In this document: piece after piece, positions 1 through 64,000 of the stretch | Position numbering within the stretch: the first letter of the stretch is position 1 | How the letters are laid out: each line of letters begins with the position of its first letter | From: a virus | Length of the DNA stretch: 64,000 nt | Reading direction: 5' to 3' (one strand) | Virus record (IMG/VR): IMGVR_UViG_3300005099_000065 | Location: 1 to 64,000 of that record | Notes under the pieces: model-generated | The model's database searches: none | Told to the model about the DNA's origin: nothing | What the model saw: only the letters and a program-made list of their open reading frames with translations | Made by a program: the position numbers and the translations under genes

Positions 1-1283
1 GAATCTTGAAGCCTGGGGGAAAGTTGGTGTTTGAAGTACCCTCCACCAAAGGGGAAGGGGCTTACATTCCCGACCATCGCAATTTTTGGAACAAAACTGT
101 GGTGATGTTTTACACCCAACCACATCTGGCTCAAGGACGTCCATTGTTTGAATTGGAGGAGCTGGAAGAGCAAGTGAAAGGAGATTATTGCTATTTGAAA
201 GGAGTCATGAAGGCAGTGAAAGGATCTACTTCAGGAACTAGAAAATGCATAGATTCCCCACAAAGTCGCAAGCTTTACGAGCCAATTCAAAAGGGGATGC
301 AATTACCCAAACCACAGATGAAGGTTTACACAGAATTTTTTAACGTGGATGAATTGTGGGACAATTGGGCAAAGAAGCGCATTGAGGCTGGTCACAAGAT
401 AGCAGTGGAGAACAAGCTGAATGGTTTTCGTTGTTTTATACAGAAAAAAGGGAATCGGATTTCTTGCTTTTTTGAAGACAGCCAAAAGGAAAGAGATTTT
501 CCTGATTTGATCGAGCCTTTGAAAAAGATTCCTGATGATTTTGCTTTGGACACTAATGTAGGCATAAATGAAAAAGGAAAACCATTGCCCAGAATCATGC
601 TCATGAAACTGATAGGAGAAAATCCTAAGTTGGAAGAGGGTGAGGTGTTGGTTGCTACCATTTTTGATTTGCCTTATTGGAAGGAGGATTTAACCTCTCA
701 ACCTTTGAGCATCAGAAGGAAAAGGTTGGAAGAGTTTTACAATCGTTATTTGAAAGGCAATCCTCATTTTGAATTGTCTCAGCAAATGATAGTGGATTCT
801 AAACCCGAGTTGGAAAGGGCTTTCAAGAAGTTAGGCTTTTTACCTATGAGTGAGGGAATTGTGGCTAAGAATTTGGACAGTGGTTATCAATTCGGTCCCA
901 TGGCTGAGTGGGCTAAGATAAAACACATGGTGGAATTTAAGGCTATGGTTTACAAAGTGCAGCGCAATGCAAATGGTACATATTCATTTTGGTGTGGATT
1001 GTTGAAAGGAGACAGTCCTTATGTGAATACTATTGAATTTCAAGGTCAAGAATTGGTTGATATGGGCAAAACTTACAATGCTAAGTTTAAGGCAGAGCCA
1101 GGAGACATTATCACTGTGGAAGTGGAGGAGCTGATTCCAAAAGACACTCCCAAAGGTCCTGTTTTGGATTGGTTAGGGGCGTTACCTGTAGACATCGATA
1201 AGGAGAGAACCAAACCTTACTTTGCCAACCAATGTGTGGATTTGGCTAAGAGAGGTCATATATGGCAAGGGAAGGAAACCTAG
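1..1283 (+). CDS. Methyltransferase-like / ATP-dependent DNA ligase-like fusion protein (5' end cut by window)
   Basis: The frame is open to the left edge, so the true start is outside the window. The first ~45 visible residues (KPGGKLVFEVPS, then DHRNFWN and FYT) look like the C-terminal part of a class I SAM methyltransferase. From about residue 100 the protein resembles the adenylation domain of ATP-dependent DNA ligases: motif I is KLNGFR (lysine near residue 137 counting from base 6), motif IV is EGIVAK and motif V is KIKH. A short OB-like domain follows. The usual KxDGxR of motif I has Asn for Asp, and the expected DGE of motif III reads DTN, so ligase activity is uncertain. It overlaps the next gene by 22 bases and lies in the head module, which suggests a virion or packaging role rather than replication. 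Confidence 0.7.
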   Translation, partial: ILKPGGKLVFEVPSTKGEGAYIPDHRNFWNKTVVMFYTQPHLAQGRPLFELEELEEQVKGDYCYLKGVMKAVKGSTSGTRKCIDSPQSRKLYEPIQKGMQLPKPQMKVYTEFFNVDELWDNWAKKRIEAGHKIAVENKLNGFRCFIQKKGNRISCFFEDSQKERDFPDLIEPLKKIPDDFALDTNVGINEKGKPLPRIMLMKLIGENPKLEEGEVLVATIFDLPYWKEDLTSQPLSIRRKRLEEFYNRYLKGNPHFELSQQMIVDSKPELERAFKKLGFLPMSEGIVAKNLDSGYQFGPMAEWAKIKHMVEFKAMVYKVQRNANGTYSFWCGLLKGDSPYVNTIEFQGQELVDMGKTYNAKFKAEPGDIITVEVEELIPKDTPKGPVLDWLGALPVDIDKERTKPYFANQCVDLAKRGHIWQGKET

Positions 1284-2068
1284 ATTATGCTTTCGGGGAT
1301 TCGGGCAGGTTTGTAGTACAAACACACGAAAGGTTTTTATTGGAATACCAAGTCAAGTACACTCATGACTTGGGATGGAAGCGGGTGTTTTTGTCTCCTT
1401 TCCAATTGAACATTTTGAGAACAATAGCTGATTTCAATTGGGATAGAATCAATGATCCTAAGATTCATGAAGACAAATCATTTATTCAAAGATTGAACAA
1501 GTTTGTGGAGGGCTTGGACATAGAGGATCTGAATGTGCAGCAACTCAAGGTTTTGGCTTTGGTCAATCCTGTGAGCATTCATACTGATATCAGATTTCAT
1601 CGTCTGCAACCAAAGCGAGATGATTATTTTGAAGGAGGAGAAATCTTCAAGCCAGGCAACCAGTTTCATGACAATCCATTGTTGGTGTTTGAGGAGGAGC
1701 AGCCTTTTCTTTTTGATTTCAAAAAAGGCAGAGAAAAGGAATTGGAGGCTGAGGAATCTAGAGAATTGGTTGAGGTGGTGAAGGGACCTTTGGATTGGAT
1801 GAAAATAGGCAAGGACAAGCCTTACATAGCCAGACCAGGCACTCCTGGAGCTGATGAAAAGCGTTGGGGCAGATTGACTATGAGAGATGAAGGCAAATGG
1901 TGGGCAGGAACTCAAGACCGTCACCACAAGGAGTTTTGGTTGGAGGGCAAATGGTTGAGAGGTTGTTATCAGTTCAATTATGTGCCCACAGGTCCTGGAG
2001 TGAGGCAATGGATGATGATAAAAGTGAAAAATCGAACCAAAGAACAAGTGTTGAGCAAACGAAAATGA
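1262..2068 (+). CDS. Head-module protein, partner of the ligase-like protein
   Basis: 268 residues, starting at an ATG preceded by AGAGG and overlapping the end of the ligase-like gene. The middle (about residues 90-175) is acidic and low in complexity. The last ~50 residues (FWLEGKWLRGCYQF, then WMMIKVK) have the strand pattern of the LigD 3'-phosphoesterase family (F-L-G-K-L-G ... W-hydrophobic-I-K). That is a resemblance by eye only. Its place between the ligase-like gene and the scaffold and capsid genes suggests work in DNA-end processing, packaging or head maturation. Function is not established. Confidence 0.5.
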   Translation: MAREGNLDYAFGDSGRFVVQTHERFLLEYQVKYTHDLGWKRVFLSPFQLNILRTIADFNWDRINDPKIHEDKSFIQRLNKFVEGLDIEDLNVQQLKVLALVNPVSIHTDIRFHRLQPKRDDYFEGGEIFKPGNQFHDNPLLVFEEEQPFLFDFKKGREKELEAEESRELVEVVKGPLDWMKIGKDKPYIARPGTPGADEKRWGRLTMRDEGKWWAGTQDRHHKEFWLEGKWLRGCYQFNYVPTGPGVRQWMMIKVKNRTKEQVLSKRK

Positions 2069-2277
2069 AGTCCAAAATCAATTCTCCCCGTCTGAGTTTC
2101 ACTCATCATCTCTTGGGTCATCCCTGCTTGGTTTTGCCCAATGTAGGCACTTTTTGTTTGGCTGTTTATCATGAAATTCGTTGTGAAAGGTGTCATAAGT
2201 GTTTGGCTAAGCCTAGTGTCAGAGGAGTAGCAGGAGAAATCAAGTGTCCACGTTGCGGTCACATCAATAAATTCTAA
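2065..2277 (+). CDS. Com-like zinc-ribbon protein
   Basis: 70 residues. The ATG overlaps the previous stop (ATGA), so translation is probably coupled. The C-terminal half reads RCERCHKCL ... IKCPRCGHINKF, the two Cys-x2-Cys knuckles and the IKCPRC signature of the phage Mu Com family, small zinc proteins known to bind mRNA and activate translation of mom. The first 35 residues are unlike Com. No Mom-like gene is recognisable next to it, so the target is unknown. It could act as an RNA-binding regulator of the head operon or as a small structural zinc protein. Confidence 0.7.
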   Translation: MKSKINSPRLSFTHHLLGHPCLVLPNVGTFCLAVYHEIRCERCHKCLAKPSVRGVAGEIKCPRCGHINKF

Positions 2278-2281
2278 TCTG

Positions 2282-2320
2282 TTCATTTCATTTCATTTCA
2301 TTTCATTTCATTTCATTTCA
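2282..2320. repeat. Pentanucleotide tandem repeat (TTTCA)n
   Basis: Seven perfect copies of TTTCA (2286-2320) with a partial copy before them, directly after the stop of the zinc-ribbon gene and before a hairpin. A prime site for slippage; no coding role is seen. Confidence 0.9.
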
Positions 2321-2322
2321 TG

Positions 2323-2350
2323 ATTGACCATCATTTTGTGTTTGGTCAAT
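2323..2350 (+). terminator. Hairpin after the Com-like gene, possible terminator
   Basis: ATTGACCA (2323-2330) pairs perfectly with TGGTCAAT (2343-2350) across a 12-base loop and is followed by the T-rich TTGTGTTTTG. It separates the ligase/Com genes from the scaffold-capsid genes. The tail is not a clean T run, so termination may be partial. Confidence 0.45.
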
Positions 2351-2383
2351 TTGTGTTTTGATTTTGTATGTCTTCCATTCATT

Positions 2384-2389
2384 TATAAT
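2384..2389 (+). promoter_or_regulatory. Candidate -10 box upstream of the scaffold-capsid genes
   Basis: A perfect TATAAT 61 bases before the chosen start of the scaffold-like gene and just after the hairpin at 2323-2350. No good -35 is seen at 16-18 bases; TTGATT at 2358 is 20 bases upstream. It would give the capsid genes their own transcript. Confidence 0.4.
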
Positions 2390-2444
2390 ATTTAGTGTAG
2401 AGAGGTTCATGAAACCCAAATTCAAATGGAAGGAGGTGCGAAGT

Positions 2445-3245
2445 ATGGCTCATAATTTGAAAGATATGCCAGTTTGCAAAAAGGCAGGAACTGATGAATG
2501 TCCTATTGTGATCGAGTTGGGAGAAGAGGCAAAAGTGGAGTATGGCAAATATCCCGAGGTCATCAAAAAGAGGAAAGGTGAAGAACGTCAAAAGTTGAGA
2601 GAGCTGGCTAAAAAGTGTGAGCAGATGCTGAGCGGTCATGCGTGTCCATATTTGTTTGCTGAAAAGGGATATCAATACCCAGAGGATGAGGAGGAGAAAA
2701 AGAGGAAAAAGAAAGCTGCTGAGAAAGAAGGATATCAATACCCAGAAGACAAAAAGAAAAAAGCTGAGGAGGCGATTGATATGAAGAGATTAGAGGAAAT
2801 GGAAGAAAGAGTCAAAAAACTAGAAGAGCTCAACAAAGCATTAGCCGAAGCCAACAAACAACTTCAGGAGAAAATCAAGGAATCTGAACGCAAATTGTTT
2901 GAAGAACAAGTAAACAAAAAGTGCCAGGAGTATTTGGACAAAGGTTATTGGCCAGCAATGGTGGACAAAGTGAAAGAGATATTGCTCAACTCTCGTGATA
3001 TGGTTATCAAGCTCGAGGACAATGGTGAAGGTAAACCTATGATGGATGTGATTGATGAGTTACTTCAAACCATTCCTGAAAGCGTGTTGCTCAGCTATGA
3101 CGAAAGGACCCATTCTGAAACCACGAAGCCTGGCGAACCAGCTGGAATGACTTTGGAAGAGGTCGAGGAATGGGCAAAGAAAAATGGATTGAGTTTCGAA
3201 GAGGCTTGTGCCAGATTAGCCAAAGAAGGCAAAATTCAAGTTTAG
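2445..3245 (+). CDS. Scaffold-like protein
   Basis: 266 residues from the ATG at 2445, which has AAGGAGGTG 8 bases upstream; an ATG at 2409 behind AGAGG is an alternative. The N-terminal part carries four cysteines (CKK..DECP, C..ML..HACPYL). Next come two copies of GYQYPED in highly charged sequence, then a long Lys/Glu coiled coil, then a helical C-terminus. Size, acidic coiled-coil make-up and position immediately before the decoration and capsid genes fit a capsid scaffold. No protease motif is recognised. Confidence 0.55.
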   Translation: MAHNLKDMPVCKKAGTDECPIVIELGEEAKVEYGKYPEVIKKRKGEERQKLRELAKKCEQMLSGHACPYLFAEKGYQYPEDEEEKKRKKKAAEKEGYQYPEDKKKKAEEAIDMKRLEEMEERVKKLEELNKALAEANKQLQEKIKESERKLFEEQVNKKCQEYLDKGYWPAMVDKVKEILLNSRDMVIKLEDNGEGKPMMDVIDELLQTIPESVLLSYDERTHSETTKPGEPAGMTLEEVEEWAKKNGLSFEEACARLAKEGKIQV

Positions 3246-3261
3246 GAAGGAGGTGATATGA

Positions 3262-3861
3262 ATGAGCGGATTTGGGTATGGAGAAAATCCTGAGATTTTG
3301 AGAAGTCTAAAATGGATTGACGCTACAAACAAAGCCTTCAAACACCACGTGGTCAGGATGGCTATTGGGACAGCTGATGCTTGTGAATATCCCCACAATG
3401 CAAATGATTTGATTTTCGGAGTGCTTCAGGATGAAGGTACATTGAACAATTGGGTCGTGGTGGCTTGTGGAGGGGTGGCAAAAGTCATTTGCTCCAAGGC
3501 AGGAACAGTCAACAAAGGAGATCCCGTCATCTATGACCACGCAAACAGTGGCGGAACAGTGGGTAAGGTAAGAAGTGCATTTGTTTCTGGTGAGCATGTG
3601 TCTGGTACAGCTGGCTATGCAAGCTTATCTCACAAAGCTGTTCCAGGCTCAGTCAAAAAGGCTTCGGGTACAGGCACTCCAATTTATCTGACAGCTGAAG
3701 GCACATCTGTTTATTTCAGTGGCGCTTATGATTGCACTTTGGCTTACCAGATTGATCAGCCTGTGATTGGTTATGCTTTAGAGGATGCTACCACACCAAA
3801 TCAGGAATTTCGGGTATTAATTGCAAGAGAAAGACATATCAAAAATTCTAGTGTAGTGTAA
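3262..3861 (+). CDS. Capsid decoration/cement-like protein (DUF2190-type)
   Basis: 199 residues, start at 3262 behind GGAGGTG. The segment AGTVNKGDPVIYD and the Gly/Thr/Val-rich beta pattern match small capsid-cement proteins usually placed directly before or after the major capsid gene, as here. It probably sits on the outer surface of the head and stabilises it. Assignment rests on pattern and position. Confidence 0.55.
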   Translation: MSGFGYGENPEILRSLKWIDATNKAFKHHVVRMAIGTADACEYPHNANDLIFGVLQDEGTLNNWVVVACGGVAKVICSKAGTVNKGDPVIYDHANSGGTVGKVRSAFVSGEHVSGTAGYASLSHKAVPGSVKKASGTGTPIYLTAEGTSVYFSGAYDCTLAYQIDQPVIGYALEDATTPNQEFRVLIARERHIKNSSVV

Positions 3862-3877
3862 AGGAGGTGAGAAAGTA

Positions 3878-4789
3878 ATGGCAATCACTGTACAGACAGG
3901 CAATATTCATACCAATGTATATTTGTCCAAAATCGCAATTCAGTATGGGCAAGACCAATTCTATTGGGACAGGTTGTTGCCACCTTTCCTCGTGCAAAGA
4001 GAGAGTGACAAGATAAAGGTTTACAAAAAGGACGGTTACTTCAAAGGTGCTCCAATTCGTGCTGATGGTGCTCCAGCTGAAGAAGCAAGCCTCAGCTATA
4101 GCTATGATACCTATACATGCAAAGAGAGGGCACTGAAGGATATCGTCACAGACCGTGCTGTAGCTAATGCAGACAATGTGTTTAATCTCAAAGCTGATGT
4201 TACAAAGTTTCTCACTTCTCGAATCAAGCTTGGGATGGAAATTGACGTAAAGGATGTAGTCACATCCAAAATCACCAATTCATCCACTCCTAGTACCAAA
4301 TGGGACGATGCTGCTAATGCAGATCCTCAGGGCGATATTAGAACAGCTAAAATGACTATTGCCAAAGCAATTGGTCGCATGCCCAATGTCATTTATATGA
4401 CTCCTGAAGTCGAAACTGCATTAGCGAAAACCAACCAAGTCAAAGAACTCATCAAGTATACTAGCCGAGAATTGTTAACCAAAGGTGGTTTACCTGCTCA
4501 ACTTTGGGATTTACAAGTGATTGTATGTCCAGCTGTTTACAACAAAGCAAAGGAAGGCTTGAGTGTGGATATGGACTTTGTTTGGGGCGACACAGTGGTA
4601 GTGGCTTATGTCAATCCTGCTGACACCGTAACACTAGGGCGTACGTTCATCCATTCCAAGAGAAACTTTTTGGTACAGACTTGGAGGGACGAAGAAAGAG
4701 AGGGTGAGTGGATTCGCTGCTTGTGTAATTATGACCCCAAGATTCTTTGTCCTGATGCAGGTTATCTTTTAACTAACGTGTTGAGCTAA
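3878..4789 (+). CDS. Major capsid protein
   Basis: 303 residues with a strong AAAGGAGGTG ribosome site. It has an N-terminal arm rich in Gln/Asn, a mixed alpha-beta body and a C-terminal strand region (GRTFIHSKRNFLVQTW), as in HK97-fold capsid proteins of this size. Context supports it: scaffold-like and cement-like genes before it, small completion genes after it. No cleavage site is identified. Confidence 0.75.
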   Translation: MAITVQTGNIHTNVYLSKIAIQYGQDQFYWDRLLPPFLVQRESDKIKVYKKDGYFKGAPIRADGAPAEEASLSYSYDTYTCKERALKDIVTDRAVANADNVFNLKADVTKFLTSRIKLGMEIDVKDVVTSKITNSSTPSTKWDDAANADPQGDIRTAKMTIAKAIGRMPNVIYMTPEVETALAKTNQVKELIKYTSRELLTKGGLPAQLWDLQVIVCPAVYNKAKEGLSVDMDFVWGDTVVVAYVNPADTVTLGRTFIHSKRNFLVQTWRDEEREGEWIRCLCNYDPKILCPDAGYLLTNVLS

Positions 4790-4803
4790 TACATTTGGTT
4801 GAG

Positions 4804-4825
4804 CTCCAAGAGAGCCTTTTTGGAG
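4804..4825 (+). promoter_or_regulatory. Small hairpin masking the ribosome site after the capsid gene
   Basis: CTCCAA (4804-4809) pairs with TTGGAG (4820-4825), which includes most of the GGAGG ribosome site (4822-4826) of the next gene. It could lower translation of the downstream minor genes relative to capsid. Only 6 base pairs, so weak. Confidence 0.4.
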
Positions 4826-4832
4826 GTTGTGT

Positions 4833-5054
4833 ATGTATGTGGAAGTGCTAAAATATTCAGTCACGTACCCTACAGGTCCCCAGCGTCCAGGGGACATTAT
4901 TGAATTAACGAGGAAGGAAGCCCGATATTACATGGAGTTGGGATGGGTGCGTCCCATTCATCGCAAGGATTTGAAGTTTAAAAAATCCAGACATATTTTA
5001 GAGGACAGAAATTTGGTCAAAGATTTAAGTGTGGCTAGAATGAGGAGAAGGTGA
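4833..5054 (+). CDS. Small head-module protein
   Basis: 73 residues from the ATG at 4833, 6 bases after GGAGG. The pattern RPGDIIELTRKEARYYMELGWVRP is the turn-and-helix motif common in short phage proteins encoded just after the capsid gene. The C-terminus is very basic (RMRRR). Function is unknown; a head-completion or DNA-contact role is possible. Confidence 0.55.
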   Translation: MYVEVLKYSVTYPTGPQRPGDIIELTRKEARYYMELGWVRPIHRKDLKFKKSRHILEDRNLVKDLSVARMRRR

Positions 5055-5368
5055 TGGATAGCATAGGTTGGAGATTATACCATACAACTTTAATAAACAA
5101 TGGTACTAAAGTGATGGACGGCACTTGGGTGAGGGTGTCGGGTTTGCAAGAGATGGCGATCCACACCCAAATTGAGGGCACTTGTGTAGCCCAGATTAGA
5201 GGCAGCTGCGAAAGAAATTATCCTAACAATGATGGAGCTCAGATAGGCTCAAACATAACTTCAAGTGACATATATGAGTTGTATGCGCCTATTATGTGGG
5301 TAAAGGGCAAAGTGATAGCTGGTGGCGGGACTGTGAACATGTATTTGATGGGAAGAGCCCAATTATGA
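5054..5368 (+). CDS. Hypothetical beta-rich head-module protein
   Basis: 104 residues. The ATG at 5054 overlaps the previous stop (TGATG), with GAGGAGAAG upstream; GTG at 5051 is an alternative. Glycine-rich and strand-rich, with no catalytic motif seen. It is coupled to the beta-helix gene that follows (ATGA overlap), so it may be its base or attachment protein. Confidence 0.5.
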   Translation: MDSIGWRLYHTTLINNGTKVMDGTWVRVSGLQEMAIHTQIEGTCVAQIRGSCERNYPNNDGAQIGSNITSSDIYELYAPIMWVKGKVIAGGGTVNMYLMGRAQL

Positions 5369-7494
5369 GTTTGAACAAATTTTTGTTTGGAGGAGGAATT
5401 AGTGGACCTCTAAAATCGATTGCTAACATACGTTTTGTTCAACCAGGGCAAACAATTCAAGATGTTTTAAATAGTATAGTAGATGCATCACAAACCAATC
5501 CTTATTTTGTAATTGTGCCTCCAACAAGAGAACGTCCTGCATACATTCCTAAAGACCATGTTTATATCTATAATACAAATCCTTGTGACTTTTATGTAGA
5601 TGCCACAAATGGGGACGATAACAATGATGGAACAATAGATGCACCTTTTAAAACAGTTGCAAAAATTAATAGTTTGGGGTTGTTACCAGGAGATAGGGTT
5701 TTGTTTAAGTGTAATGAGGAATGGATGGAGGAATTGACTATTTCGTATAGAGGGACAAAAGAACAACCAATAGTTTTCACTAGTTATGGAGCTGGATATT
5801 TGCCTACTATTACGGGGCTAACAACTACTGATTCAAGTCAATGGGAAAGTTACGATGGGAAATATAGATATCCGTACTCAAGTCCTGCTCCTAACGTGTT
5901 GGTAGAAGATGGTGTTTATATGTTTCAACGCAGCCCTAATTATGACGACCCGATAAACAGAGTGACAAATGCTGGTGATTGGGCAAGAACAGATGGATAT
6001 ATTTACTTTATTCCTACTTCAGACACTCCATCAAATCATGTAATTAGGATTGGACGACTGAATAGACCTGTTTATTTTAATCAAGCTAAATATATTATTT
6101 GGGATGGAATTAATGTGGAAGGTTGTAATCATATTGGGACTTATATTACAGAAATGGCTTGTTTTCTAGTCCAAGATTGTGAACATATCAAAATCAAAAA
6201 TTCACATGTTGCCTATTCTCAATGGTGTGGTTTATCAGTTTTAGGTTCAAAGCATATCAAAATTTTTAATATTAGTGCGAATTTTGTTGATTACAGAGGC
6301 ATAAGCATAGGTGCAGATTGTGAGGATGTTGAAGTAAAAGGCTGTTTTGAAGTAAATATAGGCTATAACGCACATGAAATGTGGGATGAACCTTATATCA
6401 AAGCTGATATGGAAGGAATTGCTGTATCTGCTTGGAGTTGTGATGATAGTAAATATTCTAAAAATCCGACAAAAGTTTATATAAGAGACAATTTTATTGA
6501 AAATTGTGGACATACCCATGCCTATGATTCAGGTAGAGGAAAAGGAATTGTAATTAATGAGGCAAAATTTGACAATGATGTAGAAATTATTATTGAGAAA
6601 AATTTAGTGCGTAAATGTTTTAGTGCAGGTATAAAGGTTGAAAGCACAGGTGGGAATGTAAAAGTGGTAGATAATATAACAGTTGAAAATGGTTGGGGTA
6701 ATAGTGTAGATGTGACAGATAGTTGGAAAAAAATGGGTGGAATAATCGTTCAAGCTAAAGATGGACAAACATTAAATGTCATTATTGCAAACAATTTAAG
6801 TGCTTATAATGAATGTCATAATACTAATGGATATTCTGGTAATTTGGTTATAAGTGCCAATAATGCTACTGTAAATGCTGTTGTCAAAAATAATATTTTG
6901 TCGATTTTTAAAACAGTTAGTAACACACAGTGTAGTTTTAATATAGTTAATCCAAATGGTGGAACAGTAAATCTGACTAGCGATTATAATTGCTTTTGGG
7001 AAGCGTCAGATACAACCGTATGTATCAATTATTTGGGCACAACTTATGATAGAGCGCATGTGAAAGGTTCAAGTAGTGGTTATTGGTCATATGATACAGG
7101 TAATGATAACAACTCGATTGTTTCTGACCCTTGCTTAGTCAAATTAGGAAACGGAAAATTTGCTTTAAGACACGACTCTCCTTGTATTGAAGCAGGAGTT
7201 TATATTGCAAGAATTACTAAGAAACTTAATCCCAATATAGCACCTTCATATTTGGAAATAATTAAGGAAAGGAGAGGCACAGCAACTATTACTTCAGGCA
7301 ATACTTATGTTGATGTAATGCATAATCTGAATGAAACACCAAATATTGAAGACATTGTCATAACACCAACAAACAATCTGGGTTCAGCTACAAAATTCTG
7401 GATTAGTGACGTAACTAACACTACTTTTAGAATAAATATAGATACAGACCCTGGAGCAAGTGGGGCTAGTTTTGTTTGGCAAATAAGGAGGTAA
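5365..7494 (+). CDS. Right-handed beta-helix spike/appendage protein
   Basis: 709 residues; the ATG overlaps the previous stop. After an N-terminal domain it has FYVDATNGDDNNDGT, then APFKT and GDRVLFK (about residues 72-120), the usual entry to a right-handed parallel beta-helix in phage spikes and secreted polysaccharide-binding proteins. A long run of Asn/Val/Ile-rich rungs follows (to about 590). The end (about 620-709, ITSGNTYVDV ... FRINIDTD) resembles the trimer tip seen in other phage fibres. Position in the head module suggests a capsid-borne adhesin or a polysaccharide-degrading spike. No catalytic residues can be assigned by eye. Confidence 0.65.
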   Translation: MSLNKFLFGGGISGPLKSIANIRFVQPGQTIQDVLNSIVDASQTNPYFVIVPPTRERPAYIPKDHVYIYNTNPCDFYVDATNGDDNNDGTIDAPFKTVAKINSLGLLPGDRVLFKCNEEWMEELTISYRGTKEQPIVFTSYGAGYLPTITGLTTTDSSQWESYDGKYRYPYSSPAPNVLVEDGVYMFQRSPNYDDPINRVTNAGDWARTDGYIYFIPTSDTPSNHVIRIGRLNRPVYFNQAKYIIWDGINVEGCNHIGTYITEMACFLVQDCEHIKIKNSHVAYSQWCGLSVLGSKHIKIFNISANFVDYRGISIGADCEDVEVKGCFEVNIGYNAHEMWDEPYIKADMEGIAVSAWSCDDSKYSKNPTKVYIRDNFIENCGHTHAYDSGRGKGIVINEAKFDNDVEIIIEKNLVRKCFSAGIKVESTGGNVKVVDNITVENGWGNSVDVTDSWKKMGGIIVQAKDGQTLNVIIANNLSAYNECHNTNGYSGNLVISANNATVNAVVKNNILSIFKTVSNTQCSFNIVNPNGGTVNLTSDYNCFWEASDTTVCINYLGTTYDRAHVKGSSSGYWSYDTGNDNNSIVSDPCLVKLGNGKFALRHDSPCIEAGVYIARITKKLNPNIAPSYLEIIKERRGTATITSGNTYVDVMHNLNETPNIEDIVITPTNNLGSATKFWISDVTNTTFRINIDTDPGASGASFVWQIRR

Positions 7495-7496
7495 GA

Positions 7497-8066
7497 ATGA
7501 AAAAATTTTTGTTAATAATTATGCTACTTTTAATACCACTCATTGCTAAAGCTGAAATCCAATCCTTCAAATTCTGGATAGAAAACGACAATCTCAAAGG
7601 AAAAATCGCTACCACAGACAATTTTTTAGCCTATAACATTGGTTTTGACTCTGACAACAATCCTGAAACAGGATGTAGCGCTTGTGGCTATCCAGGGATT
7701 GATTATGAAATTTCTTTTGCTTATCAGGGAGGAAAATCCGACCCTGTGGTCTTATTCTGTGATTATTCAAACTGTTCTTGTAGTTCTTCAGACCCACTGA
7801 ATGAAAAGATAGAATGGAGTTTTGAACAGGATGGAAAAGTATTTAATTTTAGTATTCCATTAGAAACGATTTATAAAAACACATTTAAAATAAATATTTT
7901 TATTTCTTATCTACAAAAAATCATTGTTCCGGGGAATATGTTGGCAGATGACCATGTAATTGATTGCTTAAATTTAGACATAAGATGTGATTTTGATAAA
8001 GATTATGATGTTGATGGTTTGGATTTAACAATTTTCAGTAGTAATTTTGGTAAAAATTTTAGGTGA
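7497..8066 (+). CDS. Secreted protein with dockerin-like C-terminus
   Basis: 189 residues, start at ATG 7497 behind AAGGAGG. The N-terminus is a textbook signal peptide (MKKFLLIIMLLLIPLIAKA, cleavage after AKA). The mature part is beta-rich with eight cysteines in two groups. The C-terminus has one Ca-binding repeat, DKDYDVDGLDLTIF then SSNFGK, of the dockerin/EF-hand-like type common in bacterial surface proteins. Since phage virion proteins rarely carry signal peptides, it may be exported by the host (surface change or moron). Only one dockerin-like repeat is seen, while a classical dockerin has two. Confidence 0.55.
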   Translation: MKKFLLIIMLLLIPLIAKAEIQSFKFWIENDNLKGKIATTDNFLAYNIGFDSDNNPETGCSACGYPGIDYEISFAYQGGKSDPVVLFCDYSNCSCSSSDPLNEKIEWSFEQDGKVFNFSIPLETIYKNTFKINIFISYLQKIIVPGNMLADDHVIDCLNLDIRCDFDKDYDVDGLDLTIFSSNFGKNFR

Positions 8067-8104
8067 GGCTTTTCCTTGTTAAAAAAGATAACTGGAGACT
8101 ATAT

Positions 8105-8278
8105 ATGGAGTATATTTCCGTGAGAATGTATGGACTTAAAGAAGAGAAAGTTTTAGAGCTTATTACTGAAGGAAGTAAAAAAGATTGTGAAAATACTATA
8201 CTTCTGTTGAAAAAGCACTTCTGCGTGGAGGTGGTAAGAGATGGCAGAACAAATGTTAGTAGGAAAATACATAGTTAA
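8105..8278 (+). CDS. Small hypothetical protein
   Basis: 57 residues from ATG 8105 (GGAG 7 bases upstream); a GTG at 8063 overlapping the previous stop would give 71. It has a helix with many Lys/Glu residues and no known motif. Its last third overlaps the next gene in another frame, and its DNA carries that gene's ribosome site. Confidence 0.35.
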   Translation: MEYISVRMYGLKEEKVLELITEGSKKDCENTILLLKKHFCVEVVRDGRTNVSRKIHS

Positions 8279-8705
8279 TTATGTTATTACTCAAGAAGGA
8301 CAAATGTATAGAGTAGATGCAGAAGTAGAAATTAGTCGTCAGATTTATAATGGAAATTGGTACTTTCCAGAAAGCCCTGATAATGACACTTTGTTCAATT
8401 ATTTCAAACAATGGATAGCTGGAATTGAAAAAGAATTGGAATACGAAGCAAATCCATTAAACCAAGACTTTTCTGCCGAGCTAGGAGATGAATTGAAAAG
8501 CATCATCATTGAAGCTGTAAAGTATGTAAGAAATTATCCAGATGTGGATGTGCAGGGTTTCAAAGAGTGGTATGACAAAAGATTTCCCATTTCTGTTTTC
8601 CATCCAGAGGCGCTAATGAATTGGTTGTTGAGAAGGTTGAATAAAAAAAGCTTTGATGAAGTAAAGGAGCATTTCATTAAAGCTAAATTTGTAGAACTTG
8701 ATTAG
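8241..8705 (+). CDS. Hypothetical protein
   Basis: 154 residues; GGAGGTGG lies upstream of the ATG. An N-terminal beta part (about 1-35) is followed by acidic helices with several Trp and Tyr residues. No family recognised. It sits among appendage genes, so it may belong to the same structure or be a chaperone for the beta-helix proteins. Confidence 0.45.
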   Translation: MAEQMLVGKYIVNYVITQEGQMYRVDAEVEISRQIYNGNWYFPESPDNDTLFNYFKQWIAGIEKELEYEANPLNQDFSAELGDELKSIIIEAVKYVRNYPDVDVQGFKEWYDKRFPISVFHPEALMNWLLRRLNKKSFDEVKEHFIKAKFVELD

Positions 8706-8719
8706 ATAAGGAGGGAAAT

Positions 8720-8992
8720 ATGTTTGCTGATAAAGAACAAAATAAGCTACTTCTGAAGTATTTAAAAGAACTCTTTAAACCTGAAAGAATAAAGAATATT
8801 GATGTTGACTTTGTTGAAGGCGCCGATGATTTATTGCACATAAAGTTTGAATTTGATAATGGCGTTATTTTTGAGATAGAACAAGAAGAATATTGTGGCG
8901 AGACTGAACTTTGGATTCCAAAAAAGGAATTAATTGAGCGAGGGATTATAAGTGAAGAAGAATACGGAAAGGAGGGAATGCTTTATTTGTAA
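8720..8992 (+). CDS. Small acidic hypothetical protein
   Basis: 90 residues behind AAGGAGGG. Strongly acidic alternation of helix and strand, no motif recognised. It ends 3 bases before the ATG of the TGA-interrupted spike gene and is in the same frame. This makes it a candidate assembly factor for that protein or, less likely, its former 5' part. Confidence 0.45.
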   Translation: MFADKEQNKLLLKYLKELFKPERIKNIDVDFVEGADDLLHIKFEFDNGVIFEIEQEEYCGETELWIPKKELIERGIISEEEYGKEGMLYL

Positions 8993-8995
8993 AAG

Positions 8996-10543
8996 ATGCC
9001 GGTGCACAAATACATAGACCCAACTTGAACATATGACGGAGATGGGAGTTCCCCATCGTGTGCATCTTCTGATGGTGGAGCAGGGGCTTATAATTCTATT
9101 GCTTCTTTTCTTACAAATGCCAGTGATGGATGGTATGGTTGGGTAAGAAGAAATAATAACGATATCTCTATTAGTAGCCAACTCGCTCCATCGAACAACT
9201 GTGTCATAGGAAATCCTGCTAGACTTATAGGTTGGCCATACTATGAACAAGTTTCAGGCACAGTAGATGGGGCTATCAGTGGAAAGGAGAAGTTTGGATT
9301 TTATGATGCGGAACTTACAGCTACGGATACAGGACATTATTGCAGCGCAGAAATAGAATTTACAGGTGGAGCTAATTCAGGGTTAAAAAGAAAAGTTATA
9401 TTCTATCAGTATGACAGTGAAAATAGCAGAGGAGAGGTTTATGTATTTCCTGACCTGCCAAATAACATACAGGCAGGAGATACCTATACAATTACTTTAA
9501 AAACAGAACTTTACGATGAAAGACCACAAGCTGGAATTGATGCTGGTTGGGATGATGATAATTATATAAGACCCGTGTTGGATGGTGGTGGCGGAAGTTT
9601 TAATTTATTTTACTGGCAAAGATTCGGATGGCATTGTTATAATTTTGTTTTGAAGAATGTAGCTTCTGGCTACCGTTTGTTTTATAGAACACCAACTTTA
9701 GGCAAAAATCTGATTTTTTGCGACACTGCTGAGGATTGTATCTATGGAGAGCAAAAATTTATGGACAGACTTGAAGATTGCTATGCTTATGGCTTTGGCA
9801 GGTATTTCTTGAATTCTTGTGATTTAGGCTGTCTGGAAAACGTCCACGTGCAAGGAACAGAAGGAGCTGATAGATATGCATTACGATTTTCACATCCAAA
9901 AGTACTAAAGGCTTGCAGTTTTGGTAAAGTGATTCCTTTAACGACACTTTTTTATGCCATGTTAAGCCCTAAAATACAATGTGAGCAGATAGATTATGAT
10001 TTAACTGAAAGTATTGTTAATTGGAGTACAAATGCTTATCCAAGCCAGTACCACTATATCTCTTTTAGCGGATATAATGGAAACAAGGATAAATTCCGCC
10101 AGTATTATTACAATGGAGAAATCTACAACGTAGATGAAGATGCCGCAATTGACCCTCCTAGTGGGGCTACGACATATATTAAGATTGTACCTAATAGTCG
10201 GTGCAATTCACTATATCCTCTTGTTCACAAAGAAGAGCGTTATCAATCGGGGACATCCAAAACATATACTTGGAAGGTTTTAATATGGGGATATTCCAGT
10301 TTCGACGTAACAGACGTTGAAGTAGAGGCTTGGTATTTAGAAGAATCAACGGGTATTAAACGTAAATATAGCACAGCAAACCTTTCTACTGCTACTATCT
10401 CTGACGAAACAAATCAAGTTTGGAATGATTTGTCTATCACTATTTCTCCAGGGCAAGCAGGAATGGTGTATTTTCAGATTAAGCTTAAAAAATATGAATT
10501 AGGAGCATTTATTGCATTAGACCCAAAACCTAGTGTGAGTTAG
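8996..10543 (+). pseudogene. Beta-helix/fibre-like gene interrupted by a single in-frame TGA at codon 11
   Basis: From ATG 8996 the frame reads MPVHKYIDPT, then TGA at 9026-9028, then TYDGDGSSPS, and stays open without a break to 10543 (515 positions in all). The piece after the TGA has no ATG, GTG or TTG codon until GTG 9575, so 180 codons of clean open frame lack a start. KYIDPT-x-TYDGDG is the usual beginning of phage beta-helix/fibre proteins, and TGG (Trp) would need one base change. Either the gene is inactivated, read through or edited, or the base is a sequencing error. The downstream part (from 9575) is Tyr/Cys-rich beta sequence ending in a jelly-roll-like domain. Confidence 0.6.
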
Positions 10544-10551
10544 GAGATAAC

Positions 10552-11745
10552 ATGGCTTATATTGATTATACATTAGCATGGGGAAGGCTTATAAGGCAGG
10601 ATGAAGAGCCGTCTGATGGGTATAGTTTGGTTTGGGGAGAGGTGAAGACTTATTATATTGTTACTGCTGGCCAAGTCTATGATGAAATTTGCGGCGATGT
10701 TTTCAATGCTGAATTGACTTCTGGATCCCAGATTGAGATAAAAGCCGGGGTGCAGGAGGTAATGAAACCGAGTGATTTAGGCAGTGGTCCTTTGACTTCT
10801 CATCATCGAGCAATAAGCGATTTTTTATTGAGAGACCAAAGTAAGCTACTTTTGCTTTTAGACCTAGCTAGCAAAGGTTTTCTTAAACACGAAATTGAAG
10901 GTCAATGTTTCCTCACTTTGAGCCAGGAAAATTCCGAGTTTGTTAAAGTTAGCTCATCCAATATGGTCATGTTGTCTATCGACAACATTTTGAAAAGTGC
11001 ACTAAAAGTCTTAAGTTTTTCCCAAACATTGAATTACATAGATGGGTCTATCGCAAACACGTTGAAGATGTTGGACAATATAGGAGCTTACTCAGTCTTG
11101 CTTGAAGAAATATTGAATAAGTTTGGGATGTTAGAGTCCAAAAACATTGCTCTTGAATTTGTGAAACAAGCCAGATCGATCTTAAATAATATATCTTTTT
11201 CCAACTATTTGAGTTACATAGATGTGGATATTTCTTCAATAGTGGTTTTGGCAGAAAGGAAACTGAGCTATTTAGAGCAGGTTTTGCAATCTTATAGTTT
11301 GTTGAAGTTAGACGAAACAGCTTCAGTGAATTTCAATATTTTGCAAAGTATTATGGAAATGATTTCCTTTTTTACCTTTGTCAAATTTTTTAATCTTTTG
11401 GATGCCTTTTTTGCTGAAAAATTTGGTGCTAAGTCTGAAAGCCAATTGCATCCAATAATAAGACCAAAGACGATGGGTCTTTTGGTGGAGGAAGAAAAAA
11501 TCAGCGGAAGGTTTGAAATATCATCGCAATTGGGTCAAGCCATTTCATTTTTGGAGAAAAATGGGATTAATTTGGTTTTGGCTCTAGAAATAATAGCTCG
11601 CTCTTATTACTTAAGCATCTTATCCTATGCTGTTACAGAACTAGGAGTGGAGGAATTTGATTTCACAATCAAAGTGAGAGACAGAATCTGTGAAGTGAAA
11701 GTGTCTAAAAATGAATTGACAGTGAAAGTGTCTAGAGAGCAATGA
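10552..11745 (+). CDS. Structural protein with long helical middle, function unknown
   Basis: 397 residues. The first ~75 residues contain two WGR/WGE repeats (DYTLAWGRLI and GYSLVWGEVK). Residues ~95-340 are leucine-, serine- and isoleucine-rich helices with repeating units (SNYLSYIDVDIS against SQTLNYIDGSIA), suggesting internal duplication. The end is charged beta sequence (FDFTIKVRDR, then KVSKNELTVKV). No known family recognised; it may be an appendage stalk. Separated by 8 bases from the interrupted spike gene. Confidence 0.45.
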   Translation: MAYIDYTLAWGRLIRQDEEPSDGYSLVWGEVKTYYIVTAGQVYDEICGDVFNAELTSGSQIEIKAGVQEVMKPSDLGSGPLTSHHRAISDFLLRDQSKLLLLLDLASKGFLKHEIEGQCFLTLSQENSEFVKVSSSNMVMLSIDNILKSALKVLSFSQTLNYIDGSIANTLKMLDNIGAYSVLLEEILNKFGMLESKNIALEFVKQARSILNNISFSNYLSYIDVDISSIVVLAERKLSYLEQVLQSYSLLKLDETASVNFNILQSIMEMISFFTFVKFFNLLDAFFAEKFGAKSESQLHPIIRPKTMGLLVEEEKISGRFEISSQLGQAISFLEKNGINLVLALEIIARSYYLSILSYAVTELGVEEFDFTIKVRDRICEVKVSKNELTVKVSREQ

Positions 11746-11781
11746 TTTATAATATTACTAAGAGATTTGAAGGAGGAAAAA

Positions 11782-12306
11782 ATGAACAAAAAAGCTTTTG
11801 GCGTAGGAGGCGCTTTCACTGTTTGCATATATAGAAAAAAGGGCGAAAATTTGGATTTAGTTGCTGAATCTGAATTTCATAATCTTTATCCAAGTGAAGG
11901 GCTGGATTATATATTATCTTCAATTTTCAAAGGTCATACACCGAGCGATCCTCTTTATGTAGGTTTGTTGGGAGGTACTGTAACTCCTTCTCCCAGCATG
12001 GATTGGAAAATGGCAAACCAGGGATCTTTGTGGGATGAATTCACATCCTATTCAGAGGGTACTAGACAAGAGTTTGTTGATGGACCTATCGATTCAGCTC
12101 ACCAAATATCTAACACAGATAACAAAGCCCAATTCACCATAACTGGTGCTGGAACAATATATGGAGCATTTTTGTGTACAGATCCTACGTTGGATGGCAC
12201 TATGGGTACTCTCGTTTGCATTGGTACTTTTGTGGGGACGGCTAGAGTAGTACAACCAGACGACATAGTTAGAGTGACTTACACTGTTGCAGGAACTAAT
12301 GCTTAA
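11782..12306 (+). CDS. Structural protein, phage fibre/head type
   Basis: 174 residues from ATG 11782 with GAAGGAGG just upstream. It has the make-up of short tail-fibre or head-fibre proteins of other phages: SEFHNLYPSEGLDYIL, then YVGLLGGTVTP, and a C-terminal Thr/Ile/Gly strand domain ending DIVRVTYTVAG. Likely virion-associated. Exact role unknown. Confidence 0.5.
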   Translation: MNKKAFGVGGAFTVCIYRKKGENLDLVAESEFHNLYPSEGLDYILSSIFKGHTPSDPLYVGLLGGTVTPSPSMDWKMANQGSLWDEFTSYSEGTRQEFVDGPIDSAHQISNTDNKAQFTITGAGTIYGAFLCTDPTLDGTMGTLVCIGTFVGTARVVQPDDIVRVTYTVAGTNA

Positions 12307-12308
12307 AG

Positions 12309-12608
12309 ATGGGAAAGACTTATTTGGGTATAAAACAACCATATGAAACTTATAGAATCAAAATAGATCTTACTGAGTTTTTGGGACAGGAATCTTTGGG
12401 AGGATATAAAGTTTCAATACATGATTTGAAAGGAACTGAAATACATTCGATGCTGGAGGATGCTACTTATTCCTCAGGAACATTGGTGTTGACGATTGGA
12501 GGTGGAAAAGACGGTCGCTCTTACAAAATCACTGTTAAAGGTTACACAAGCTCTTCTCCTGCTAGAAAATTTGAAGAGGATATATTTTTAACAGTAAAAG
12601 ACTATTGA
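12309..12608 (+). CDS. Small beta-sandwich (Ig-like) structural protein
   Basis: 99 residues of alternating strands (YRIKIDLTEF ... LVLTIGGG, SYKITVKGY), the size and pattern of Ig-like phage accessory proteins placed next to connector genes. It begins 2 bases after the previous stop. No catalytic residues. Confidence 0.45.
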   Translation: MGKTYLGIKQPYETYRIKIDLTEFLGQESLGGYKVSIHDLKGTEIHSMLEDATYSSGTLVLTIGGGKDGRSYKITVKGYTSSSPARKFEEDIFLTVKDY

Positions 12609-12609
12609 G

Positions 12610-13059
12610 ATGTATGGTGGGACTAGCGAAGTAGAAAGAATTTTGGGAGCTTATAGAGGAAAGCTGACAATAGGAATTTCAGATGAAGACACATTGGGTA
12701 CTAATGACATACAAAAAACTATGGAACAAGTGGATAAATATATAAATGCTCGACTTTCTCCGTATTTCGATGATTTGCCAATCGAACCCACTCCTGATGC
12801 TTTAGAATTTTGTTCAAACTATTTGACAGCTTATCTTGTTTATACGCAATTGCTAAGTGCTGATACGCAAGAACCACCAGACAATGTGAATGCTTGGAAA
12901 GAGATGGCTTTGCAAGCATTGGATTCCTACATTCAGTCTCGATTATCCACAAGAGCATATCCCACTTACACCAAGCAAGACCGTTTGTATGTGTTGAAAG
13001 GAGTTAAGGGAGTGGGCGAAGGCTTGATTGAAGACGAGGATGAAACTATTGTGAGGTGA
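12610..13059 (+). CDS. Head-tail connector-like protein (gp6/DUF1320-type)
   Basis: 149 residues, mostly helical, with the pattern of head-tail adaptors: an N-terminal segment leading to IQKTMEQVDKYINARLSPYF, then LEFCSNYLTAYLVYTQ and a helix with a Trp. Phage adaptors of this type dock on the portal. Starts 1 base after the previous stop and is followed by the holin with an overlapping TGA. Confidence 0.5.
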   Translation: MYGGTSEVERILGAYRGKLTIGISDEDTLGTNDIQKTMEQVDKYINARLSPYFDDLPIEPTPDALEFCSNYLTAYLVYTQLLSADTQEPPDNVNAWKEMALQALDSYIQSRLSTRAYPTYTKQDRLYVLKGVKGVGEGLIEDEDETIVR

Positions 13060-13064
13060 TTGAT

Positions 13065-13550
13065 ATGGCTTTGCCTGCAGTTTTAATACCAGCAGCTGTT
13101 TCAGTTGCAAAAGCAGCAATAGGTTTTTTCAAAAAGAAAAATCGTTCAGACAAAGCGTCCAAATTGCAATCAGCTATCGAGGCTATCAATGAGTTGATGA
13201 ATGATGCCGAGACAGATCCAGAGCTGAAAAAGTTGTTGCTTGAAAAGGAAATTGAGTTTGAAAGACTTTACACAGAAAGAGTGAAAGCCAGTCTAGAAGT
13301 AATCAAAGCAGAAGCCACATCTGAAGACCCATATGTGAGAAGAGCTAGACCTACATGGCTTTATGCTTCAATTCTGATTTTTGTAATGTTGTTTTGCGTG
13401 TTTCCTATTTTGAGAATCGAAGTCACAAAGTACGTACCAATGGATATATTGGATGTGTTTTTGAAAGCCGTGACGGCAGGATTTTTAGGTTATGGGGCTT
13501 TTCGCACCATCGATAAGAAACATTTTTCATTTCCTCATTGGGGAAGGTGA
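13065..13550 (+). CDS. Holin, 3-TM type
   Basis: 161 residues from ATG 13065 (GAGGTGA upstream; GTG 13056 also in frame). Hydrophobic segments lie near residues 5-22, 100-120 and 128-145, with a charged helix between the first two. The ARPTWLYASILIFV motif before the second segment matches the three-TM holin family used for release of gene-transfer agents. It would form lesions in the inner membrane for the endolysin at 38561. Confidence 0.7.
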   Translation: MALPAVLIPAAVSVAKAAIGFFKKKNRSDKASKLQSAIEAINELMNDAETDPELKKLLLEKEIEFERLYTERVKASLEVIKAEATSEDPYVRRARPTWLYASILIFVMLFCVFPILRIEVTKYVPMDILDVFLKAVTAGFLGYGAFRTIDKKHFSFPHWGR

Positions 13551-13555
13551 TGCAA

Positions 13556-13813
13556 ATGAATGATGTTTTGCTTTGGGCTTTAGGCACATTGGTGGGAGCT
13601 TGCGGGGCTATGATTGGTTATTTGTGGAAAGTGAAAGTGAACGAAAAGTTTTGCAATTTGAGACACAAAGAGTTGAATATGAGATTGGATATGATAGTCA
13701 CTGAGATTCGTAATGATATCAGAGATTTGAAGGAGCAACAAAACCATATCGTGGATTTGATAATGGATTTGAAAGGAGTGTTGAGTTGTGGAAGGGCTGA
13801 TAAAAGAAAATGA
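13556..13813 (+). CDS. Small membrane protein with coiled coil (lysis accessory)
   Basis: 85 residues from ATG 13556 (GGAAGG 9 bases upstream; ATG 13550 overlapping the holin stop is the alternative). One N-terminal membrane span (about 3-22), then a basic loop and a helix with heptad spacing (LDMIVTEIRNDIRDL). This layout fits a second holin-like or spanin-like lysis protein (XhlA-type). Overlaps the next gene by 26 bases. Confidence 0.5.
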   Translation: MNDVLLWALGTLVGACGAMIGYLWKVKVNEKFCNLRHKELNMRLDMIVTEIRNDIRDLKEQQNHIVDLIMDLKGVLSCGRADKRK

Positions 13814-14117
13814 AAATTGGAGAGTGAGAAAGAGAGGAAATGATTTTGCTGTGACCAGTCGAAAAGGTCGTTTCACTTTTTATCTGCATGGATCCATCGA
13901 GAAGGTGATTTTCGTCCGAGGGTTGAAGGCAGCTTATCAACATTCTCAGCTCACAGGACGTGAGTTTTATTTCTTTTCGTTAAATGCTTTTTTTGGAATG
14001 TGGTTGAGTGTAGAGGATATCAAATTTTTACTGGACGCATTTCCATTGTCTGAATCCGAAAAACAGCTGGCAATCGAAGAGGAAACTTTGTCCCAAGGCA
14101 CTGCCTCTTTGCATTGA
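13788..14117 (+). CDS. Hypothetical protein at the end of the head/lysis module
   Basis: 109 residues starting at GTG 13788, 9 bases after AAGGAG. The N-terminal half has basic strands (WRVRKRGNDFAV, RFTFYLHG) and the C-terminal half is helical and acidic. No family recognised. Last gene before a palindrome and a strong promoter. Confidence 0.45.
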   Translation: MEGLIKENENWRVRKRGNDFAVTSRKGRFTFYLHGSIEKVIFVRGLKAAYQHSQLTGREFYFFSLNAFFGMWLSVEDIKFLLDAFPLSESEKQLAIEEETLSQGTASLH

Positions 14118-14118
14118 T

Positions 14119-14135
14119 GTCAAAAAATTTTTGAC
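14119..14135. terminator. Palindrome GTC-A6-T5-GAC followed by TTCTTTTTT
   Basis: An inverted repeat directly after the stop at 14117, followed by a T-rich run, as expected for a short intrinsic terminator of the head/lysis operon. It also overlaps the -35 box of the next promoter (TTGACT from 14131), so it could serve as an operator. Confidence 0.5.
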
Positions 14136-14158
14136 TTCTTTTTTAAATCAGGTATAAT
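14131..14158 (+). promoter_or_regulatory. Sigma70-type promoter of the glycosyltransferase island
   Basis: TTGACT (14131-14136), a 16-base spacer, TATAAT (14153-14158): one mismatch from consensus. The GTG of the first glycosyltransferase is at 14167, exactly 8 bases past the -10 box, so the transcript would be leaderless or nearly so. Confidence 0.8.
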
Positions 14159-14166
14159 AAGACAAG

Positions 14167-15231
14167 GTGAAAAAGGCTGGTGTAATTTCAGTTTGGTTCG
14201 AAAGAGGAGCTGGTTACATAGCCTATCAAATTGCTTCTTGCCTTCAGGAATGGGGATGGGGTGTTCGAATTTTGGCTCGACCCACCAATGTGAAAGGTCT
14301 GTCCAAAAGAACCTGGGAAAGAGAGTCATTTGAATTTCCAGTAGTGGTTTCTCCCTCCTATGAAATACCCCAAAGCCTTTTATCATTTTTCATTCGAGAT
14401 CTAGATGTAATTTTTTTCATTGAAGAACATTTCACTTTGAAACATACCATCCCATGTTTGGAATCATTCAGAGGTAAGGTGTTCAATTATGTGGTGTGGG
14501 AAAGCGTGAATCCCCAAGACAGAGAGTTGTATGAAAGATTCGACGCATTAATTTGTCCCACTTATGCTTGTTATAAAAGATTGAAAAATTACGAATTGAA
14601 AAATGTGTTTTATATGAGGTGGGGAATAGATGTTGATTATTGGCGACCAGGTCCTTTGTATGAAGGCAAAAGGAAAACGAGGTTTTTCTTTTGTGAAGGT
14701 TGGGGAGGAATGTATGGAAGAAAAAATTTTGGGGCAGTGATGGAAGCCTTTTCTTATACCATACCAACCAAGAAATGCGAATTGTACATTCACTCTCAAT
14801 ATCCCAAACCACCAGGCGAGGCACTGGAAGGATTGGGGTGGAAAAGAAGCTTCGGAAATGAAAGCCGAGACAAAATTCTCCGAGCTTACCATTTCAATGA
14901 TGTCACTTTGGTGCCAAGCAAATGGGAAGGTTTGGGTCTGAATCTTTTGGAATCTTTGTCTTGTGGAAGACCTGTCATCACAGTAGCTGCACCTCCAATG
15001 AATGAAATAGTGACTCCAGATTGTGGTTTGCTTTGTAATTGCATTTTGACCAAGCAGCAAGGGGTATTTGTGGATGTGGCTTTGGTTGATGTGAAAGATT
15101 TGGCGACATCCATGTTATTTTATGCAGACAATCCTATGATGTTGGTTCGTCATCAACAATTGGCTAGACAAAGAGCTTTGCAGTTGTACAATTGGGAGGA
15201 GAACAAATGGAAACTGAAAGAGTTGTTGTAG
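14167..15231 (+). CDS. Glycosyltransferase, GT4-like
   Basis: 354 residues, start GTG 14167. The C-terminal Rossmann half contains PSKWEGLGLNLLE (about 250-262) followed by SCGRPVI, the nucleotide-sugar binding E-x7-E type motif of GT4 enzymes. The N-terminal half is a second Rossmann-like lobe (GAGYIAYQIASCLQEWGWGV). It would transfer a sugar from an NDP-donor, perhaps to virion protein, DNA or host surface glycan. First gene of the island and without a ribosome site. Confidence 0.75.
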   Translation: MKKAGVISVWFERGAGYIAYQIASCLQEWGWGVRILARPTNVKGLSKRTWERESFEFPVVVSPSYEIPQSLLSFFIRDLDVIFFIEEHFTLKHTIPCLESFRGKVFNYVVWESVNPQDRELYERFDALICPTYACYKRLKNYELKNVFYMRWGIDVDYWRPGPLYEGKRKTRFFFCEGWGGMYGRKNFGAVMEAFSYTIPTKKCELYIHSQYPKPPGEALEGLGWKRSFGNESRDKILRAYHFNDVTLVPSKWEGLGLNLLESLSCGRPVITVAAPPMNEIVTPDCGLLCNCILTKQQGVFVDVALVDVKDLATSMLFYADNPMMLVRHQQLARQRALQLYNWEENKWKLKELL

Positions 15232-15821
15232 GTATCGTGAAACAAAGATTGGAATTGTTATCTCATGGAGACTTGGGAGGAGCTGTTTATTTTTTGTATG
15301 AAGAAGCAAAAAAATTCAAGGACAAAGATTGGGCGTTGGAACTAGGTGTGGGTCCTGGACGCTCAACCGAGGCAATTTTGTGGGGAATCAAAGAATCAAA
15401 TTCCAACGCAAGATTGTTCAGCGTGGATTATAAACCTTGTTCTGATGCTCGGGAGAGAATCAAACAATTGGGACTGAATTGTTATCATGTGTTCATTCGT
15501 GAGGATGACCGAAATGCGTTGAAAATCATAAGAGGAATACAAATGTTTTTGGGGAAAGGTTTCAGCCCTGCAGCTCGTTTTGTGTTCATTGACTCATCTC
15601 ACGAGTATGAGCATACAGTGACGGAACTCTTCAGTTATTCTTGGCTTACCAACCAGGTTTTCCTTCATGGTACAGAAAGGGTTGAGGTCAAAGCAGCTAT
15701 CGATTTGTTTTTGAGATGTTCCAAGATGAATGAATGGAAATACAAAGAAAGAGGTTGGCGACACGGTTTTGCTATTTTAACCCGTGTCAAACCATTGGGT
15801 GAGGGGGTGATGATAAAATGA
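15207..15821 (+). CDS. Class I SAM-dependent methyltransferase
   Basis: 204 residues from ATG 15207 (GGGAGGAG upstream), overlapping the end of the glycosyltransferase by 25 bases. Motif I is ALELGVGPGRSTEAI (about residues 43-57), followed by an acidic end of strand 2 (LFSVDYKP) and a motif IV-like FVFIDSSHEYEH, as in the Methyltransf_24 group that methylates small or sugar substrates. In this context sugar O-methylation is likely. Confidence 0.65.
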   Translation: METERVVVGIVKQRLELLSHGDLGGAVYFLYEEAKKFKDKDWALELGVGPGRSTEAILWGIKESNSNARLFSVDYKPCSDARERIKQLGLNCYHVFIREDDRNALKIIRGIQMFLGKGFSPAARFVFIDSSHEYEHTVTELFSYSWLTNQVFLHGTERVEVKAAIDLFLRCSKMNEWKYKERGWRHGFAILTRVKPLGEGVMIK

Positions 15822-16057
15822 AAGAAGATGCTGAAGTGATAGCCAAGTTGGTGGAACATTTTCTGAGGCTTTGGTCAACCAATCCAGACAATCTTCATCC
15901 CCAATATGCTTCCACAGGTAAAGCCGAATTGAATTTTTATTTGGGTAAGTGGAGATTGGAGATAAAAGCCGAAGTGGGAGAAATTCGCTTCACAGTTACA
16001 CCATTGGGAGGTGTAACGCCATGGTGGAACATGGGTTTAAACCAGGCGACAGGATAA
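15818..16057 (+). CDS. Small hypothetical protein
   Basis: 79 residues; ATG overlaps the previous stop (ATGA). Helical N-terminus, then two or three strands with Trp residues (FYLGKWRLEIKAEVG). No motif recognised. Overlaps the next gene by 37 bases. Confidence 0.4.
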   Translation: MKEDAEVIAKLVEHFLRLWSTNPDNLHPQYASTGKAELNFYLGKWRLEIKAEVGEIRFTVTPLGGVTPWWNMGLNQATG

Positions 16058-16212
16058 AAATCAAGTCAAATGAAACCACGAGAATGATGTGTTTGGATGG
16101 GAAAGAGGGAGTGGTTGTGCAAATAGAGAAGAACCAAATTTTGGTAGATGTGACAGAGGCTGGACTTTTTTGGTTTTGGCCAGATGAAATAGAAAAGATG
16201 GAAGATGATTAG
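16021..16212 (+). CDS. Small SH3/KOW-like beta-barrel protein
   Basis: 63 residues from ATG 16021, 10 bases after GGAGG. FKPGDRIKIKSNETTRMM, then GKEGVVVQIEKNQILVDV and FWFWPDEIE follow the KOW/SH3 barrel pattern of small phage proteins, which often bind nucleic acid or another protein. Compare the similar protein at 42395-42583 on the other strand. Function unknown. Confidence 0.5.
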   Translation: MVEHGFKPGDRIKIKSNETTRMMCLDGKEGVVVQIEKNQILVDVTEAGLFWFWPDEIEKMEDD

Positions 16213-16222
16213 GAGGTGAATG

Positions 16223-17356
16223 ATGAAATTAGTGTTTTCAGTCATTATCACCAGCGCAGCAAAATCAGAAACCAGACAAATATGGTTGTTCGAAGCTTTA
16301 ACATCTGTTTTGTCCCAGTCTTACCCTTATTGGGAGTGCATAGTTGTGGATGATACAGGTGAGCAGTTGCTAAAACCGATAGTAGAGAAAGCTCGAAATC
16401 TCGCTACCAATCCCATTTTGTATGTGCCCAATCTTTGCAATTTGGGTTTGCAAAAGTCGTTCAACATTGGTCTGTTTTATGCTGCGGGAGATTGGATTGT
16501 GAGATTGGACGATGACGATCAATTCTATCCTTGCACTTTGAATGAATTGGCTTTATTTATCCAAAAATGTCCAGACAACGTGGTTTTTGTTCACAGTGAT
16601 ATTGCTTTCATGCATGGAGGTGTGTACAGCTATCCAGAATGGGACGGCACTTTGGAAGGTACTGAGAGAATTGGCCACGTGCAGGCTATCAAGAGGCAGG
16701 CTTTGCTTCAAATAGGAGGGTGGAGAACAGACATTGATTATGCAGCAGATACAGACTGTGTGATTAGGCTTCTGGAGATGGGCTGGGAAATTCGACACAT
16801 TCCGAAGGTGTTGTACCTCAATCGTCATCATGAAGATCAGTACACTGTGTGGTATGCCAAACATAAAGATCCCATAAAGGCTAAGCGGAGAGTTTTTCAG
16901 GATGCTTTGAAACGCAATTATGAGTTTTGGAGATATCGTCAGTCAACTTTTCAACCTATGACATGTGCTAAAGTGGCTGATGTGCTGGAGGCTGTGAAAA
17001 AGTATTTGAAAGGTAACGGAATTGAGTTAGGAATGCAAGTCATTGGGCTTAGCTCAGACATTTTTGCGAGCGTGAAAGACGAGATGGTATTTGAGGATGA
17101 GAGATTGGATTACGTTTTAATTTTTGTTTCTGACTTATCTCAGTTGATTAAGAAAAAGATATTGCTTTGCTCTCGCAAGGTGAAAAGGGGAGGACATTTG
17201 ATTTTGGTTATCAGTCGCAAACGAGATCCCGAATGGCGTCAAGGCTTTTTGATTTGGATAACCAATAAATTTAGAACCAAAGATTTTGACTTGATTCAAT
17301 TAGACACAGCCAAAGAAGGAGAGTGGTCAGAATGGGTACTAAAAAAACGGTGTTAA
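16223..17356 (+). CDS. GT2 glycosyltransferase with methyltransferase-like C-terminal domain
   Basis: 377 residues; ATG 16223 is 6 bases after GGAGG (ATG 16220 is too close). The N-terminal GT-A domain (about 1-230) has SVIITSAAKSE, IVVDDT and WIVRLDDDD (metal-binding DxD). The remaining 140 residues read like the later half of a SAM methyltransferase (LDYVLIFVSDLSQLI, then KRGGHLILVIS) but lack the glycine-rich SAM loop, so this domain may be a remnant or a structural adaptor. A similar arrangement is seen in the gene at 20303. Confidence 0.7.
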   Translation: MKLVFSVIITSAAKSETRQIWLFEALTSVLSQSYPYWECIVVDDTGEQLLKPIVEKARNLATNPILYVPNLCNLGLQKSFNIGLFYAAGDWIVRLDDDDQFYPCTLNELALFIQKCPDNVVFVHSDIAFMHGGVYSYPEWDGTLEGTERIGHVQAIKRQALLQIGGWRTDIDYAADTDCVIRLLEMGWEIRHIPKVLYLNRHHEDQYTVWYAKHKDPIKAKRRVFQDALKRNYEFWRYRQSTFQPMTCAKVADVLEAVKKYLKGNGIELGMQVIGLSSDIFASVKDEMVFEDERLDYVLIFVSDLSQLIKKKILLCSRKVKRGGHLILVISRKRDPEWRQGFLIWITNKFRTKDFDLIQLDTAKEGEWSEWVLKKRC

Positions 17357-18198
17357 TTTTGGGGGCAAATTTCGACAACGTCGCAGGAATGGAATCAGGT
17401 GTGGCCAAAGCTTTTCGCCAGTTGAATTGGAATGTGATTGCTTTGTCGTATCGCAAAATGTTTCCTAGCAATTTGTTTATGAAAGTGGATGAAGCTTATG
17501 CAAAAGGAATAGATTTGGTGTTGGTTATCAAAGGTGAAAGAGTAGATCCTTTGCAAACCTTTCCTCGTGCTTCTGTACCCAAAGCATTTTGGTTTCAAGA
17601 CGATGTACGCTGGAGTAAAACCAACTGGGCTTTGTTTCAGACTTTGTTTCCTTATTATGATTATGTTTTTTATTTTGATCAATCGGGAATTGAATGGATG
17701 CAAGACAAAATAAGAGGGAAGGTCTATTTTTTGCCATTGGGTTATGACCCTGAAGTTTATCGACCTCGATCGAAGAAGAGAGATGTATGCTTTTTATGTT
17801 CTGTTGTAGGTCCAAGGTTGGAAGTAGCTTATATATTAAAGCATCGCTACAATGCTTTGGTTGGTTGGGTTGGAGACGATTACCCTAAGCTGTTAGCTGA
17901 GACTAGAATTGCAGTGAATTGGGGATTGACCTTCCAATCTACCCAACAGCGAGTTTTCGAAGCAGCTGGATGTGGGTGTGTGGTAGTGACCAGTTGGGTG
18001 GATGAGAAATATCGTGTGTTAAAAACACCTATATATGTGAAGGATTTGGAACACTTGACCAAAGAAATCGATGAGCTCTTAGTCGATGAAGAAGAGTTGA
18101 AGAAAAAAGCTCAGCAAATCAAAACAGAATCACAAAACCATACTTGGAAGCACAGAGTTTTGTCTCTTTTAAACCAAATCCAAGGAGGAGACAAATGA
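17332..18198 (+). CDS. CgeB-like glycosyltransferase
   Basis: 288 residues, ATG 17332 inside the end of the previous gene (GAGAGTGG upstream, weak). The N-terminal lobe starts with KTVLILGANFDNVAG; the C-terminal lobe has LPLGYDPEVY and QQRVFEAAGCGCVVVTS (about 200-220), the donor-site pattern of the CgeB/YkvP group of GT4-like transferases. Coupled to the epimerase gene (ATGA). Confidence 0.65.
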   Translation: MGTKKTVLILGANFDNVAGMESGVAKAFRQLNWNVIALSYRKMFPSNLFMKVDEAYAKGIDLVLVIKGERVDPLQTFPRASVPKAFWFQDDVRWSKTNWALFQTLFPYYDYVFYFDQSGIEWMQDKIRGKVYFLPLGYDPEVYRPRSKKRDVCFLCSVVGPRLEVAYILKHRYNALVGWVGDDYPKLLAETRIAVNWGLTFQSTQQRVFEAAGCGCVVVTSWVDEKYRVLKTPIYVKDLEHLTKEIDELLVDEEELKKKAQQIKTESQNHTWKHRVLSLLNQIQGGDK

Positions 18199-19100
18199 AA
18201 TGTCTGGTTGTGGGTGGAGCAGGATTCATTGGTAGTCATTTGGTTGAACATCTGTTGAGCCAAGGTTATGAAGTAGAAGTGTTGGACAATTTAATAGCGG
18301 GCAATCCCGACAATGTTTCCATTCCCGTTGCCACTTCAGTAGAGGACTTGCAAAGTGAATTTTGGGACGTGATTTTTTGGTTGGCTGACCGAGTAGGAGT
18401 GAAAACAATTGTGCAAACCAAAACATTCAATTTGATCAGCTCTTTGTTTCTTTTGAAAACTTTTATCGGTTGCTCGCACAGAATTGTTTTGGCTTCTAGT
18501 AGTGAAGTTTATGGACAATATTGGTCGAAATATCAATTTTCATATCACAAAAGGTTTACCTATGCTTGGATAAAGTTGTTGGAAGAGTTTTTGGTGTCCG
18601 AAAGCTGGACATCATATGTTATAGCAAGATTGTTCAACGTTTATGGACCCAGGCAAAGAATTCATGCAGGAGTGGTTCCATACTTTTGCTATCGGGCTTA
18701 CCATCATTTGCCCTTGACGCTGCACGAGGAATCTGGTTATTGCGCTGTTCGTTCATTTTTGTACGTGAAAAATTTAGCGGAGCTTTTGACCACGTTGGCC
18801 ATTTCCAATTGGACAGGAATAATGGACATAGGCAATCCCTTTGCCGTCATAAGCATCAGGTCATTGGCTATGAAGATTCGTGAGCTTTTTGATTCCAAAT
18901 CTGCAATTTTGACTGTGGACAATCCTTATGCAGGTCCTAGAGTGCGTTATTCGTCTTGTATGGAAATGAGAAGGTTTTTTGGTGAAGATTATTTGAGGCA
19001 AAAACTGGTTCCACTAGAGGAAGGATTGAAGGAAACTGCCAATTGGTACAGGAAAGTTTTTGACCAAAATGATTCTCAGTTACAACAGTTGATGAAATGA
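18195..19100 (+). CDS. NAD-dependent nucleotide-sugar epimerase/dehydratase (SDR)
   Basis: 301 residues from ATG 18195, 6 bases after GGAGGAG. GGAGFIGS (7-14) is the NAD-binding loop and Y123-x3-K127 the catalytic pair, with SSSEVYG (101-107) before it; NVYGPRQ follows. It belongs to the extended SDRs that convert NDP-sugars. It would supply an unusual sugar to the neighbouring transferases; substrate not predictable. Confidence 0.75.
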   Translation: MKCLVVGGAGFIGSHLVEHLLSQGYEVEVLDNLIAGNPDNVSIPVATSVEDLQSEFWDVIFWLADRVGVKTIVQTKTFNLISSLFLLKTFIGCSHRIVLASSSEVYGQYWSKYQFSYHKRFTYAWIKLLEEFLVSESWTSYVIARLFNVYGPRQRIHAGVVPYFCYRAYHHLPLTLHEESGYCAVRSFLYVKNLAELLTTLAISNWTGIMDIGNPFAVISIRSLAMKIRELFDSKSAILTVDNPYAGPRVRYSSCMEMRRFFGEDYLRQKLVPLEEGLKETANWYRKVFDQNDSQLQQLMK

Positions 19101-19990
19101 ATGTATTAGCTAATTGGAAGGGTGGAAAATTGTTGTACCAAATTTACGGAGGAATCGGAGATTTGTTGTGGCGTACTGCTCTCTTTCGTCAAATCAAAAA
19201 GTCATTTCCCGACACATATTTGTGTGTGAGCAGTCGGGGACCTCATTGGAAACTGATTTATGAAAATAATCCTCATGTGGATGAATTGCTCGATTTCGGC
19301 AGCTATGATTGTTCTGAGTTTGACCGAGTGATAGAAGATGAGTTGTGTCCTCATGTGAGATGTGGTTATGCTTTCAAAATGCATGCTGTGGAAGCATTGG
19401 GTGTATGGGCTGGTTTGGCAATTGAGGATTTGAGTTACGAATACAAAGTGAAAGATGAAGAGAGAAAATGGGCTAAGGAGTTTTTGTCTCAATTTGCTCG
19501 ACCAATCATAACAGTGGCTTTAAGGGCTTCGAGTAACGTGAGAAATTGGGACCCCATTCAACAGTTGAGATTGATTAAGATGCTGAGAGAAGTAGGCACT
19601 GTGATTCTTTTGCATTCTCATCCTGTCGATTTGGCAAGGTTGGATGGGGTGGTGAGCATGTGCGGAGGATACAATGTTCGACAAGTGGCTGCTGTTATCG
19701 AGCAATGTGACCTTTTAATCACACCAGACACAGGGGCTTTGCACTTTGGTTGTCATTTTGGAATTCCTACAGTTGCTTATTTCGCAGGCACAGACCCCAA
19801 GTGCCGAATACGAAAGACAGACAAAAACGTTTCAGTGATGATGCAACCAATTTTGCCTGATTGTCATCCCTGCTGGTTTCACGGGGCGAATTGCCCTCGT
19901 TTTGGCACTTTGGTTCCCAAATGCATATCATTGTTGAAAGCAGAACAAGTGTTTGAATTGGCTTTACAAAAATTGAAGGAAAGGAGGTGA
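19097..19990 (+). CDS. GT9/heptosyltransferase-like glycosyltransferase
   Basis: 297 residues; ATG overlaps the previous stop. GGIGDLLWRTALFRQIKKSFP (about 18-38) and the C-terminal LLITPDTGALHFG (about 208-220) with GIPTVAYFAGTDP are the hallmarks of the ADP-heptose:LPS transferase family. It has a Cys-rich insertion near residue 255 (DCHPCWFHGANCP). In host bacteria these enzymes build LPS; here the acceptor is unknown. Confidence 0.75.
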   Translation: MNVLANWKGGKLLYQIYGGIGDLLWRTALFRQIKKSFPDTYLCVSSRGPHWKLIYENNPHVDELLDFGSYDCSEFDRVIEDELCPHVRCGYAFKMHAVEALGVWAGLAIEDLSYEYKVKDEERKWAKEFLSQFARPIITVALRASSNVRNWDPIQQLRLIKMLREVGTVILLHSHPVDLARLDGVVSMCGGYNVRQVAAVIEQCDLLITPDTGALHFGCHFGIPTVAYFAGTDPKCRIRKTDKNVSVMMQPILPDCHPCWFHGANCPRFGTLVPKCISLLKAEQVFELALQKLKERR

Positions 19991-19995
19991 GGCAA

Positions 19996-20355
19996 TTGTT
20001 AGGCACTCAAGCAAGAAAAAGAGGCTATCAAATAAACAGAGTTCAGTTGAAATTGAAAAGACATCGAACATTAACACCAGACATCGTGGCGTATGTTATG
20101 GGGACTCGCTGCGTGTTGGGGTGGGATTGTGAATCTTGTCCCAAATATTCTCATTGCAAAAAGCGAGTCCAAAGGGATCTCTTTTATCAAAAGAAAATTG
20201 AAGACGAAGTGTTAGACTATTTGGACAGAGCCAGAAAAAGCAGAGGTCCCGATTTATGTGATTTGGGAGTGGTAAGTGATATAGTACAGGAGGAATATTT
20301 ATATGAGTGGGAAGAGGATTTCGAAGGTATCAATTATCATTCCAGTTTACAATAA
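19996..20355 (+). CDS. Small cysteine-cluster protein
   Basis: 119 residues if it starts at TTG 19996 (8 bases after GGAGG; GTG 19987 is also in frame). The middle carries five cysteines, CVLGWDCESCPKYSHCKK preceded by one residue, likely a metal site. The N-terminus is basic, the C-terminus acidic. Its 3' end overlaps the next glycosyltransferase by 53 bases. No family recognised; it lies within the sugar island. Confidence 0.45.
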   Translation: MLGTQARKRGYQINRVQLKLKRHRTLTPDIVAYVMGTRCVLGWDCESCPKYSHCKKRVQRDLFYQKKIEDEVLDYLDRARKSRGPDLCDLGVVSDIVQEEYLYEWEEDFEGINYHSSLQ

Positions 20356-22354
20356 TTTGCAATTGTTGAAGAAGTGCATAAGCTCGCTTCGTCAACACCA
20401 TGCTGGAGCTGAATATGAATTGGTGATTGTGGACGATGGGAGTACAGAGCCTGGGACGAAAGAGTATTTGAGCAATTTTGAAAATGTGATACAGCAAAGC
20501 AATCAGGGATTTATAAAGGCATGCAACCACGGAGCCAAAGTAGCAATTGGCGAATATCTTTTGTTTATGAATTCAGATATCGAGGTTTTGCACGATGGTT
20601 GGCTGGGAAGGTTGGTGATGGTATTTGAAGAGAAAGAGGATGTGGGGATAGTAGGATGCAAATTGATTTTCCCTGACGACACTGTACAACATTGTGGTAT
20701 GGAATTTTCCTCACGCCATATGAATTTCATTCACCGTCATTATCGAGCCCACAAAGCAGATCCTCAAGTAAACCAAAGCGGATACGTACCAGCTGTTACA
20801 GGAGCTTTGTTTATGGTGAGAAGGAAAGTGTGGGATGAGTTGAATGGATTTGATGAACAGTATGTATTCGGATATTTTGAAGACACGGATTTTTGTATGA
20901 GAGCTTTGGAGAAAGGATGGAAAACTTATTATTGTGCTTCGGTGGAAATGATTCACCACCAGTCAGCTACCACGGGAGGATGTCCATCTGAAGTCTGGTT
21001 TCACAACCATGAAATTTTTAAACAGAGATGGATCCGAACTGGCAAACTATGTCGTTATCCTAAAATAGCAGCTTGCTACATTGTATTCAATGAAGCCGAA
21101 TTCATCAGCGAAAGCTTAGCCAGCATTTATCCTTGGGTTCACAAAATCATCATTGTAGAAGGCTGTACTGAATACACAAAGCAATTTGCTCGACCAGATG
21201 GAAGCAGTAGTGATGGGACAGTTGAAAAAATAAAAAACTTCAATGATCCTCAGAAAAAAATTGTACTCATTCAAGGAAAGTGGAAAGACAAAACACAAAT
21301 GAGAAACGAATATTGCAAACATTTGAAAGGATTTGATTATGCTTTGGTTGTGGATGGAGATGAGGTATGGAGTTATCGGGAAATGGCAAAAGTAGAGGAA
21401 TTGATGTTCAAAGAACCGCATGTCAGAGCATTCAGTTTTGGAATGTATGAGTTTTGGAAAGACTTTACCAGAGTGAACAAAGGAGTGTGGGAACAGTTTT
21501 TGGGTCGTCGTACTTTGATAAAATTGGACAAGGGGCTCAAGTACAAAGATCATTTGACTCCTGTCACAGAGGATGGTCAAGTGATTCCAGCCACTTTGCA
21601 TCCCGAAATTCATTTTCACCACTACAATTATTGCCAAAGTGATGAAAAAATTAAGCAAAAATTTGAATATTATCTCAAGAAAGGCACTCCTGGTTTCAAG
21701 CTGAATGGAAATTGGTATGAAGAAGTGTGGAAGGCTTGGGATAAAGACCGAGTGAAAGTGGAAAGCACCACAGGCAATCATCCATTTGGGGGTGGGTACA
21801 CAGTGGAATATCTGGGAGATCATCCCGAAGCTGTACGCAACCATCCCAAATACCAACATTTCCTTTTCATTCGCAAGCGTTCCATTTTGTTTACATGCGA
21901 TTTGAATTTCCAATTGCCGTTTTTTCATCGGCTCACCCCTTATGATGTGAATCCATTAGATCCTTTTGCTCACGATGTCAAGGTGTTCGTGTTGTATGAT
22001 TTTTTGTCTCATTATTCCAAAAATGAAATTCAATCCATTTTGAACAATTTGTGTGCTTTGTTGGACAACCAAGGAGAAATACGCATCATTGAACCCGATG
22101 CCGAAAAGATAACCCGTGCCTTCTGTTCTCGCCATATCTCTATTTCAGATCTCAACAATTTGCTTTTGGGTAATCCCAATCATCAATTTGGACAAAGGAA
22201 AACTTTGTTGAATGTGAGTTTGTTGAAGATTATGCTTTTGGCTGGTGGATTTAGTTTTATCCAAAGCCTTGACAGACCAGATTTTTTCTTGGAAATCAGG
22301 GCATTCAAATCCCCAATTTATAATATTTTTAGACATTTGAAAGGAGGGATTTGA
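20303..22354 (+). CDS. Three-domain bifunctional glycosyltransferase (GT2-GT2-methyltransferase-like)
   Basis: 683 residues; AGGAGG lies 9 bases before ATG. Domain 1 (about 8-245) is a GT2 with SIIIPVYNN, ELVIVDDGS, EYLLFMNSDIEV and the rhamnosyl/galactosyl-type GYFEDTDFCMRA. Domain 2 (about 250-480) is a second GT-A fold (YIVFNEAEFISESLASI, then ALVVDGDE). Domain 3 (about 545-680) follows the late half of a SAM methyltransferase (LYDFLSHY, GEIRIIEPD, LLAGGF) without a SAM loop. Such modular enzymes make repeating sugars. Last gene of the island. Confidence 0.75.
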   Translation: MSGKRISKVSIIIPVYNNLQLLKKCISSLRQHHAGAEYELVIVDDGSTEPGTKEYLSNFENVIQQSNQGFIKACNHGAKVAIGEYLLFMNSDIEVLHDGWLGRLVMVFEEKEDVGIVGCKLIFPDDTVQHCGMEFSSRHMNFIHRHYRAHKADPQVNQSGYVPAVTGALFMVRRKVWDELNGFDEQYVFGYFEDTDFCMRALEKGWKTYYCASVEMIHHQSATTGGCPSEVWFHNHEIFKQRWIRTGKLCRYPKIAACYIVFNEAEFISESLASIYPWVHKIIIVEGCTEYTKQFARPDGSSSDGTVEKIKNFNDPQKKIVLIQGKWKDKTQMRNEYCKHLKGFDYALVVDGDEVWSYREMAKVEELMFKEPHVRAFSFGMYEFWKDFTRVNKGVWEQFLGRRTLIKLDKGLKYKDHLTPVTEDGQVIPATLHPEIHFHHYNYCQSDEKIKQKFEYYLKKGTPGFKLNGNWYEEVWKAWDKDRVKVESTTGNHPFGGGYTVEYLGDHPEAVRNHPKYQHFLFIRKRSILFTCDLNFQLPFFHRLTPYDVNPLDPFAHDVKVFVLYDFLSHYSKNEIQSILNNLCALLDNQGEIRIIEPDAEKITRAFCSRHISISDLNNLLLGNPNHQFGQRKTLLNVSLLKIMLLAGGFSFIQSLDRPDFFLEIRAFKSPIYNIFRHLKGGI

Positions 22355-22355
22355 G

Positions 22356-23420
22356 ATGCCTTTAGGTTTCAAAGGTTATTTGATGATTGCTGAAGAAGGA
22401 ACCACAGTTGCTGGTGGAAATGTGTGGGGTAAGGAAAGCGTGGATTGGTTGAGTGCTTTGTATTTTGAAAGCGAGTCACTAGCACCAGCACCAGACATAT
22501 TCTTTTCCACTGAATTGGGTGGCAGAAACGCTGAAGGAGACAGAGCATTTCGTCGTTCTCGCAAACGTGGAGACAAATGCGAAGGAGCTATCACCATCAC
22601 AGCATATCCAGAAGGTGGTGGAGATATGAGCGGATTAGCCTTATTGCTCAAACATGCCACAGCTGGTGTGACTAGTGGAACACTAATTGGAACAGCACAA
22701 GGACTGTCAGATGATTATTATCTCCACACATTCATTCCCAAAGACGAAATCGACAATCTTTGGAATGGTTCCACATATCGAGTTTACGGATTGACTGTTC
22801 ACATTGGTCGTGAAGATGATAGTGGGTCTTTGAGAAACTATCCCCATCTGGGGTGCAGAATCAGAAACATCACTTTCAGTTGTGCTGCTGGCGAGGAACT
22901 GAAATGCTCTGTGGAATTTGTAGGCAGAAAGCTAGGAGACACGGGCACAGCCAAAACACCCAGTTATTCAGGATTGTCCCCTTGGACATTTGATGAGGCA
23001 AGTGTGACAGTGGATGGTAATACTAGACAAATTGATTCCTTTGAAATCACAATCACCAATCCGATGGTGGAAGCTCACACATTGGGCACTAATGTCTTAG
23101 GAAGAGTCAGATTCAGTGGAGCCAGAACTGTAACAGGAAACATCACAGCACCATTTGAGGGATGGGTGAAAGACTTGTTCGACAAATGGCGCAACAACCA
23201 AAGCGCATCTCTCAATATTAAATTCACCAAAGGTACATATTGGACAATTGAGTTTGATTTGCCTAAAGTGATTTTCACTGGTGCTCCACCCAGCATTGGA
23301 GGTCCCGAAGAACTGGTAGTCACTATGCCATTCCAAGCGCTGTGGGACGAAAGCTCAGGATATGATATTCGAATCAAACTCAGCAACAGAGATGAAAAGG
23401 TAGGTTATGACATTAGCTAA
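22356..23420 (+). CDS. Major tail tube protein
   Basis: 354 residues, GAAAGGAGGG ribosome site. Beta-rich with an alpha turn; the order (tube, two chaperone-like genes, tape measure) is diagnostic. The segment SFEITITNPMVE, then LGRVRFSGARTVTGNI and the end FQALWDE with D-S-Y are the pattern of phage tail tube subunits of siphoviruses, somewhat longer than usual (N-terminal extra domain rich in Gly). No sheath gene is recognised nearby. Confidence 0.7.
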   Translation: MPLGFKGYLMIAEEGTTVAGGNVWGKESVDWLSALYFESESLAPAPDIFFSTELGGRNAEGDRAFRRSRKRGDKCEGAITITAYPEGGGDMSGLALLLKHATAGVTSGTLIGTAQGLSDDYYLHTFIPKDEIDNLWNGSTYRVYGLTVHIGREDDSGSLRNYPHLGCRIRNITFSCAAGEELKCSVEFVGRKLGDTGTAKTPSYSGLSPWTFDEASVTVDGNTRQIDSFEITITNPMVEAHTLGTNVLGRVRFSGARTVTGNITAPFEGWVKDLFDKWRNNQSASLNIKFTKGTYWTIEFDLPKVIFTGAPPSIGGPEELVVTMPFQALWDESSGYDIRIKLSNRDEKVGYDIS

Positions 23421-23440
23421 TAATTTCAAGGAGGCACACG

Positions 23441-23881
23441 ATGCCCATTAAAAGCATGCCCAAAAATGAAATCATTTATGTCCCAGAGTACTCTGGGAAC
23501 AGAGACGATCCCCAACCTTTGTGGGTGAAAATCAGACCATTGACCAGAAGAGAAAGCGATCAATACAGAAAACAAATAAGGTACTGGCGCAGAAAGGGAT
23601 TCAGAGATCAATGGGAATCAAATTTGCCAGAAATTGAAAAAAGACAATTCTTAGATCATGTGTTAGAAGTACACAATTTTGTCGATTATGAAACAGGAGA
23701 GGAAATCACGGACATCGAGCGTTTTTACAACGAAGCGCCCGATGAATTGATTACTGAAATTTTTAATGCAATGCTAGATGCTAGCACATTCAGTGAGGAG
23801 GAACTAAAAAACTTCAGGCAGCTTGCCGTTGGGTCTTCAGCGGCAAGCAGTGGGAATGCCCATGCGACAAAAAGAGAATGA
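23441..23881 (+). CDS. Tail assembly chaperone (G-like)
   Basis: 146 residues behind AAGGAGG. Short helical protein with many Arg and Glu (RPLTRRESDQYRKQ, DIERFYNEAPDELI), placed between the tail tube and tape-measure genes, the position of lambda G. It probably keeps the tape measure extended and free of aggregates. Its last codons contain an A5 run (23869-23873) where a -1 shift would enter the next gene's frame. Confidence 0.55.
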   Translation: MPIKSMPKNEIIYVPEYSGNRDDPQPLWVKIRPLTRRESDQYRKQIRYWRRKGFRDQWESNLPEIEKRQFLDHVLEVHNFVDYETGEEITDIERFYNEAPDELITEIFNAMLDASTFSEEELKNFRQLAVGSSAASSGNAHATKRE

Positions 23882-24231
23882 GAAACTGTGCTATTGATGA
23901 AGAGATTGTGTTGGAAAAACATGAAGAATTTTACGTGGTTTACAGCCCTCAAGTCAAGGGAAACTTCCAACTCACTTTAGGAGATATCAAATTCAAAGTT
24001 TGTCCTCTCAGTTGGATTAGCTCTGACAGCTGGTATTATTTGGAATTGTTTCATTTGTGCAAAACTTTGCATTGTCTGCCTGAAGAAGGAGGAGTGCTAG
24101 ATCAAGACAACAAAACAATGGAAGCATTTCAAATCATAGCAACAGAAATTCAACGTTATTCCGAACGGATGAAATCGCAAGAACTGCAAATGTTGCCACA
24201 ACTGGAGCAAATGAGATGGAGAAAGAGTTAA
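23878..24231 (+). CDS. Second tail chaperone (T-like), possibly made by frameshift
   Basis: 117 residues if translated alone from ATG 23878, which overlaps the previous stop. It lies in the -1 frame of the preceding gene, as T does to G in lambda, but its own ATG and open frame also allow coupled translation. Contains WYYLELFHLCKTLHCL and a helical end. Overlaps the tape-measure start by 16 bases. Confidence 0.5.
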   Translation: MRNCAIDEEIVLEKHEEFYVVYSPQVKGNFQLTLGDIKFKVCPLSWISSDSWYYLELFHLCKTLHCLPEEGGVLDQDNKTMEAFQIIATEIQRYSERMKSQELQMLPQLEQMRWRKS

Positions 24232-26576
24232 CACTAAAAATCAGAGCCAAAAATTTAGCAACCAGAACATTTGAGGAAGTAAAATCAGGGCTGAACAAGC
24301 TGGATAAAAGTTTGTCCAGCCTTGCAAAAACTGTTTTTTCAGTAAAAGGAGCTTTGGGTGGATTGATAGCTGTTTTGGGAGCTAGAGAATTAGGACAGAC
24401 TTTGGTTAAAGCGGGAACTGATTTAGAAACATTCAGAACACAGTTGCAAGCTCTCTACCAAGGCAATGTGGAATTAGCTGAACAGGCTTTGCAAGCTGTT
24501 ATTCAATTTGCTGAAAAAACCCCATTCTATACCAAAGACGTTGTAAACGCATTCATTATGTTAGAGGCGGCTGGAATCAAGGTTTCAAGCAAACTCTTGA
24601 AAACATTAGGAGACACTGCTTATTTGTTCAACCGAGACATTTCTGAAGTAGCTAATGCCTTGATTGGTATGGAAACAGAGGTGTGGAGGAGGCTGGGTGT
24701 GGTTATTGACAGAACCGGTAAGAAAGCAGTTATCAGTAGTGGAAATATAAGGATGGAAGTAGAAAATACTATCGCATCCATCAGAGCAGGGGTGGTGGAA
24801 TTGTTGGAAAAGAGATTTTCAGGGGCAATGGAGAAAGCCGAGGGCACATATGTTGGAGTTATGAGGATACTGGGGTCCATCTGGGATATCTTTTGGATGA
24901 AAGTGACTGAAAGCGGAGTTTGGGATTACATCAAAGCAGTGTTTCAAACCTTGCTAGATTACATCAACCGTTTTCGTGAACAAGGTAAACTCGATGTATG
25001 GGCGAAAAGCGTATCAAATGCTCTCATAGTGGCTTTCAAGACCGGAGTAGAGAGCATTGGTGTGTTTATACGGGCGATGGATGTGTTGAGAAGTGCTTGG
25101 AATGCAGTTAAAGGAGTTATAGCTTTAGCCTTGTCCACAGTTGCCGCAGGTTTGTCTAAAGTGTTAGGAGGATTGTCCAAAGTGGTGGATATTTTCAGGA
25201 GAGACTGGGCTCAATCTCTTAAAAAGGCTTCCGAGGATTTACAAACTGTGCGGACAACTTTGGTAGAGACAGCTGTTCAATCACTAGATGCATCCAAAAA
25301 ATACTACAATGACATCTTGAAACACGAAAGAACTTTTGATGAATTTCAAAGAAATGTTGAATCAGCTTTTCAAAGAAACATAGAAATGACCCAAAGGCTT
25401 CAGGAGGTGGAAACACAAAGAGCCAATGCATTGTCAGAAAGCAACTTGAAACTATTGGAGCAGCAAGATTTGCAATACAAGAAAGAACAAGAACTGGCTG
25501 AAGAGAGAGAAAAATTTGAAGAAGAGAGATTGAAATATTTTGAAAAAATAAAAGAGGAAATGATGAGTAAGAGCGAGCTTTATGCCAAGAAGATGGAAGA
25601 GGAGATTGAAAAGTACGCACGCACTGAAGAGGAGAAAATGTTGATTCGCAAATACTATGAGGAGAAAATTGCAGAAGCTAGAGCCCAAGAGATCGAGCAA
25701 GAGAAACAAGCAATGGCTGAAAGACTGGGTGTGTGGATTGCTGGCAATAAAGAGCTGATAGATGCTACCACAGCTGATTTGGAATACTTGACCCAAAAGG
25801 CAAAGGAATTTTCCAAAATCTATGGTGAAGAATTAGCCAAGCCTATGGTGGCTCTCTTGGCTGGCATTGATATGGCAATCAATGAAATACCAAAGAAAAA
25901 CGAAATCATAATGAAGATGGGCAAGGATTTGGTCGAAAACTTGCATGAAGGCTTTAAGGGAATGTTCAAAGGCTTAGTCACAGAGGGAATCGGAGGATTC
26001 AAAGATGCTTGGAAACAAATGCTCAATTCTATCAAAAACACATTCATAGACACTTTTGCTGAGTTGGCAGCCAGTAGAGCCTTGCATGCGCTGAAGTGGG
26101 CGCTCATAAAACTGTTTGAGGACGTTTTGAAGTCAAGAGCCTTGATAGCCTTAGTGAAATTGCTTGAAAATGTGTTTGGTTTCGATTTAAGCCCTCATTT
26201 TGATTTCTTGAAGATGTCTGCCAGTGCTTTCAGACCCACATCGTTGCCGATCCACCGTTCACTTGCTTCGCTGAGTGCTTCTTTGTTTGCTCCTGCGTTA
26301 CCAATGTCAATTGCTGGCATTAGTCCAATTGAAACCAGACCAATGTTTCAAGAAGCCACACCACCATCCCAGCCAATCATAACTACCACATTGCCTGCTG
26401 CTACTTATGAAGCACAACCTAGAAAACCAACCACAGTGAACCTGAATGTGAAAATATCCACATGGGATTCGGCAACTATGGCCAAAGTCGTGAAAGAAAA
26501 AGTTATCCCGAATCTCATTGAAGACATTAGAAACTATGGAGCATTGAGAACAGAAATAACCAAAGTAACAGCATGA
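24216..26576 (+). CDS. Tape measure protein 1
   Basis: 786 residues. The N-terminus (LTLKIRAKNLATRTFEEV ... LGARELG) starts the tape-measure family pattern; the N-terminal ~270 residues contain FAEKTPFYTKDVVNAFIML and DTAYLFNRDISEVANAL. A long coiled coil spans about 370-540. Hydrophobic helical segments lie near 610-680, and a Pro-rich linker and a beta end follow. It sets tail length and may pass through the membrane at DNA entry. It is paralogous to the next gene. Confidence 0.75.
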   Translation: MEKELTLKIRAKNLATRTFEEVKSGLNKLDKSLSSLAKTVFSVKGALGGLIAVLGARELGQTLVKAGTDLETFRTQLQALYQGNVELAEQALQAVIQFAEKTPFYTKDVVNAFIMLEAAGIKVSSKLLKTLGDTAYLFNRDISEVANALIGMETEVWRRLGVVIDRTGKKAVISSGNIRMEVENTIASIRAGVVELLEKRFSGAMEKAEGTYVGVMRILGSIWDIFWMKVTESGVWDYIKAVFQTLLDYINRFREQGKLDVWAKSVSNALIVAFKTGVESIGVFIRAMDVLRSAWNAVKGVIALALSTVAAGLSKVLGGLSKVVDIFRRDWAQSLKKASEDLQTVRTTLVETAVQSLDASKKYYNDILKHERTFDEFQRNVESAFQRNIEMTQRLQEVETQRANALSESNLKLLEQQDLQYKKEQELAEEREKFEEERLKYFEKIKEEMMSKSELYAKKMEEEIEKYARTEEEKMLIRKYYEEKIAEARAQEIEQEKQAMAERLGVWIAGNKELIDATTADLEYLTQKAKEFSKIYGEELAKPMVALLAGIDMAINEIPKKNEIIMKMGKDLVENLHEGFKGMFKGLVTEGIGGFKDAWKQMLNSIKNTFIDTFAELAASRALHALKWALIKLFEDVLKSRALIALVKLLENVFGFDLSPHFDFLKMSASAFRPTSLPIHRSLASLSASLFAPALPMSIAGISPIETRPMFQEATPPSQPIITTTLPAATYEAQPRKPTTVNLNVKISTWDSATMAKVVKEKVIPNLIEDIRNYGALRTEITKVTA

Positions 26577-26577
26577 G

Positions 26578-29500
26578 ATGGCTGAATTACTTCTTACAGT
26601 ACGAGCAAAAAATTTGGCTAGTCCTGAGCTCCAACGCATCGCATCTGTTGCTTCCAAACCAATAGTGCCTCCCTGGTTAAAAGCAGTTGGTCTGTTTTAT
26701 CTAGGACATGAATTTAGGCGATTAGCTTCCTCGTACTCAAGCGTGCATTCTCAGTTGGACGTCTTTTTGGTTCAAATCGCCACTGTGAAAAAGGTTTCGC
26801 TAGAAGAGGCATCTCAAATTCTGTTCCAATTGAGAGACTTCGCCAGAACACTGCCATTCAAGACCTCTGACGTGATTCAGGCTTGGACATTGTTGAACAG
26901 TGCTGGATTTCCTGTGGGTATAGAATCCTTAAGACACATTGCTGACACAGCTTTTGTATTCAATCGTACTATGACAGATGTGGCTCAGGCTATGATAAGC
27001 CAAGAAACTGAAGTGTTAAGACGATTAGGTGTCATCATACAAAGAGGACAAAAATCTATCCGAGTTTCCTCCAAAAATCTCAACACTGAAATTGAAAAAT
27101 CTCGATATGCTTTGTTCCGAGCCATCCAACAAAGCCAAAAAGCTTATGAAGGAGCATCGTCCCAAGCTTATCACAATGTGCAAGGTCTGGTAGCCATATT
27201 CAGCAGTGAATGGTGGGAGTTTTTGGCCAATGTGAGGATGAAAGGATTTGGCGATTATTTGATGGCAACTTTGACCTCTTTATTGCATTGGGTTGAGAGC
27301 AAAAGACGAGAAGGCACTTTGGAAAGATGGGCTCAAAGGATATCCCAAACCTTGGTCTCCCTCACTGCTTTGGCAATGAAAGGATTTCGGATGCTTTTGG
27401 AATCTGTTATTGTGGTTGGAGAAGCCTTGAGAGACTTTTTGAAACTCATTATTGATTTCAAACAAGCTTTCTCATTGAAACCAACTGAAGTACGAGCATC
27501 AGTCCCTTCATTAACCACTCCCGATTTGACTTTGGAAGCCGAGCAAGCTGTTGCCCAGATGGTAGAGGCTTTGAAAGAGCTTTGTTATTCAAACACAGAC
27601 TTTCTGCAGCAAGTGGAAAGAAGATACAGAGAAAATCGCAAACTCACTTTGCAACTCATCCAACTCCGAGCCCAGACAACTCAAATGGCTTCCCAATCCA
27701 ACTTGGGCACATTAGTTGAACAAGCCGAACAAATCAAAAGGAAACAAGAACAGCTGAAACAAGCAGAAAAATTAGCCAAAAAGCAAGAGAGCTATTTCTC
27801 CAAGCTCTTGGACAAAATGAAAGACACTGCTGTGGGGCTGGAAAAGAGCTATGAGTTGGAGATAGAGACATATGCTCGCACAAATGAAGAACAAGAGCTC
27901 ATACGTGCCAAATTCCACAAGTTGTGGATAGAAGCAATAGAAAAGCGCACTCAACAGATAGAACAATTCTTGAAGGATCTACCTGGTGACGAAAGACAAA
28001 TTCAAGAACAAAAGCTTCAACTTGTGATGATTCACATAAAGGAATTGAATCAACTTGTTGGCTCATATCATGAAAAATTTCTCCAATCTCCTTCAATAGC
28101 TGTAGAGGCTTACCAATCTCATTCTGTGGTAGTGATTAAGAGAGCGAAACAATTGTTGAAGGTTGTGGAAGATTTGCCCTATGTTGAAACAGGTGAACCT
28201 TATGCAAAGCTAAGCGAGATTTGGGAAAAATTGTTCATGGCGAAAGTGATAATAATTGAAGGCAAAAAGTACGAGGGTTTTTTCATAGTTTTGAACAAAC
28301 TTCCATCTGATTTAAAAACCTCATTGTCCCCCATGGTCGAACAATTAAAGTCGACTTTTTCAGTCAAGGCTTTGCAAGAATGGTGGAATGAAGTTTGGAC
28401 AAGTCGAGCCACCCAAATGTTTTTTGGTCTTTTTGACAGACTTTTTCACGCCAAACCAGCACCACCTTCATTTTGGAACACCTTCAAGAGAACGCTTTTG
28501 AAAGCTTTAGAAGAAGCGGCTAAGAAACTGGTAGCAAAGCTGCTAGTTTCCCTTTTCAGAATCACCATTGGAGAATTAGGTTGGTTTATGTTTTCATTGC
28601 AAGGTGAAAGGATTGTAATGGCACTGCTTGGATTGTTTGGAATAGACTTGAGTCCTGCTGCTCAACAAATCGCCAAAGCAGGATGGTTCACAGGTTTCGT
28701 GATTCATCCTATTTATGGAGGTTTGGTAGGTGCGTTCATTGGAGCTTTGTTAGGTAAATTGTTTGATGTGTTTGGATTGTTTAGAGCGTCCAAAACTATT
28801 TACAGATTTGTGGGTCCTATTTACAGCATATACATCTCGCCCAGAATCTGGATGGGAGGAGGAGGAAAGGGATTTGAAACAGCTGTCACAGTCGATCATC
28901 TGGTTATTCCTAGTTTGGGAGCTCAATTTGGTTGGAAAATGGCAGTGGCTCAAAGGATATCCCGAGTGCAAATGTATGTCCAACAATTCATATCATCCAA
29001 ATTGGGAAGCAACATCCCTTATGCACAAAGTGCTGCATCGATTGCTTACTACAGAGCCATAGTTAATTCAAATGAATGTGCTCCTGAAGGATATCCTGAA
29101 GCTGTATTCATATCAATCCGAAATCCTCAAGAGGCTTTAATCAAAATGGAAAGATTTTTGTGGCGTTTTGCTGTCTATTACATACAAGAACTGGTTTTTG
29201 CTCAATCTGTGTTCAAAGCTCTTCCTCCACAACAAGCTCGTTCTACATATTTGCAATATTTGCATTATGCCGTAGCCCAAGCCAGGAGATCCTTGCCAAT
29301 CGTCTCTTCAAGTGGATGGGCTAGATGGCAAGAAAGAGTATATTCCAAATCACTAGGCGAAGCGTCAAAGCTCGTGATGTCAGCCAAGCGAGAACGCTAT
29401 TACACCAAAGAGACGTACATGACCCAGATAATGACACCAATCAAATATGCTCCATATCCCTACACAGTGATAAGAAGAGTGCCTACTGGTTACAAAACAG

Positions 29501-29985
29501 TGACATATGAGAGAAAAGTACCCGTGGTCCACCTCAGAGAAATTGGCGAAAGGATTATTCCATTTGAAACACCATGGGGAATAGAGGAAAGACGAATCAA
29601 AATTTATGAACAATATATCACATATGAAACCAAGACAGAAGTAAAGAAAATCCCAATTGGTTATGAAACACGTAAAGTAATCAAATACTTACAACGACCC
29701 ATAGCATGGAAGGTGAAATATGTGAGACAAACGAGATGGACTCCACTCATATCACCCGAAGAAATGGAGCTTTTACATCCTCAATATCTGCCAGCAGCTT
29801 TGCACAGATTCCATCCTGGTGATTTCCTAGAAGTGTCCTATGGTTCAAAAGCAGAGCTGGTTGAAAAGATTTTACCCGAACAAACATTTGATGTGAATAT
29901 TGAAATAACAGACATAGATGGAACGTATGTAGATGAAAGCCTGAGACCCATTGTGAGACAAATCATGTCCAGCTTGGGAGGTTAA
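26578..29985 (+). CDS. Tape measure protein 2 (paralogue)
   Basis: 1135 residues, starting 1 base after tape measure 1. Its first ~270 residues align with the start of protein 1: LTVRAKNLASPEL, RTLPFKTSDVIQAWTLLNSA, DTAFVFNRTMTDVAQAMI, ETEVLRRLGVII, and later the hydrophobic LFGIDLSP (LENVFGFDLSP in protein 1). It is longer, with a glycine-rich hydrophobic stretch (about 690-740), then a large C-terminal region of basic strands (about 940-1040: TYMTQIMTP, TVIRRVPTGYKTV, KTEVKKIPIGYETRK) made of similar repeats. Probably a second tail-length or tip protein. Confidence 0.65.
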   Translation: MAELLLTVRAKNLASPELQRIASVASKPIVPPWLKAVGLFYLGHEFRRLASSYSSVHSQLDVFLVQIATVKKVSLEEASQILFQLRDFARTLPFKTSDVIQAWTLLNSAGFPVGIESLRHIADTAFVFNRTMTDVAQAMISQETEVLRRLGVIIQRGQKSIRVSSKNLNTEIEKSRYALFRAIQQSQKAYEGASSQAYHNVQGLVAIFSSEWWEFLANVRMKGFGDYLMATLTSLLHWVESKRREGTLERWAQRISQTLVSLTALAMKGFRMLLESVIVVGEALRDFLKLIIDFKQAFSLKPTEVRASVPSLTTPDLTLEAEQAVAQMVEALKELCYSNTDFLQQVERRYRENRKLTLQLIQLRAQTTQMASQSNLGTLVEQAEQIKRKQEQLKQAEKLAKKQESYFSKLLDKMKDTAVGLEKSYELEIETYARTNEEQELIRAKFHKLWIEAIEKRTQQIEQFLKDLPGDERQIQEQKLQLVMIHIKELNQLVGSYHEKFLQSPSIAVEAYQSHSVVVIKRAKQLLKVVEDLPYVETGEPYAKLSEIWEKLFMAKVIIIEGKKYEGFFIVLNKLPSDLKTSLSPMVEQLKSTFSVKALQEWWNEVWTSRATQMFFGLFDRLFHAKPAPPSFWNTFKRTLLKALEEAAKKLVAKLLVSLFRITIGELGWFMFSLQGERIVMALLGLFGIDLSPAAQQIAKAGWFTGFVIHPIYGGLVGAFIGALLGKLFDVFGLFRASKTIYRFVGPIYSIYISPRIWMGGGGKGFETAVTVDHLVIPSLGAQFGWKMAVAQRISRVQMYVQQFISSKLGSNIPYAQSAASIAYYRAIVNSNECAPEGYPEAVFISIRNPQEALIKMERFLWRFAVYYIQELVFAQSVFKALPPQQARSTYLQYLHYAVAQARRSLPIVSSSGWARWQERVYSKSLGEASKLVMSAKRERYYTKETYMTQIMTPIKYAPYPYTVIRRVPTGYKTVTYERKVPVVHLREIGERIIPFETPWGIEERRIKIYEQYITYETKTEVKKIPIGYETRKVIKYLQRPIAWKVKYVRQTRWTPLISPEEMELLHPQYLPAALHRFHPGDFLEVSYGSKAELVEKILPEQTFDVNIEITDIDGTYVDESLRPIVRQIMSSLGG

Positions 29986-29987
29986 AT

Positions 29988-30557
29988 ATGGCAACCATAA
30001 ATTTTTTGGTGGAATGGGAAACAGCATGGGAACCACCTCAAGGACCCAAGCTATTGTCCAGAGTGTTAACCAACTTGGACAAGAGGATCTTCACTTCGGG
30101 TTTTTTGGACAGATTTTGGAACAAAGTGGCAAGGAACATTGGCAGAGCAGTGGCTGAGAAATTTGAAACCAAACCAGGTTGGCCTCCATTGAAACCTCGT
30201 TACAGAAAATGGAAAGAGTCAGCTGTGGCTCATGGATGGAAAGTGAAAGTGGGAGTTTTCGGCAAAAAGGTGGCAAAATTCACAGAAATGGGCAAACTGA
30301 CAGGAATCATGTATGAATCGGCTACTCGCAAAAGACGTTGGGCGAACATTTTTGAAATCCGAGACGAACCTCACTTTCGCAAAGCCCATTTCAAATATGC
30401 CATCGACTTAACCAAACTTCCTTATGCTCGCAAATTTGACACCATTCGACCCTTCTTTTACCTCACGGCTGAAGAAGCAAACAAAGTGATGAAAAATCTG
30501 CATTTGATTTGCTGGAGAGAAATGAGAAAAGTGATAAAACAACAAATGGGGGTATGA
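29988..30557 (+). CDS. Tail completion / virion morphogenesis protein (Mu G / HK97 gp10-like)
   Basis: 189 residues behind GGGAGG. Basic helical protein with GWPPLKPRYRKWK (about 64-76) and several Trp residues, the profile of the Mu-G/gp10 family that finishes the head-tail interface. It sits after the tape measures, not before the tube as is usual, so gene order is rearranged. Confidence 0.5.
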   Translation: MATINFLVEWETAWEPPQGPKLLSRVLTNLDKRIFTSGFLDRFWNKVARNIGRAVAEKFETKPGWPPLKPRYRKWKESAVAHGWKVKVGVFGKKVAKFTEMGKLTGIMYESATRKRRWANIFEIRDEPHFRKAHFKYAIDLTKLPYARKFDTIRPFFYLTAEEANKVMKNLHLICWREMRKVIKQQMGV

Positions 30558-30558
30558 G

Positions 30559-30996
30559 ATGGCAAAAGACACCATCAATTACGTGGAACAAGGAATCGAG
30601 CAAATCAAAACAGTTTTGGAAAGCGAAAAATCATTCATTCAATACAAAGCTTTGCTTTCGTCTGATTCTCCTCACCTGACCAAATACCCTACCATCACCA
30701 TAGAATTTGACAGTGGAGAAGAGGAATGGATATCATTGCCTCGCAAAAAAAGATTACATCTGACTTATGTGGTGACTGTCTATTATGAAGAGTTTTCTGA
30801 AAGCACCAGAAGAGAAAAGGTGAGGCAGTTTTTAAACAATGTAGCAAATGTGTTAAGAGAGAATTATGATTTCAGTGGTTGGGCTTTGTACTCAGACATC
30901 CTGGATGTGACTCCTTACATCATTGCAAGAGGAGAAAAGTTGATAGCAGGAGGAGCGATTCGAATCACATTGCACAAGGATATAAGCATCAGTTAG
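30559..30996 (+). CDS. Tail terminator-like protein (lambda U-like)
   Basis: 145 residues, ATG 1 base after the previous stop. Alpha-beta pattern: an N-terminal helix (INYVEQGIEQIKTVLES), strands TITIEFDSGEEE and LHLTYVVTVYY, a helix (REKVRQFLNNVANVLREN) and a final strand pair (GAIRITLHKD). This is the fold pattern of tail-terminator subunits. Last gene of the plus-strand tail block, facing the terminase. Confidence 0.5.
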   Translation: MAKDTINYVEQGIEQIKTVLESEKSFIQYKALLSSDSPHLTKYPTITIEFDSGEEEWISLPRKKRLHLTYVVTVYYEEFSESTRREKVRQFLNNVANVLRENYDFSGWALYSDILDVTPYIIARGEKLIAGGAIRITLHKDISIS

Positions 30997-31036
30997 CAAC
31001 GAGATGTGTTCAATTTTTGTGTTTAAAAACATTACG

Positions 31037-31050
31037 CATGTTCTTACATG
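31037..31050. terminator. Small hairpin between convergent tail and terminase genes
   Basis: CATGT (31037-31041) pairs with ACATG (31046-31050) across TCTT. The 93-base gap 30997-31089 is where the plus-strand tail genes and the minus-strand terminase converge. No T run follows; weak evidence. Confidence 0.2.
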
Positions 31051-31089
31051 TACCACTTGGTTTGATGTGTGGGATTTGCTCAAATCTGC

Positions 31090-32601
31090 TTAAAAATGAC
31101 GCCAATATTGAGACGAGCCTGGCTGAGGGTTAGACACGATTGGGGTGTCTACTACTTTTTGGATTTGAACTCGTCGGATTTCTCCCCCTGAATGAGGTAT
31201 TTCATCTTCATTTAGCGGACGTCTCAATCTTTGTTCCACCTCATAATCTGGCTGTTCTTGCCACATCAAAATTATCATTCCCAAAGCACTCAAACAGTCC
31301 AAACTTTTGCCCTTAGCCGTGCGGGAAATGCGAACGCCCATTTGAGTGGTTTCCATAGTGGCATTGCGCAATTCCCAAATCAGTCTTTCATGATATGGGA
31401 AAGATATCAAACCATTTATAAACAAAGATTTCAAAGCAGGAGCTAATCGATAAGGATTGGGCTGGAGAACTTTGGCTTCAATCCCTCGCTGTTGTAGCCT
31501 TTGGTTCAAAAACACACTTTGCCAAGGGTCACTGATCACTGTCAAATCAGGATACCATTCATCTGCCTGTATCACATAATTTTCTATTTCACTGATTTGC
31601 ACTGGGTCCTCTGTGCTTCCCTTCCAAATTTGAATGTCCTCTAAGGCTATGAAGTCATCTTTGGTTTTGGCTACAATGGCCACAGCCAAATCATGAGTCA
31701 AACCCACATCCAAACCCAACCAATAACGGCACAATGGATCTGGTTTTTTAAATCCCCATTGCATATCAGGGTTGACTGCTGATTCTATTAGCTCTGGAGA
31801 CAAAAACTTAGCACCCTGTGTTTTCACCCATTTGTTCAAAATAAGACGTGCAAAAGTAGCATCATCCATATTGTCCCGACAATTACGCAACCAGTTGTCT
31901 GTTATCCAGGGAGGTTTTAACATTGGATTGGTGTAAAGATCCTCTGGTTCCCAATAATACCAGTTGGAAGGACAATTTTTGCGACATTTTTCCCTGATTT
32001 CCCAACAAATCCCTCTCTGGTCTTCACCAGCATTGGTGATGAGAATTCCCTTGGCGTGAGGTTTGATAGCCGAAGCAAACATGGCGTCAAACAGCTTGCG
32101 GTCTGGCTGATTCCAAAATTCATCAAACACGTACAAATCTGGATTGTATTGGTGGGTGAGCTCATATTTGGAACTCAAAACCTTCAATTGAATCCCTCGA
32201 GCAGGAAAGTCTATTTTGCCCACCTTGGCTTCTAAAACACCATGAAAATTCGGGTTGTATTCTATCAGCCTTCTGGCTTTGTTCCAAAGATATGCCGCCT
32301 GCTCTTCAGAACCACCCAAGAAATATCCCTCCCAAGCAGGATATTTCAGCCCATCTAAAAACAATCGAGTAACAGCCTCATATGCAACCAAAGTTGATTT
32401 ACCACTCTTTTTAGGCAACTGAATGTAATAAAGGGAATAACGAGGATCATCCAGCGGCTTTAAAATTTTGCGATATTGCCAGTCAGTAACACAATCTTTC
32501 AACAACTGTCCATTGTCCAAGACCCATTGCTCAAGACGAAACTTCATGTAATTTCTCTTGTATTCTTTGAGTAATTCGGCTGTGATACGAGGTGGACGCA
32601 T
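31090..32601 (-). CDS. terL: Terminase large subunit
   Basis: 503 residues on the minus strand. The ATPase domain has Walker A LPKKSGKST (62-70) and Walker B LYVFDEF (D160, E161), then a coupling motif ITNAGE (188-193). The nuclease domain has GLDVGLTHD (D298) and VISDP (D358), as in RNase H-like terminases. It cuts and pumps DNA into the head. Length is typical. It stands alone against the late strand, and its ATG is 8 bases from a -10-like hexamer, without a ribosome site. Confidence 0.9.
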   Translation of the reverse strand: MRPPRITAELLKEYKRNYMKFRLEQWVLDNGQLLKDCVTDWQYRKILKPLDDPRYSLYYIQLPKKSGKSTLVAYEAVTRLFLDGLKYPAWEGYFLGGSEEQAAYLWNKARRLIEYNPNFHGVLEAKVGKIDFPARGIQLKVLSSKYELTHQYNPDLYVFDEFWNQPDRKLFDAMFASAIKPHAKGILITNAGEDQRGICWEIREKCRKNCPSNWYYWEPEDLYTNPMLKPPWITDNWLRNCRDNMDDATFARLILNKWVKTQGAKFLSPELIESAVNPDMQWGFKKPDPLCRYWLGLDVGLTHDLAVAIVAKTKDDFIALEDIQIWKGSTEDPVQISEIENYVIQADEWYPDLTVISDPWQSVFLNQRLQQRGIEAKVLQPNPYRLAPALKSLFINGLISFPYHERLIWELRNATMETTQMGVRISRTAKGKSLDCLSALGMIILMWQEQPDYEVEQRLRRPLNEDEIPHSGGEIRRVQIQKVVDTPIVSNPQPGSSQYWRHF

Positions 32602-32616
32602 TTATAATTATTATAA
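32602..32616. promoter_or_regulatory. Symmetric divergent promoter between terminase and tail-tip genes
   Basis: The entire 15-base intergenic gap is TTATAATTATTATAA, a palindrome around one central base. It offers a TATAAT on each strand (32603-32608 plus; 32615-32610 minus), each ending exactly 8 bases before an ATG. No clear -35 is seen on either side. Both mRNAs would be leaderless. Confidence 0.6.
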
Positions 32617-34812
32617 ATGGCTATTCAATGGTTACCTGATAACAAGCTGGAAGGAGTTACCAGGCTCACTGATTTAGATGATGAGGTGGTGCTCAATTCT
32701 GTCCCAAACCATGGAACAGAATATCTAAATGATTACAATACAGCCACACTTTGGAGCGCCAAAAGCAAATCAGATGTTGAAATCGTTGCTGATTTGGGTT
32801 CTAGTGTAGCCATCGACACCTGCATAGTGCTGGGCACTTTGAAAAGTGCTGATTCTTTAACAATTGGATATTCGAGCGATGGAACTTATTTCACTGAAGA
32901 ACAAATCTCTAAACCTGTTTATGGAACTGGATTTGGAACACTAGTTGAAACTCAAAGTTATCAGTTTTGGAGATTGAGCATAAACACATCCAATTTGCCA
33001 GCTATAAGAAGGGGCAGAACCAAAGCTAGTTTTGGTAGACCTAGCGAGAATAGATTTGGATTGAATCCCAATGACGACCTTTGGTGGTCTATCGGAAATA
33101 AAATTTGTGATTGGGTACATGAAAGGTTACATCACTTACAAGGAGCAATACGATTCTTATTTGTACCTAAATGGTCAGGCACTAGCTTGGGAACCAAAAC
33201 TTTGTTGTCTATTTGCACTGACTACCATTATTCTTATTTATCCATTTGTAAACTAGGGAATGAAATAGAAGCTCGGATTTATGGAGCAGGAGCAAATTAT
33301 TATTCGACTAAAATTTCAGGTACTTCAATTGTACCTTATGGCACTTATCACTTAGTCTTCACTTGGTGCCAAAGACATGAAGTCATCCCTTCTTATTATA
33401 TGGCTTTGTACTTGAATGGACAATTGGGGACTTACAATGAAGGATCTAAAGCCATTGCCAGGATAGGGCATCTAGATATAGATCTATATTTTAGGCTAGG
33501 TCGAGGAGCTAGAACAGGAGATGGCACTTTTGCTTATGATGGAGATGTAGCTATTGAAAGCTTAGCTGTTGAAGATGAGTGGTGGGGAAGCTCTAAGGTT
33601 GAAAAGGATTATCTTGAAGGAACTCGCACTCTAGTCAGACCTCAACTCAGATTCTTAGCTCCATTCATTGCTCCTGACAGCGAACTGCCAGGGCACTTAG
33701 AAAAAGATCCCGATTATGGGTATGGTTGGGTGGAAAGTGATGCTTTCTATTGGCGACTTTCACAAGAAGAAACTGATTTCATTGCTCGAGTTAATAATAA
33801 AGTTGAAACTTCATGGGAATATGATCAAGAACCAGAACAAATCGGAACTGCTACAAAAGATTTCACCACTAATACAATCAAAAATTATTACGCAATCATT
33901 GGAAGCTTACTAGTACCAACTAGCCAAGGCACTTTAGATGCTGGCTTATCATTTGTCAAGCCAATAAATCCAGGTTACCATTTTGGTCACGTTTGGGTCC
34001 ATACTTCTGACAATCCTTATACAATGAAATACACCTTCAACATTTTTGAAACTGACGGAAGCGTTAGTTTATTTGGAACTGATTTGTTGAAAGGCACTTG
34101 GAATCGTATTGAATATCAGATTTTTGTGGACAGCCAACAAAATTTAAAATGGCGTTTTGGATTATGGGGGACTGTCAATTATTCAGGTACTGGAACATAT
34201 GCAATTATTACCAGTGAGATAACTTTGTACAAAGCCGTCACAGATACAGGCACAGGACATTGGTACAGCAGCGCTGGAACATTTGTGGATATACTTACTT
34301 TAGGCACGGTCAAAAAATGGTATTTTTATAAAGCTGGTACTTGTGGAGTTTGGTATGGAGCACCAAGCGGAACCAAACCAGTCACTCACTGGTGTATGGA
34401 GGTTGGTACTGTGGGACCTACTGTGTTTAATTGGAAAACCAAAAGCGAAAAACATCAAATTTATGAATGGTTTCTAGGTAAGAAAACTGAATTAAGCGAA
34501 AATCCTGAAGCCAATTACAGGTTGATAGATCGTTTTGACGTGGAAAAACAAAAGACCAAAGGTGGAAAATCATTTACATATTTCAGATATTCATATCGCT
34601 CTTGGCAGTTCACTTATTCCACAATCAGCGAGGCAGATAAAGAAACGCTAAGACAAATAGTGAAAAAAGCTAAAGGTCCTTACAAACCGATTTACATGAT
34701 TTTGTTTCCTGACAATCCAGAGCCAATCAGAGTGACATTGGAATCAGAACATGAATGGCAAGACATGATTGGTGGATGGAATTACACTTTAATCTTATCT
34801 GAAGAAAAATGA
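32617..34812 (+). CDS. Tail tip protein with lectin-like domains (distal-tail-like)
   Basis: 731 residues, ATG 32617 without ribosome site. Residues ~60-130 resemble a discoidin-like sandwich (VEIVADLGSSVAIDTCIVLG). Residues ~160-320 resemble a concanavalin/LamG jelly roll (GTYHLVFTWCQ, YMALYLNGQLG, DIDLYFRLGRGA). The C-terminal ~120 residues end in a beta domain (EPIRVTLESEHEWQDMIGG) typical of distal tail proteins. Likely carries host-glycan binding at the tail tip. Confidence 0.55.
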   Translation: MAIQWLPDNKLEGVTRLTDLDDEVVLNSVPNHGTEYLNDYNTATLWSAKSKSDVEIVADLGSSVAIDTCIVLGTLKSADSLTIGYSSDGTYFTEEQISKPVYGTGFGTLVETQSYQFWRLSINTSNLPAIRRGRTKASFGRPSENRFGLNPNDDLWWSIGNKICDWVHERLHHLQGAIRFLFVPKWSGTSLGTKTLLSICTDYHYSYLSICKLGNEIEARIYGAGANYYSTKISGTSIVPYGTYHLVFTWCQRHEVIPSYYMALYLNGQLGTYNEGSKAIARIGHLDIDLYFRLGRGARTGDGTFAYDGDVAIESLAVEDEWWGSSKVEKDYLEGTRTLVRPQLRFLAPFIAPDSELPGHLEKDPDYGYGWVESDAFYWRLSQEETDFIARVNNKVETSWEYDQEPEQIGTATKDFTTNTIKNYYAIIGSLLVPTSQGTLDAGLSFVKPINPGYHFGHVWVHTSDNPYTMKYTFNIFETDGSVSLFGTDLLKGTWNRIEYQIFVDSQQNLKWRFGLWGTVNYSGTGTYAIITSEITLYKAVTDTGTGHWYSSAGTFVDILTLGTVKKWYFYKAGTCGVWYGAPSGTKPVTHWCMEVGTVGPTVFNWKTKSEKHQIYEWFLGKKTELSENPEANYRLIDRFDVEKQKTKGGKSFTYFRYSYRSWQFTYSTISEADKETLRQIVKKAKGPYKPIYMILFPDNPEPIRVTLESEHEWQDMIGGWNYTLILSEEK

Positions 34813-37238
34813 GTGTAGTAGATGAAAGATTGGAAAAAGTAGGCAAAGGCTTAGAGGAAACCAGAGACTTAAGATTGTGTCTCAAATTGAGTATAGGAAC
34901 AATTGTTCGTTACTTCATAGATGGAGAAAAACCCCTAGATTTAAAAGGCACTTATTGCGAACCCAGAATTGTGAATTATTCGCCTTTGACAGAAAATTAC
35001 AACCCTGAGTCTTTGGAATTTCAGATCAGTGACATGAGCTTCAGTCTAGCCAATGGAGATCGTTACTTTTCTCGACACCCATTCAATCACCAATGGTTGA
35101 TTGGAGCCGATGCAAATGTTTTGATTGGTTATGAAGATATTGAATTTTCAAGTTGGAAAAAAATATTGGAAGGCAAAGTCAAGAAAGTGTTCTGGCAAAA
35201 CTCAATATTTCACATAGATATCAGTGACTCACTGAAAAAACTAGATCGACCTGTGCCAGATATAACAGTAGGGACAAATGAATTTCCACAATTAGATCCT
35301 GAATATGAAGGTCGTCCTATTCAATATTTTTGGGGAGATTGGACTAGAGGCACAACTTCATGGCTTTGGTGCTATGATATACCTGCAGGCAATCGGTCAG
35401 GCACTTATTGGACAAGTGGCGGAAATATGGTGTTAGTACATAATGAGGGTACACTATTAATAAGTCCTGACGGATTGAATTGGGAAATAGGAACTGTTGC
35501 TCAGGGAACAAGATTCAGATGTTTGAAGCAATTCGGGACTTTGATTTTTGTAGGAGATGAATATGGAAATATATATAAATTTTCAGATGTCAGAATGAGA
35601 ACATGGACAAAAACTTTTACAGGCACATTTATGACTCAAAACATTGTGTATTCAATGGAAAAAAAGACATTGCTTGGAACGGATTATTTATGGGTTTCTT
35701 TTGGAAATGTTTTAACTAAAACACCAAATGGTTATGACTTTGAAAAAGTATGGAAATTTGATTATCATGTTACAACACTGAAAACAGATGAAGATGAAAA
35801 ATATCTGTATGCAACTCCTTACTACTCCATACAATGTTCTGAAAATGGAACAAGTGGATGGATTGCAGTTGTAGATAATATAACCGATCAATTCTTTTGT
35901 TCAGCTATATTTGGTACAACTGTGTGTTTTGGAGCAAGTAATGCAAAGGTGTACAAAGTCTTTGGAACCAGATTTGCAGTAGAAAAACTAGAGGATTCAT
36001 ACAATCAGGTATGGAGCATGACAAAAAGCTACAAATACCTTTATGCTTGGGTTGCACGTGGCGGTTGGATCAAGCTGTTTCGCAGCGATGGCCAAAAGTG
36101 GGAAAAAATTTACCAAGCCAAACACAGTACACCCGTCTGGCCGTACATAGAATTTTTCAAAAACAAATTGGTTTCTCGTCATTTGGTATGTTACAGAGAA
36201 CCAACCACACCAGGGGGAAACTTTGAAGCCATACCAATTTCAAATAACAGACGAAAATGGCTCATATCTAGACAATACGTAGATAAGCTAGATGTATGGT
36301 TAGGCAAAGTGCAACTCGATTCTACTATGTATTTGTTACGAAGAGGTACTGTCTATAACTTCGGAACCAGAAATTGCTCCTACATTGAATTGTCCGACAA
36401 AATTCCAGATGATGAGATAGGAACTCATGTGGTTACATTTTGTCCTCAGGTTACCAAATATGGAGAAAACGTTTCAGATGTATTGAAAAACATCCTTACA
36501 TGGAATGAATTGGGAGGATTTGCCGAAATTGGAACCACATTTGATGTGGCTAAAAACAACTTTCCAAATGCAAAACTAAACATTTATATGGTTGAACAGA
36601 GAAGGCTAGGACAAATTTTACACGATATAGCCAAACAGACATATGGCATCGTGTATTTTGAAGGAGGAATCCCCCAATTCAGAATATTCAAAGATATAGA
36701 TCAAGAAACAGTTTCAAAGCAAATAGATCAAAATGACATTTTGGAATTTCAGCTTGAAAGAACAATAGATCAAATCACAAATGAAGTTACAATTTATCAC
36801 TCGTACAACGAAGCTCAAAAAATATATCGCTCTATATTGAAAGTGTTGGGCACTGCTGCATATTTAGAATATGGAATCAAACAACCAATCACTATACATG
36901 GCAAATATTTAGTAGGAACGGGTTTTGCATATGATGTAGCTGTTAGATATTTGAATGATTTGCAAGTGGGGTATTATTGTTTGAGGATGAAATTGCCCTT
37001 GAAATACATAGTGTTGCATCTGGGGGATGTGATACAAGTCACATATGATGAGGGACCTAGCCAAGAAGGAGGATTCACAAACAAGAGATTCAGAATGTAT
37101 TCTATTAAAAAGGATTTTGCAGACAATTCAATTGAAATTGAAGCAATTTCTCCAATTGAAATGTATGCTCTGAAAGAAGACTACAAAACCGTACTCAGTA
37201 CAGAAGAACATTTGTTTATAGCAGGAACAACTTACTAG
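34809..37238 (+). CDS. Tail hub protein with an inserted beta-propeller-like region
   Basis: 809 residues; ATG overlaps the previous stop. Residues ~1-180 and ~545-800 follow the pattern of baseplate hub proteins (gp27/gp44-like: NVLIGYED, then GQILHDIAKQTYGIVYFEGG and DVIQVTYDEG). Between them (about 190-500) lie repeated Trp/Gly-rich blades, e.g. GTLLISPDGLNWEIG, KTPNGYDFEKVW, FRSDGQKWEKIY, about five or six copies of the S/T-xDG-x-W type seen in sialidase-like propellers. The insert could bind a host glycan. Confidence 0.6.
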   Translation: MSVVDERLEKVGKGLEETRDLRLCLKLSIGTIVRYFIDGEKPLDLKGTYCEPRIVNYSPLTENYNPESLEFQISDMSFSLANGDRYFSRHPFNHQWLIGADANVLIGYEDIEFSSWKKILEGKVKKVFWQNSIFHIDISDSLKKLDRPVPDITVGTNEFPQLDPEYEGRPIQYFWGDWTRGTTSWLWCYDIPAGNRSGTYWTSGGNMVLVHNEGTLLISPDGLNWEIGTVAQGTRFRCLKQFGTLIFVGDEYGNIYKFSDVRMRTWTKTFTGTFMTQNIVYSMEKKTLLGTDYLWVSFGNVLTKTPNGYDFEKVWKFDYHVTTLKTDEDEKYLYATPYYSIQCSENGTSGWIAVVDNITDQFFCSAIFGTTVCFGASNAKVYKVFGTRFAVEKLEDSYNQVWSMTKSYKYLYAWVARGGWIKLFRSDGQKWEKIYQAKHSTPVWPYIEFFKNKLVSRHLVCYREPTTPGGNFEAIPISNNRRKWLISRQYVDKLDVWLGKVQLDSTMYLLRRGTVYNFGTRNCSYIELSDKIPDDEIGTHVVTFCPQVTKYGENVSDVLKNILTWNELGGFAEIGTTFDVAKNNFPNAKLNIYMVEQRRLGQILHDIAKQTYGIVYFEGGIPQFRIFKDIDQETVSKQIDQNDILEFQLERTIDQITNEVTIYHSYNEAQKIYRSILKVLGTAAYLEYGIKQPITIHGKYLVGTGFAYDVAVRYLNDLQVGYYCLRMKLPLKYIVLHLGDVIQVTYDEGPSQEGGFTNKRFRMYSIKKDFADNSIEIEAISPIEMYALKEDYKTVLSTEEHLFIAGTTY

Positions 37239-37248
37239 GAGGCTTAAA

Positions 37249-38325
37249 ATGGCTCGTTTCAAATTTGCTGGAGTTTATTTAGCTAGAAAAGGTGACAAGC
37301 TAGTTGCTGTACCATATGCAGATATAAGCATATATTTAGCTGGAACTGATACTCCAGCTGTTGTATACACATCGGAAACGGGTTCTTACTACATTAGCTC
37401 AGCACCTCAATTGAACACGAATGAAAATGGAGAATTTGAATTTTATGTAGATGACACAGATTATGACTACACACAAAAATTCAAAATTGTGTGTTCAAAA
37501 CCAGGCTATGAAACCAAAACCTGGGATTATGTTTCCATATTTCCATATGCTGGATTCGATGCTCATTCAATTAGAAACGTGAATGTGGTAGATAACTTAA
37601 GTGATGTGATTTCAACCCATGATTTATTGAAATATCAAGGCACTCAGCTTGCTCCTGAAAACATTGACGAAATCTTGATGTCCTATTATAATGCCTCACT
37701 TCATAGTTTATTGTGGTGTGCAGGGGATCAATTTACCCCTGAAAATATAAATGAAATTTTGAAATCTTATTTCAATCCCTCTGACAGCAATGACATATTA
37801 ATATATGATGGCTCGAACTTCACATGTGAGCCTATAAATGCATTAGAAAAGATAACTGAAGTTAATATCAGTTCTACCTGTGATTATGTAGAATTTACAA
37901 ATCTAGATGGGAATTCAGCTTGGTTTTACTGGTTGTTAGTTGTCATCAAAAATCCATCAACAACAAGCTCTCATCTCAACCTCTATGTAAATGGAGACAC
38001 AACTGAATCTAATTACCATTATGCTTATCTTTCTAGCAGTTCAGGAGGAGTAAGTGGGGGTGTAGAAAATCGACCTTCTATATTATATTTTGACTCAGGT
38101 ATAAGAGCACTTTTAAGTATAGTAATTTCTAAAGATGTTGATGGTTACTTTAGGTATATGAGTAGAGGAGTTAGAAAGACAGGTTCTAACATAGTGATAG
38201 ACATTCGTTATGGATGTAGAAATTCAACAATTAGCAATATTACATCTTTAAGAATACAAGGACTTGCCTCAGGAATGATAGGAACGGGTTCAAAGTTTAT
38301 GCTTTTCAAAGCAAGGAGGACATAG
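37249..38325 (+). CDS. Tail fibre protein
   Basis: 358 residues behind TAGGAGG. N-terminal carboxypeptidase-like beta domain (about 1-100, ADISIYLAGTDTPA ... NGEFEFYVDD). A middle repeat has APENIDEILMSYYN, then TPENINEILKSYFN (about 137-185). The C-terminal domain is Ser/Gly-rich and beta. This is the modular layout of phage receptor-binding fibres. It follows the hub gene and precedes a short helical gene. Confidence 0.6.
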   Translation: MARFKFAGVYLARKGDKLVAVPYADISIYLAGTDTPAVVYTSETGSYYISSAPQLNTNENGEFEFYVDDTDYDYTQKFKIVCSKPGYETKTWDYVSIFPYAGFDAHSIRNVNVVDNLSDVISTHDLLKYQGTQLAPENIDEILMSYYNASLHSLLWCAGDQFTPENINEILKSYFNPSDSNDILIYDGSNFTCEPINALEKITEVNISSTCDYVEFTNLDGNSAWFYWLLVVIKNPSTTSSHLNLYVNGDTTESNYHYAYLSSSSGGVSGGVENRPSILYFDSGIRALLSIVISKDVDGYFRYMSRGVRKTGSNIVIDIRYGCRNSTISNITSLRIQGLASGMIGTGSKFMLFKARRT

Positions 38326-38327
38326 TT

Positions 38328-38564
38328 ATGAAATTGAAAGGAATACAAGCAGATGTGAGGGATGGGCAAATAAGGGAAGTGTACGAGGAAATCTCAGATG
38401 AAGAATACCAAAAAAGACAACAATTCATAGACAAGTTGGCAAAGCAAGAACAAATAAAAAATTTGATTTCTCAAAAAATGAATGAGCTATTAAAACAAAT
38501 GGCTATAGAAGAATTGATAAAAGAAGGCAAAATCAAACCAGAAGATCTAGAAGAAATCCAATGA
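38328..38564 (+). CDS. Small helical protein next to the fibre gene
   Basis: 78 residues behind AGGAGG. Almost wholly Lys/Glu/Gln helix (QKMNELLKQMAIEELI) after a short beta start (GIQADVRDGQIRE). Position suggests a fibre chaperone or small tail protein. Coupled to the endolysin by ATGA. Confidence 0.45.
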   Translation: MKLKGIQADVRDGQIREVYEEISDEEYQKRQQFIDKLAKQEQIKNLISQKMNELLKQMAIEELIKEGKIKPEDLEEIQ

Positions 38565-39055
38565 CTCCACAACAAAAGAAACTGACTGACAAATTGTTGA
38601 AAGTCAGATTGTCTCCACATTTCATGATGAGGGAATTCAGAACCAGCACATTGTATCCAGAGTTGGCTGAAAGAATTCCTCTAGATGAAACAGATGTGTT
38701 GAAATTTCGCTTGATTTGCTACACCATTTTGGAACCAGTGTGGGAAATGCTGAACGAAAAATATCGCCCTAAACCAGTGAAAATCCGAATACTGAGCGGC
38801 AAAAGAAGCTACCGATTAAATACTTTGCTAGGAGGAAGGAAAAGAAGCTTGCATTTGCAGTCGATGGCTGTGGACTTTGTACCTCTGATAGATTACTTGG
38901 TGTCGGATGAAGTGTTGGAGCAAACGTTTCAGTTCATAAAGCTGAGATTACCTTATGCATTTGGGGAATTGTATTGGCAATACAGAAGACAATTCATCCA
39001 TGTAAGCCTACCATTGCCTGGCAAGTGGAGGGAAGCATGGGTAGTGAAAGAGTAA
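38561..39055 (+). CDS. Endolysin, M15-type zinc peptidase
   Basis: 164 residues; ATG overlaps the previous stop. SPHFMMREF (18-26) is the entry motif of phage M15A peptidases. Zinc ligands fit H98 and D105 (SLHLQSMAVDF) and H147 (FIHVSLP), with SGKRS (79-83) before them. It would cut peptidoglycan stem peptides. No signal peptide; needs the holin at 13065. Overlaps the next gene by 19 bases. Confidence 0.75.
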   Translation: MTPQQKKLTDKLLKVRLSPHFMMREFRTSTLYPELAERIPLDETDVLKFRLICYTILEPVWEMLNEKYRPKPVKIRILSGKRSYRLNTLLGGRKRSLHLQSMAVDFVPLIDYLVSDEVLEQTFQFIKLRLPYAFGELYWQYRRQFIHVSLPLPGKWREAWVVKE

Positions 39056-39450
39056 GGCAAGTGCTGAATCTGGATGTGGATGAAGAAACTGAAAGGAAAA
39101 TATTGGCTTATGGATTAACCCTAATTGCGTGGCTGGAAACAGATCCTGCTGATTTGCCTGAAATTGATTCTCCAGCTGGTGCCAGAATGAAAGATCTGGG
39201 CAAAGAATGGAACAAGTTGAGAAAAGAGCTAAAAATTCGAGCTTACAAGCCTTGCAGAGATAGCGATGCCCGAAGAGCCCAGCTGGTGCAAATGTACTTG
39301 CAGCTACGTTATGAGATAGATGTAAAGCAACCTCCACTAACACCTGCCACTCGGATTGCCGTGTGGAAAATGAAACTGGATTTGATGAATAAAATAGAGC
39401 AGTTGAAGCAAAGCAAAGAGGAAAGCCTGAGTGAGTTGATTAAGAAATAA
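39037..39450 (+). CDS. Small helical protein, possible terminase small subunit
   Basis: 137 residues from ATG 39037 (TGGAGGG upstream). Helical throughout: an N-terminal acidic helix-turn (VLNLDVDEETERKILAYGLT), a middle with Pro/Asp and a C-terminal basic helix pair (RIAVWKMKLDLMNKIEQLK). No small terminase subunit is otherwise found in the window, and size fits, but helix content alone is weak evidence. Last plus-strand gene before the repeat region. Confidence 0.35.
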   Translation: MGSERVRQVLNLDVDEETERKILAYGLTLIAWLETDPADLPEIDSPAGARMKDLGKEWNKLRKELKIRAYKPCRDSDARRAQLVQMYLQLRYEIDVKQPPLTPATRIAVWKMKLDLMNKIEQLKQSKEESLSELIKK

Positions 39451-39545
39451 CAAAAACCAAAAACCAAAAACCAAAAATCAAAAATCAAAAATCGAAAACC
39501 AAATTCGAATCAAAATCAAAATCAAAATCAAATCAAAATCGAACC
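39451..39545. repeat. A-rich tandem repeat (AAAAACC, AAAAATC, AAAATC)
   Basis: Directly after the stop at 39450: three AAAAACC-type units, three AAAAATC units, then six AAAATC units with small breaks. The unit length drifts from 7 to 6, as expected from slippage. Strong strand asymmetry (almost no G). Confidence 0.85.
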
Positions 39546-39905
39546 AAAGCAATTCGGATTTTTGAAGCTGAGAGAGGAGAAAGTGAATTGAAGGTGGAAA
39601 GTCGATTGCGGGATGAAATGTGTGTTAATTTTGCTGGGTTGCATGTTATTGGCAAGGGCTAAATCGTGGTGTTGGTGTTGGTGGGGTTGGAAATTTTGGA
39701 TTTTAGAGCTCTATTAGCATTTGCACTGCACCACCATCACCAACCCCACTCACACACCAGCAGCACATCTTCATCAACTTCATCCATTATACCTGTCCAT
39801 AATCACAAGCTCATATGTTCCTGTCCGTGTGCCTATATGTTCATATTTATGTCCATAATTGCATATTTGTATGCTCATGTTTATATGTCTATATGTTCAT
39901 GTTGT

Positions 39906-39959
39906 GGCGTAATACGGTTGTTTGGCGTAATACGGTTGTTTGGCGTAATACGGTTGTTT
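39906..39959. repeat. Three perfect 18-base direct repeats GGCGTAATACGGTTGTTT
   Basis: Units at 39906-39923, 39924-39941 and 39942-39959 are identical and contiguous. Each contains GCGTAATACG, which recurs as both arms of the palindrome at 48124-48141. This iteron-like array suggests a protein-binding site. Confidence 0.9.
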
Positions 39960-40187
39960 GATGTGATATGTGATTATTTTTAATGGTGTGTGTGGTGGGG
40001 ATGAATGTCTTTGGGACATATAAAAAAATAAAAAAAATTCAAGATTTACACACCACCACCACCACCAATACCAACAACACATCTACCACCATCAACACCA
40101 ACAACACCACCACTCCACCAACAATAGCTTCATCCACATCAACAGCAAACTCAATTTGATTCGGTCTGGATCTGGTTTGATTCAACC

Positions 40188-40400
40188 TCAGCTTTCTCGA
40201 ACACCCTTCCTCAACTCAAACCTTTCGCAATTCTCTTTAGGCTCAAATTCTTCGTCCTCATCAGCCAGAACAATACCATCGCAAAGATACAACAATCCTA
40301 TCCCCGTATATCTGGCTTTGAAATGTTTGCAATGGAAACAACTTCTTTCCTTTTGTTGACTTGATTTGATTCTCCCTTTTGATTTCATTTCCTCATCCAT
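40188..40400 (-). CDS. Small cysteine-rich protein
   Basis: 70 residues. CFHCKHF (21-27), a middle Cys (LCDG) and NCERF give four cysteines spaced like a small zinc knuckle found in many phage proteins. The DEDEEF segment is very acidic. Overlaps the end of the next gene upstream by 16 bases. Function unknown. Confidence 0.45.
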   Translation of the reverse strand: MDEEMKSKGRIKSSQQKERSCFHCKHFKARYTGIGLLYLCDGIVLADEDEEFEPKENCERFELRKGVRES

Positions 40401-40540
40401 TGCTTATCCGAATCACTCCAAATCTTTTTGTATCTTTTCCACATAACATAAGCAAGCCAAAATTGCTCTCCACTGCTGAAATACGGAGTTTCTAACATTG
40501 TGCCGTAAGCTTGTTTCATTTCTTCCAAAACATTTTTCAT
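40385..40540 (-). CDS. Small hypothetical protein
   Basis: 51 residues from the ATG at 40540, which overlaps the stop of the upstream gene (ATGA). Helical, Trp/Tyr/Lys-rich (FWLAYVMWKRYKKIW). A longer reading from TTG 40609 is in frame but would overlap most of the upstream gene, so the short form is preferred. Confidence 0.4.
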   Translation of the reverse strand: MKNVLEEMKQAYGTMLETPYFSSGEQFWLAYVMWKRYKKIWSDSDKQWMRK

Positions 40541-40773
40541 AGCCGTTGCAGTCCAAAAAAGCTGTTGGGTCTCAGCATTTGTTGCAATTGGTCTTGGCGA
40601 GGAAGCCAAATGGTTTCACTCGCCAATTCCTCTGGCCAATTTATCTCCCAATGATATTTTATTTTGTGATGAAATTCCCGTATTGCGAACAGATCATCAT
40701 ATTTGTATTTGCATTTCTTTTGGATTTCCCTGGCTTTCTTGCACATCAAAATATATTTTCCACTCAGATCCAT
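40537..40773 (-). CDS. Small hypothetical protein
   Basis: 78 residues; AAAGGAGAAA precedes its ATG. Basic helical N-terminus (MCKKAREIQKKCKYKYDD), then REFHHKIKYHWEINW and a proline-containing end. The pattern RE-HH-H-EINW hints at a HNH-like or metal-binding fold but no full motif is present. Confidence 0.4.
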   Translation of the reverse strand: MDLSGKYILMCKKAREIQKKCKYKYDDLFAIREFHHKIKYHWEINWPEELASETIWLPRQDQLQQMLRPNSFFGLQRL

Positions 40774-40800
40774 TTTCTCCTTTGAATTCAGTTTTCATAA

Positions 40801-40829
40801 CATCACCATCACCATCACCATCACCATCA
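40801..40829. repeat. Hexamer repeat CATCAC
   Basis: Nearly five perfect CATCAC units in the 76-base gap between two minus-strand genes. On the coding strand it reads GTGATG repeats, so it offers several start codons; no gene uses them. Confidence 0.85.
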
Positions 40830-40849
40830 ATGCAACCATTCTTTGCATT

Positions 40850-41674
40850 TCATTCTTCTTGCGATTCGATTTCTTGAATGGCTTTTTTATACCACTCATT
40901 GCTCAAGTCTTTCCAAAACAATGTTTGCTTTTCTTTCATTTCCAAATACTCAACCAATTGTTGAGCAGTTATCCAATCCTTCAATCGAGCTGGATAACCT
41001 TGGGAATTAAGCTCCTTTTCTATTTGAGCCAAAGTCAAAATGTTCCTTTTACCCTCTTCGTCTTTCCAGCAATGTTCAAATTCCCTCAACCTTCCCAATA
41101 TGCAAGGAAAACAACCCACACGAGCGAAACCCCGAGAATAAAGGGGATTGGGTTGAATGCTCCGAGAGCGCAACAATTGGAACACTTGAGGTACCGAATA
41201 GCGCAATAGAGGAAAATGACATGTGATCCGAGACAATTTGTTTCTCATTCCTTTTCTCAAAGATGCCCATTTTAGCCAATCCCGACAATTCATGTAAGCT
41301 GAGGTGTATTTGATACGACGTGAACGGCTTTCGCTTTTTCTGATTCCAATCCAAAGCTCTGTTATGTCATAACCAGAAAAAGCCAAAAATTCAGCCACTG
41401 GTCTGGTTTTCAAATAACCAGTGCAGAATCTGATTTTGGAATTGGGAAATCTTTTCCACTTTCGTATCAAATCAATCAAAGTGTAGGATGGAGACAATCT
41501 GATTATGCGCACACCCAAAACCCTTTCCAAATAATCCAAATATTCATATGTGAGCGAATGTTCCCAACCAGTGTCTGTGAAGATCCCTACCACATTTTCA
41601 TTTCCATACCTTTCCACAGCCAGCAATAATGTAGCTGTGCTATCCTTACCCCCACTCACCAACACTCCAATCAT
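40850..41674 (-). CDS. PP-loop ATPase, PAPS-reductase-like
   Basis: 274 residues. SGGKDST (7-13) is the PP-loop that binds ATP alpha-beta phosphates in PAPS reductase, TilS and DndC families. A later GFARVGCFPCILG (about 186-198) holds a Cys-x2-Cys like the C-terminal cluster of phage PAPS-reductase-like proteins. Possible roles: sulfur transfer to DNA or RNA, or nucleotide activation. Its start lies 8 bases after a -10-like TAGGTA. No Dnd partners seen. Confidence 0.7.
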   Translation of the reverse strand: MIGVLVSGGKDSTATLLLAVERYGNENVVGIFTDTGWEHSLTYEYLDYLERVLGVRIIRLSPSYTLIDLIRKWKRFPNSKIRFCTGYLKTRPVAEFLAFSGYDITELWIGIRKSESRSRRIKYTSAYMNCRDWLKWASLRKGMRNKLSRITCHFPLLRYSVPQVFQLLRSRSIQPNPLYSRGFARVGCFPCILGRLREFEHCWKDEEGKRNILTLAQIEKELNSQGYPARLKDWITAQQLVEYLEMKEKQTLFWKDLSNEWYKKAIQEIESQEE

Positions 41675-41682
41675 GAACGCCC

Positions 41683-41710
41683 TACCTAATGTTCACTCCC
41701 TTTGTGTCAA
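41683..41710 (-). promoter_or_regulatory. Promoter of the PP-loop gene
   Basis: On the minus strand TTGACA (41710-41705) is a perfect -35, followed by a 16-base spacer and TAGGTA (41688-41683), then exactly 8 bases (41682-41675) to the ATG. Spacing equals that of the promoter at 14131. Confidence 0.55.
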
Positions 41711-41786
41711 GAAGCGCTTTTCTAACACCCCAGTTTTGGCTCTATCTCTTCATCTCGACCATCTCCTCCTTGTCTATAAATCATCT

Positions 41787-42122
41787 TTATTTTTTCCAAC
41801 CAGCAATAGCTGAATTTCTAAATTGTTTAGCAGCTTCCACCACTTCAGGATGAGGATGTTCAAAACTCACTCCTATGTATTCATCTGACGTCCATTTGAC
41901 CACACCCTTCAACACGTGAACGCTATTCAATATCAAATGAACCTCTATGGAATCTCCTTTTTTGAAATTGTGTCCATCTTTTTCTACCAAACACCCTCGC
42001 TCACTGATGTTCAGCATCCGAGCTGGCTCAGCAGGCAAGGTGGTCTCAAGCAAACCAAAACTTTTTTTGATATAAGCTAAATTCCAAGTAAGGAGACGAG
42101 GGCTTTTCCTCTTTTCCTCCAT
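41787..42122 (-). CDS. PilZ-domain protein (c-di-GMP receptor-like)
   Basis: 111 residues behind GGAGGTGG. The PilZ signature is complete: RKSPR (R5-x3-R9), then NISERG (38-43) for the N/DxSxxG motif, followed by strands FKKGDSIEVHLIL, LKGVVKWTSDEYIGVSF. PilZ domains bind cyclic di-GMP and control motility, biofilm or secretion in bacteria. In a phage it could read or sequester the host signal. Stand-alone domain, no effector fused. Confidence 0.75.
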   Translation of the reverse strand: MEEKRKSPRLLTWNLAYIKKSFGLLETTLPAEPARMLNISERGCLVEKDGHNFKKGDSIEVHLILNSVHVLKGVVKWTSDEYIGVSFEHPHPEVVEAAKQFRNSAIAGWKK

Positions 42123-42398
42123 TTACTTTCCACCTCCTTGCAAATCTTCTCTTTTCAAATTTTTCAAACTCAAATCTATCAATTCATCCAAATCCTTCCA
42201 ACACTGAGCAAGATAAGAGCGAACAGATTGTGCATTCAATCCCTTTGCATAAACATAGACATTGTCTGCTTCTTCATCTATACCAAAATGAACCAAAGAC
42301 ATTCGGTTCCCCTCCAACACAAACTCAGCATAAAATTTTATGTCTCCCAAAAGAGAATCTTTCACCCATTTGGCTATGGTTATTTCCAACTTCATCAT
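42123..42398 (-). CDS. Hypothetical protein
   Basis: 91 residues; AGGAGGAG precedes ATG 42398 (ATG 42395 also possible). Starts with strands (KLEITIAKWVKDSL, AEFVLEGNRMSLV), ends with an acidic helix. No family recognised. One base before the PilZ gene, so likely co-transcribed. Confidence 0.4.
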   Translation of the reverse strand: MMKLEITIAKWVKDSLLGDIKFYAEFVLEGNRMSLVHFGIDEEADNVYVYAKGLNAQSVRSYLAQCWKDLDELIDLSLKNLKREDLQGGGK

Positions 42399-42583
42399 CT
42401 GCTCCTCCTATACAATTCCACTTCTGTCAACAACAACCAAATTTCCCGGCTTTCCACTTTTACCTTTACCATGTCTGGTTTCACATCAATCACTTCGCCA
42501 ACCTTGTTAGCCAGCTTCAATATGTTGGTGGTGGGGGTGAAAAGCACGAAAACTTTGTCACCCACTTTGTAATTGTAAGTCAT
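42395..42583 (-). CDS. Small KOW/SH3-like protein
   Basis: 62 residues from ATG 42583, close after AAGGAGGG. YKVGDKVFVLFTPT, then KVGEVIDVKPDMVKVKV and LLLTEVELY follow the SH3/KOW barrel. Similar in size and pattern to the protein at 16021-16212. Function unknown; nucleic-acid or protein binding likely. Confidence 0.45.
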   Translation of the reverse strand: MTYNYKVGDKVFVLFTPTTNILKLANKVGEVIDVKPDMVKVKVESREIWLLLTEVELYRRSR

Positions 42584-42584
42584 C

Positions 42585-42815
42585 TCAGCCCTCCTTGACA
42601 TATGTTACTAATCGCACGTCTAAGCTCGGTGTTTTTTCTTTGATCAATTTATATGAGTGATAGCCAATTGTCACACCATGAGCTAAAAAATCGCAAAAAT
42701 GCAGCAAATGGATAAACAACAATTTGTGGATTGATTTATCATCAGGAAGCTCGAGCTTTTCATAATACTCCTTTGCTAATTTGATTTTGTCGCTGAACAA
42801 AATCATTTCATCCAC
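42585..42815 (-). CDS. Small hypothetical protein
   Basis: 76 residues from GTG 42815, 9 bases after GGAGGTG; overlaps the upstream gene by 8 bases. Two helices with many Leu/His/Lys residues (HKLLFIHLLHFCDFLAHG). No motif recognised. Confidence 0.4.
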   Translation of the reverse strand: MDEMILFSDKIKLAKEYYEKLELPDDKSIHKLLFIHLLHFCDFLAHGVTIGYHSYKLIKEKTPSLDVRLVTYVKEG

Positions 42816-43188
42816 TTTTTATCACCTCCTGAATGTTGATCCAACACAAAGCCAAAGCATTTTCCAGCTTCACGGATTTTCCATAATCATCTATTAGCCC
42901 TGTAAAATCTTCATATCCAGCTATCCACAAAAGCCTGCCTTGATCCCAATACACAACTAATCGACCTAGCTTTTCGTGATATTTAGGCAGTTGCCGAATC
43001 ATTTCAGATGCATTAGGTGCTGCATACCTTTTGTTGTGTTCTATCACCAAATCTATCACTCTCTGATAATACCACAACTGATTTCCCACCCAGTGCCATA
43101 GGATGCAATCTTGAGGAAAACCGTGTTCCTTCAATCGTTGGGCTACGAGAAGAGAAACCACTTGATCTTTGGCAGACAAATCTCTCAT
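42808..43188 (-). CDS. Hypothetical protein
   Basis: 126 residues behind AAGGAGCG. Mixed helix-strand with several Trp residues (LWHWVGNQLWYY, VYWDQGRLLWIAGYEDF); the C-terminal helix resembles that of small phage accessory proteins. No family recognised. Confidence 0.4.
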   Translation of the reverse strand: MRDLSAKDQVVSLLVAQRLKEHGFPQDCILWHWVGNQLWYYQRVIDLVIEHNKRYAAPNASEMIRQLPKYHEKLGRLVVYWDQGRLLWIAGYEDFTGLIDDYGKSVKLENALALCWINIQEVIKSG

Positions 43189-43221
43189 CTTTCGCTCCTT
43201 AAATCTTTAATTGTTTTAATG

Positions 43222-43398
43222 TTACGACCCAATTTCTCTCTCCAGTTGTTTGATTAGTTTTTCAATCTCTTCTTTTGTCCTCATGACAAGGAATACCAAA
43301 TACAAATTGTTTTGCTGATAACAGGTCTTTTTCAAAGTGTCTAAGCTTTTCAAAATCCCTCTCAGTTCGACCAAAATCATTTCATAAGATTTTTGCAT
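43222..43398 (-). CDS. Very small hypothetical protein
   Basis: 58 residues. ATG 43398 with GGAG upstream, overlapping the 3' end of the helicase gene by 17 bases; stop TAA at 43224-43222. Mostly helix, ending in a Lys/Glu coiled coil (RTKEEIEKLIKQLEREIG). It fills the otherwise empty gap 43189-43381. Short, but ribosome site and coupling support it. Confidence 0.5.
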   Translation of the reverse strand: MQKSYEMILVELRGILKSLDTLKKTCYQQNNLYLVFLVMRTKEEIEKLIKQLEREIGS

Positions 43399-44791
43399 CC
43401 TTTTTCTCCTTCAATTGCAAAATTTTCTTTTCAATTTCTTTTTCATTTCCCACTATCACATTCCAACCCAAAGCACGATAGATTTGAAATCTTTGTTGGC
43501 TGTGAGAAGCCAAATAATCATTCCCGTAATCCATACAGTCTATCAACAGTGGATTTGTGTCTTTGGGACGCAAAAGTCTACCAGCCCTTTGCACCACCGA
43601 AATTCGACTTCGACCTCCACCAGCTACCACCAGTACATCCAGCTGAGGAATGTCGATTCCTTCTTTCCACACGGTGGTGGCTATGACTATGGCGGATTGG
43701 TGGTTCAAAGCCTGGCGTAACAGGTGTTGAATTCGGCGAGGAGTTTTGCCTTGTACCAGCCTGGCTCCAGGAACAAGCGAAGCCAAAATTTTACCCTGCT
43801 CCACAGTGTCTACAGATATCAAAATCTTTCGACCTCTCAACAGTTCTACCAAATGAGCTAGCGTTTTATTTCTTTGTTCATTTTCAATTATTCCTTCCCT
43901 GCGTACCCAATACCAACTACCATAGACGGGACAGCGGGTTTTCACCATCAAAACAATGGGCTGAGACAAGTAAGATTGTTGTGTCAATTGTTGCACTTTT
44001 GCTTCATATATAATGGGACCTATGACACCGCAAGCTTTCATGTACTCTTCTGTCGTCCATAATGTGTGAGGAGTGGCTGTGAGACCGATGCGAAATGGGA
44101 TTTCGCTTTTGATTAAAATCCTCCGATAAGTATCAGAATGAGAGTGGTGGGCTTCATCCACCATTATCCCATCGAAATGTTCCCTCAAATTTTTGATTTC
44201 ATTTTCATCCCATCTGGACAAAGTTTGCACAGTGGCAATGGTGACTGTGGCTGGATAATAATCCACCTGTCCTCCACCCCAAATACGAGTGGAAAAGAAT
44301 CGGGAGAAAAACAAATATTGTTGGTGAAGCAATTCTCTGGTATGCACTATGAAAAGACATCTGAAATCCCGAATGCTGGCTATGATTCCAGCTGCTATGA
44401 TAGTTTTGCCTCCACCTGTGGGGATGTGGATGATTCCTCTTTGGTGTTCGAGAGAGTAATGAACTGCTTCATTTTGATATGAACGCAACTGAATACCATC
44501 CAAATTGATTTTTTGCAACTTGTAAGATAATTTCATCTTTCTGATTTTCAAATAAGGATATCTCTTTTCTATCTCTCCCAACAACCCACTCAAGAACCAA
44601 CCTCTTTCACTTATCATACTCACTTTGATTATCTTTTTCCTCCACACTCTCTTTTTCCCCCACCACGCTGGTTCCCATTGCACTTTTTTGTATATGAGTT
44701 CTTTTCTCAACCTTTCAAATTCTGGATGGTTGGGCGAAATCCAAGCCCAGCTAGGAGATCTTTGCACTATGTCAAAGGCTATTTTACGCAT
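43382..44791 (-). CDS. SF2 DNA helicase (UvsW-like)
   Basis: 469 residues. Helicase motifs in order: Q-like LRSYQNEAV (about 104-112), Walker A PTGGGKT (about 125-131), DEAH (about 212-215), TATPH (about 239-243), and in lobe 2 GIDIPQLDVLV and QRAGRLLR (about 390-410). A ~100-residue N-terminal domain precedes lobe 1, as in T4 UvsW, which acts in recombination-dependent replication and fork processing. Length fits. ATG overlaps the stop of the dehydratase gene by 8 bases. Confidence 0.8.
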   Translation of the reverse strand: MRKIAFDIVQRSPSWAWISPNHPEFERLRKELIYKKVQWEPAWWGKKRVWRKKIIKVSMISERGWFLSGLLGEIEKRYPYLKIRKMKLSYKLQKINLDGIQLRSYQNEAVHYSLEHQRGIIHIPTGGGKTIIAAGIIASIRDFRCLFIVHTRELLHQQYLFFSRFFSTRIWGGGQVDYYPATVTIATVQTLSRWDENEIKNLREHFDGIMVDEAHHSHSDTYRRILIKSEIPFRIGLTATPHTLWTTEEYMKACGVIGPIIYEAKVQQLTQQSYLSQPIVLMVKTRCPVYGSWYWVRREGIIENEQRNKTLAHLVELLRGRKILISVDTVEQGKILASLVPGARLVQGKTPRRIQHLLRQALNHQSAIVIATTVWKEGIDIPQLDVLVVAGGGRSRISVVQRAGRLLRPKDTNPLLIDCMDYGNDYLASHSQQRFQIYRALGWNVIVGNEKEIEKKILQLKEKKDAKIL

Positions 44792-45812
44792 TGTTTGCCA
44801 TTTGATTTTTGAGCTTGTTCAAATACCATTTCACCGTCACTCTCAATCCCTCTACCAAACTCAATTTCGGTCCCCAGCCAGTTGTTGTTCTGATTTTGAG
44901 ACAACACAATCTGTATTCCCAATCATGACCTGGACGATCTGACACGAATCTTATCAATCTTTCTCTTTCAGCATTTCCCTCAAACTCATCCACCAAATGA
45001 CAAATCAACTTCACCAATTCCAAATTTTGCACACTGAGAGTAAAGGCAGCATTTCCTATGTTATACGTGCCCAAAATACTTTTGCCTTTTTTCCTATACA
45101 ATTTCAACAATCGATGAAGGGCAGCGCAATAGTCGCCGATGTACAACCATGAACGCCTTTGTTCTCCTTTGCCATACACTGGTATGGGGCGTTGCAAATA
45201 AGCATTGAGAATGGTTTTGGGAATCAACTTGGAAAAATCTTGTCGAGGACCGTAAACGTTGGTTGAGTTGAAAATCAACACAGGCAAATCATATGTTCGC
45301 TGATATGCATTTATTAAACACATGGCACCTGCTTTACTAGCACTGTAAGGAGACGAAGGTCGATAAGGGGAATCCTCTTCAGCCCACACCTTGTCTCCAA
45401 ACACCTCGTCAGTACCTGCATAAAAGAACAACTTGCCTTCTCGAGATTTCCAAAATTCACGACAGGCTTCAAGCAAAGTGAGAGTGCCTTCCATATTGAT
45501 TCTGACGCAACGAAACGGATCTTTCAAACTCCTGTCCACGTGAGATTCAGCAGCAAAATGAAACACCATTTCAATAGGATAGAGAGTAAAGATGGTCTTC
45601 ACTTGCTCCCAATCCTCCACTCTTCCCTGAATATGATAATAACGAGTGGGAAATTCTTGGGTCAGTTCTTCATTGTTTCCATAACAAATATCCAACTCCA
45701 TGCTGTCCAAATTCACCACGTTCACATTGCGATATTGCATCAAAAGATTCCAAATCCAATTGCTACCAATAAACCCTGCCCCACCCGTTACCAGAACATA
45801 TTTTTCATTCAT
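44784..45812 (-). CDS. rfbB: dTDP-glucose 4,6-dehydratase-like enzyme
   Basis: 342 residues from ATG 45812 (7 bases after GGAGG; ATG 45818 sits too close). TGGAGFIGS (9-17) binds NAD; YAGTDEVFG (131-139) holds the Thr-Asp-Glu triad of RmlB dehydratases and Y156-x3-K160 (YSASK) the SDR pair. It makes NDP-4-keto-6-deoxyglucose, which would feed the sugar island at 14-22 kb although it sits far from it. Confidence 0.8.
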   Translation of the reverse strand: MNEKYVLVTGGAGFIGSNWIWNLLMQYRNVNVVNLDSMELDICYGNNEELTQEFPTRYYHIQGRVEDWEQVKTIFTLYPIEMVFHFAAESHVDRSLKDPFRCVRINMEGTLTLLEACREFWKSREGKLFFYAGTDEVFGDKVWAEEDSPYRPSSPYSASKAGAMCLINAYQRTYDLPVLIFNSTNVYGPRQDFSKLIPKTILNAYLQRPIPVYGKGEQRRSWLYIGDYCAALHRLLKLYRKKGKSILGTYNIGNAAFTLSVQNLELVKLICHLVDEFEGNAERERLIRFVSDRPGHDWEYRLCCLKIRTTTGWGPKLSLVEGLRVTVKWYLNKLKNQMANNA

Positions 45813-45832
45813 TTGCATTCCTCCTTGTTTTT

Positions 45833-45863
45833 ATTATAACTTGTTTTGATTGAAAAGTGAAAA
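45833..45863 (-). promoter_or_regulatory. Promoter of the leftward block
   Basis: On the minus strand TTTTCA (45863-45858), a 19-base spacer and TATAAT (45838-45833); the leader to ATG 45812 is about 15 bases with AAGGAGG. Same -35 word as the promoters at 48816 and 49924. Confidence 0.55.
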
Positions 45864-45890
45864 TTTTTTAGTTGAAATCCAAAAACAGGT

Positions 45891-45896
45891 TATAAT
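45891..45896 (+). promoter_or_regulatory. -10 box of the DNA methyltransferase gene
   Basis: TATAAT ends 8 bases before ATG 45905, with no ribosome site in the gap (AATACAAA). No good -35 is seen (TTTTTA at 45865 is 20 bases away). Faces the promoter at 45833-45863. Confidence 0.5.
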
Positions 45897-45904
45897 AATA
45901 CAAA

Positions 45905-47149
45905 ATGAAGATATATTTCAAAAATTCCAACGGGATTCTTTATCAAGGTCATGTGTTAGATGTTTTGAAGCAACTGCCTGACGAGTGTGTGGATTGCGTG
46001 ATAACTTCGCCCCCATATTGGTGTTTGAGACGATATCCTAATGCAGACACGATATGGGATGGAAAATCTGATTGCAAACACGAGTGGGAAGGAGAGTTTT
46101 GCAAAAAATGCGGGGCTTGGAAAGGACAGCTAGGGCTTGAACCAACTTTAGGTTTGTATCTTATCCATCTAGTTCAAATAATGAAAGAGCTGAAGAGAGT
46201 CTTGAAAAAAACAGGAGTCATATTTTGGAATCATGGAGATAACTATTCCAACAGTACTGTTCGCTGCGGTGCACCAGAGAAATGTATGTGCCTTCAAAAT
46301 TTTCGTTTCATCACCCATTGCATTGATGAATTGGGATTGATTTTAAGGAACATCATCATTTGGTGCAAACCAAATGCCATGCCCTGTAGTGTCACGGACA
46401 GACTTGCCCTCATGTACGAGCCCATATTCGTGTTGGTTAAAGACCGAGCATATTGGTTTGATTTAGACGCAGTGAGAGTACCTTATGCACCGAGTGGGAT
46501 ACAAAGGAGAAAATATCCTTTGTCAAAGTTTGGCGGAGATCCTCAAAATCCCACAGGCAGATTTGGCAAAGGAGTCAAAAAAGGAAGTGAAGCAGTGCTT
46601 TTGCCTGAAATACCAAATCCATTGGGTAAAAATCCTGGCGATGTCTGGATAATTGCAACACAACCATTTCCAGAAGCCCACTTCGCTACATTTCCTCCTC
46701 AATTAATAGAACCATTGGTAGAATTGGGTTGTCCTCGTTGGATATGCAAAAAATGCAAACAACCTCGCTCCAGAATAGTGAAAACATACTATGAACCAGG
46801 CAAACGTTATTCAAATGAAAAGACTTTGACCGAAGAGGCTAAAAAGCAAGGTCAAAATCCAGGTCCTCAAGGAATGAAATATGGCAGAGCAAATGCCATA
46901 CGCTACACCGTTGGTTGGACAAAGTGCGGATGCGATGCTGGATGGGAATCAGGTGTGGTATTAGATCCTTTCATGGGCAGTGGTACTGTGGCTGTGGTTG
47001 CTACTCGGCTTTTGCGTCGCTGGATTGGAATAGAAATCAGTGAAGAATATTGTCAGATGACCGTGAATAGATTAAAACAACAAGTAAGTCCTTTGTTGAC
47101 GTTTTTGGCTGGATGGTCAACCTCTCACGATGAACCTGCAATCATTTGA
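45905..47149 (+). CDS. DNA adenine-N6 or cytosine-N4 methyltransferase, beta class
   Basis: 414 residues. Motif IV TSPPYW (34-39) precedes motif I-like DPFMGSGT (D354 onward), the beta-class order. A Cys-rich insert near residues 58-76 (CKHEWEGEFCKKCG) and a second one near 280-350 may bind zinc. Phage orphan methyltransferases protect DNA against host restriction; no partner nuclease is seen. The mRNA is probably leaderless. Overlaps the primase by 20 bases. Confidence 0.8.
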   Translation: MKIYFKNSNGILYQGHVLDVLKQLPDECVDCVITSPPYWCLRRYPNADTIWDGKSDCKHEWEGEFCKKCGAWKGQLGLEPTLGLYLIHLVQIMKELKRVLKKTGVIFWNHGDNYSNSTVRCGAPEKCMCLQNFRFITHCIDELGLILRNIIIWCKPNAMPCSVTDRLALMYEPIFVLVKDRAYWFDLDAVRVPYAPSGIQRRKYPLSKFGGDPQNPTGRFGKGVKKGSEAVLLPEIPNPLGKNPGDVWIIATQPFPEAHFATFPPQLIEPLVELGCPRWICKKCKQPRSRIVKTYYEPGKRYSNEKTLTEEAKKQGQNPGPQGMKYGRANAIRYTVGWTKCGCDAGWESGVVLDPFMGSGTVAVVATRLLRRWIGIEISEEYCQMTVNRLKQQVSPLLTFLAGWSTSHDEPAII

Positions 47150-48032
47150 TGTCATTCAGTACTTGGAAGATAGAGGAATTGAATATCGATTGAGAGGCAA
47201 GAATGTTTCTCGTGGTTGGGTAGAAATCAATTGCCTCTGGTGTGATGACCCTTCGTTTCACTTAGGGATTTCTCCTCAAAGATTTTTGAATTGTTGGAGA
47301 TGCGGACCCAAAGGTTCAATCATCAATTTGATTTGCAAAATAGACAAGTGTAGCAAACCAGCGGCCAAAGAAATTTTAAAGCAATATTCGCACTTAACAG
47401 ACGAAACTTTAAACATCATTTTAAATAAGCAACCTCAACCACGGGCAAAATCATCACTTTCATTACCTGGTCGCCCAGGGTTGCATGATCAATATCGTGA
47501 CTATTTGATAAAGAGAAAATTCAATCCTGATTTTTTGGAAGTGTATTATCAGTTGAGAAGCGGACCCATAGCAGGTTGTTATCATCACAGAATCATCATC
47601 CCAATCATTCAAAATCGACAACCAGTTTCATTTTTGGCTCGCTCCATATCAGATTCATTACAGCCTAAATATCTGGCTTCTCCTAGTGAGCAGTCATTGA
47701 AACCCATAAAACATTGTCTGTACGGGATCGATGAGATAAAAGACGAAGCTGTGATTGTGGAAGGAGTAACTGATGTGTGGAGATGGGGACCTGGTGCTGT
47801 GGCAGTGTTTGGCAAAACAATGACATGGGAACAAGTTCAGCTTTTGAAATCCCGAGCTCATCGAGTGATCGTGTTGTTGGATGCTGATGCTCATAAGGAA
47901 GCTGAAAAGCTTGTTCATGATTTGGAACCATTTTTTGATGAAGTGAGATTGATGAATTTGGTTCGTGGTGATGTGGCTGATTTGAATGATGATGAATTGA
48001 TGAAATTGAAAAAGAAAGTCTACTTGTTTTGA
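47130..48032 (+). CDS. DnaG-type primase
   Basis: 300 residues, ATG within the end of the methyltransferase gene. Zinc-binding region C35-x2-C38 and C55-x2-C58 (CLWCDD, CWRCG). The Toprim domain has IVEGVTDVW (E211) and VIVLLDADAH (D251, D253). Shorter than cellular DnaG (no helicase-binding domain), as in many phages. Makes RNA primers with the helicase at 49973. Confidence 0.75.
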   Translation: MNLQSFDVIQYLEDRGIEYRLRGKNVSRGWVEINCLWCDDPSFHLGISPQRFLNCWRCGPKGSIINLICKIDKCSKPAAKEILKQYSHLTDETLNIILNKQPQPRAKSSLSLPGRPGLHDQYRDYLIKRKFNPDFLEVYYQLRSGPIAGCYHHRIIIPIIQNRQPVSFLARSISDSLQPKYLASPSEQSLKPIKHCLYGIDEIKDEAVIVEGVTDVWRWGPGAVAVFGKTMTWEQVQLLKSRAHRVIVLLDADAHKEAEKLVHDLEPFFDEVRLMNLVRGDVADLNDDELMKLKKKVYLF

Positions 48033-48057
48033 TGGTGCAAAAAAGGTCTGCCTGTCA

Positions 48058-48117
48058 GCGTCGGACGGTTAGCTCGGCGTCGGACGGTTAACCTTGAAAT
48101 CAAATCAGCGTCGGACG
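48058..48117. repeat. Three GCGTCGGACG direct repeats
   Basis: Perfect 10-base copies at 48058-48067, 48077-48086 and 48108-48117; the first two extend to GCGTCGGACGGTTA. GC-rich islands in an AT-rich region. Start-to-start spacings are 19 and 31 bases. Likely protein-binding sites. Confidence 0.85.
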
Positions 48118-48123
48118 TCATGA

Positions 48124-48141
48124 GCGTAATACGTATTACGC
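48124..48141. repeat. Perfect 18-base palindrome GCGTAATACGTATTACGC
   Basis: Each arm begins GCGTAATACG, the core of the 18-base repeats at 39906-39959. A dimeric binding site is likely, recognised by the same protein at both places. Confidence 0.85.
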
Positions 48142-48242
48142 CAAGTATACGCTTGACTAATTTTTTACTTGTGGGTCCTAATATAATATACTAGGGCAAC
48201 TGAGATTTTTTTCTTGACTGAAAATAAACTGAGTTTCGGGTT

Positions 48243-48262
48243 GATGGTGGTTAACCACCATC
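48243..48262. repeat. Palindrome unit 1 of the GATGGTG family
   Basis: Perfect 20-base palindrome GATGGTGGTTAACCACCATC. First of three related sites; the other two are at 48443-48468 and 48521-48539. Confidence 0.85.
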
Positions 48263-48367
48263 TGGTCTTTTCGTAAATGTCGGCTATAACGACAATTCGG
48301 TGTTTCATAGAATCAATTTGGTAAATAAATTTATTTATTTTTTAATTGAAAAATAAAAATCTTTTAT

Positions 48368-48387
48368 AGAAATTCGTAAGAATTTCT
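48368..48387. repeat. Hairpin with GTAA loop
   Basis: AGAAATTC and GAATTTCT pair perfectly over a GTAA tetraloop (a GNRA loop, stable in RNA). Followed by TCGTTTTT, so it can also act as a terminator for a transcript starting near 48190. Confidence 0.6.
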
Positions 48388-48410
48388 CGTTTTTGGATTT
48401 ATGGTTCTCA

Positions 48411-48558
48411 AACCTCCCTATTAATCAAGCAAAATTGGGTCACTTGATGGTGTTTAAACACCATCAAGAATTCAGCAATTTGCGAACCCTTCCTATAACC
48501 GAGCAAAAGTTGAACTACCTGATGGTGCTTAAACACCATGTGGTTTTGATCAAAATGT
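48411..48558. repeat. Two tandem ~75-base degenerate units, each with a palindrome
   Basis: The unit beginning AACCTCCCTATTAATCAAGC (48411) is followed by a similar unit AACCCTTCCTATAACCGAGC (48485); both carry the GATGGTG...TTAAACACCAT palindrome (perfect and 26 bases long at 48443-48468, imperfect at 48521-48539). Their translation also repeats, but this is a result of the DNA repeat. Confidence 0.8.
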
Positions 48559-48815
48559 TTGAAATCAAAACCCCATTATCTCCAGCCAGGTGTTAAACGT
48601 CAGCCCAGTTTCGAGGTTCACCACCACACACCAGTTTTGAGGATTCACCTGCTGCTGGTTGTGATGTGGAATGAAAATGGTTTGAGGAGCAAAAAGGCAC
48701 CACCAATTTTGTGTTTCGAATTCTTTTTGCATGTAATCCTATGTGTAACAAATTTGGACACTTAATTTGCTCAAAATTTTTGCTATCCATTGGGCTGAAG
48801 CCAACGTTACGAAAA

Positions 48816-48846
48816 TTTTCACTTTTGTTTCGTTGTCGGCTATAAT
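48816..48846 (+). promoter_or_regulatory. Promoter of the initiator-like gene
   Basis: TTTTCA (48816-48821), a 19-base spacer and TATAAT (48841-48846); ATG 20 bases further. Same words as the promoters at 45833 and 49924. The -10 lies in TGTCGGCTATAAT, also present at 48279. Confidence 0.6.
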
Positions 48847-48866
48847 AGTTACAAGAGTGAGACAGG

Positions 48867-49913
48867 ATGGCAGCGAAAAGAAAGGAATTGAATTTTGGTA
48901 TTTATTACTGGATGCAGAATTTGCAAAATTATGTCAAAACTAATTACGCCGAGGTTTTGCTTTTGTTTGCTTATTTATGGGACAGAATACATTTTCACAA
49001 ACAACGGTTTTTTAACCATTCGACCATGGCCGCAGCTATCGGGGGAGTGAATGCAGATCGAGTTTATCATTATCTCAAGAAACTGGCAGATTTGGGTTTG
49101 GTGAAAAAGAGACAATGTTTGGTGGATGGGGTTAGGAAGTTGGAAATAGAATTTGATTATGATGCGTTGAGAAAGCTTTTGCACTGCCGAAGTGAGCAGA
49201 GAAAAGAAATTGATTTGTCTCCGTGTTTAGAGAAGGTGTTGAACGTGTGGAATGAATGCGGTAATTTGCCCAAACATCGCAAGAACAATACCAAAGTTTT
49301 GAAGAGGGCTGAGAAATCACTGGCTTTGTTGTTGTCCAAGGGTTATACGTTGAACCAAATTTTTCTTTCCATTCGCAATTATGATTATTTGCTAGGTTTG
49401 AAGCTTAGCGATTTCAATTCCTCATTGCCAGGATATCGGGTGGGATTGGATGAGTTTTTAGGAGGTTTCAGTTCTGTCACTAAAAATAGGATGAAAAAGG
49501 CTAATGTGGAATTGAATCTCAACAGTTGGTTTGAGGAATGTTTGCATTCCAGGGAGATGTTGGCAATAAAATGGGCTAAAAGTTTTGCTCAATTTAGTGA
49601 GCAGGAGAAGCAAATCATCATTGAGTGGAAGGATTGGTGGAAGGATAGAGTGAAAGCTAAGGGATCTGACGCAGATTGGTTGTTTTTGGCTCGTGATTGG
49701 TTTGTGATTGTGAAAAAGCGACATCCTTTGCTTAGAGAGGAACCTTACGAATTGCATCCAACTACTCGTTGGACTTGGCGTTTTGATGTGATAGTTCGTA
49801 ATGATTCTTATTTGAATTCGATTGCATCAGATCCTCGAAAATTGCGTTTTCATCTGAATAAGATTATGGACAAGGTGTATGAAATAGAAGGATATAAGGA
49901 TTGGTTAGAATAG
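48867..49913 (+). CDS. Replication initiator / helicase-loader-like protein with winged helix
   Basis: 348 residues. The N-terminal part (about 25-95) is a winged helix: YAEVLLLFAYLWDRI, then DRVYHYLKKLADLGLVKKRQ with a wing. The middle (about 110-230) resembles the DnaD-like helical domain with many Lys/Leu residues. The C-terminal part (about 230-348) is Trp-rich. Position between the palindrome region and the replicative helicase strongly suggests origin binding or helicase loading. Weak ribosome site (ACAGG). Confidence 0.55.
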   Translation: MAAKRKELNFGIYYWMQNLQNYVKTNYAEVLLLFAYLWDRIHFHKQRFFNHSTMAAAIGGVNADRVYHYLKKLADLGLVKKRQCLVDGVRKLEIEFDYDALRKLLHCRSEQRKEIDLSPCLEKVLNVWNECGNLPKHRKNNTKVLKRAEKSLALLLSKGYTLNQIFLSIRNYDYLLGLKLSDFNSSLPGYRVGLDEFLGGFSSVTKNRMKKANVELNLNSWFEECLHSREMLAIKWAKSFAQFSEQEKQIIIEWKDWWKDRVKAKGSDADWLFLARDWFVIVKKRHPLLREEPYELHPTTRWTWRFDVIVRNDSYLNSIASDPRKLRFHLNKIMDKVYEIEGYKDWLE

Positions 49914-49923
49914 GATGATAAAA

Positions 49924-49953
49924 TTTTCAATGTTTGTCAAAAACCAGTATAAT
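49924..49953 (+). promoter_or_regulatory. Promoter of the helicase operon
   Basis: TTTTCA (49924-49929), an 18-base spacer and TATAAT (49948-49953), then CAGGAGG and ATG 49973. Same class as those at 45833 and 48816. It may drive the long operon to the window end. Confidence 0.6.
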
Positions 49954-49972
49954 ATTTACAGGAGGAAAAAAG

Positions 49973-51463
49973 ATGGTGAAGGATTTGGAAGAAGAAAAGT
50001 TCGTGTTTCATTGTTGTTTACAGGGAAACAGATATTTTTTGTCTAATGTGTTGAAGTTTTTGAAACCTTATCATTTTCAGAGCCAATATCGTCGCAAAGT
50101 GTACCAAAGTTTGGAATCTTTTTTTAATCAATTCGAGAGACCTCCAGCTTTGTGGGAATTGAAAGATTATTGTTTGAGAACGATTAGGGATGAACAAATG
50201 AGGGAAGGGGTGGAGAACATTTTGAAGGATATTCCCGAAATCCAAATAAATGAAGATAATATGGACTATATGGTAGATAAGGTTTTGAAGTTTGTTAAGA
50301 AAAGTGTTTTGGTGGATTTGGTGGATGAAGTGATATCGAATTTGAGTAAGGGGAATGTTGAACAGGCAGAGGCATTGGTGAAATCTTTCAAAGGCGTTTC
50401 TGTCGATGATTCGGCTCATTTTTTTGGTTTTCAAGACATGATTGTGGATGCTTATTTGCAACAAGAAGAGGATTTCACGCTTGAATTTAGCGGATTGTTG
50501 GGGGAATTGATAGGTCCTTTGCGTCCAGGTTGGTTGGTTGGAGTATTGGCGCCGAGTAAAAGGGGTAAGACTTGGTTTTTGATTCATACGGCTTTGGATG
50601 CTATGTTTTCGAGGCTGAAAGTGTATTTTGTTTCATTGGAAATGCCTCGTGTACAGTTGAGTCGAAGGTTCATTCGAGCACTTAGCAAGAGGGAGGACGA
50701 TGAAGAGTGGAAGCTAGTAGCTGATTGTGTGTTGAACCAGGAAGGAACATGTAGCAGACCAGAAAGAAAAAATCGAATACCATTGAAGATTAATGGAGAT
50801 TTTCCTCAGAGATATGAAGACACACCAGAAGGTTATCAGCCTTGCACTGCTTGTCGAGATAAAAAAGACTCTCATTTTCGTTTGAGTGGGTGGAGGGTGA
50901 AGAATTCTCAAAGAAATGTGAAGCCGAAAGCGGATGAGAATTATTACACTCAGTTTGAATGGACTAATAAATTATATGGCCATTTTCTATACGCCAGTAG
51001 TTACCCTGCTTATTCTGTTAGAATTCAAGACATATTGATGGATTTGAATGTTTTGGAATCTAGTAAAAATTTCATACCTAAGGTTGTGGTGATCGATTAT
51101 GCTGATTTGTTGGCATCTTTGCATTCTTATGATGAATATCGTCATCAGTTGGACGAAATTTGGAAAGGTTTGAAAGGATTGGCTATGGAAAAAAATTGTA
51201 TAGTCATGACGGCTTCTCAAGCTACTCGTGCGTCTATGAGTAAACATCTTTTGGATACGACTGATGTGGCTGAGGATATTCGCAAGTTGGCTCATTGTGA
51301 TTTGATGATAGGTTTGAACCAAACTGATCGAGAAAGGAAAACTTCGATTTTGAGAATCAATGTGATTGCGAAAAGGGAGGGATTTTTCGATCCTAAAAGA
51401 CAATTGAAATGTTTGGCTGATTTTGAACATGGAAGGCTAAGGATTGATGAAAGTTGGAAATAA
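49973..51463 (+). CDS. DnaB-like replicative helicase
   Basis: 496 residues from ATG 49973 behind GGAGG. An N-terminal helical domain (about 1-150) with DnaB-type HFQSQYRRKVYQSL is followed by the RecA core: Walker A APSKRGKT (193-200, K199), SLEMP (about 220), Walker B VVVIDYADLL (about 365) and TASQATRAS. A cysteine insert (CVLNQEGTC, then CTACRDK, about 255-300) may bind zinc, as in several phage DnaB relatives. Unwinds DNA at the fork. Confidence 0.75.
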   Translation: MVKDLEEEKFVFHCCLQGNRYFLSNVLKFLKPYHFQSQYRRKVYQSLESFFNQFERPPALWELKDYCLRTIRDEQMREGVENILKDIPEIQINEDNMDYMVDKVLKFVKKSVLVDLVDEVISNLSKGNVEQAEALVKSFKGVSVDDSAHFFGFQDMIVDAYLQQEEDFTLEFSGLLGELIGPLRPGWLVGVLAPSKRGKTWFLIHTALDAMFSRLKVYFVSLEMPRVQLSRRFIRALSKREDDEEWKLVADCVLNQEGTCSRPERKNRIPLKINGDFPQRYEDTPEGYQPCTACRDKKDSHFRLSGWRVKNSQRNVKPKADENYYTQFEWTNKLYGHFLYASSYPAYSVRIQDILMDLNVLESSKNFIPKVVVIDYADLLASLHSYDEYRHQLDEIWKGLKGLAMEKNCIVMTASQATRASMSKHLLDTTDVAEDIRKLAHCDLMIGLNQTDRERKTSILRINVIAKREGFFDPKRQLKCLADFEHGRLRIDESWK

Positions 51464-51481
51464 TATTTAGGAGGTGTAGCT

Positions 51482-52129
51482 ATGTTAATACCCAAAACAA
51501 AACAAGAGAAAAAACAGTTCATTTTGGCGATGCAAAAACTCAATGAGTTTTTGACAGCCAAAGGGGAAGGGGAGATTCCTAAAGCAGACATAGAGACTAA
51601 CGTGTATGATTTTGTGGATGCTATTGAGACAATGGATGAAAAATGGTTGGATGAGCTTCCCGATGAAGTGATAAATATGTACAACCATTTGGTGTCTGAC
51701 GAGTTGGCTGAAAGTGAACAGGAGAAAGTTGAAGAGAAAGAGGTTGAACAGCCAGAGCAAATTGAAGAAGCAAAGGAGGAGGAAGCGCAAGAGGCTGAAG
51801 CTGAAACTGAAACTGAGGCTGAAGCTGAAACTGAAACTGAGGCTGAAGCCGAGGAGACGAAGTTCGAAGGAAAGCCAGAACCACTTCCTAAAGATGCAAT
51901 AATTAAGAAGAAACCAACTCCACCTAAGAAACGTTCAAAATTCGAAACAATGGTGAGGGCTTTGCAAGCCAAATCACCTTGCACTATGGATGAATGGTTG
52001 GAAGAGGCTGAACGTATGTGGGGTAGGACAACCACGGATATGAAGTGGTACTTAAATGGTGTGGCTATTGTTTTGAAGTGTGTGGGTGTGTTAGAGGAAA
52101 AGGACGGTAAGCTTGTTTTGAAAAGATGA
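51482..52129 (+). CDS. Acidic-linker protein with C-terminal helix-turn-helix-like domain
   Basis: 215 residues behind AGGAGG. Residues ~75-125 are almost only Glu/Ala/Thr (a DNA repeat of AAGCTGAAACTGAAACTGAG is visible at 51800-51850). The C-terminal ~70 residues form a helical domain (FETMVRALQAKSPCTMDEWL, then MKWYLNGVAIVLKCV) like a winged helix. Could be a bridging protein of the replication complex. Unknown function. Confidence 0.5.
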   Translation: MLIPKTKQEKKQFILAMQKLNEFLTAKGEGEIPKADIETNVYDFVDAIETMDEKWLDELPDEVINMYNHLVSDELAESEQEKVEEKEVEQPEQIEEAKEEEAQEAEAETETEAEAETETEAEAEETKFEGKPEPLPKDAIIKKKPTPPKKRSKFETMVRALQAKSPCTMDEWLEEAERMWGRTTTDMKWYLNGVAIVLKCVGVLEEKDGKLVLKR

Positions 52130-53175
52130 AGGAGTTTAAAAATCCCATAAGCGTTAGAGGAGACTATTTGTATTGTCCTTTGCCTTTGGATTTGGACACA
52201 TATTGGAATTGTACCACCGATTGCGTGCATTGTTATCTCAGAAGGCTGAATTACGTGTGGGGCAAGGAGCAAAGAGCGTTAGACCCCATTAAGCTGGAAG
52301 CAAAATTGAAGACAGCTAGCCAATCCAAAGCCAGAAATGATTTGGCTGTAATGTTGAGACTAAAGAAAACTATCAGATGGGGAAACAAATCAGATCCTTT
52401 TCAAATTTGTGAATACAGATATGGCATTTCTGTTCAAGTGTTTCGGATTTTGAAGAGGTTGGACTGGAGTTTTGCTCTTTATACCAAGAATGTGGAATTG
52501 ATGCAAAAGATGTTAGGAGACGAGCTTTGGGATGAATGGTGTTTGAAAAATGTGAGTATGTTAATCAGTGTGATGGTGGGTCAGGAATATGATTGGGTGA
52601 AATTGGAAAATGAGAGATGTTCGTCTTTTGCAAACAGATTGCATTTTTTAGCCAGATGGTTGGATAAAGGAGGGATGGGGGCTTTGATTTGCGAGCCCTT
52701 CATTCCTGGATATCATTCCATATCACAATGGGAATCATTGTTGAAGCGAGCTAAGACATTAGGCATCAACAGAGTGAACATTTATAATTTTCATTTCAAT
52801 GCATTTGTGGCCAGGCGTTTGCACAAGCGAGGAATCGATATCAGAAGGATTTGGTATTACAACCAGGATCAACAATGGAGACCCATTTTGAAAGTGCTGT
52901 TGCGAAAGGCTAAGGATATGGGTATGATTGTGGGCTGTCCTGACTTCGTGAACAGTGGTGATTTTGTAGATGAATGTAATACGTGTTGCGGAGTGGATGT
53001 GCCTAATCCTTGTCGTTTTAACACCCATCATTGGAAACCAATGTGGTTGTTGGGTTATGAAGCAGATGATATAATCGAGCGGACATATGAGGGTTATGGG
53101 GATGTGAAAAAGGCTAGGCGGATTTTGCAAGGACGAAGTAAAGAATTTTACACTATGAAGGATATTGTGAAATGA
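52126..53175 (+). CDS. Radical SAM enzyme A
   Basis: 349 residues; ATG overlaps the previous stop (ATGA). C29-x3-C33-x2-C36 (CTTDCVHC) is the 4Fe-4S signature; the preceding CPLPLDLDTY and later KTIRWGNKSDPFQICEY fit the spore-photoproduct-lyase/Rv2578c-like group. Several more cysteines (CNTCCG near 285) may hold a second cluster. It shares the stretch before the signature with the gene at 54722. Reaction unknown; nucleotide or DNA modification is possible. Confidence 0.7.
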   Translation: MKEFKNPISVRGDYLYCPLPLDLDTYWNCTTDCVHCYLRRLNYVWGKEQRALDPIKLEAKLKTASQSKARNDLAVMLRLKKTIRWGNKSDPFQICEYRYGISVQVFRILKRLDWSFALYTKNVELMQKMLGDELWDEWCLKNVSMLISVMVGQEYDWVKLENERCSSFANRLHFLARWLDKGGMGALICEPFIPGYHSISQWESLLKRAKTLGINRVNIYNFHFNAFVARRLHKRGIDIRRIWYYNQDQQWRPILKVLLRKAKDMGMIVGCPDFVNSGDFVDECNTCCGVDVPNPCRFNTHHWKPMWLLGYEADDIIERTYEGYGDVKKARRILQGRSKEFYTMKDIVK

Positions 53176-53939
53176 AACTGTATTATTATTTTCATTTTGG
53201 GGATTGTGTTTTGAAAGTGCCTCATAATGTCTCTCGGTTTTCTCAAACCAGGGTGCGGAAAAACACACCTCATTCTCAATTCATCTTTGATCATCGAGAG
53301 GATTTGATTTGTGAATTGAATTGTGTGAAGGATTTGGCTCAAAGCTTTTCTTTCACATCTTATTTGGAGATGATGGCTGGTTTGGGTTTCAGTGCCAAAC
53401 TGGTAAGCAGTATTCAAGATTTGAATGAAATTTGGTTGAATGACAAGGATGAGTTTTGTACTACCAGCTTGGCTATCAATTTTGCAAATGAAGTGGGAAA
53501 GGAAATCATGATTACCCAGAGTGATGTTTTGGATTTGAAAGTGGTTGGTCGTTGGGATGTGATTTTTATCGATTTCAACACTTTTTCTATGAAGAGATGG
53601 AATGAGTGGTTGAGATTGTGGGGTAATGTGAAAGGAAAGTTTCGTAATTTATGGTTAACGGACACTGCTTGTTATGTGTGGACAAAATTTGGAGCTCAAA
53701 CATTTGAGAAATGTTTTGGTTTCAAATCTTTGGAACAATATTGCCAGTCTTTTTCAAATTTGATAAAATCTACTTTAGGAGCATCGCTAAGAAGAGCAAG
53801 AATAGGAGCAAATGGCAAATGTGCCATTTTGGATTTCGAATATGGTTATGAGGGTGATTGGGATTTGAGAAAAGTGGACAAAAGTTTGAGTTTGAAAATA
53901 GAAGTGAAGTGGGGTTTGAGGAATGATTGTGAGAAATGA
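53172..53939 (+). CDS. Class I methyltransferase-like protein
   Basis: 255 residues; ATGA overlap with the previous gene. YLEMMAGLGFSAKLV (about 64-78) is a motif I-like loop, WLNDKD marks strand 2, and WDVIFIDFNTF (about 128-138) stands at motif IV. The order is as in tRNA or RNA methyltransferases, but the catalytic residues cannot be assigned. Cys-rich for a phage protein. In an operon with two radical SAM genes. Confidence 0.5.
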   Translation: MKLYYYFHFGDCVLKVPHNVSRFSQTRVRKNTPHSQFIFDHREDLICELNCVKDLAQSFSFTSYLEMMAGLGFSAKLVSSIQDLNEIWLNDKDEFCTTSLAINFANEVGKEIMITQSDVLDLKVVGRWDVIFIDFNTFSMKRWNEWLRLWGNVKGKFRNLWLTDTACYVWTKFGAQTFEKCFGFKSLEQYCQSFSNLIKSTLGASLRRARIGANGKCAILDFEYGYEGDWDLRKVDKSLSLKIEVKWGLRNDCEK

Positions 53940-54720
53940 TACGCCGATTGAAAAAGTGACTTCGTCTATTTTTGTGAAACGTGAAGACTTGGCTACATTG
54001 TCTCCAGGTCCTCCTTTCAGTAAGACACGGGGTTTGTTTCAGCATTTGTTTTTGCTTTTTCGTTTAGGAATCAGATGTGTGGGTTATGTGGAAACAGCTA
54101 TTTCAATGGCAGGATGGGCTGTGGCTTGGTTAGGAAAAAAGATGAATATGAAAGTCATCATTTTCGATCCTCAGTACAAAGATGATTCTAAATTTCCTTT
54201 GCCTTTGCATCGCCAAAAGTGGAAACAGTTTGGGGCACAGCTGGTGAAGGTGAGAGCAGGTAAAGCCAGTGTGAATTGGTACATTGCCAGACGCTGGATG
54301 AAGGAGAATGTTCATCAGCCATGGAAATTGTTGCCTTTGGGATTACCTTTGAATGAGACTGTGTTGGAAACCTTTGCGCAAGCGAGAAAGTGTATCAGAG
54401 ATTTCCCTACCATAGTGGTTCCAGTTGGTAGTGGTACTATTGCTTGCGGGATAGCCAGAGCTTTGTATCGGAACCAAAAACTGATTGGCATTATGAGTCG
54501 CACTGGAGATGTGCGCAGAAAATTTAAGTTTGTGGTTAAGTGGTGTGAATATCCAACTCATGTGGACATAGTGGACCCAGGATATCCTTACACCAAAAAG
54601 GTGGACATCAAAACTCCATTTCCTTGCAATCCTTATTATGATACCAAAGCTTGGCAGTGGGTGTTGGAACATGAAGATGAGTTGGAGAAGCCTATTTTGT
54701 TTTGGAACATAGGGGCATGA
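53923..54720 (+). CDS. PLP-dependent fold-type II enzyme
   Basis: 265 residues, overlapping the previous gene by 17 bases. FVKREDLATLSPGPPFSKTRG (K34 likely Schiff-base lysine) and PVGSGTIACGIARAL (167-181, phosphate loop) are the hallmarks of the tryptophan-synthase-beta / ACC-deaminase / D-cysteine-desulfhydrase group. It acts on an amino acid side chain, e.g. elimination or replacement at the beta carbon. Slightly shorter than free enzymes (about 320). Unusual in a phage; likely makes an amino-acid-derived group. Confidence 0.7.
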   Translation: MIVRNDTPIEKVTSSIFVKREDLATLSPGPPFSKTRGLFQHLFLLFRLGIRCVGYVETAISMAGWAVAWLGKKMNMKVIIFDPQYKDDSKFPLPLHRQKWKQFGAQLVKVRAGKASVNWYIARRWMKENVHQPWKLLPLGLPLNETVLETFAQARKCIRDFPTIVVPVGSGTIACGIARALYRNQKLIGIMSRTGDVRRKFKFVVKWCEYPTHVDIVDPGYPYTKKVDIKTPFPCNPYYDTKAWQWVLEHEDELEKPILFWNIGA

Positions 54721-54721
54721 A

Positions 54722-56119
54722 ATGGAATATGAAGATTTGAAGCGCAAGTTGCAAAGGATTGTGCCTCGCCATGGGGTTTTTGCTTTGCCTAAAATGCCAA
54801 GGTTGAGTCACAAGGGGAGGAAAAAGAATTATCGTCAATATCATTTGGTAGAGAACAAATTGATAGAGCCTAGACGAAATTTGCATGAGGAGGAAATCAA
54901 ATCATTTGCTGAAGTGAGTCTCAGAGCACAAGCATGCCCTATGCCTTTGAATTTGGACACATATGATGGTTTGATTTGTCCTTTTGGATGTCGTTATTGC
55001 TATGCAAATTGGTTTCGCTTGAGTTTGTACACTTCGTTTTTCGACAATCCTGACCAAATAGGGATTCGAAGTTGCAACCCCGATTTCTTCAAGCGTCAGT
55101 TAGATAGATATATGAGTTACAGGGGTAAGGTTGAGAAGGCTGGTAATGAAGTGGCTCGGGCTTTCGCTTTGGAGATTCCTGTGAGGTTTGGAATCAGATT
55201 TGAAGACTTTTTGCCTTGTGAAGAAAAGAGGAAGGTGTCTTATGAGCTTTTGAGGTACCTGAAAGAGGTGAGTTATCCCGTGATGATAAACACCAAATCA
55301 ACTTTGGTGGGAAGGGATGAGTATGTGAAGGTGTTGTCTGAAAATAAAGCTAAGGCAGCTGTTCATATGACTTTGATTACAGCTGATGAAAGGTTGCGTA
55401 AGAAATTGGAACCAGGTGCTCCATCGTTTAAACGCAGAATAGAGGCTTGTGCTTCTTTGGCTTCGGCTGGTGTTCGAGTGGTGGCCAGAATAGAACCATT
55501 TATGCCTTTTTTGAATGATACGATGTTGGACGAGTATGCTCAGGCTTTGAAGGAAGCGGGAGTGTCTAACATCACATTCGACACGTACAGTTATAGTGCT
55601 AGAGGATTTGTGGTGAGAGGGGCTTTTCAGATGGTGGGTTTGGATTTTGACAGGATGTTTTATGCTGTGTCCGATTCTCAACCATTGGGTTCATTGGCTT
55701 TGGCTTTGTTTATGAATGAATTCAGAAAGAGAGGTTTCAGTTGTTCCACGTTTGATTTTGGAAATGTCCCATACAACGATCAAGACATTTGTTGTGAAGT
55801 GGGAGATTGGTTCGAAGGTGGATGGAATTATGGATGTGGAGTGATGGCTATTCGTTATATCAAATCCCAGTCACCCAAACCCGTCAGATGGTCTCAATTT
55901 GAAAACTGGGTGGAAGGCAAAGGAGGCTTTTTGTCTCCTGCTTTGAAAAAAGAAGTACATCAAATTTGGAATGGGGAGGGGGATGGCCAATTTTATCTGA
56001 GCTGGGCTGACGGTTTGAAGTGTTGTGGTTGGGATGAGGATGGTAGGGTTTGGCGCTGGGATCCAGATGAAAATTATCGTCAAAAGATGTTTCAAGTATT
56101 GTTGGAGGGATTGAAATGA
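54722..56119 (+). CDS. Radical SAM enzyme B
   Basis: 465 residues, 1 base after the previous stop. C86-x3-C90-x2-C93 (CPFGCRYC) follows CPMPLNLDTY, the same lead-in as enzyme A. KLEPGAPSFKRRIEA and ASAGVRVVARIEPFMPF (about 225-262) are typical of the spore-photoproduct-lyase-like radical SAM family. The C-terminal 130 residues carry more cysteines (DICCEV, GYGCGV, KCCGW), perhaps another Fe-S cluster. Paralogue of enzyme A, in the same operon. Confidence 0.75.
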   Translation: MEYEDLKRKLQRIVPRHGVFALPKMPRLSHKGRKKNYRQYHLVENKLIEPRRNLHEEEIKSFAEVSLRAQACPMPLNLDTYDGLICPFGCRYCYANWFRLSLYTSFFDNPDQIGIRSCNPDFFKRQLDRYMSYRGKVEKAGNEVARAFALEIPVRFGIRFEDFLPCEEKRKVSYELLRYLKEVSYPVMINTKSTLVGRDEYVKVLSENKAKAAVHMTLITADERLRKKLEPGAPSFKRRIEACASLASAGVRVVARIEPFMPFLNDTMLDEYAQALKEAGVSNITFDTYSYSARGFVVRGAFQMVGLDFDRMFYAVSDSQPLGSLALALFMNEFRKRGFSCSTFDFGNVPYNDQDICCEVGDWFEGGWNYGCGVMAIRYIKSQSPKPVRWSQFENWVEGKGGFLSPALKKEVHQIWNGEGDGQFYLSWADGLKCCGWDEDGRVWRWDPDENYRQKMFQVLLEGLK

Positions 56120-56952
56120 TTTCATCTTCTCAATTGGAAAAAATATTTGCTCACGCAGCAGCTTTGCATTCAGAGGGAAAAATGAAAAATTGGATTTACG
56201 GGGAAGGCACTAAGATTTACATTTTGAACACAGATTGTTCTTTGTTGGTGAGGTTTAAAGTGCCTTGGGAGCTGGGTCATTTTTGCTTTTCAGCTCACGA
56301 ATATGAAGGTCAAGAATTTCATCTTTCTCCAACTGGCATGATATTCAAGTCACAAGATCAAGATTACGAGAGAACAAAATTTAGCCCCGTCAATCCACCG
56401 TATTCTTTTGAATGGATAAAGCGCACGTGGAGTGTTTTGGATCAAAAGACAAAGGAGTGCAAACCAGTTGGAAAAATAGTTTTGGAAGACAAGGTTTTGA
56501 GATGGTTGGAAAAGGATCTTCCCCATACAGAATTTGTGTTGAAGGAGAAGGGATGGTCTTTGGTTCAACGCAACATATATACGGGAGAAATCATTCAGAT
56601 TACCAAAAAACCTCGCCCTTTGACTTTGTTGGATAAGGATGAGGTGATGGGTGAAAGGAGTATAGGTTTGAGGACAAATGACTTTTTTGCTCTTTTCACA
56701 TTTGTGTCCAAGCTCAGCTTTTATTTTTATGATTTACCTTTTGCACAAGCTATGAATTTGAGCTTTTTTGATATGAGAGTGTTTTTGGGAGGATGTTTTT
56801 ATGATTCATTAGGAGATTTGGAGGTGATTTATGGGAGGGAAATCCAGAAAGTCAGGCATGGTGAGCCGTCAGCTGATAGAAAAAATATTGAGAGAAGGAA
56901 AGAGCTCATCCAAAAAATCAAGGCAAGGCGGCGGCTCATCAACAAAGGTTAA
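56116..56952 (+). CDS. Hypothetical protein in the replication operon
   Basis: 278 residues; ATGA overlap. Beta-rich with an alternation (GEGTKIYILNTDCSLLVRFKV ... GWSLVQRNIYTGEIIQITKK) that recalls sliding-clamp domains, and it is near the DnaN-like clamp gene. Ends in a basic Arg/Lys helix (RKELIQKIKARRRL). Resemblance to a clamp is by strand pattern only; it could also be an unrelated nuclease- or clamp-associated protein. Confidence 0.3.
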   Translation: MISSSQLEKIFAHAAALHSEGKMKNWIYGEGTKIYILNTDCSLLVRFKVPWELGHFCFSAHEYEGQEFHLSPTGMIFKSQDQDYERTKFSPVNPPYSFEWIKRTWSVLDQKTKECKPVGKIVLEDKVLRWLEKDLPHTEFVLKEKGWSLVQRNIYTGEIIQITKKPRPLTLLDKDEVMGERSIGLRTNDFFALFTFVSKLSFYFYDLPFAQAMNLSFFDMRVFLGGCFYDSLGDLEVIYGREIQKVRHGEPSADRKNIERRKELIQKIKARRRLINKG

Positions 56953-56973
56953 GTTGCCTTTGGGAGTCAAGAG

Positions 56974-57759
56974 ATGAGTTATTTGGAATGCTTGGAACGG
57001 TGGAGAATTGAGCCCAATTTTTGGATGAGCGATGAGTATTTTGAGAAGGCTGGATTTAGAGAAGAAAGGAAAGGGAATGTTTGGTATGTGAGAGATGATG
57101 AAGGAAAATTGATGTTTCCTCCTGTGCATGAAAGTGTGGGTTTGATTGCTGGTTGCGAGGATATTTGGGCTGATGTGGATGGTTTTCAAGGAGAAGGTCA
57201 AAAGGAATTTTTGGACTGGGAGTACATTTATGACCCTAGAGACTTTTTGCGTTTGGAAGGGGGCAAGTGGAGGACATTTCGTAAAAACGTGCGCAGATAT
57301 GCTCGCATTCATTCGGCTAATTTGTTATATGAAAATTGGAATTCGGCTTCATCCAAATTGACTGATTTGTCTGAACAGGTGGAAGACATTGTGGTGCAAT
57401 GGCTTCAAAAAGACGAATCACGTTACATATGGGATGCTGAGGTTATGTTGGTTTATGTTCGGGAAGGTCAAAATCGTGAAGTTTTGTGGGATGTGAAGAG
57501 TAAAAAGGTTTTGGGGATAAACATTTGGGATGAAAACTATTGGTATGTGAATTTTCGTTATTGTTTTTGTCGTGATGAGAAGTATTTGAGTGAGTATTTG
57601 AGATGGTGTTTTTATTTGGCTCGATGTTTTAGTGGTAATCCAAAGCTGGTGAATGACGGAGGGACATTGGGTTCTCAAGGTTTGGAGCGTTTTAAGGACA
57701 AATTGAATCCAATCAAGAAAAGGAGGGTATATTCATGGAGGGTAAGCGAGTCAAAATAA
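56974..57759 (+). CDS. FemABX/DUF2156-like acyltransferase
   Basis: 261 residues. WEYIYDPRDFLRLEGGKWRTF then NVRRYAR (about 82-111) and, near the end, VNDGGTLGSQGLERFKDKL are the two characteristic blocks of Fem-like/DUF2156 GNAT-fold proteins, which move an aminoacyl group from aminoacyl-tRNA or similar donors. A role in attaching an amino acid to a nucleobase, peptide or lipid is possible. Overlaps the clamp gene by 25 bases. Confidence 0.55.
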   Translation: MSYLECLERWRIEPNFWMSDEYFEKAGFREERKGNVWYVRDDEGKLMFPPVHESVGLIAGCEDIWADVDGFQGEGQKEFLDWEYIYDPRDFLRLEGGKWRTFRKNVRRYARIHSANLLYENWNSASSKLTDLSEQVEDIVVQWLQKDESRYIWDAEVMLVYVREGQNREVLWDVKSKKVLGINIWDENYWYVNFRYCFCRDEKYLSEYLRWCFYLARCFSGNPKLVNDGGTLGSQGLERFKDKLNPIKKRRVYSWRVSESK

Positions 57760-58838
57760 CGAGACGTCCTAAACCTTACCCAGCTTTGAAGGCTGGTCAG
57801 ATGGCTTCGCTTTTGAAGCCAGTGATGGCTAGTTTGAGAGAGGGAGAAGGAGAAGGAGTGTTGTTTCAGAACAATTGGATGGTGGGTGTGGGAGAGTATT
57901 TGATGGTTTGGTCGCCATTGCCCACTGGAGTGGCTGGTTGTGTGAATGGTAAATTGTTATTCGAGTTTGTGCATCGTTTGCCTCCCGAAGAGGCTTTGCA
58001 ATGTCGTGTTGAGGATGTGCATTTGATTTTGGAGAGCAAGGATAAGCCCAGAAAGTTGAAAATGAATTTGATTAGTGAAGTTTGGGAACCATGGGCAACA
58101 CCACCAAAGTTGGAAGAGTTTTTACCCCTGGAAGAAAGCTTCTTCAAGGATTTGGAATTGGCGCTGGGTGGATTGGAAGTGAAATCCTTGATAGGTCCTT
58201 TGGCTGGTGTATGGATTGGAGAAAATAAAGTTTTGGCCACTGACGAATGTAGGGCAAATATGTTGCAACGTCAGGGAGGGATTTATGCAATAAAACCTGG
58301 TCTGCTTTTTTCGGCTAGAGCTTTGGATTGTTTGTTAGATTTGAAATTGGCTTGTAACGGATGGTTATTGGATAAGGACAGAAGGTGGGTTTGGTTTTCT
58401 ACATTGGAAGGGATTTTGTGCGCTGTGAGGTTGATGCAAAGCGAAGAATATCCCACACAGGCTTTGGTCGAGTTGTTTTCTCGCTCTCGCCATTATGTTT
58501 CTTTCCCTGTGTCGGAGTTTGGCGAAGCTGTGGATTTGGCTCATGTGGTTGCTAAACATTCAGGAACCAAGAATCTCATTGTTTCTCTGATTTGGAAGGG
58601 AAACACTTTGACAATTGTGGGGAGAGGCGAATTCGGTTCATTTGAACAATCGATGAATTGGAAAAAGGATTCTAGCTTACCTGATGAAGGTGGTTTTGAT
58701 GTGAATCCTGTGTTGTTGAAAAACATGATAGAAGGTTCAGTAGAAGCAAAATTTGGTTTGACTGAAACTTTGGTGTTTGTTGAGGGCGAGGATTTTCAAT
58801 ATTTAGCACCTTTGATTTGGAAAAGCAATGAAGCTTAA
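57735..58838 (+). CDS. dnaN: Sliding clamp, DnaN-like
   Basis: 367 residues, ATG 57735 behind AAAAGGAGGG. Length equals bacterial beta clamps (about 366). Three repeated alpha-beta domains: LKAGQMASLLKPVMASL (domain 1), GPLAGVWIGENKVLATDECRAN (start of domain 2), and a final domain FDVNPVLLKNMIEGSV then YLAPLIWK, matching the C-terminal clamp pattern. The clamp tethers the polymerase at 58828; the loader is at 61331. Confidence 0.7.
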   Translation: MEGKRVKITRRPKPYPALKAGQMASLLKPVMASLREGEGEGVLFQNNWMVGVGEYLMVWSPLPTGVAGCVNGKLLFEFVHRLPPEEALQCRVEDVHLILESKDKPRKLKMNLISEVWEPWATPPKLEEFLPLEESFFKDLELALGGLEVKSLIGPLAGVWIGENKVLATDECRANMLQRQGGIYAIKPGLLFSARALDCLLDLKLACNGWLLDKDRRWVWFSTLEGILCAVRLMQSEEYPTQALVELFSRSRHYVSFPVSEFGEAVDLAHVVAKHSGTKNLIVSLIWKGNTLTIVGRGEFGSFEQSMNWKKDSSLPDEGGFDVNPVLLKNMIEGSVEAKFGLTETLVFVEGEDFQYLAPLIWKSNEA

Positions 58839-61350
58839 ATTGTTCGAGGGCGAACCAGATTGCATGAAGTGTGGATTGTATCGAGGGATTAAGTCTCCAC
58901 GTATGTCTTACACTGGTAAGGGTGAGAAAGGAGTGTTGATAGTGGCGGAAGCGCCAGGTAAGACAGAAGATGAGCAAGGGGTGCAGTTGGTGGGGCGAGC
59001 TGGTCAATATTTTCGTTCTGTTTTGAAAAGTTATGGTTGGGATTTGGACAGGGATTGCTGGAAAATCAATGCTGTGAACTGTTATTGTTCTCACAAACCA
59101 ACCAGAACGCAAATTTCGTGTTGTCGACCAATGGTTGAAAGAGCTATTAAGGAATGTCGTCCACGTTACATTTGGTTGTTGGGGGAATGTGCCATAGCTA
59201 GCTTTTTTTCATGTTATTTCGGTGATTGTTCTCCCACTTTGTGGAGAAAGTTTTGCATTCCTGACAGACGTTACAAATGTTGGGTAATTCCTTTGTTTCA
59301 TCCCAGCTTTGTGATTCGGAATGAGAAGGATAAAGGGTTGAGTATGACGTTTGAGAGAGATGTGGGTTGGGCTATTCGTCAAAGTGAAAAGGAGCGAACA
59401 TGGATTGATTTCTCTCCCGAATCTCAAATAAACATATTGTTGAGTGAGGCTGATGTGATATTGAAGTTGAAGGATTTGAAACAAAGTGATTTGATAGCCT
59501 TCGATTACGAAACCACAGGACTGAAACCATTTGCACAAGGTCATCGGATTATTAGTGTGGCAGTGAGTAATGGAAAAGAAACTTTTGTTTTTCCTTTTCA
59601 GCATCGGGCTTCTCCATGGCTGAATGACGAATCGATAAAGCATGAATGGACGAACATTTTGCTCGAGTCCAAAATCAAAAAAATAGCTCACAATGTTTCA
59701 TTCGAGGATTTATGGAGTCGTGTGATATTGAATTTAGATGAGGTGAAGGGATGGTTTTGGGACACGAAGTTGGTGGCTCATCTTTTGGACAATCGCAAGG
59801 ATTTGACTCATTTGAAGTTTTTGGCTTTCGTTAATTGGGGTTTGGTTTGGACAGAGAAAGTGAAACCTTATTTGGGTGGCGCTTCATCTAACGAATTCAA
59901 TAAGTTGGAAAAAGTGAATTTGAAGGATTTGTGTCTTTACAATGGGATTGATGCTTTGATGACTTGGAAAATTTTTGAAAAGCAATTTGACGAGCTGAAG
60001 CATCGTCCCAAGTTGAAATCGGCTTTTGATTTGTTTTTCAAGGGTCAGTTGGTCTTGTCCAAGTGTACTAGCAGAGGGTTGAAGGTGGATTTGCAATATT
60101 ATGAGAAGCAATGCAAGAGAGCTCAACGCAACATAGACAGATTGGTTCACGAGCTTCTTCACGACGAGAGCGCTAAGAGGTTTGAGCAAAAGTACAAGAA
60201 ACAAATAGATTTGAGATCAGCTTTGGATTTGAGAAGGTTGTTTTTTTACGTGAAAAAATATCAACCTTTCAAAGTCACATCCAAGACCAATCCCAGCGTT
60301 GATCAAGAGTCACTGGAATATTTTCAAGAGGAATACCAAGACACTTTTGCCGAAAAGCTTTTGGTTTTGAGAAAATGGGAGAAAATCAATTCCACATATT
60401 TGTCGGGGATTATGAAAGAAGCAGTGAATGGCAAAGTACATCCCTTCTTTTCATTGGCCACATCTCGTTCATATCGTTCATCTTCTCATTCTCCCAATTT
60501 TCAAAACATTCCTGTGAGAGATGAGTTAGCTAAAAAAATTGTCAGAAGGGGAATCATAGCCCACAAAGGTTGGCAATTGATGGAGGTGGATTACAGCGGA
60601 ATTGAGGTGAGAATTGGAGCTTGTTACCACAAAGACAAAAATATGATCGAATACATTTGTAATCCAGATTCAGATATGCATAGAGATTGCGCAGCAGACA
60701 TTTGGTTGTTGGACAAAAATGATGTGACAAAGGAGCTTAGGTTTTATGCAAAAAACCAATGGGTGTTTCCTCAGTTTTATGGTGATTGGTATGGGAGATG
60801 CGCTGAGAAATTGTGGAGAGTTTGTCGACATTTGAAATTGAAAAATGGAATGAAAGTGGAGGATTGGATAAAGACCAAAGGCATAACTTGTTTTGATGAT
60901 TTTGTTCAGCATTGCAAACAAATGGAAGACAAGTTTTGGAACCAGCGCTTTCGGGGATATCAACAATGGAAGGAGGAGATGTGGGAATTTTATTTGAGAA
61001 AAGGTTATGTGGAGACATTTTTCGGTTTTCGTTTCACGGGCTATATGGATTTTAAGAGAGTGAACAATTATCCAATTCAAGCCACTGCTTTTCATTGTTT
61101 GTTGTGGAGTTTGATTCAGATAGAGAGTGAGTTGAAATCCAATGGAATGAGAACCAAAATTTTAGGTGAAATTCATGACAGCATTATATTTGAGGTTTGG
61201 CCACCAGAGAGAGAACAAGTGATACAATTGGTGAGGGAGGTGATGACCCAAAGGATTAGGAAACAACACGATTGGATTATTGTGCCTTTGGACATAGATA
61301 TAGAAATTGCACCAGTTGGAGGAAGTTGGGATGAAAAACAATCAATTTAA
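58828..61350 (+). CDS. Family A DNA polymerase with N-terminal uracil-DNA-glycosylase-like domain
   Basis: 840 residues. Domain 1 (1-190): C12-x2-C15, AEAPG (40-44), VGRAG (55-59), C85 and C99, HPS (158-160), the complete pattern of 4Fe-4S family-4 UDGs. Domain 2 (about 220-400): 3'-5' exonuclease with D226-x-E228 (FDYET), HNVSFEDLW and Y-x3-D375. Domain 3: polymerase motif A EVDYSGIEVR (D588), motif B KNQWVFPQFYG, motif C EIHDS (D784). Whether the UDG domain cuts uracil or only recognises it cannot be told. The main phage replicase. Confidence 0.85.
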   Translation: MKLKLFEGEPDCMKCGLYRGIKSPRMSYTGKGEKGVLIVAEAPGKTEDEQGVQLVGRAGQYFRSVLKSYGWDLDRDCWKINAVNCYCSHKPTRTQISCCRPMVERAIKECRPRYIWLLGECAIASFFSCYFGDCSPTLWRKFCIPDRRYKCWVIPLFHPSFVIRNEKDKGLSMTFERDVGWAIRQSEKERTWIDFSPESQINILLSEADVILKLKDLKQSDLIAFDYETTGLKPFAQGHRIISVAVSNGKETFVFPFQHRASPWLNDESIKHEWTNILLESKIKKIAHNVSFEDLWSRVILNLDEVKGWFWDTKLVAHLLDNRKDLTHLKFLAFVNWGLVWTEKVKPYLGGASSNEFNKLEKVNLKDLCLYNGIDALMTWKIFEKQFDELKHRPKLKSAFDLFFKGQLVLSKCTSRGLKVDLQYYEKQCKRAQRNIDRLVHELLHDESAKRFEQKYKKQIDLRSALDLRRLFFYVKKYQPFKVTSKTNPSVDQESLEYFQEEYQDTFAEKLLVLRKWEKINSTYLSGIMKEAVNGKVHPFFSLATSRSYRSSSHSPNFQNIPVRDELAKKIVRRGIIAHKGWQLMEVDYSGIEVRIGACYHKDKNMIEYICNPDSDMHRDCAADIWLLDKNDVTKELRFYAKNQWVFPQFYGDWYGRCAEKLWRVCRHLKLKNGMKVEDWIKTKGITCFDDFVQHCKQMEDKFWNQRFRGYQQWKEEMWEFYLRKGYVETFFGFRFTGYMDFKRVNNYPIQATAFHCLLWSLIQIESELKSNGMRTKILGEIHDSIIFEVWPPEREQVIQLVREVMTQRIRKQHDWIIVPLDIDIEIAPVGGSWDEKQSI

Positions 61351-62293
61351 CGAGGAAGTTTTGTATTTGAAGTACAGACCCAAGGATTTCGATGAGTTTG
61401 TGGGAAATGAATCCACTGTAGAGTCTTTGAGGTCTGTGTTGGAAAGAGGAAATCCTCCTCATGCTTTTTTGTTTTACGGTCCCACAGGTTGCGGGAAAAC
61501 CACTCTGGCTAGGATTGTGAAAAAATATTTGGATTGTGGTGATCGAGATTTTCATGAGTACAACGTGGCAAATGTAAGAGGTATTGACACTATTAGGGAG
61601 ATTTTGAACCAAATGTGGTATGCGCCTGTCGGTGGTCGTTCTAAGATATATTTGTTAGATGAATGCCATGCTTTGACCCGTGATGCTCAAAATGCTTTAT
61701 TGAAGGCATTGGAAGACACTCCAAGCCATGTGTATTTTATTTTGTGCACGACAGAACCACAAAGACTTCTTCAGACCATTCGCAATCGTTGTACTCCATT
61801 TGAGGTTTCAAGGTTAGCTCGTCCTAAGATGTTGAGGCTTTTGAAAAGAGTGTCAGAAGCTGAGGGTTTGAATTTGGATAGCCGATTTTTGGGTCAAATA
61901 GCCACAATGAGTGAGGGATCTCCTCGAGCTGCTTTGGTGTTGTTGGATGGAGTGAAAGATTTACAAGATGAAAATGATATCGAGAAGTTTTTGCAATCTC
62001 AAGTTCCAGATGAGATGAAGTTTCAAGACCTCGTTCGTGTGTTGTTGGATTATCGTTTGTCTTCCCCAGCTAGATGGAAGGAAGTGAGTCGTTTTCTCTC
62101 TACCACTCGTGAGGATCCTGAGAAACTGAGAAGAGCTTTGATGCATTATCTGGCTAAGGTGTTGTTGAACCAACCCAATGTTCAATTGGCTAGATTGTTG
62201 GAATGTTTGATGAATGGGGATGTGAGGGATGCTGGATGGCCAGGATTGGTGTATTGTTTGTTTGTGGGAAATTTTTTTGCTCCACAAAAATAG
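61331..62293 (+). CDS. Clamp loader subunit (RFC/DnaX-like AAA+ ATPase)
   Basis: 320 residues from ATG 61331 behind GGAGG; overlaps the polymerase by 20 bases. Starts with LKYRPKDFDEFVGN, Walker A GPTGCGKT (50-57), Walker B LLDECH (108-113), NRCTPFE as sensor-like SRC region, sensor 2 EGSPRAAL. Loads the clamp at 57735. A single loader gene as in T4 gp44-like systems; no second (gp62-like) gene is identified. Confidence 0.8.
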   Translation: MKNNQFNEEVLYLKYRPKDFDEFVGNESTVESLRSVLERGNPPHAFLFYGPTGCGKTTLARIVKKYLDCGDRDFHEYNVANVRGIDTIREILNQMWYAPVGGRSKIYLLDECHALTRDAQNALLKALEDTPSHVYFILCTTEPQRLLQTIRNRCTPFEVSRLARPKMLRLLKRVSEAEGLNLDSRFLGQIATMSEGSPRAALVLLDGVKDLQDENDIEKFLQSQVPDEMKFQDLVRVLLDYRLSSPARWKEVSRFLSTTREDPEKLRRALMHYLAKVLLNQPNVQLARLLECLMNGDVRDAGWPGLVYCLFVGNFFAPQK

Positions 62294-62318
62294 CGCTATA
62301 ATATAACAGGAGGGTAAA

Positions 62319-62825
62319 ATGGATTTGAAGAAAAAAGCTGAGGAGCATTTGAGGGTAGATCCTTTTAGCTTGGTGGAGGATTGGGAACAACAGCCACATT
62401 TGTTCATGTTTTGGAGTGAAAAGTGGGTGGATGCTGTGTTGGAGAGAGAAAACATTAAGCAACGGCTGGAGGTGTTGAGGGCTAGATTGGATTTGGACAT
62501 ACGCCAAAACCCCGAGTCGTACGGAATTTCCAAAATCACAGAAAGTGTGGTTGATTCTGTAATTAAGCGACATCCCAAGTATCAACAACTGTTGGCTGAA
62601 TACAATCGTTCATGTTCAGAAGTGAATTTTTTGAGCTCAGTTAGAGAAGCATTGAATCATAAGCGTAAGGCTTTGGAAAGCCTGACTCAACTTTGGGTCA
62701 CGGGTTATTATCATCATCCTAGCGCATCCAGAGCCTCAAAAGAAGAAGACGCTATACGCAAAAAGCATTTGGAAGAATTGAATTCAACTATGAAGAGAAT
62801 TTTGAAAAAGGAAGGATTGAAATGA
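62319..62825 (+). CDS. UvsY-like recombination mediator (coiled-coil protein)
   Basis: 168 residues behind GGAGGG, with a TATAAT at 62297-62302. Long amphipathic helices (WVDAVLERENIKQRLEVLRA), then NPESYGISKITE and VIKRHPKYQQL, a helix-turn arrangement like that of the UvsY family and related phage recombination proteins. The basic last helix could contact DNA. Assigned from pattern and position before the ssDNA-binding gene. Confidence 0.45.
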   Translation: MDLKKKAEEHLRVDPFSLVEDWEQQPHLFMFWSEKWVDAVLERENIKQRLEVLRARLDLDIRQNPESYGISKITESVVDSVIKRHPKYQQLLAEYNRSCSEVNFLSSVREALNHKRKALESLTQLWVTGYYHHPSASRASKEEDAIRKKHLEELNSTMKRILKKEGLK

Positions 62826-62956
62826 AGCTGTGGGAATTTGTGCTTTGGGGTGCTGTGATATTGTTTTTCGGTTATTTGGCTTGCAGATTGTGGAGCTTTG
62901 CTGTGTTTCGCAGCTATTTTCAAGTAAGGAGGGAAAGAGATGAGAGGAAAGATTGA
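62822..62956 (+). CDS. Very small membrane protein
   Basis: 44 residues; ATG overlaps the previous stop. One membrane span (LWEFVLWGAVILFFGYLA), then a basic Arg-rich tail ending ERDERKD. It overlaps the next gene by 17 bases and its DNA carries that gene's ribosome site (AAGGAGGG). Unknown role; may hold a replication or recombination protein at the membrane. Confidence 0.45.
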   Translation: MKLWEFVLWGAVILFFGYLACRLWSFAVFRSYFQVRRERDERKD

Positions 62957-63977
62957 CATTAGGAAAATTGATTTGGAGAAAATGAAAGCAGATTTGCTGA
63001 AAAGAACAAAGCTCAGCTATGAAACTAGAGATTTGGGTTCAACCTTCAAAAGTTATTTCAAAAGTGGATTAGATATACCATTTTGGGATTGCAAAGAGGG
63101 GGAACATTTGATTGATATTATCCCTTACATGGCAGGTCCTAACAACCCTCACAGTGAGCCAGGGACCTTTACTTATTTGTTGGATATTTGGGTACACTAC
63201 AATGTGGGAGTGAATGAGGATCAGTACATTTGTTTGGCTAAAACTTACGGCAAGCCCTGTCCTGTGTGCGAGTATTTGAGCAGGATGAGGAGATCTCCTG
63301 AATTTGATTCTGAAGAGTTTTCCAGTTTGAAAGCTAGAAGAAGAGTTATCTACAATATTGTTTGTTATGACGACCCTAGAGAACAATCCAAGGGCGTTCA
63401 GGTTTGGGAGGTGGCTCATTATTTCATGGAGCGTCATTTGTCTGAATTGAGCAAAACTCCTAAGGGAGAACACATTCCATTTTCAAATGTTGGTCTGGAG
63501 GGCAAATCAATTTATTTTCGCAAAAAGGGTAGAGGCGCTGGAAACGTGGAATTTGTGGGTCATCGGTTTGTGGACAGAGAAGAGCCAGTGGAATTGGAAT
63601 TGTTGGAGCAGGTTTATTGTTTGGACGAATTGATTTACATCCCCACATATGAGGAGGTTGAAGAAGCTTTGTATGGGTCGAGGAAAAAGGTTGAAAGAGA
63701 TAAAGAGAAGTTTGAGGAAACAGAAAGGAAGCATTATGAGTATGAAGCAGAATCCGAGGTCGAACCAGAGCCAGAAGAATTGGAACCAGAAGAGCCAGAG
63801 CCAGAGCCAAAACCAAGGCCGAGGTTGGCGTCGAGGAGATCCAAGAGAATAGAATGTCCAGCTGGAGGTAAGTTTGGAATTGATTTTGAGGAGTTTGATG
63901 AGTGTGAATCTTGTGATTTTTATGCAGAGTGTGAAGAAGAGTGGAGGCAAAGGAGGAGGGCAAGAAGGCAAAAATGA
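62940..63977 (+). CDS. Single-stranded DNA-binding protein (T4 gp32-like)
   Basis: 345 residues. C98, C107 and C110 (CLAKTYGKPCPVC), with H71 or H86 as a possible fourth ligand, match the zinc site of gp32-like OB-fold proteins; IDIIPYMAG and WVHYNVG lie in the core strands. The C-terminus (about 260-300) is Glu/Pro repeats, the usual acidic tail for partner binding, then a basic segment and a second Cys group (CPAGGKFG, then CESCDFYAEC). Protects single strands at the fork. Confidence 0.75.
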   Translation: MRGKIDIRKIDLEKMKADLLKRTKLSYETRDLGSTFKSYFKSGLDIPFWDCKEGEHLIDIIPYMAGPNNPHSEPGTFTYLLDIWVHYNVGVNEDQYICLAKTYGKPCPVCEYLSRMRRSPEFDSEEFSSLKARRRVIYNIVCYDDPREQSKGVQVWEVAHYFMERHLSELSKTPKGEHIPFSNVGLEGKSIYFRKKGRGAGNVEFVGHRFVDREEPVELELLEQVYCLDELIYIPTYEEVEEALYGSRKKVERDKEKFEETERKHYEYEAESEVEPEPEELEPEEPEPEPKPRPRLASRRSKRIECPAGGKFGIDFEEFDECESCDFYAECEEEWRQRRRARRQK

Positions 63978-64000
63978 AAGCACCTTTGTTGAACAAGAAA
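63974..64000 (+). CDS. Start of next gene, cut by window end
   Basis: ATG overlaps the stop of the ssDNA-binding gene (ATGA). Reads MKAPLLNKK before the window ends; identity unknown. A RecA/UvsX-like recombinase would be expected after the UvsY-like and SSB genes, but this is inference. Confidence 0.5.

Follow-up and report, generated by a model that had tools for sequence, protein, structure and literature searches.

A conserved gene cassette of uncultured bacterial viruses, probably for DNA-base hypermodification, with tailoring enzymes related to those of phage M6

The known elaborate thymidine modifications begin from 5-hydroxymethyl-dU and a DNA kinase. In the M6/YuA cluster the product is 5-(2-aminoethyl)-dU, and the PLP enzyme of M6, a relative of the one described here, is reported to decarboxylate a C-linked amino acid. 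The M6 cassette contains an amino acid:DNA transferase (ADDT), a PLP enzyme, a radical-SAM (rSAM) enzyme, a 5hmdU DNA kinase (HMUDK), Nmad5 and TS, and the SN1/M6 genes have been described in terms of thymidine modification (PMC9476957).

Here we compare with these systems a locus in the virus record IMGVR_UViG_3300005099_000065, of which positions 1-64,000 (one strand, 5' to 3') form the window, i.e. the whole stretch of 64,000 nt that was analysed. The block of five enzyme genes noticed in an initial annotation is indeed present at 52126-57759, where we count six genes, all on the + strand (ORF coordinates were checked). Between neighbouring cassette genes there are overlaps of at most 17 nt or gaps of 1-21 nt. 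The features, with their context, are as follows.

51482..52129, +, accessory ORF: acidic low-complexity linker and conserved C-terminal region; same-slot family
52126..53175, +, rSAM A: CTTDCVHC; lead-in Cys in CPLPLDLDTY; conserved C-terminal cysteines in GCPDFVN...NTCCG
53172..53939, +, MT: divergent class I SAM-dependent methyltransferase; optional gene
53923..54720, +, PLP: KRED, FSKTRG, GSGTIACG; fold-type II, M6 gp052 family; optional gene
54722..56119, +, rSAM B: CPFGCRYC; lead-in CPMPLN; C-terminal CC...GC
56116..56952, +, ORF5: predicted two-domain, PCNA-like sliding-clamp fold
56974..57759, +, ORF6: predicted MprF/L-PGS/FemX-fold acyltransferase
57735..58838, +, context: replicative beta-type sliding clamp (phrog_947 processivity factor 0.0024, full length; its relative in contig L012 matches DNA_pol3_beta, 9e-5)
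58828..61350, +, context: family-4 UDG domain fused to a PolA-type DNA polymerase (TIGR00758 5e-21; PolA 1e-65)
61307..62293, +, context: clamp loader subunit, start codon uncertain (phrog_5846 1.2e-64)

The annotation had proposed looking for the same gene set in other phages. We recovered 63 related virus contigs, 47 of them with a complete cassette in the order helicase, rSAM A or A', variable enzymes, rSAM B, ORF5, ORF6, clamp, UDG/polymerase, clamp loader. Since homologues at 35-55% identity occur in identical order in dozens of contigs, a chance arrangement is excluded. The block is a genuine one and belongs to a conserved module, which has helicase/primase on one side and clamp/polymerase/loader on the other in nearly all contigs that were mapped. 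Several of the related records are fragments, so that absence in any single record is only probable. The carriers form a group of uncultured bacterial viruses without any known relative in culture, and rSAM A, MT, ORF5 and ORF6 had no match among 50,697 phage records. As queries, the PLP protein alone retrieved no close relatives from viral contigs and a two-row ORF6 alignment retrieved two loci only. Judged by its sequence family, found in the same slot in 54 contigs (hhalign E 2.7e-18), the ORF at 51482-52129, upstream of rSAM A, belongs to the module as well. An outlier of this family, L059, has a 50-residue N-terminal match to M6 gp049 (5e-6). The C-terminal region of the present ORF looks, by eye, like a small winged-helix domain; homology of this ORF to M6 gp049 (DUF3489) is not supported (hmmsearch 0.0038, hhalign 0.34).

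The annotation had also missed that the middle genes vary in a modular fashion. The variable slot holds differing mixtures of PLP enzyme, methyltransferase, aldo/keto reductase (AKR), DUF362, CmoA and others, and seven complete cassettes carry, of the modelled families, only A, B, ORF5 and ORF6. In association tests that ignore shared ancestry, PLP and AKR are largely exclusive (p=0.005), MT goes with AKR (p=0.009) and A' occurs with DUF362 (5/5). The same region of relatives also contains DNA-modification genes, namely TAGT glycosyltransferase, Mom and Amidoligase_2.

The PLP enzyme provides the clearest tie to a characterised pathway. It matches a protein of Pseudomonas phage M6 over 100% of its length (tblastn 35.5% identity, 4e-43), which places it in the tailoring family of M6 gp052, as well as phrog_7093 (1.2e-43) and Pfam PALP (3.8e-10), in agreement with its first assignment to fold-type II. 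In the family alignment the Schiff-base Lys in FSKxRG and the SGT phosphate loop are invariant, and the C-terminus reads FWNIG. From these sequence comparisons it is clearly homologous to the thymidine-hypermodification PLP enzyme of M6. The "methyltransferase-like" label of MT (family in 20 contigs) also held, its profile matching class I SAM methyltransferases in a PDB profile search (3ntv, 1.2e-5). A reading of MT as a divergent ADDT was abandoned in view of these matches and because MT occurs in other combinations with rSAM and PLP. CmoA (TIGR00740, 3.2e-40 at L025) was found among the relatives only in L025/L027 and L055; it stands beside MT in two contigs only and is absent from the present virus (G000), which counts against the explanation that we favour below. 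MT has no C5-MTase match in Pfam, and the pairing of CmoA with a C5-MTase-type CmoX, as in a carboxymethylation system, was not found.

Both rSAM A (family in 55 contigs) and rSAM B (60 contigs) belong to the radical SAM superfamily, B by Pfam (Radical_SAM 3.3e-11, over the cut-off) and A by NCBIfam (PA0069-like, 9.9e-8) together with its hhalign match to the M6 rSAM (E 4e-9 over 252 columns). B matches NCBIfam PA0069 at 4.6e-21 and the M6 rSAM at 9e-7 (hhalign). The PA0069/Rv2578c matches reach 29-75 bits, against family cut-offs of 360-430. All uninterrupted members carry the CxxxCxxC [4Fe-4S] motif, CxxxCxYC in B, whose lead-in CPMPLN is invariant. A and B are remote relatives of the M6 enzyme. 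From the common lead-in it had been concluded that A and B arose by duplication. That they are related is borne out (hhalign 6e-19, with the lead-in Cys in both), whereas duplication within this lineage is plausible and no firmer, because the M6 rSAM also carries the lead-in Cys and the fork uniting A, A' and B as one clade apart from the outgroups is weak (68/77).

Searching the PDB with the sequences of rSAM A, rSAM B and ORF5 yielded no useful match. Predicted structures of the last two genes' products brought out two folds that had gone unnoticed. The "one unknown gene", ORF5, is a constant part of the module, and its AlphaFold2 model (pLDDT 80.2) matches PCNA (Foldseek 1.2e-8, prob 1.00, 257 columns) and viral clamps. 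We thus predict a sliding-clamp fold distinct from the adjoining beta-type clamp; a separate clamp accompanies ORF5 in 45 of 53 contigs, and a kinase assignment was dropped on the clamp fold. The TM-scores to clamps are moderate, about 0.5, and the invariant His/Glu/Gln/Arg/Cys include polar residues unusual for a plain clamp; both points count against our favoured explanation. The ORF6 model (pLDDT 93.5) agrees with the proposed Fem/DUF2156-like acyltransferase, matching 5vrv (DUF2156, 4e-8), MprF, A-PGS, Sbb17 and FemX in Foldseek, with a tandem GNAT fold (2hqy, 5vrv, MprF and FemX, all at prob 1.00); Pfam LPG_synthase_C lies just under its cut-off (8.5e-6; 25.5 vs 27.5 bits). The model suggests that ORF6 is probably an aminoacyl-tRNA-dependent aminoacyl transferase, a fold that does not in itself prove tRNA use, acetyl-CoA or others being possible donors instead.

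The 5hmdU DNA kinase, already noted as missing, was indeed not detected in any of the 37 related records, the present virus included (HMUDK_hel, PF18723), nor was ADDT (PF18724, 0/37), both profiles detecting three of three M6-type controls. A thymidylate-synthase-family dUMP hydroxymethylase is lacking in the present virus, the 21 records searched giving one weak, broken match; one M6_TS-like ORF occurs in L073. The Tet_JBP profile matched 0 of 32 records and none of the controls either. These results bear on the view that the cassette encodes an ordinary M6/ViI-type 5hmdU pathway, whose kinase and transferase, from host or phage, are too divergent to detect (MT or ORF5, for instance). The homology of PLP and rSAM to M6 would fit, as would the location of MT directly upstream of PLP, which is the place of ADDT in M6. 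We nevertheless think it improbable, given the positive controls, the near absence of thymidylate synthase, the matches of MT to methyltransferases and of ORF5 to clamps, and the seven complete cassettes in which A, B, ORF5 and ORF6 are the only modelled families. One argument of the annotation in favour of a modifying pathway, the UDG-domain polymerase downstream, was dropped: PaBG-type phages too have a UDG-PolA fusion (PMC7412058), and most relatives encode the polymerase apart from the UDG/exonuclease part, making the fusion weak evidence of base modification.

We think that the cassette probably carries out post-replicative DNA-base hypermodification, with thymine C5 as the likeliest target. 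This reading relies on the homology of PLP to M6, the rSAM relation and shared lead-in Cys, the position among replication genes with modular tailoring genes, the predicted folds of ORF5 and ORF6, and the presence of CmoA, TAGT, Mom and Amidoligase_2 in the same region of relatives. The pathway is best read as related to that of M6 in its tailoring chemistry, with another entry, since HMUDK and ADDT are absent while controls are positive; it is possibly clamp-tethered and aminoacyl-tRNA-using, and probably new, as the annotation had suggested. In such a pathway, ORF5 would hold the enzymes on the DNA in the wake of the fork; rSAM B and rSAM A (or A'), which share a superfamily with the M6 rSAM and spore photoproduct lyase, would use radical chemistry to functionalise the base, and this step would take the place of the hydroxymethyl-kinase entry and leave a substituent that bears an amino acid or amine; in the present virus PLP would decarboxylate or otherwise trim the C-linked amino acid, as its M6 relative reportedly does, and MT would add a methyl or carboxymethyl group; and ORF6 would finally transfer an amino acid from aminoacyl-tRNA to an exposed amine or hydroxyl. 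In relatives a reductase branch (AKR with MT or an FAD oxidoreductase) may replace the PLP step, and swapped branches could yield different final bases blocking host nucleases. Which base is attacked, in what order the steps follow and what serves as donor are guesses. The boldest version, in which the two rSAMs act directly on an ordinary DNA base without hydroxymethylation or phosphorylation, with a dedicated second clamp, final aminoacylation from aminoacyl-tRNA and interchangeable tailoring giving lineage-specific bases, is tentative and rather doubtful as a whole.

That DNA is the substrate is itself inferred. RNA (tRNA wobble bases or mRNA) could be modified instead, the clamp and polymerase genes being mere neighbours: CmoA, adjoining MT in two relatives, and many rSAM enzymes work on tRNA, and enzymes of the ORF6 type use aminoacyl-tRNA. 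We consider this unlikely in view of the strict embedding in a replication block, the clamp-fold member, the TAGT and Mom genes of relatives, and the nearest characterised relatives of PLP and rSAM, which serve DNA modification (PMC9476957). Synthesis of a small molecule or cofactor, or modification of a protein such as the clamp or polymerase, is likewise unlikely: natural-product pathways typically employ rSAM, PLP, MT, AKR and aminoacyl-tRNA-dependent transferases, and Sbb17 is a fold neighbour of ORF6, but we recognised no transporter, carrier protein or precursor peptide among the cassette genes, the linkage to replication genes is constant, and the homology is to M6 DNA-modification enzymes.

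If DNA-base hypermodification is correct, a widespread cassette with an M6-type tailoring enzyme, but without the known entry, would reveal another route into it, and possibly a new means of hiding viral DNA from the defences of the host. Radical chemistry directly on DNA, the use of aminoacyl-tRNA as a donor in DNA modification, and a clamp reserved for such modification would all be unexpected. The swapped tailoring genes would make the relatives a natural library, useful in finding new DNA bases and in work on viral evasion of nucleases.

Among known systems, the COG1533/SplB superfamily (PA0069, Rv2578c, spore photoproduct lyase) shares the CxxxCxxC domain with A and B, PA0069/Rv2578c being their best NCBIfam matches and the spore photoproduct lyase match weak; scores far under the cut-offs, and the lead-in and C-terminal cysteines, mark off A, A' and B. 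Sliding clamps (PCNA, beta, gp45) resemble the predicted ORF5 fold over almost its full length, but ORF5 is encoded besides the replicative clamp and has its own invariant residues. The MprF/L-PGS C-terminal domain, FemX and Sbb17 match the whole ORF6 model, which differs in being soluble, without a membrane part, at ~10-15% identity, and in having probably a nucleobase as acceptor rather than lipid or peptide. With the CmoA-CmoX-CmoY carboxymethylcytosine system of Synechococcus phage S-B43 (PMC12783734), two relatives share CmoA, beside a methyltransferase, and the common idea is a handle extended by amino acids; in contrast, Pfam does not assign MT to the C5-cytosine methyltransferases, CmoA is missing from the present virus, CmoY was not seen, and the cassette is rSAM-centred. 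As for the Pseudomonas phage M6/YuA cluster, the claimed relation to thymidine hypermodification is supported by a clearly homologous PLP enzyme (35%, full length) and a distantly homologous rSAM of the same superfamily with a lead-in Cys, near the DNA polymerase in both cases; HMUDK, ADDT, Nmad5 and a TS-type hydroxymethylase were not found in the present cassette, which has instead two rSAMs rather than one, MT, a clamp-fold protein and an MprF/FemX-fold transferase.

The IMG/VR record of this virus is 79,661 bp long, and the six cassette genes and their neighbours all lie on its + strand, in a tight run:

51482-52129 (+): small acidic protein, first gene of the run
52126-53175 (+): radical-SAM enzyme, rSAM A
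53172-53939 (+): methyltransferase-like protein, MT
53923-54720 (+): fold-type II PLP enzyme
54722-56119 (+): second radical-SAM enzyme, rSAM B
56116-56952 (+): ORF5, clamp-fold protein
56974-57759 (+): ORF6, MprF/FemX-fold acyltransferase
57735-58838 (+): clamp
58828-61350 (+): UDG-PolA, followed by the clamp loader gene

From 51482 to the clamp loader, genes overlap by 44 nt or less or are separated by 1-21 nt, the last overlap (UDG-PolA/loader) hinging on the uncertain start codon of the loader. An N6/N4 methylase, a primase and a DnaB-type helicase lie 5' of the run. The motifs read in the cassette proteins by the initial annotation are correct, and the gene block that it described is borne out and extended, the same gene order recurring in relatives. 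Beside the replication block, on the opposite strand, are a ResIII-type helicase (window 43382-44791, -) and a GDP-mannose-dehydratase/epimerase-like gene (44784-45818, -); two GT2 glycosyltransferases far upstream (16220-17356 and 20303-22354) possibly serve surface or virion glycosylation. Outside the window, at about 70105-71202 of the record (L003:8106-9203), a gene encodes a protein containing several CxxCH haem-binding motifs (Paired_CXXCH_1). This may point to a host that respires anaerobically, a setting in which radical-SAM chemistry would be at home.

Searched against IMG/VR, a two-row alignment of rSAM B picked up 31 loci (46-57% identity) and rSAM A picked up 60; the two scans together cover 63 distinct contigs. 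The recurring order is helicase, small acidic protein, rSAM A, variable genes, rSAM B, ORF5, ORF6, clamp, UDG/polymerase and loader. rSAM A occurs without rSAM B only at contig ends, and ORF5 and ORF6 come after rSAM B wherever the contig goes on, with L081 as sole exception. Among 50,697 phage records there were zero matches to rSAM A, MT, ORF5 or ORF6, and genome contigs gave a single one, a 3.5-kb Bacillota MAG contig.

The middle genes vary: the 47 complete cassettes carry PLP only (14), MT with an aldo/keto reductase (AKR; 8), neither (7), A', an alternative to rSAM A, with DUF362 (4), MT (3), PLP with MT (3, including the studied virus) or other mixes. PLP and AKR avoid each other (together in 1, apart in 21 and 10; p=0.005), MT is positively associated with AKR (p=0.009) and DUF362 is present wherever A' is, all in tests that ignore shared ancestry. 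Pfam/NCBIfam bear out DUF362, aldo/keto reductase and CmoA in the cassette region of relatives and, in single relatives, an FAD-dependent oxidoreductase, a TAGT glycosyltransferase, Amidoligase_2 and Mom. The loci L030:13274-14185, L053:7173-7997 and L014:11409-12227 comprise a Mom family gene that adjoins the clamp and TAGT-type glycosyltransferases that lie near or inside cassettes; the L013 and L020 records contain TAGT as well. Near a cassette with only rSAM A and B sits another radical-SAM gene, QueE-like by eye (L018:5839-6573; Radical_SAM 1.2e-10, Fer4_12). A family of small proteins (97-143 aa; L016:1441-1857 and nine relatives) recurs beside rSAM B or ORF6, and a Pfam search with the L016 member gave no match.

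rSAM A aligns with the radical-SAM enzyme of Pseudomonas phage M6, a phage with thymidine hypermodification, across 252 columns (E 4e-9); rSAM B does so more weakly (9e-7). A and B match each other at 6e-19, and their origin by duplication, as initially claimed, is not proven. A Cys 11-15 residues ahead of CxxxCxxC is common to A, A', B and the M6 enzyme and is missing in two fecal-phage relatives. Seven rSAM B genes (L031, L061, L067, L078, L084, L088, L092) have intein-like insertions at this motif (e.g. ...LVHN|CPFACIYC); in L067, L078 and L084 the halves are separate ORFs flanking an endonuclease-like ORF of ~280-290 aa, which resembles fractured genes with split inteins. The PLP enzyme is a full-length homologue of M6 gp052 (35.5%, 4e-43), with matches in 67 phage records, and in alignment with the M6 family it retains the FSKxRG lysine, SGT loop and FWNIG end.

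ORF5, previously left without assignment, has a predicted sliding-clamp fold (pLDDT 80): the model aligns with PCNA and other clamps almost from end to end (best E 1.2e-8, prob 1.00, TM about 0.5), which suggests tethering on DNA. Of the 53 ORF5-bearing contigs, 45 encode a beta-type replicative clamp in a gene of its own. In the PDB, the ORF6 model (pLDDT 93.5) first matches 2hqy, a DUF2156-like protein of unknown function, then MprF/L-PGS/A-PGS, then Sbb17 and Sba18, peptide synthases that depend on aminoacyl-tRNA, and FemX; these matches suggest aminoacyl-tRNA as donor.

We propose that rSAM A/A' and B would make the first base changes, probably at thymine C5, since spore photoproduct lyase and the radical-SAM enzyme of M6, two members of this superfamily, act on thymine derivatives. 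The product would be a base with an amine- or amino-acid-bearing group, which an optional PLP step may trim, a reductase branch being able to stand in for PLP; MT would add a methyl or carboxymethyl group, and ORF6 an amino acid. We regard the cassette as a novel form of phage DNA hypermodification that may, with appreciable probability, turn out to be categorically new. The strict replication context, the clamp fold of ORF5 and the homology to M6 enzymes make RNA or a small molecule a less likely substrate than DNA. The new DNA-modifying pathway first suggested is supported in outline, but not the argument that took the downstream UDG-domain polymerase as evidence for modification.

As to the M6 route, Lee and co-workers (2022) reportedly found that glycine is put on phosphorylated 5hmdU, that a C-linked amino acid arises from it through isomerisation by the radical-SAM enzyme, and that the PLP enzyme then decarboxylates this. 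The M6 cluster contains an amino-acid:DNA transferase (ADDT), PLP, radical-SAM, a 5hmdU-DNA kinase (HMUDK), Nmad5 and a TS-like enzyme; these genes are listed as a thymidine modification cassette in the near-identical phage SN1 (PMC9476957), and 5-(2-aminoethyl)-dU is present in M6 DNA (PMC6449724). HMUDK and ADDT were each found in 0 of 37 related records, including the studied virus, with M6-type controls positive (3/3 for each), and a TS-family enzyme is absent from the studied virus and from nearly all of the relatives searched, which places the cassette pathway outside the definition of the 5hmdU-kinase route. The two do not share the defining entry enzymes, but have their tailoring chemistry in common.
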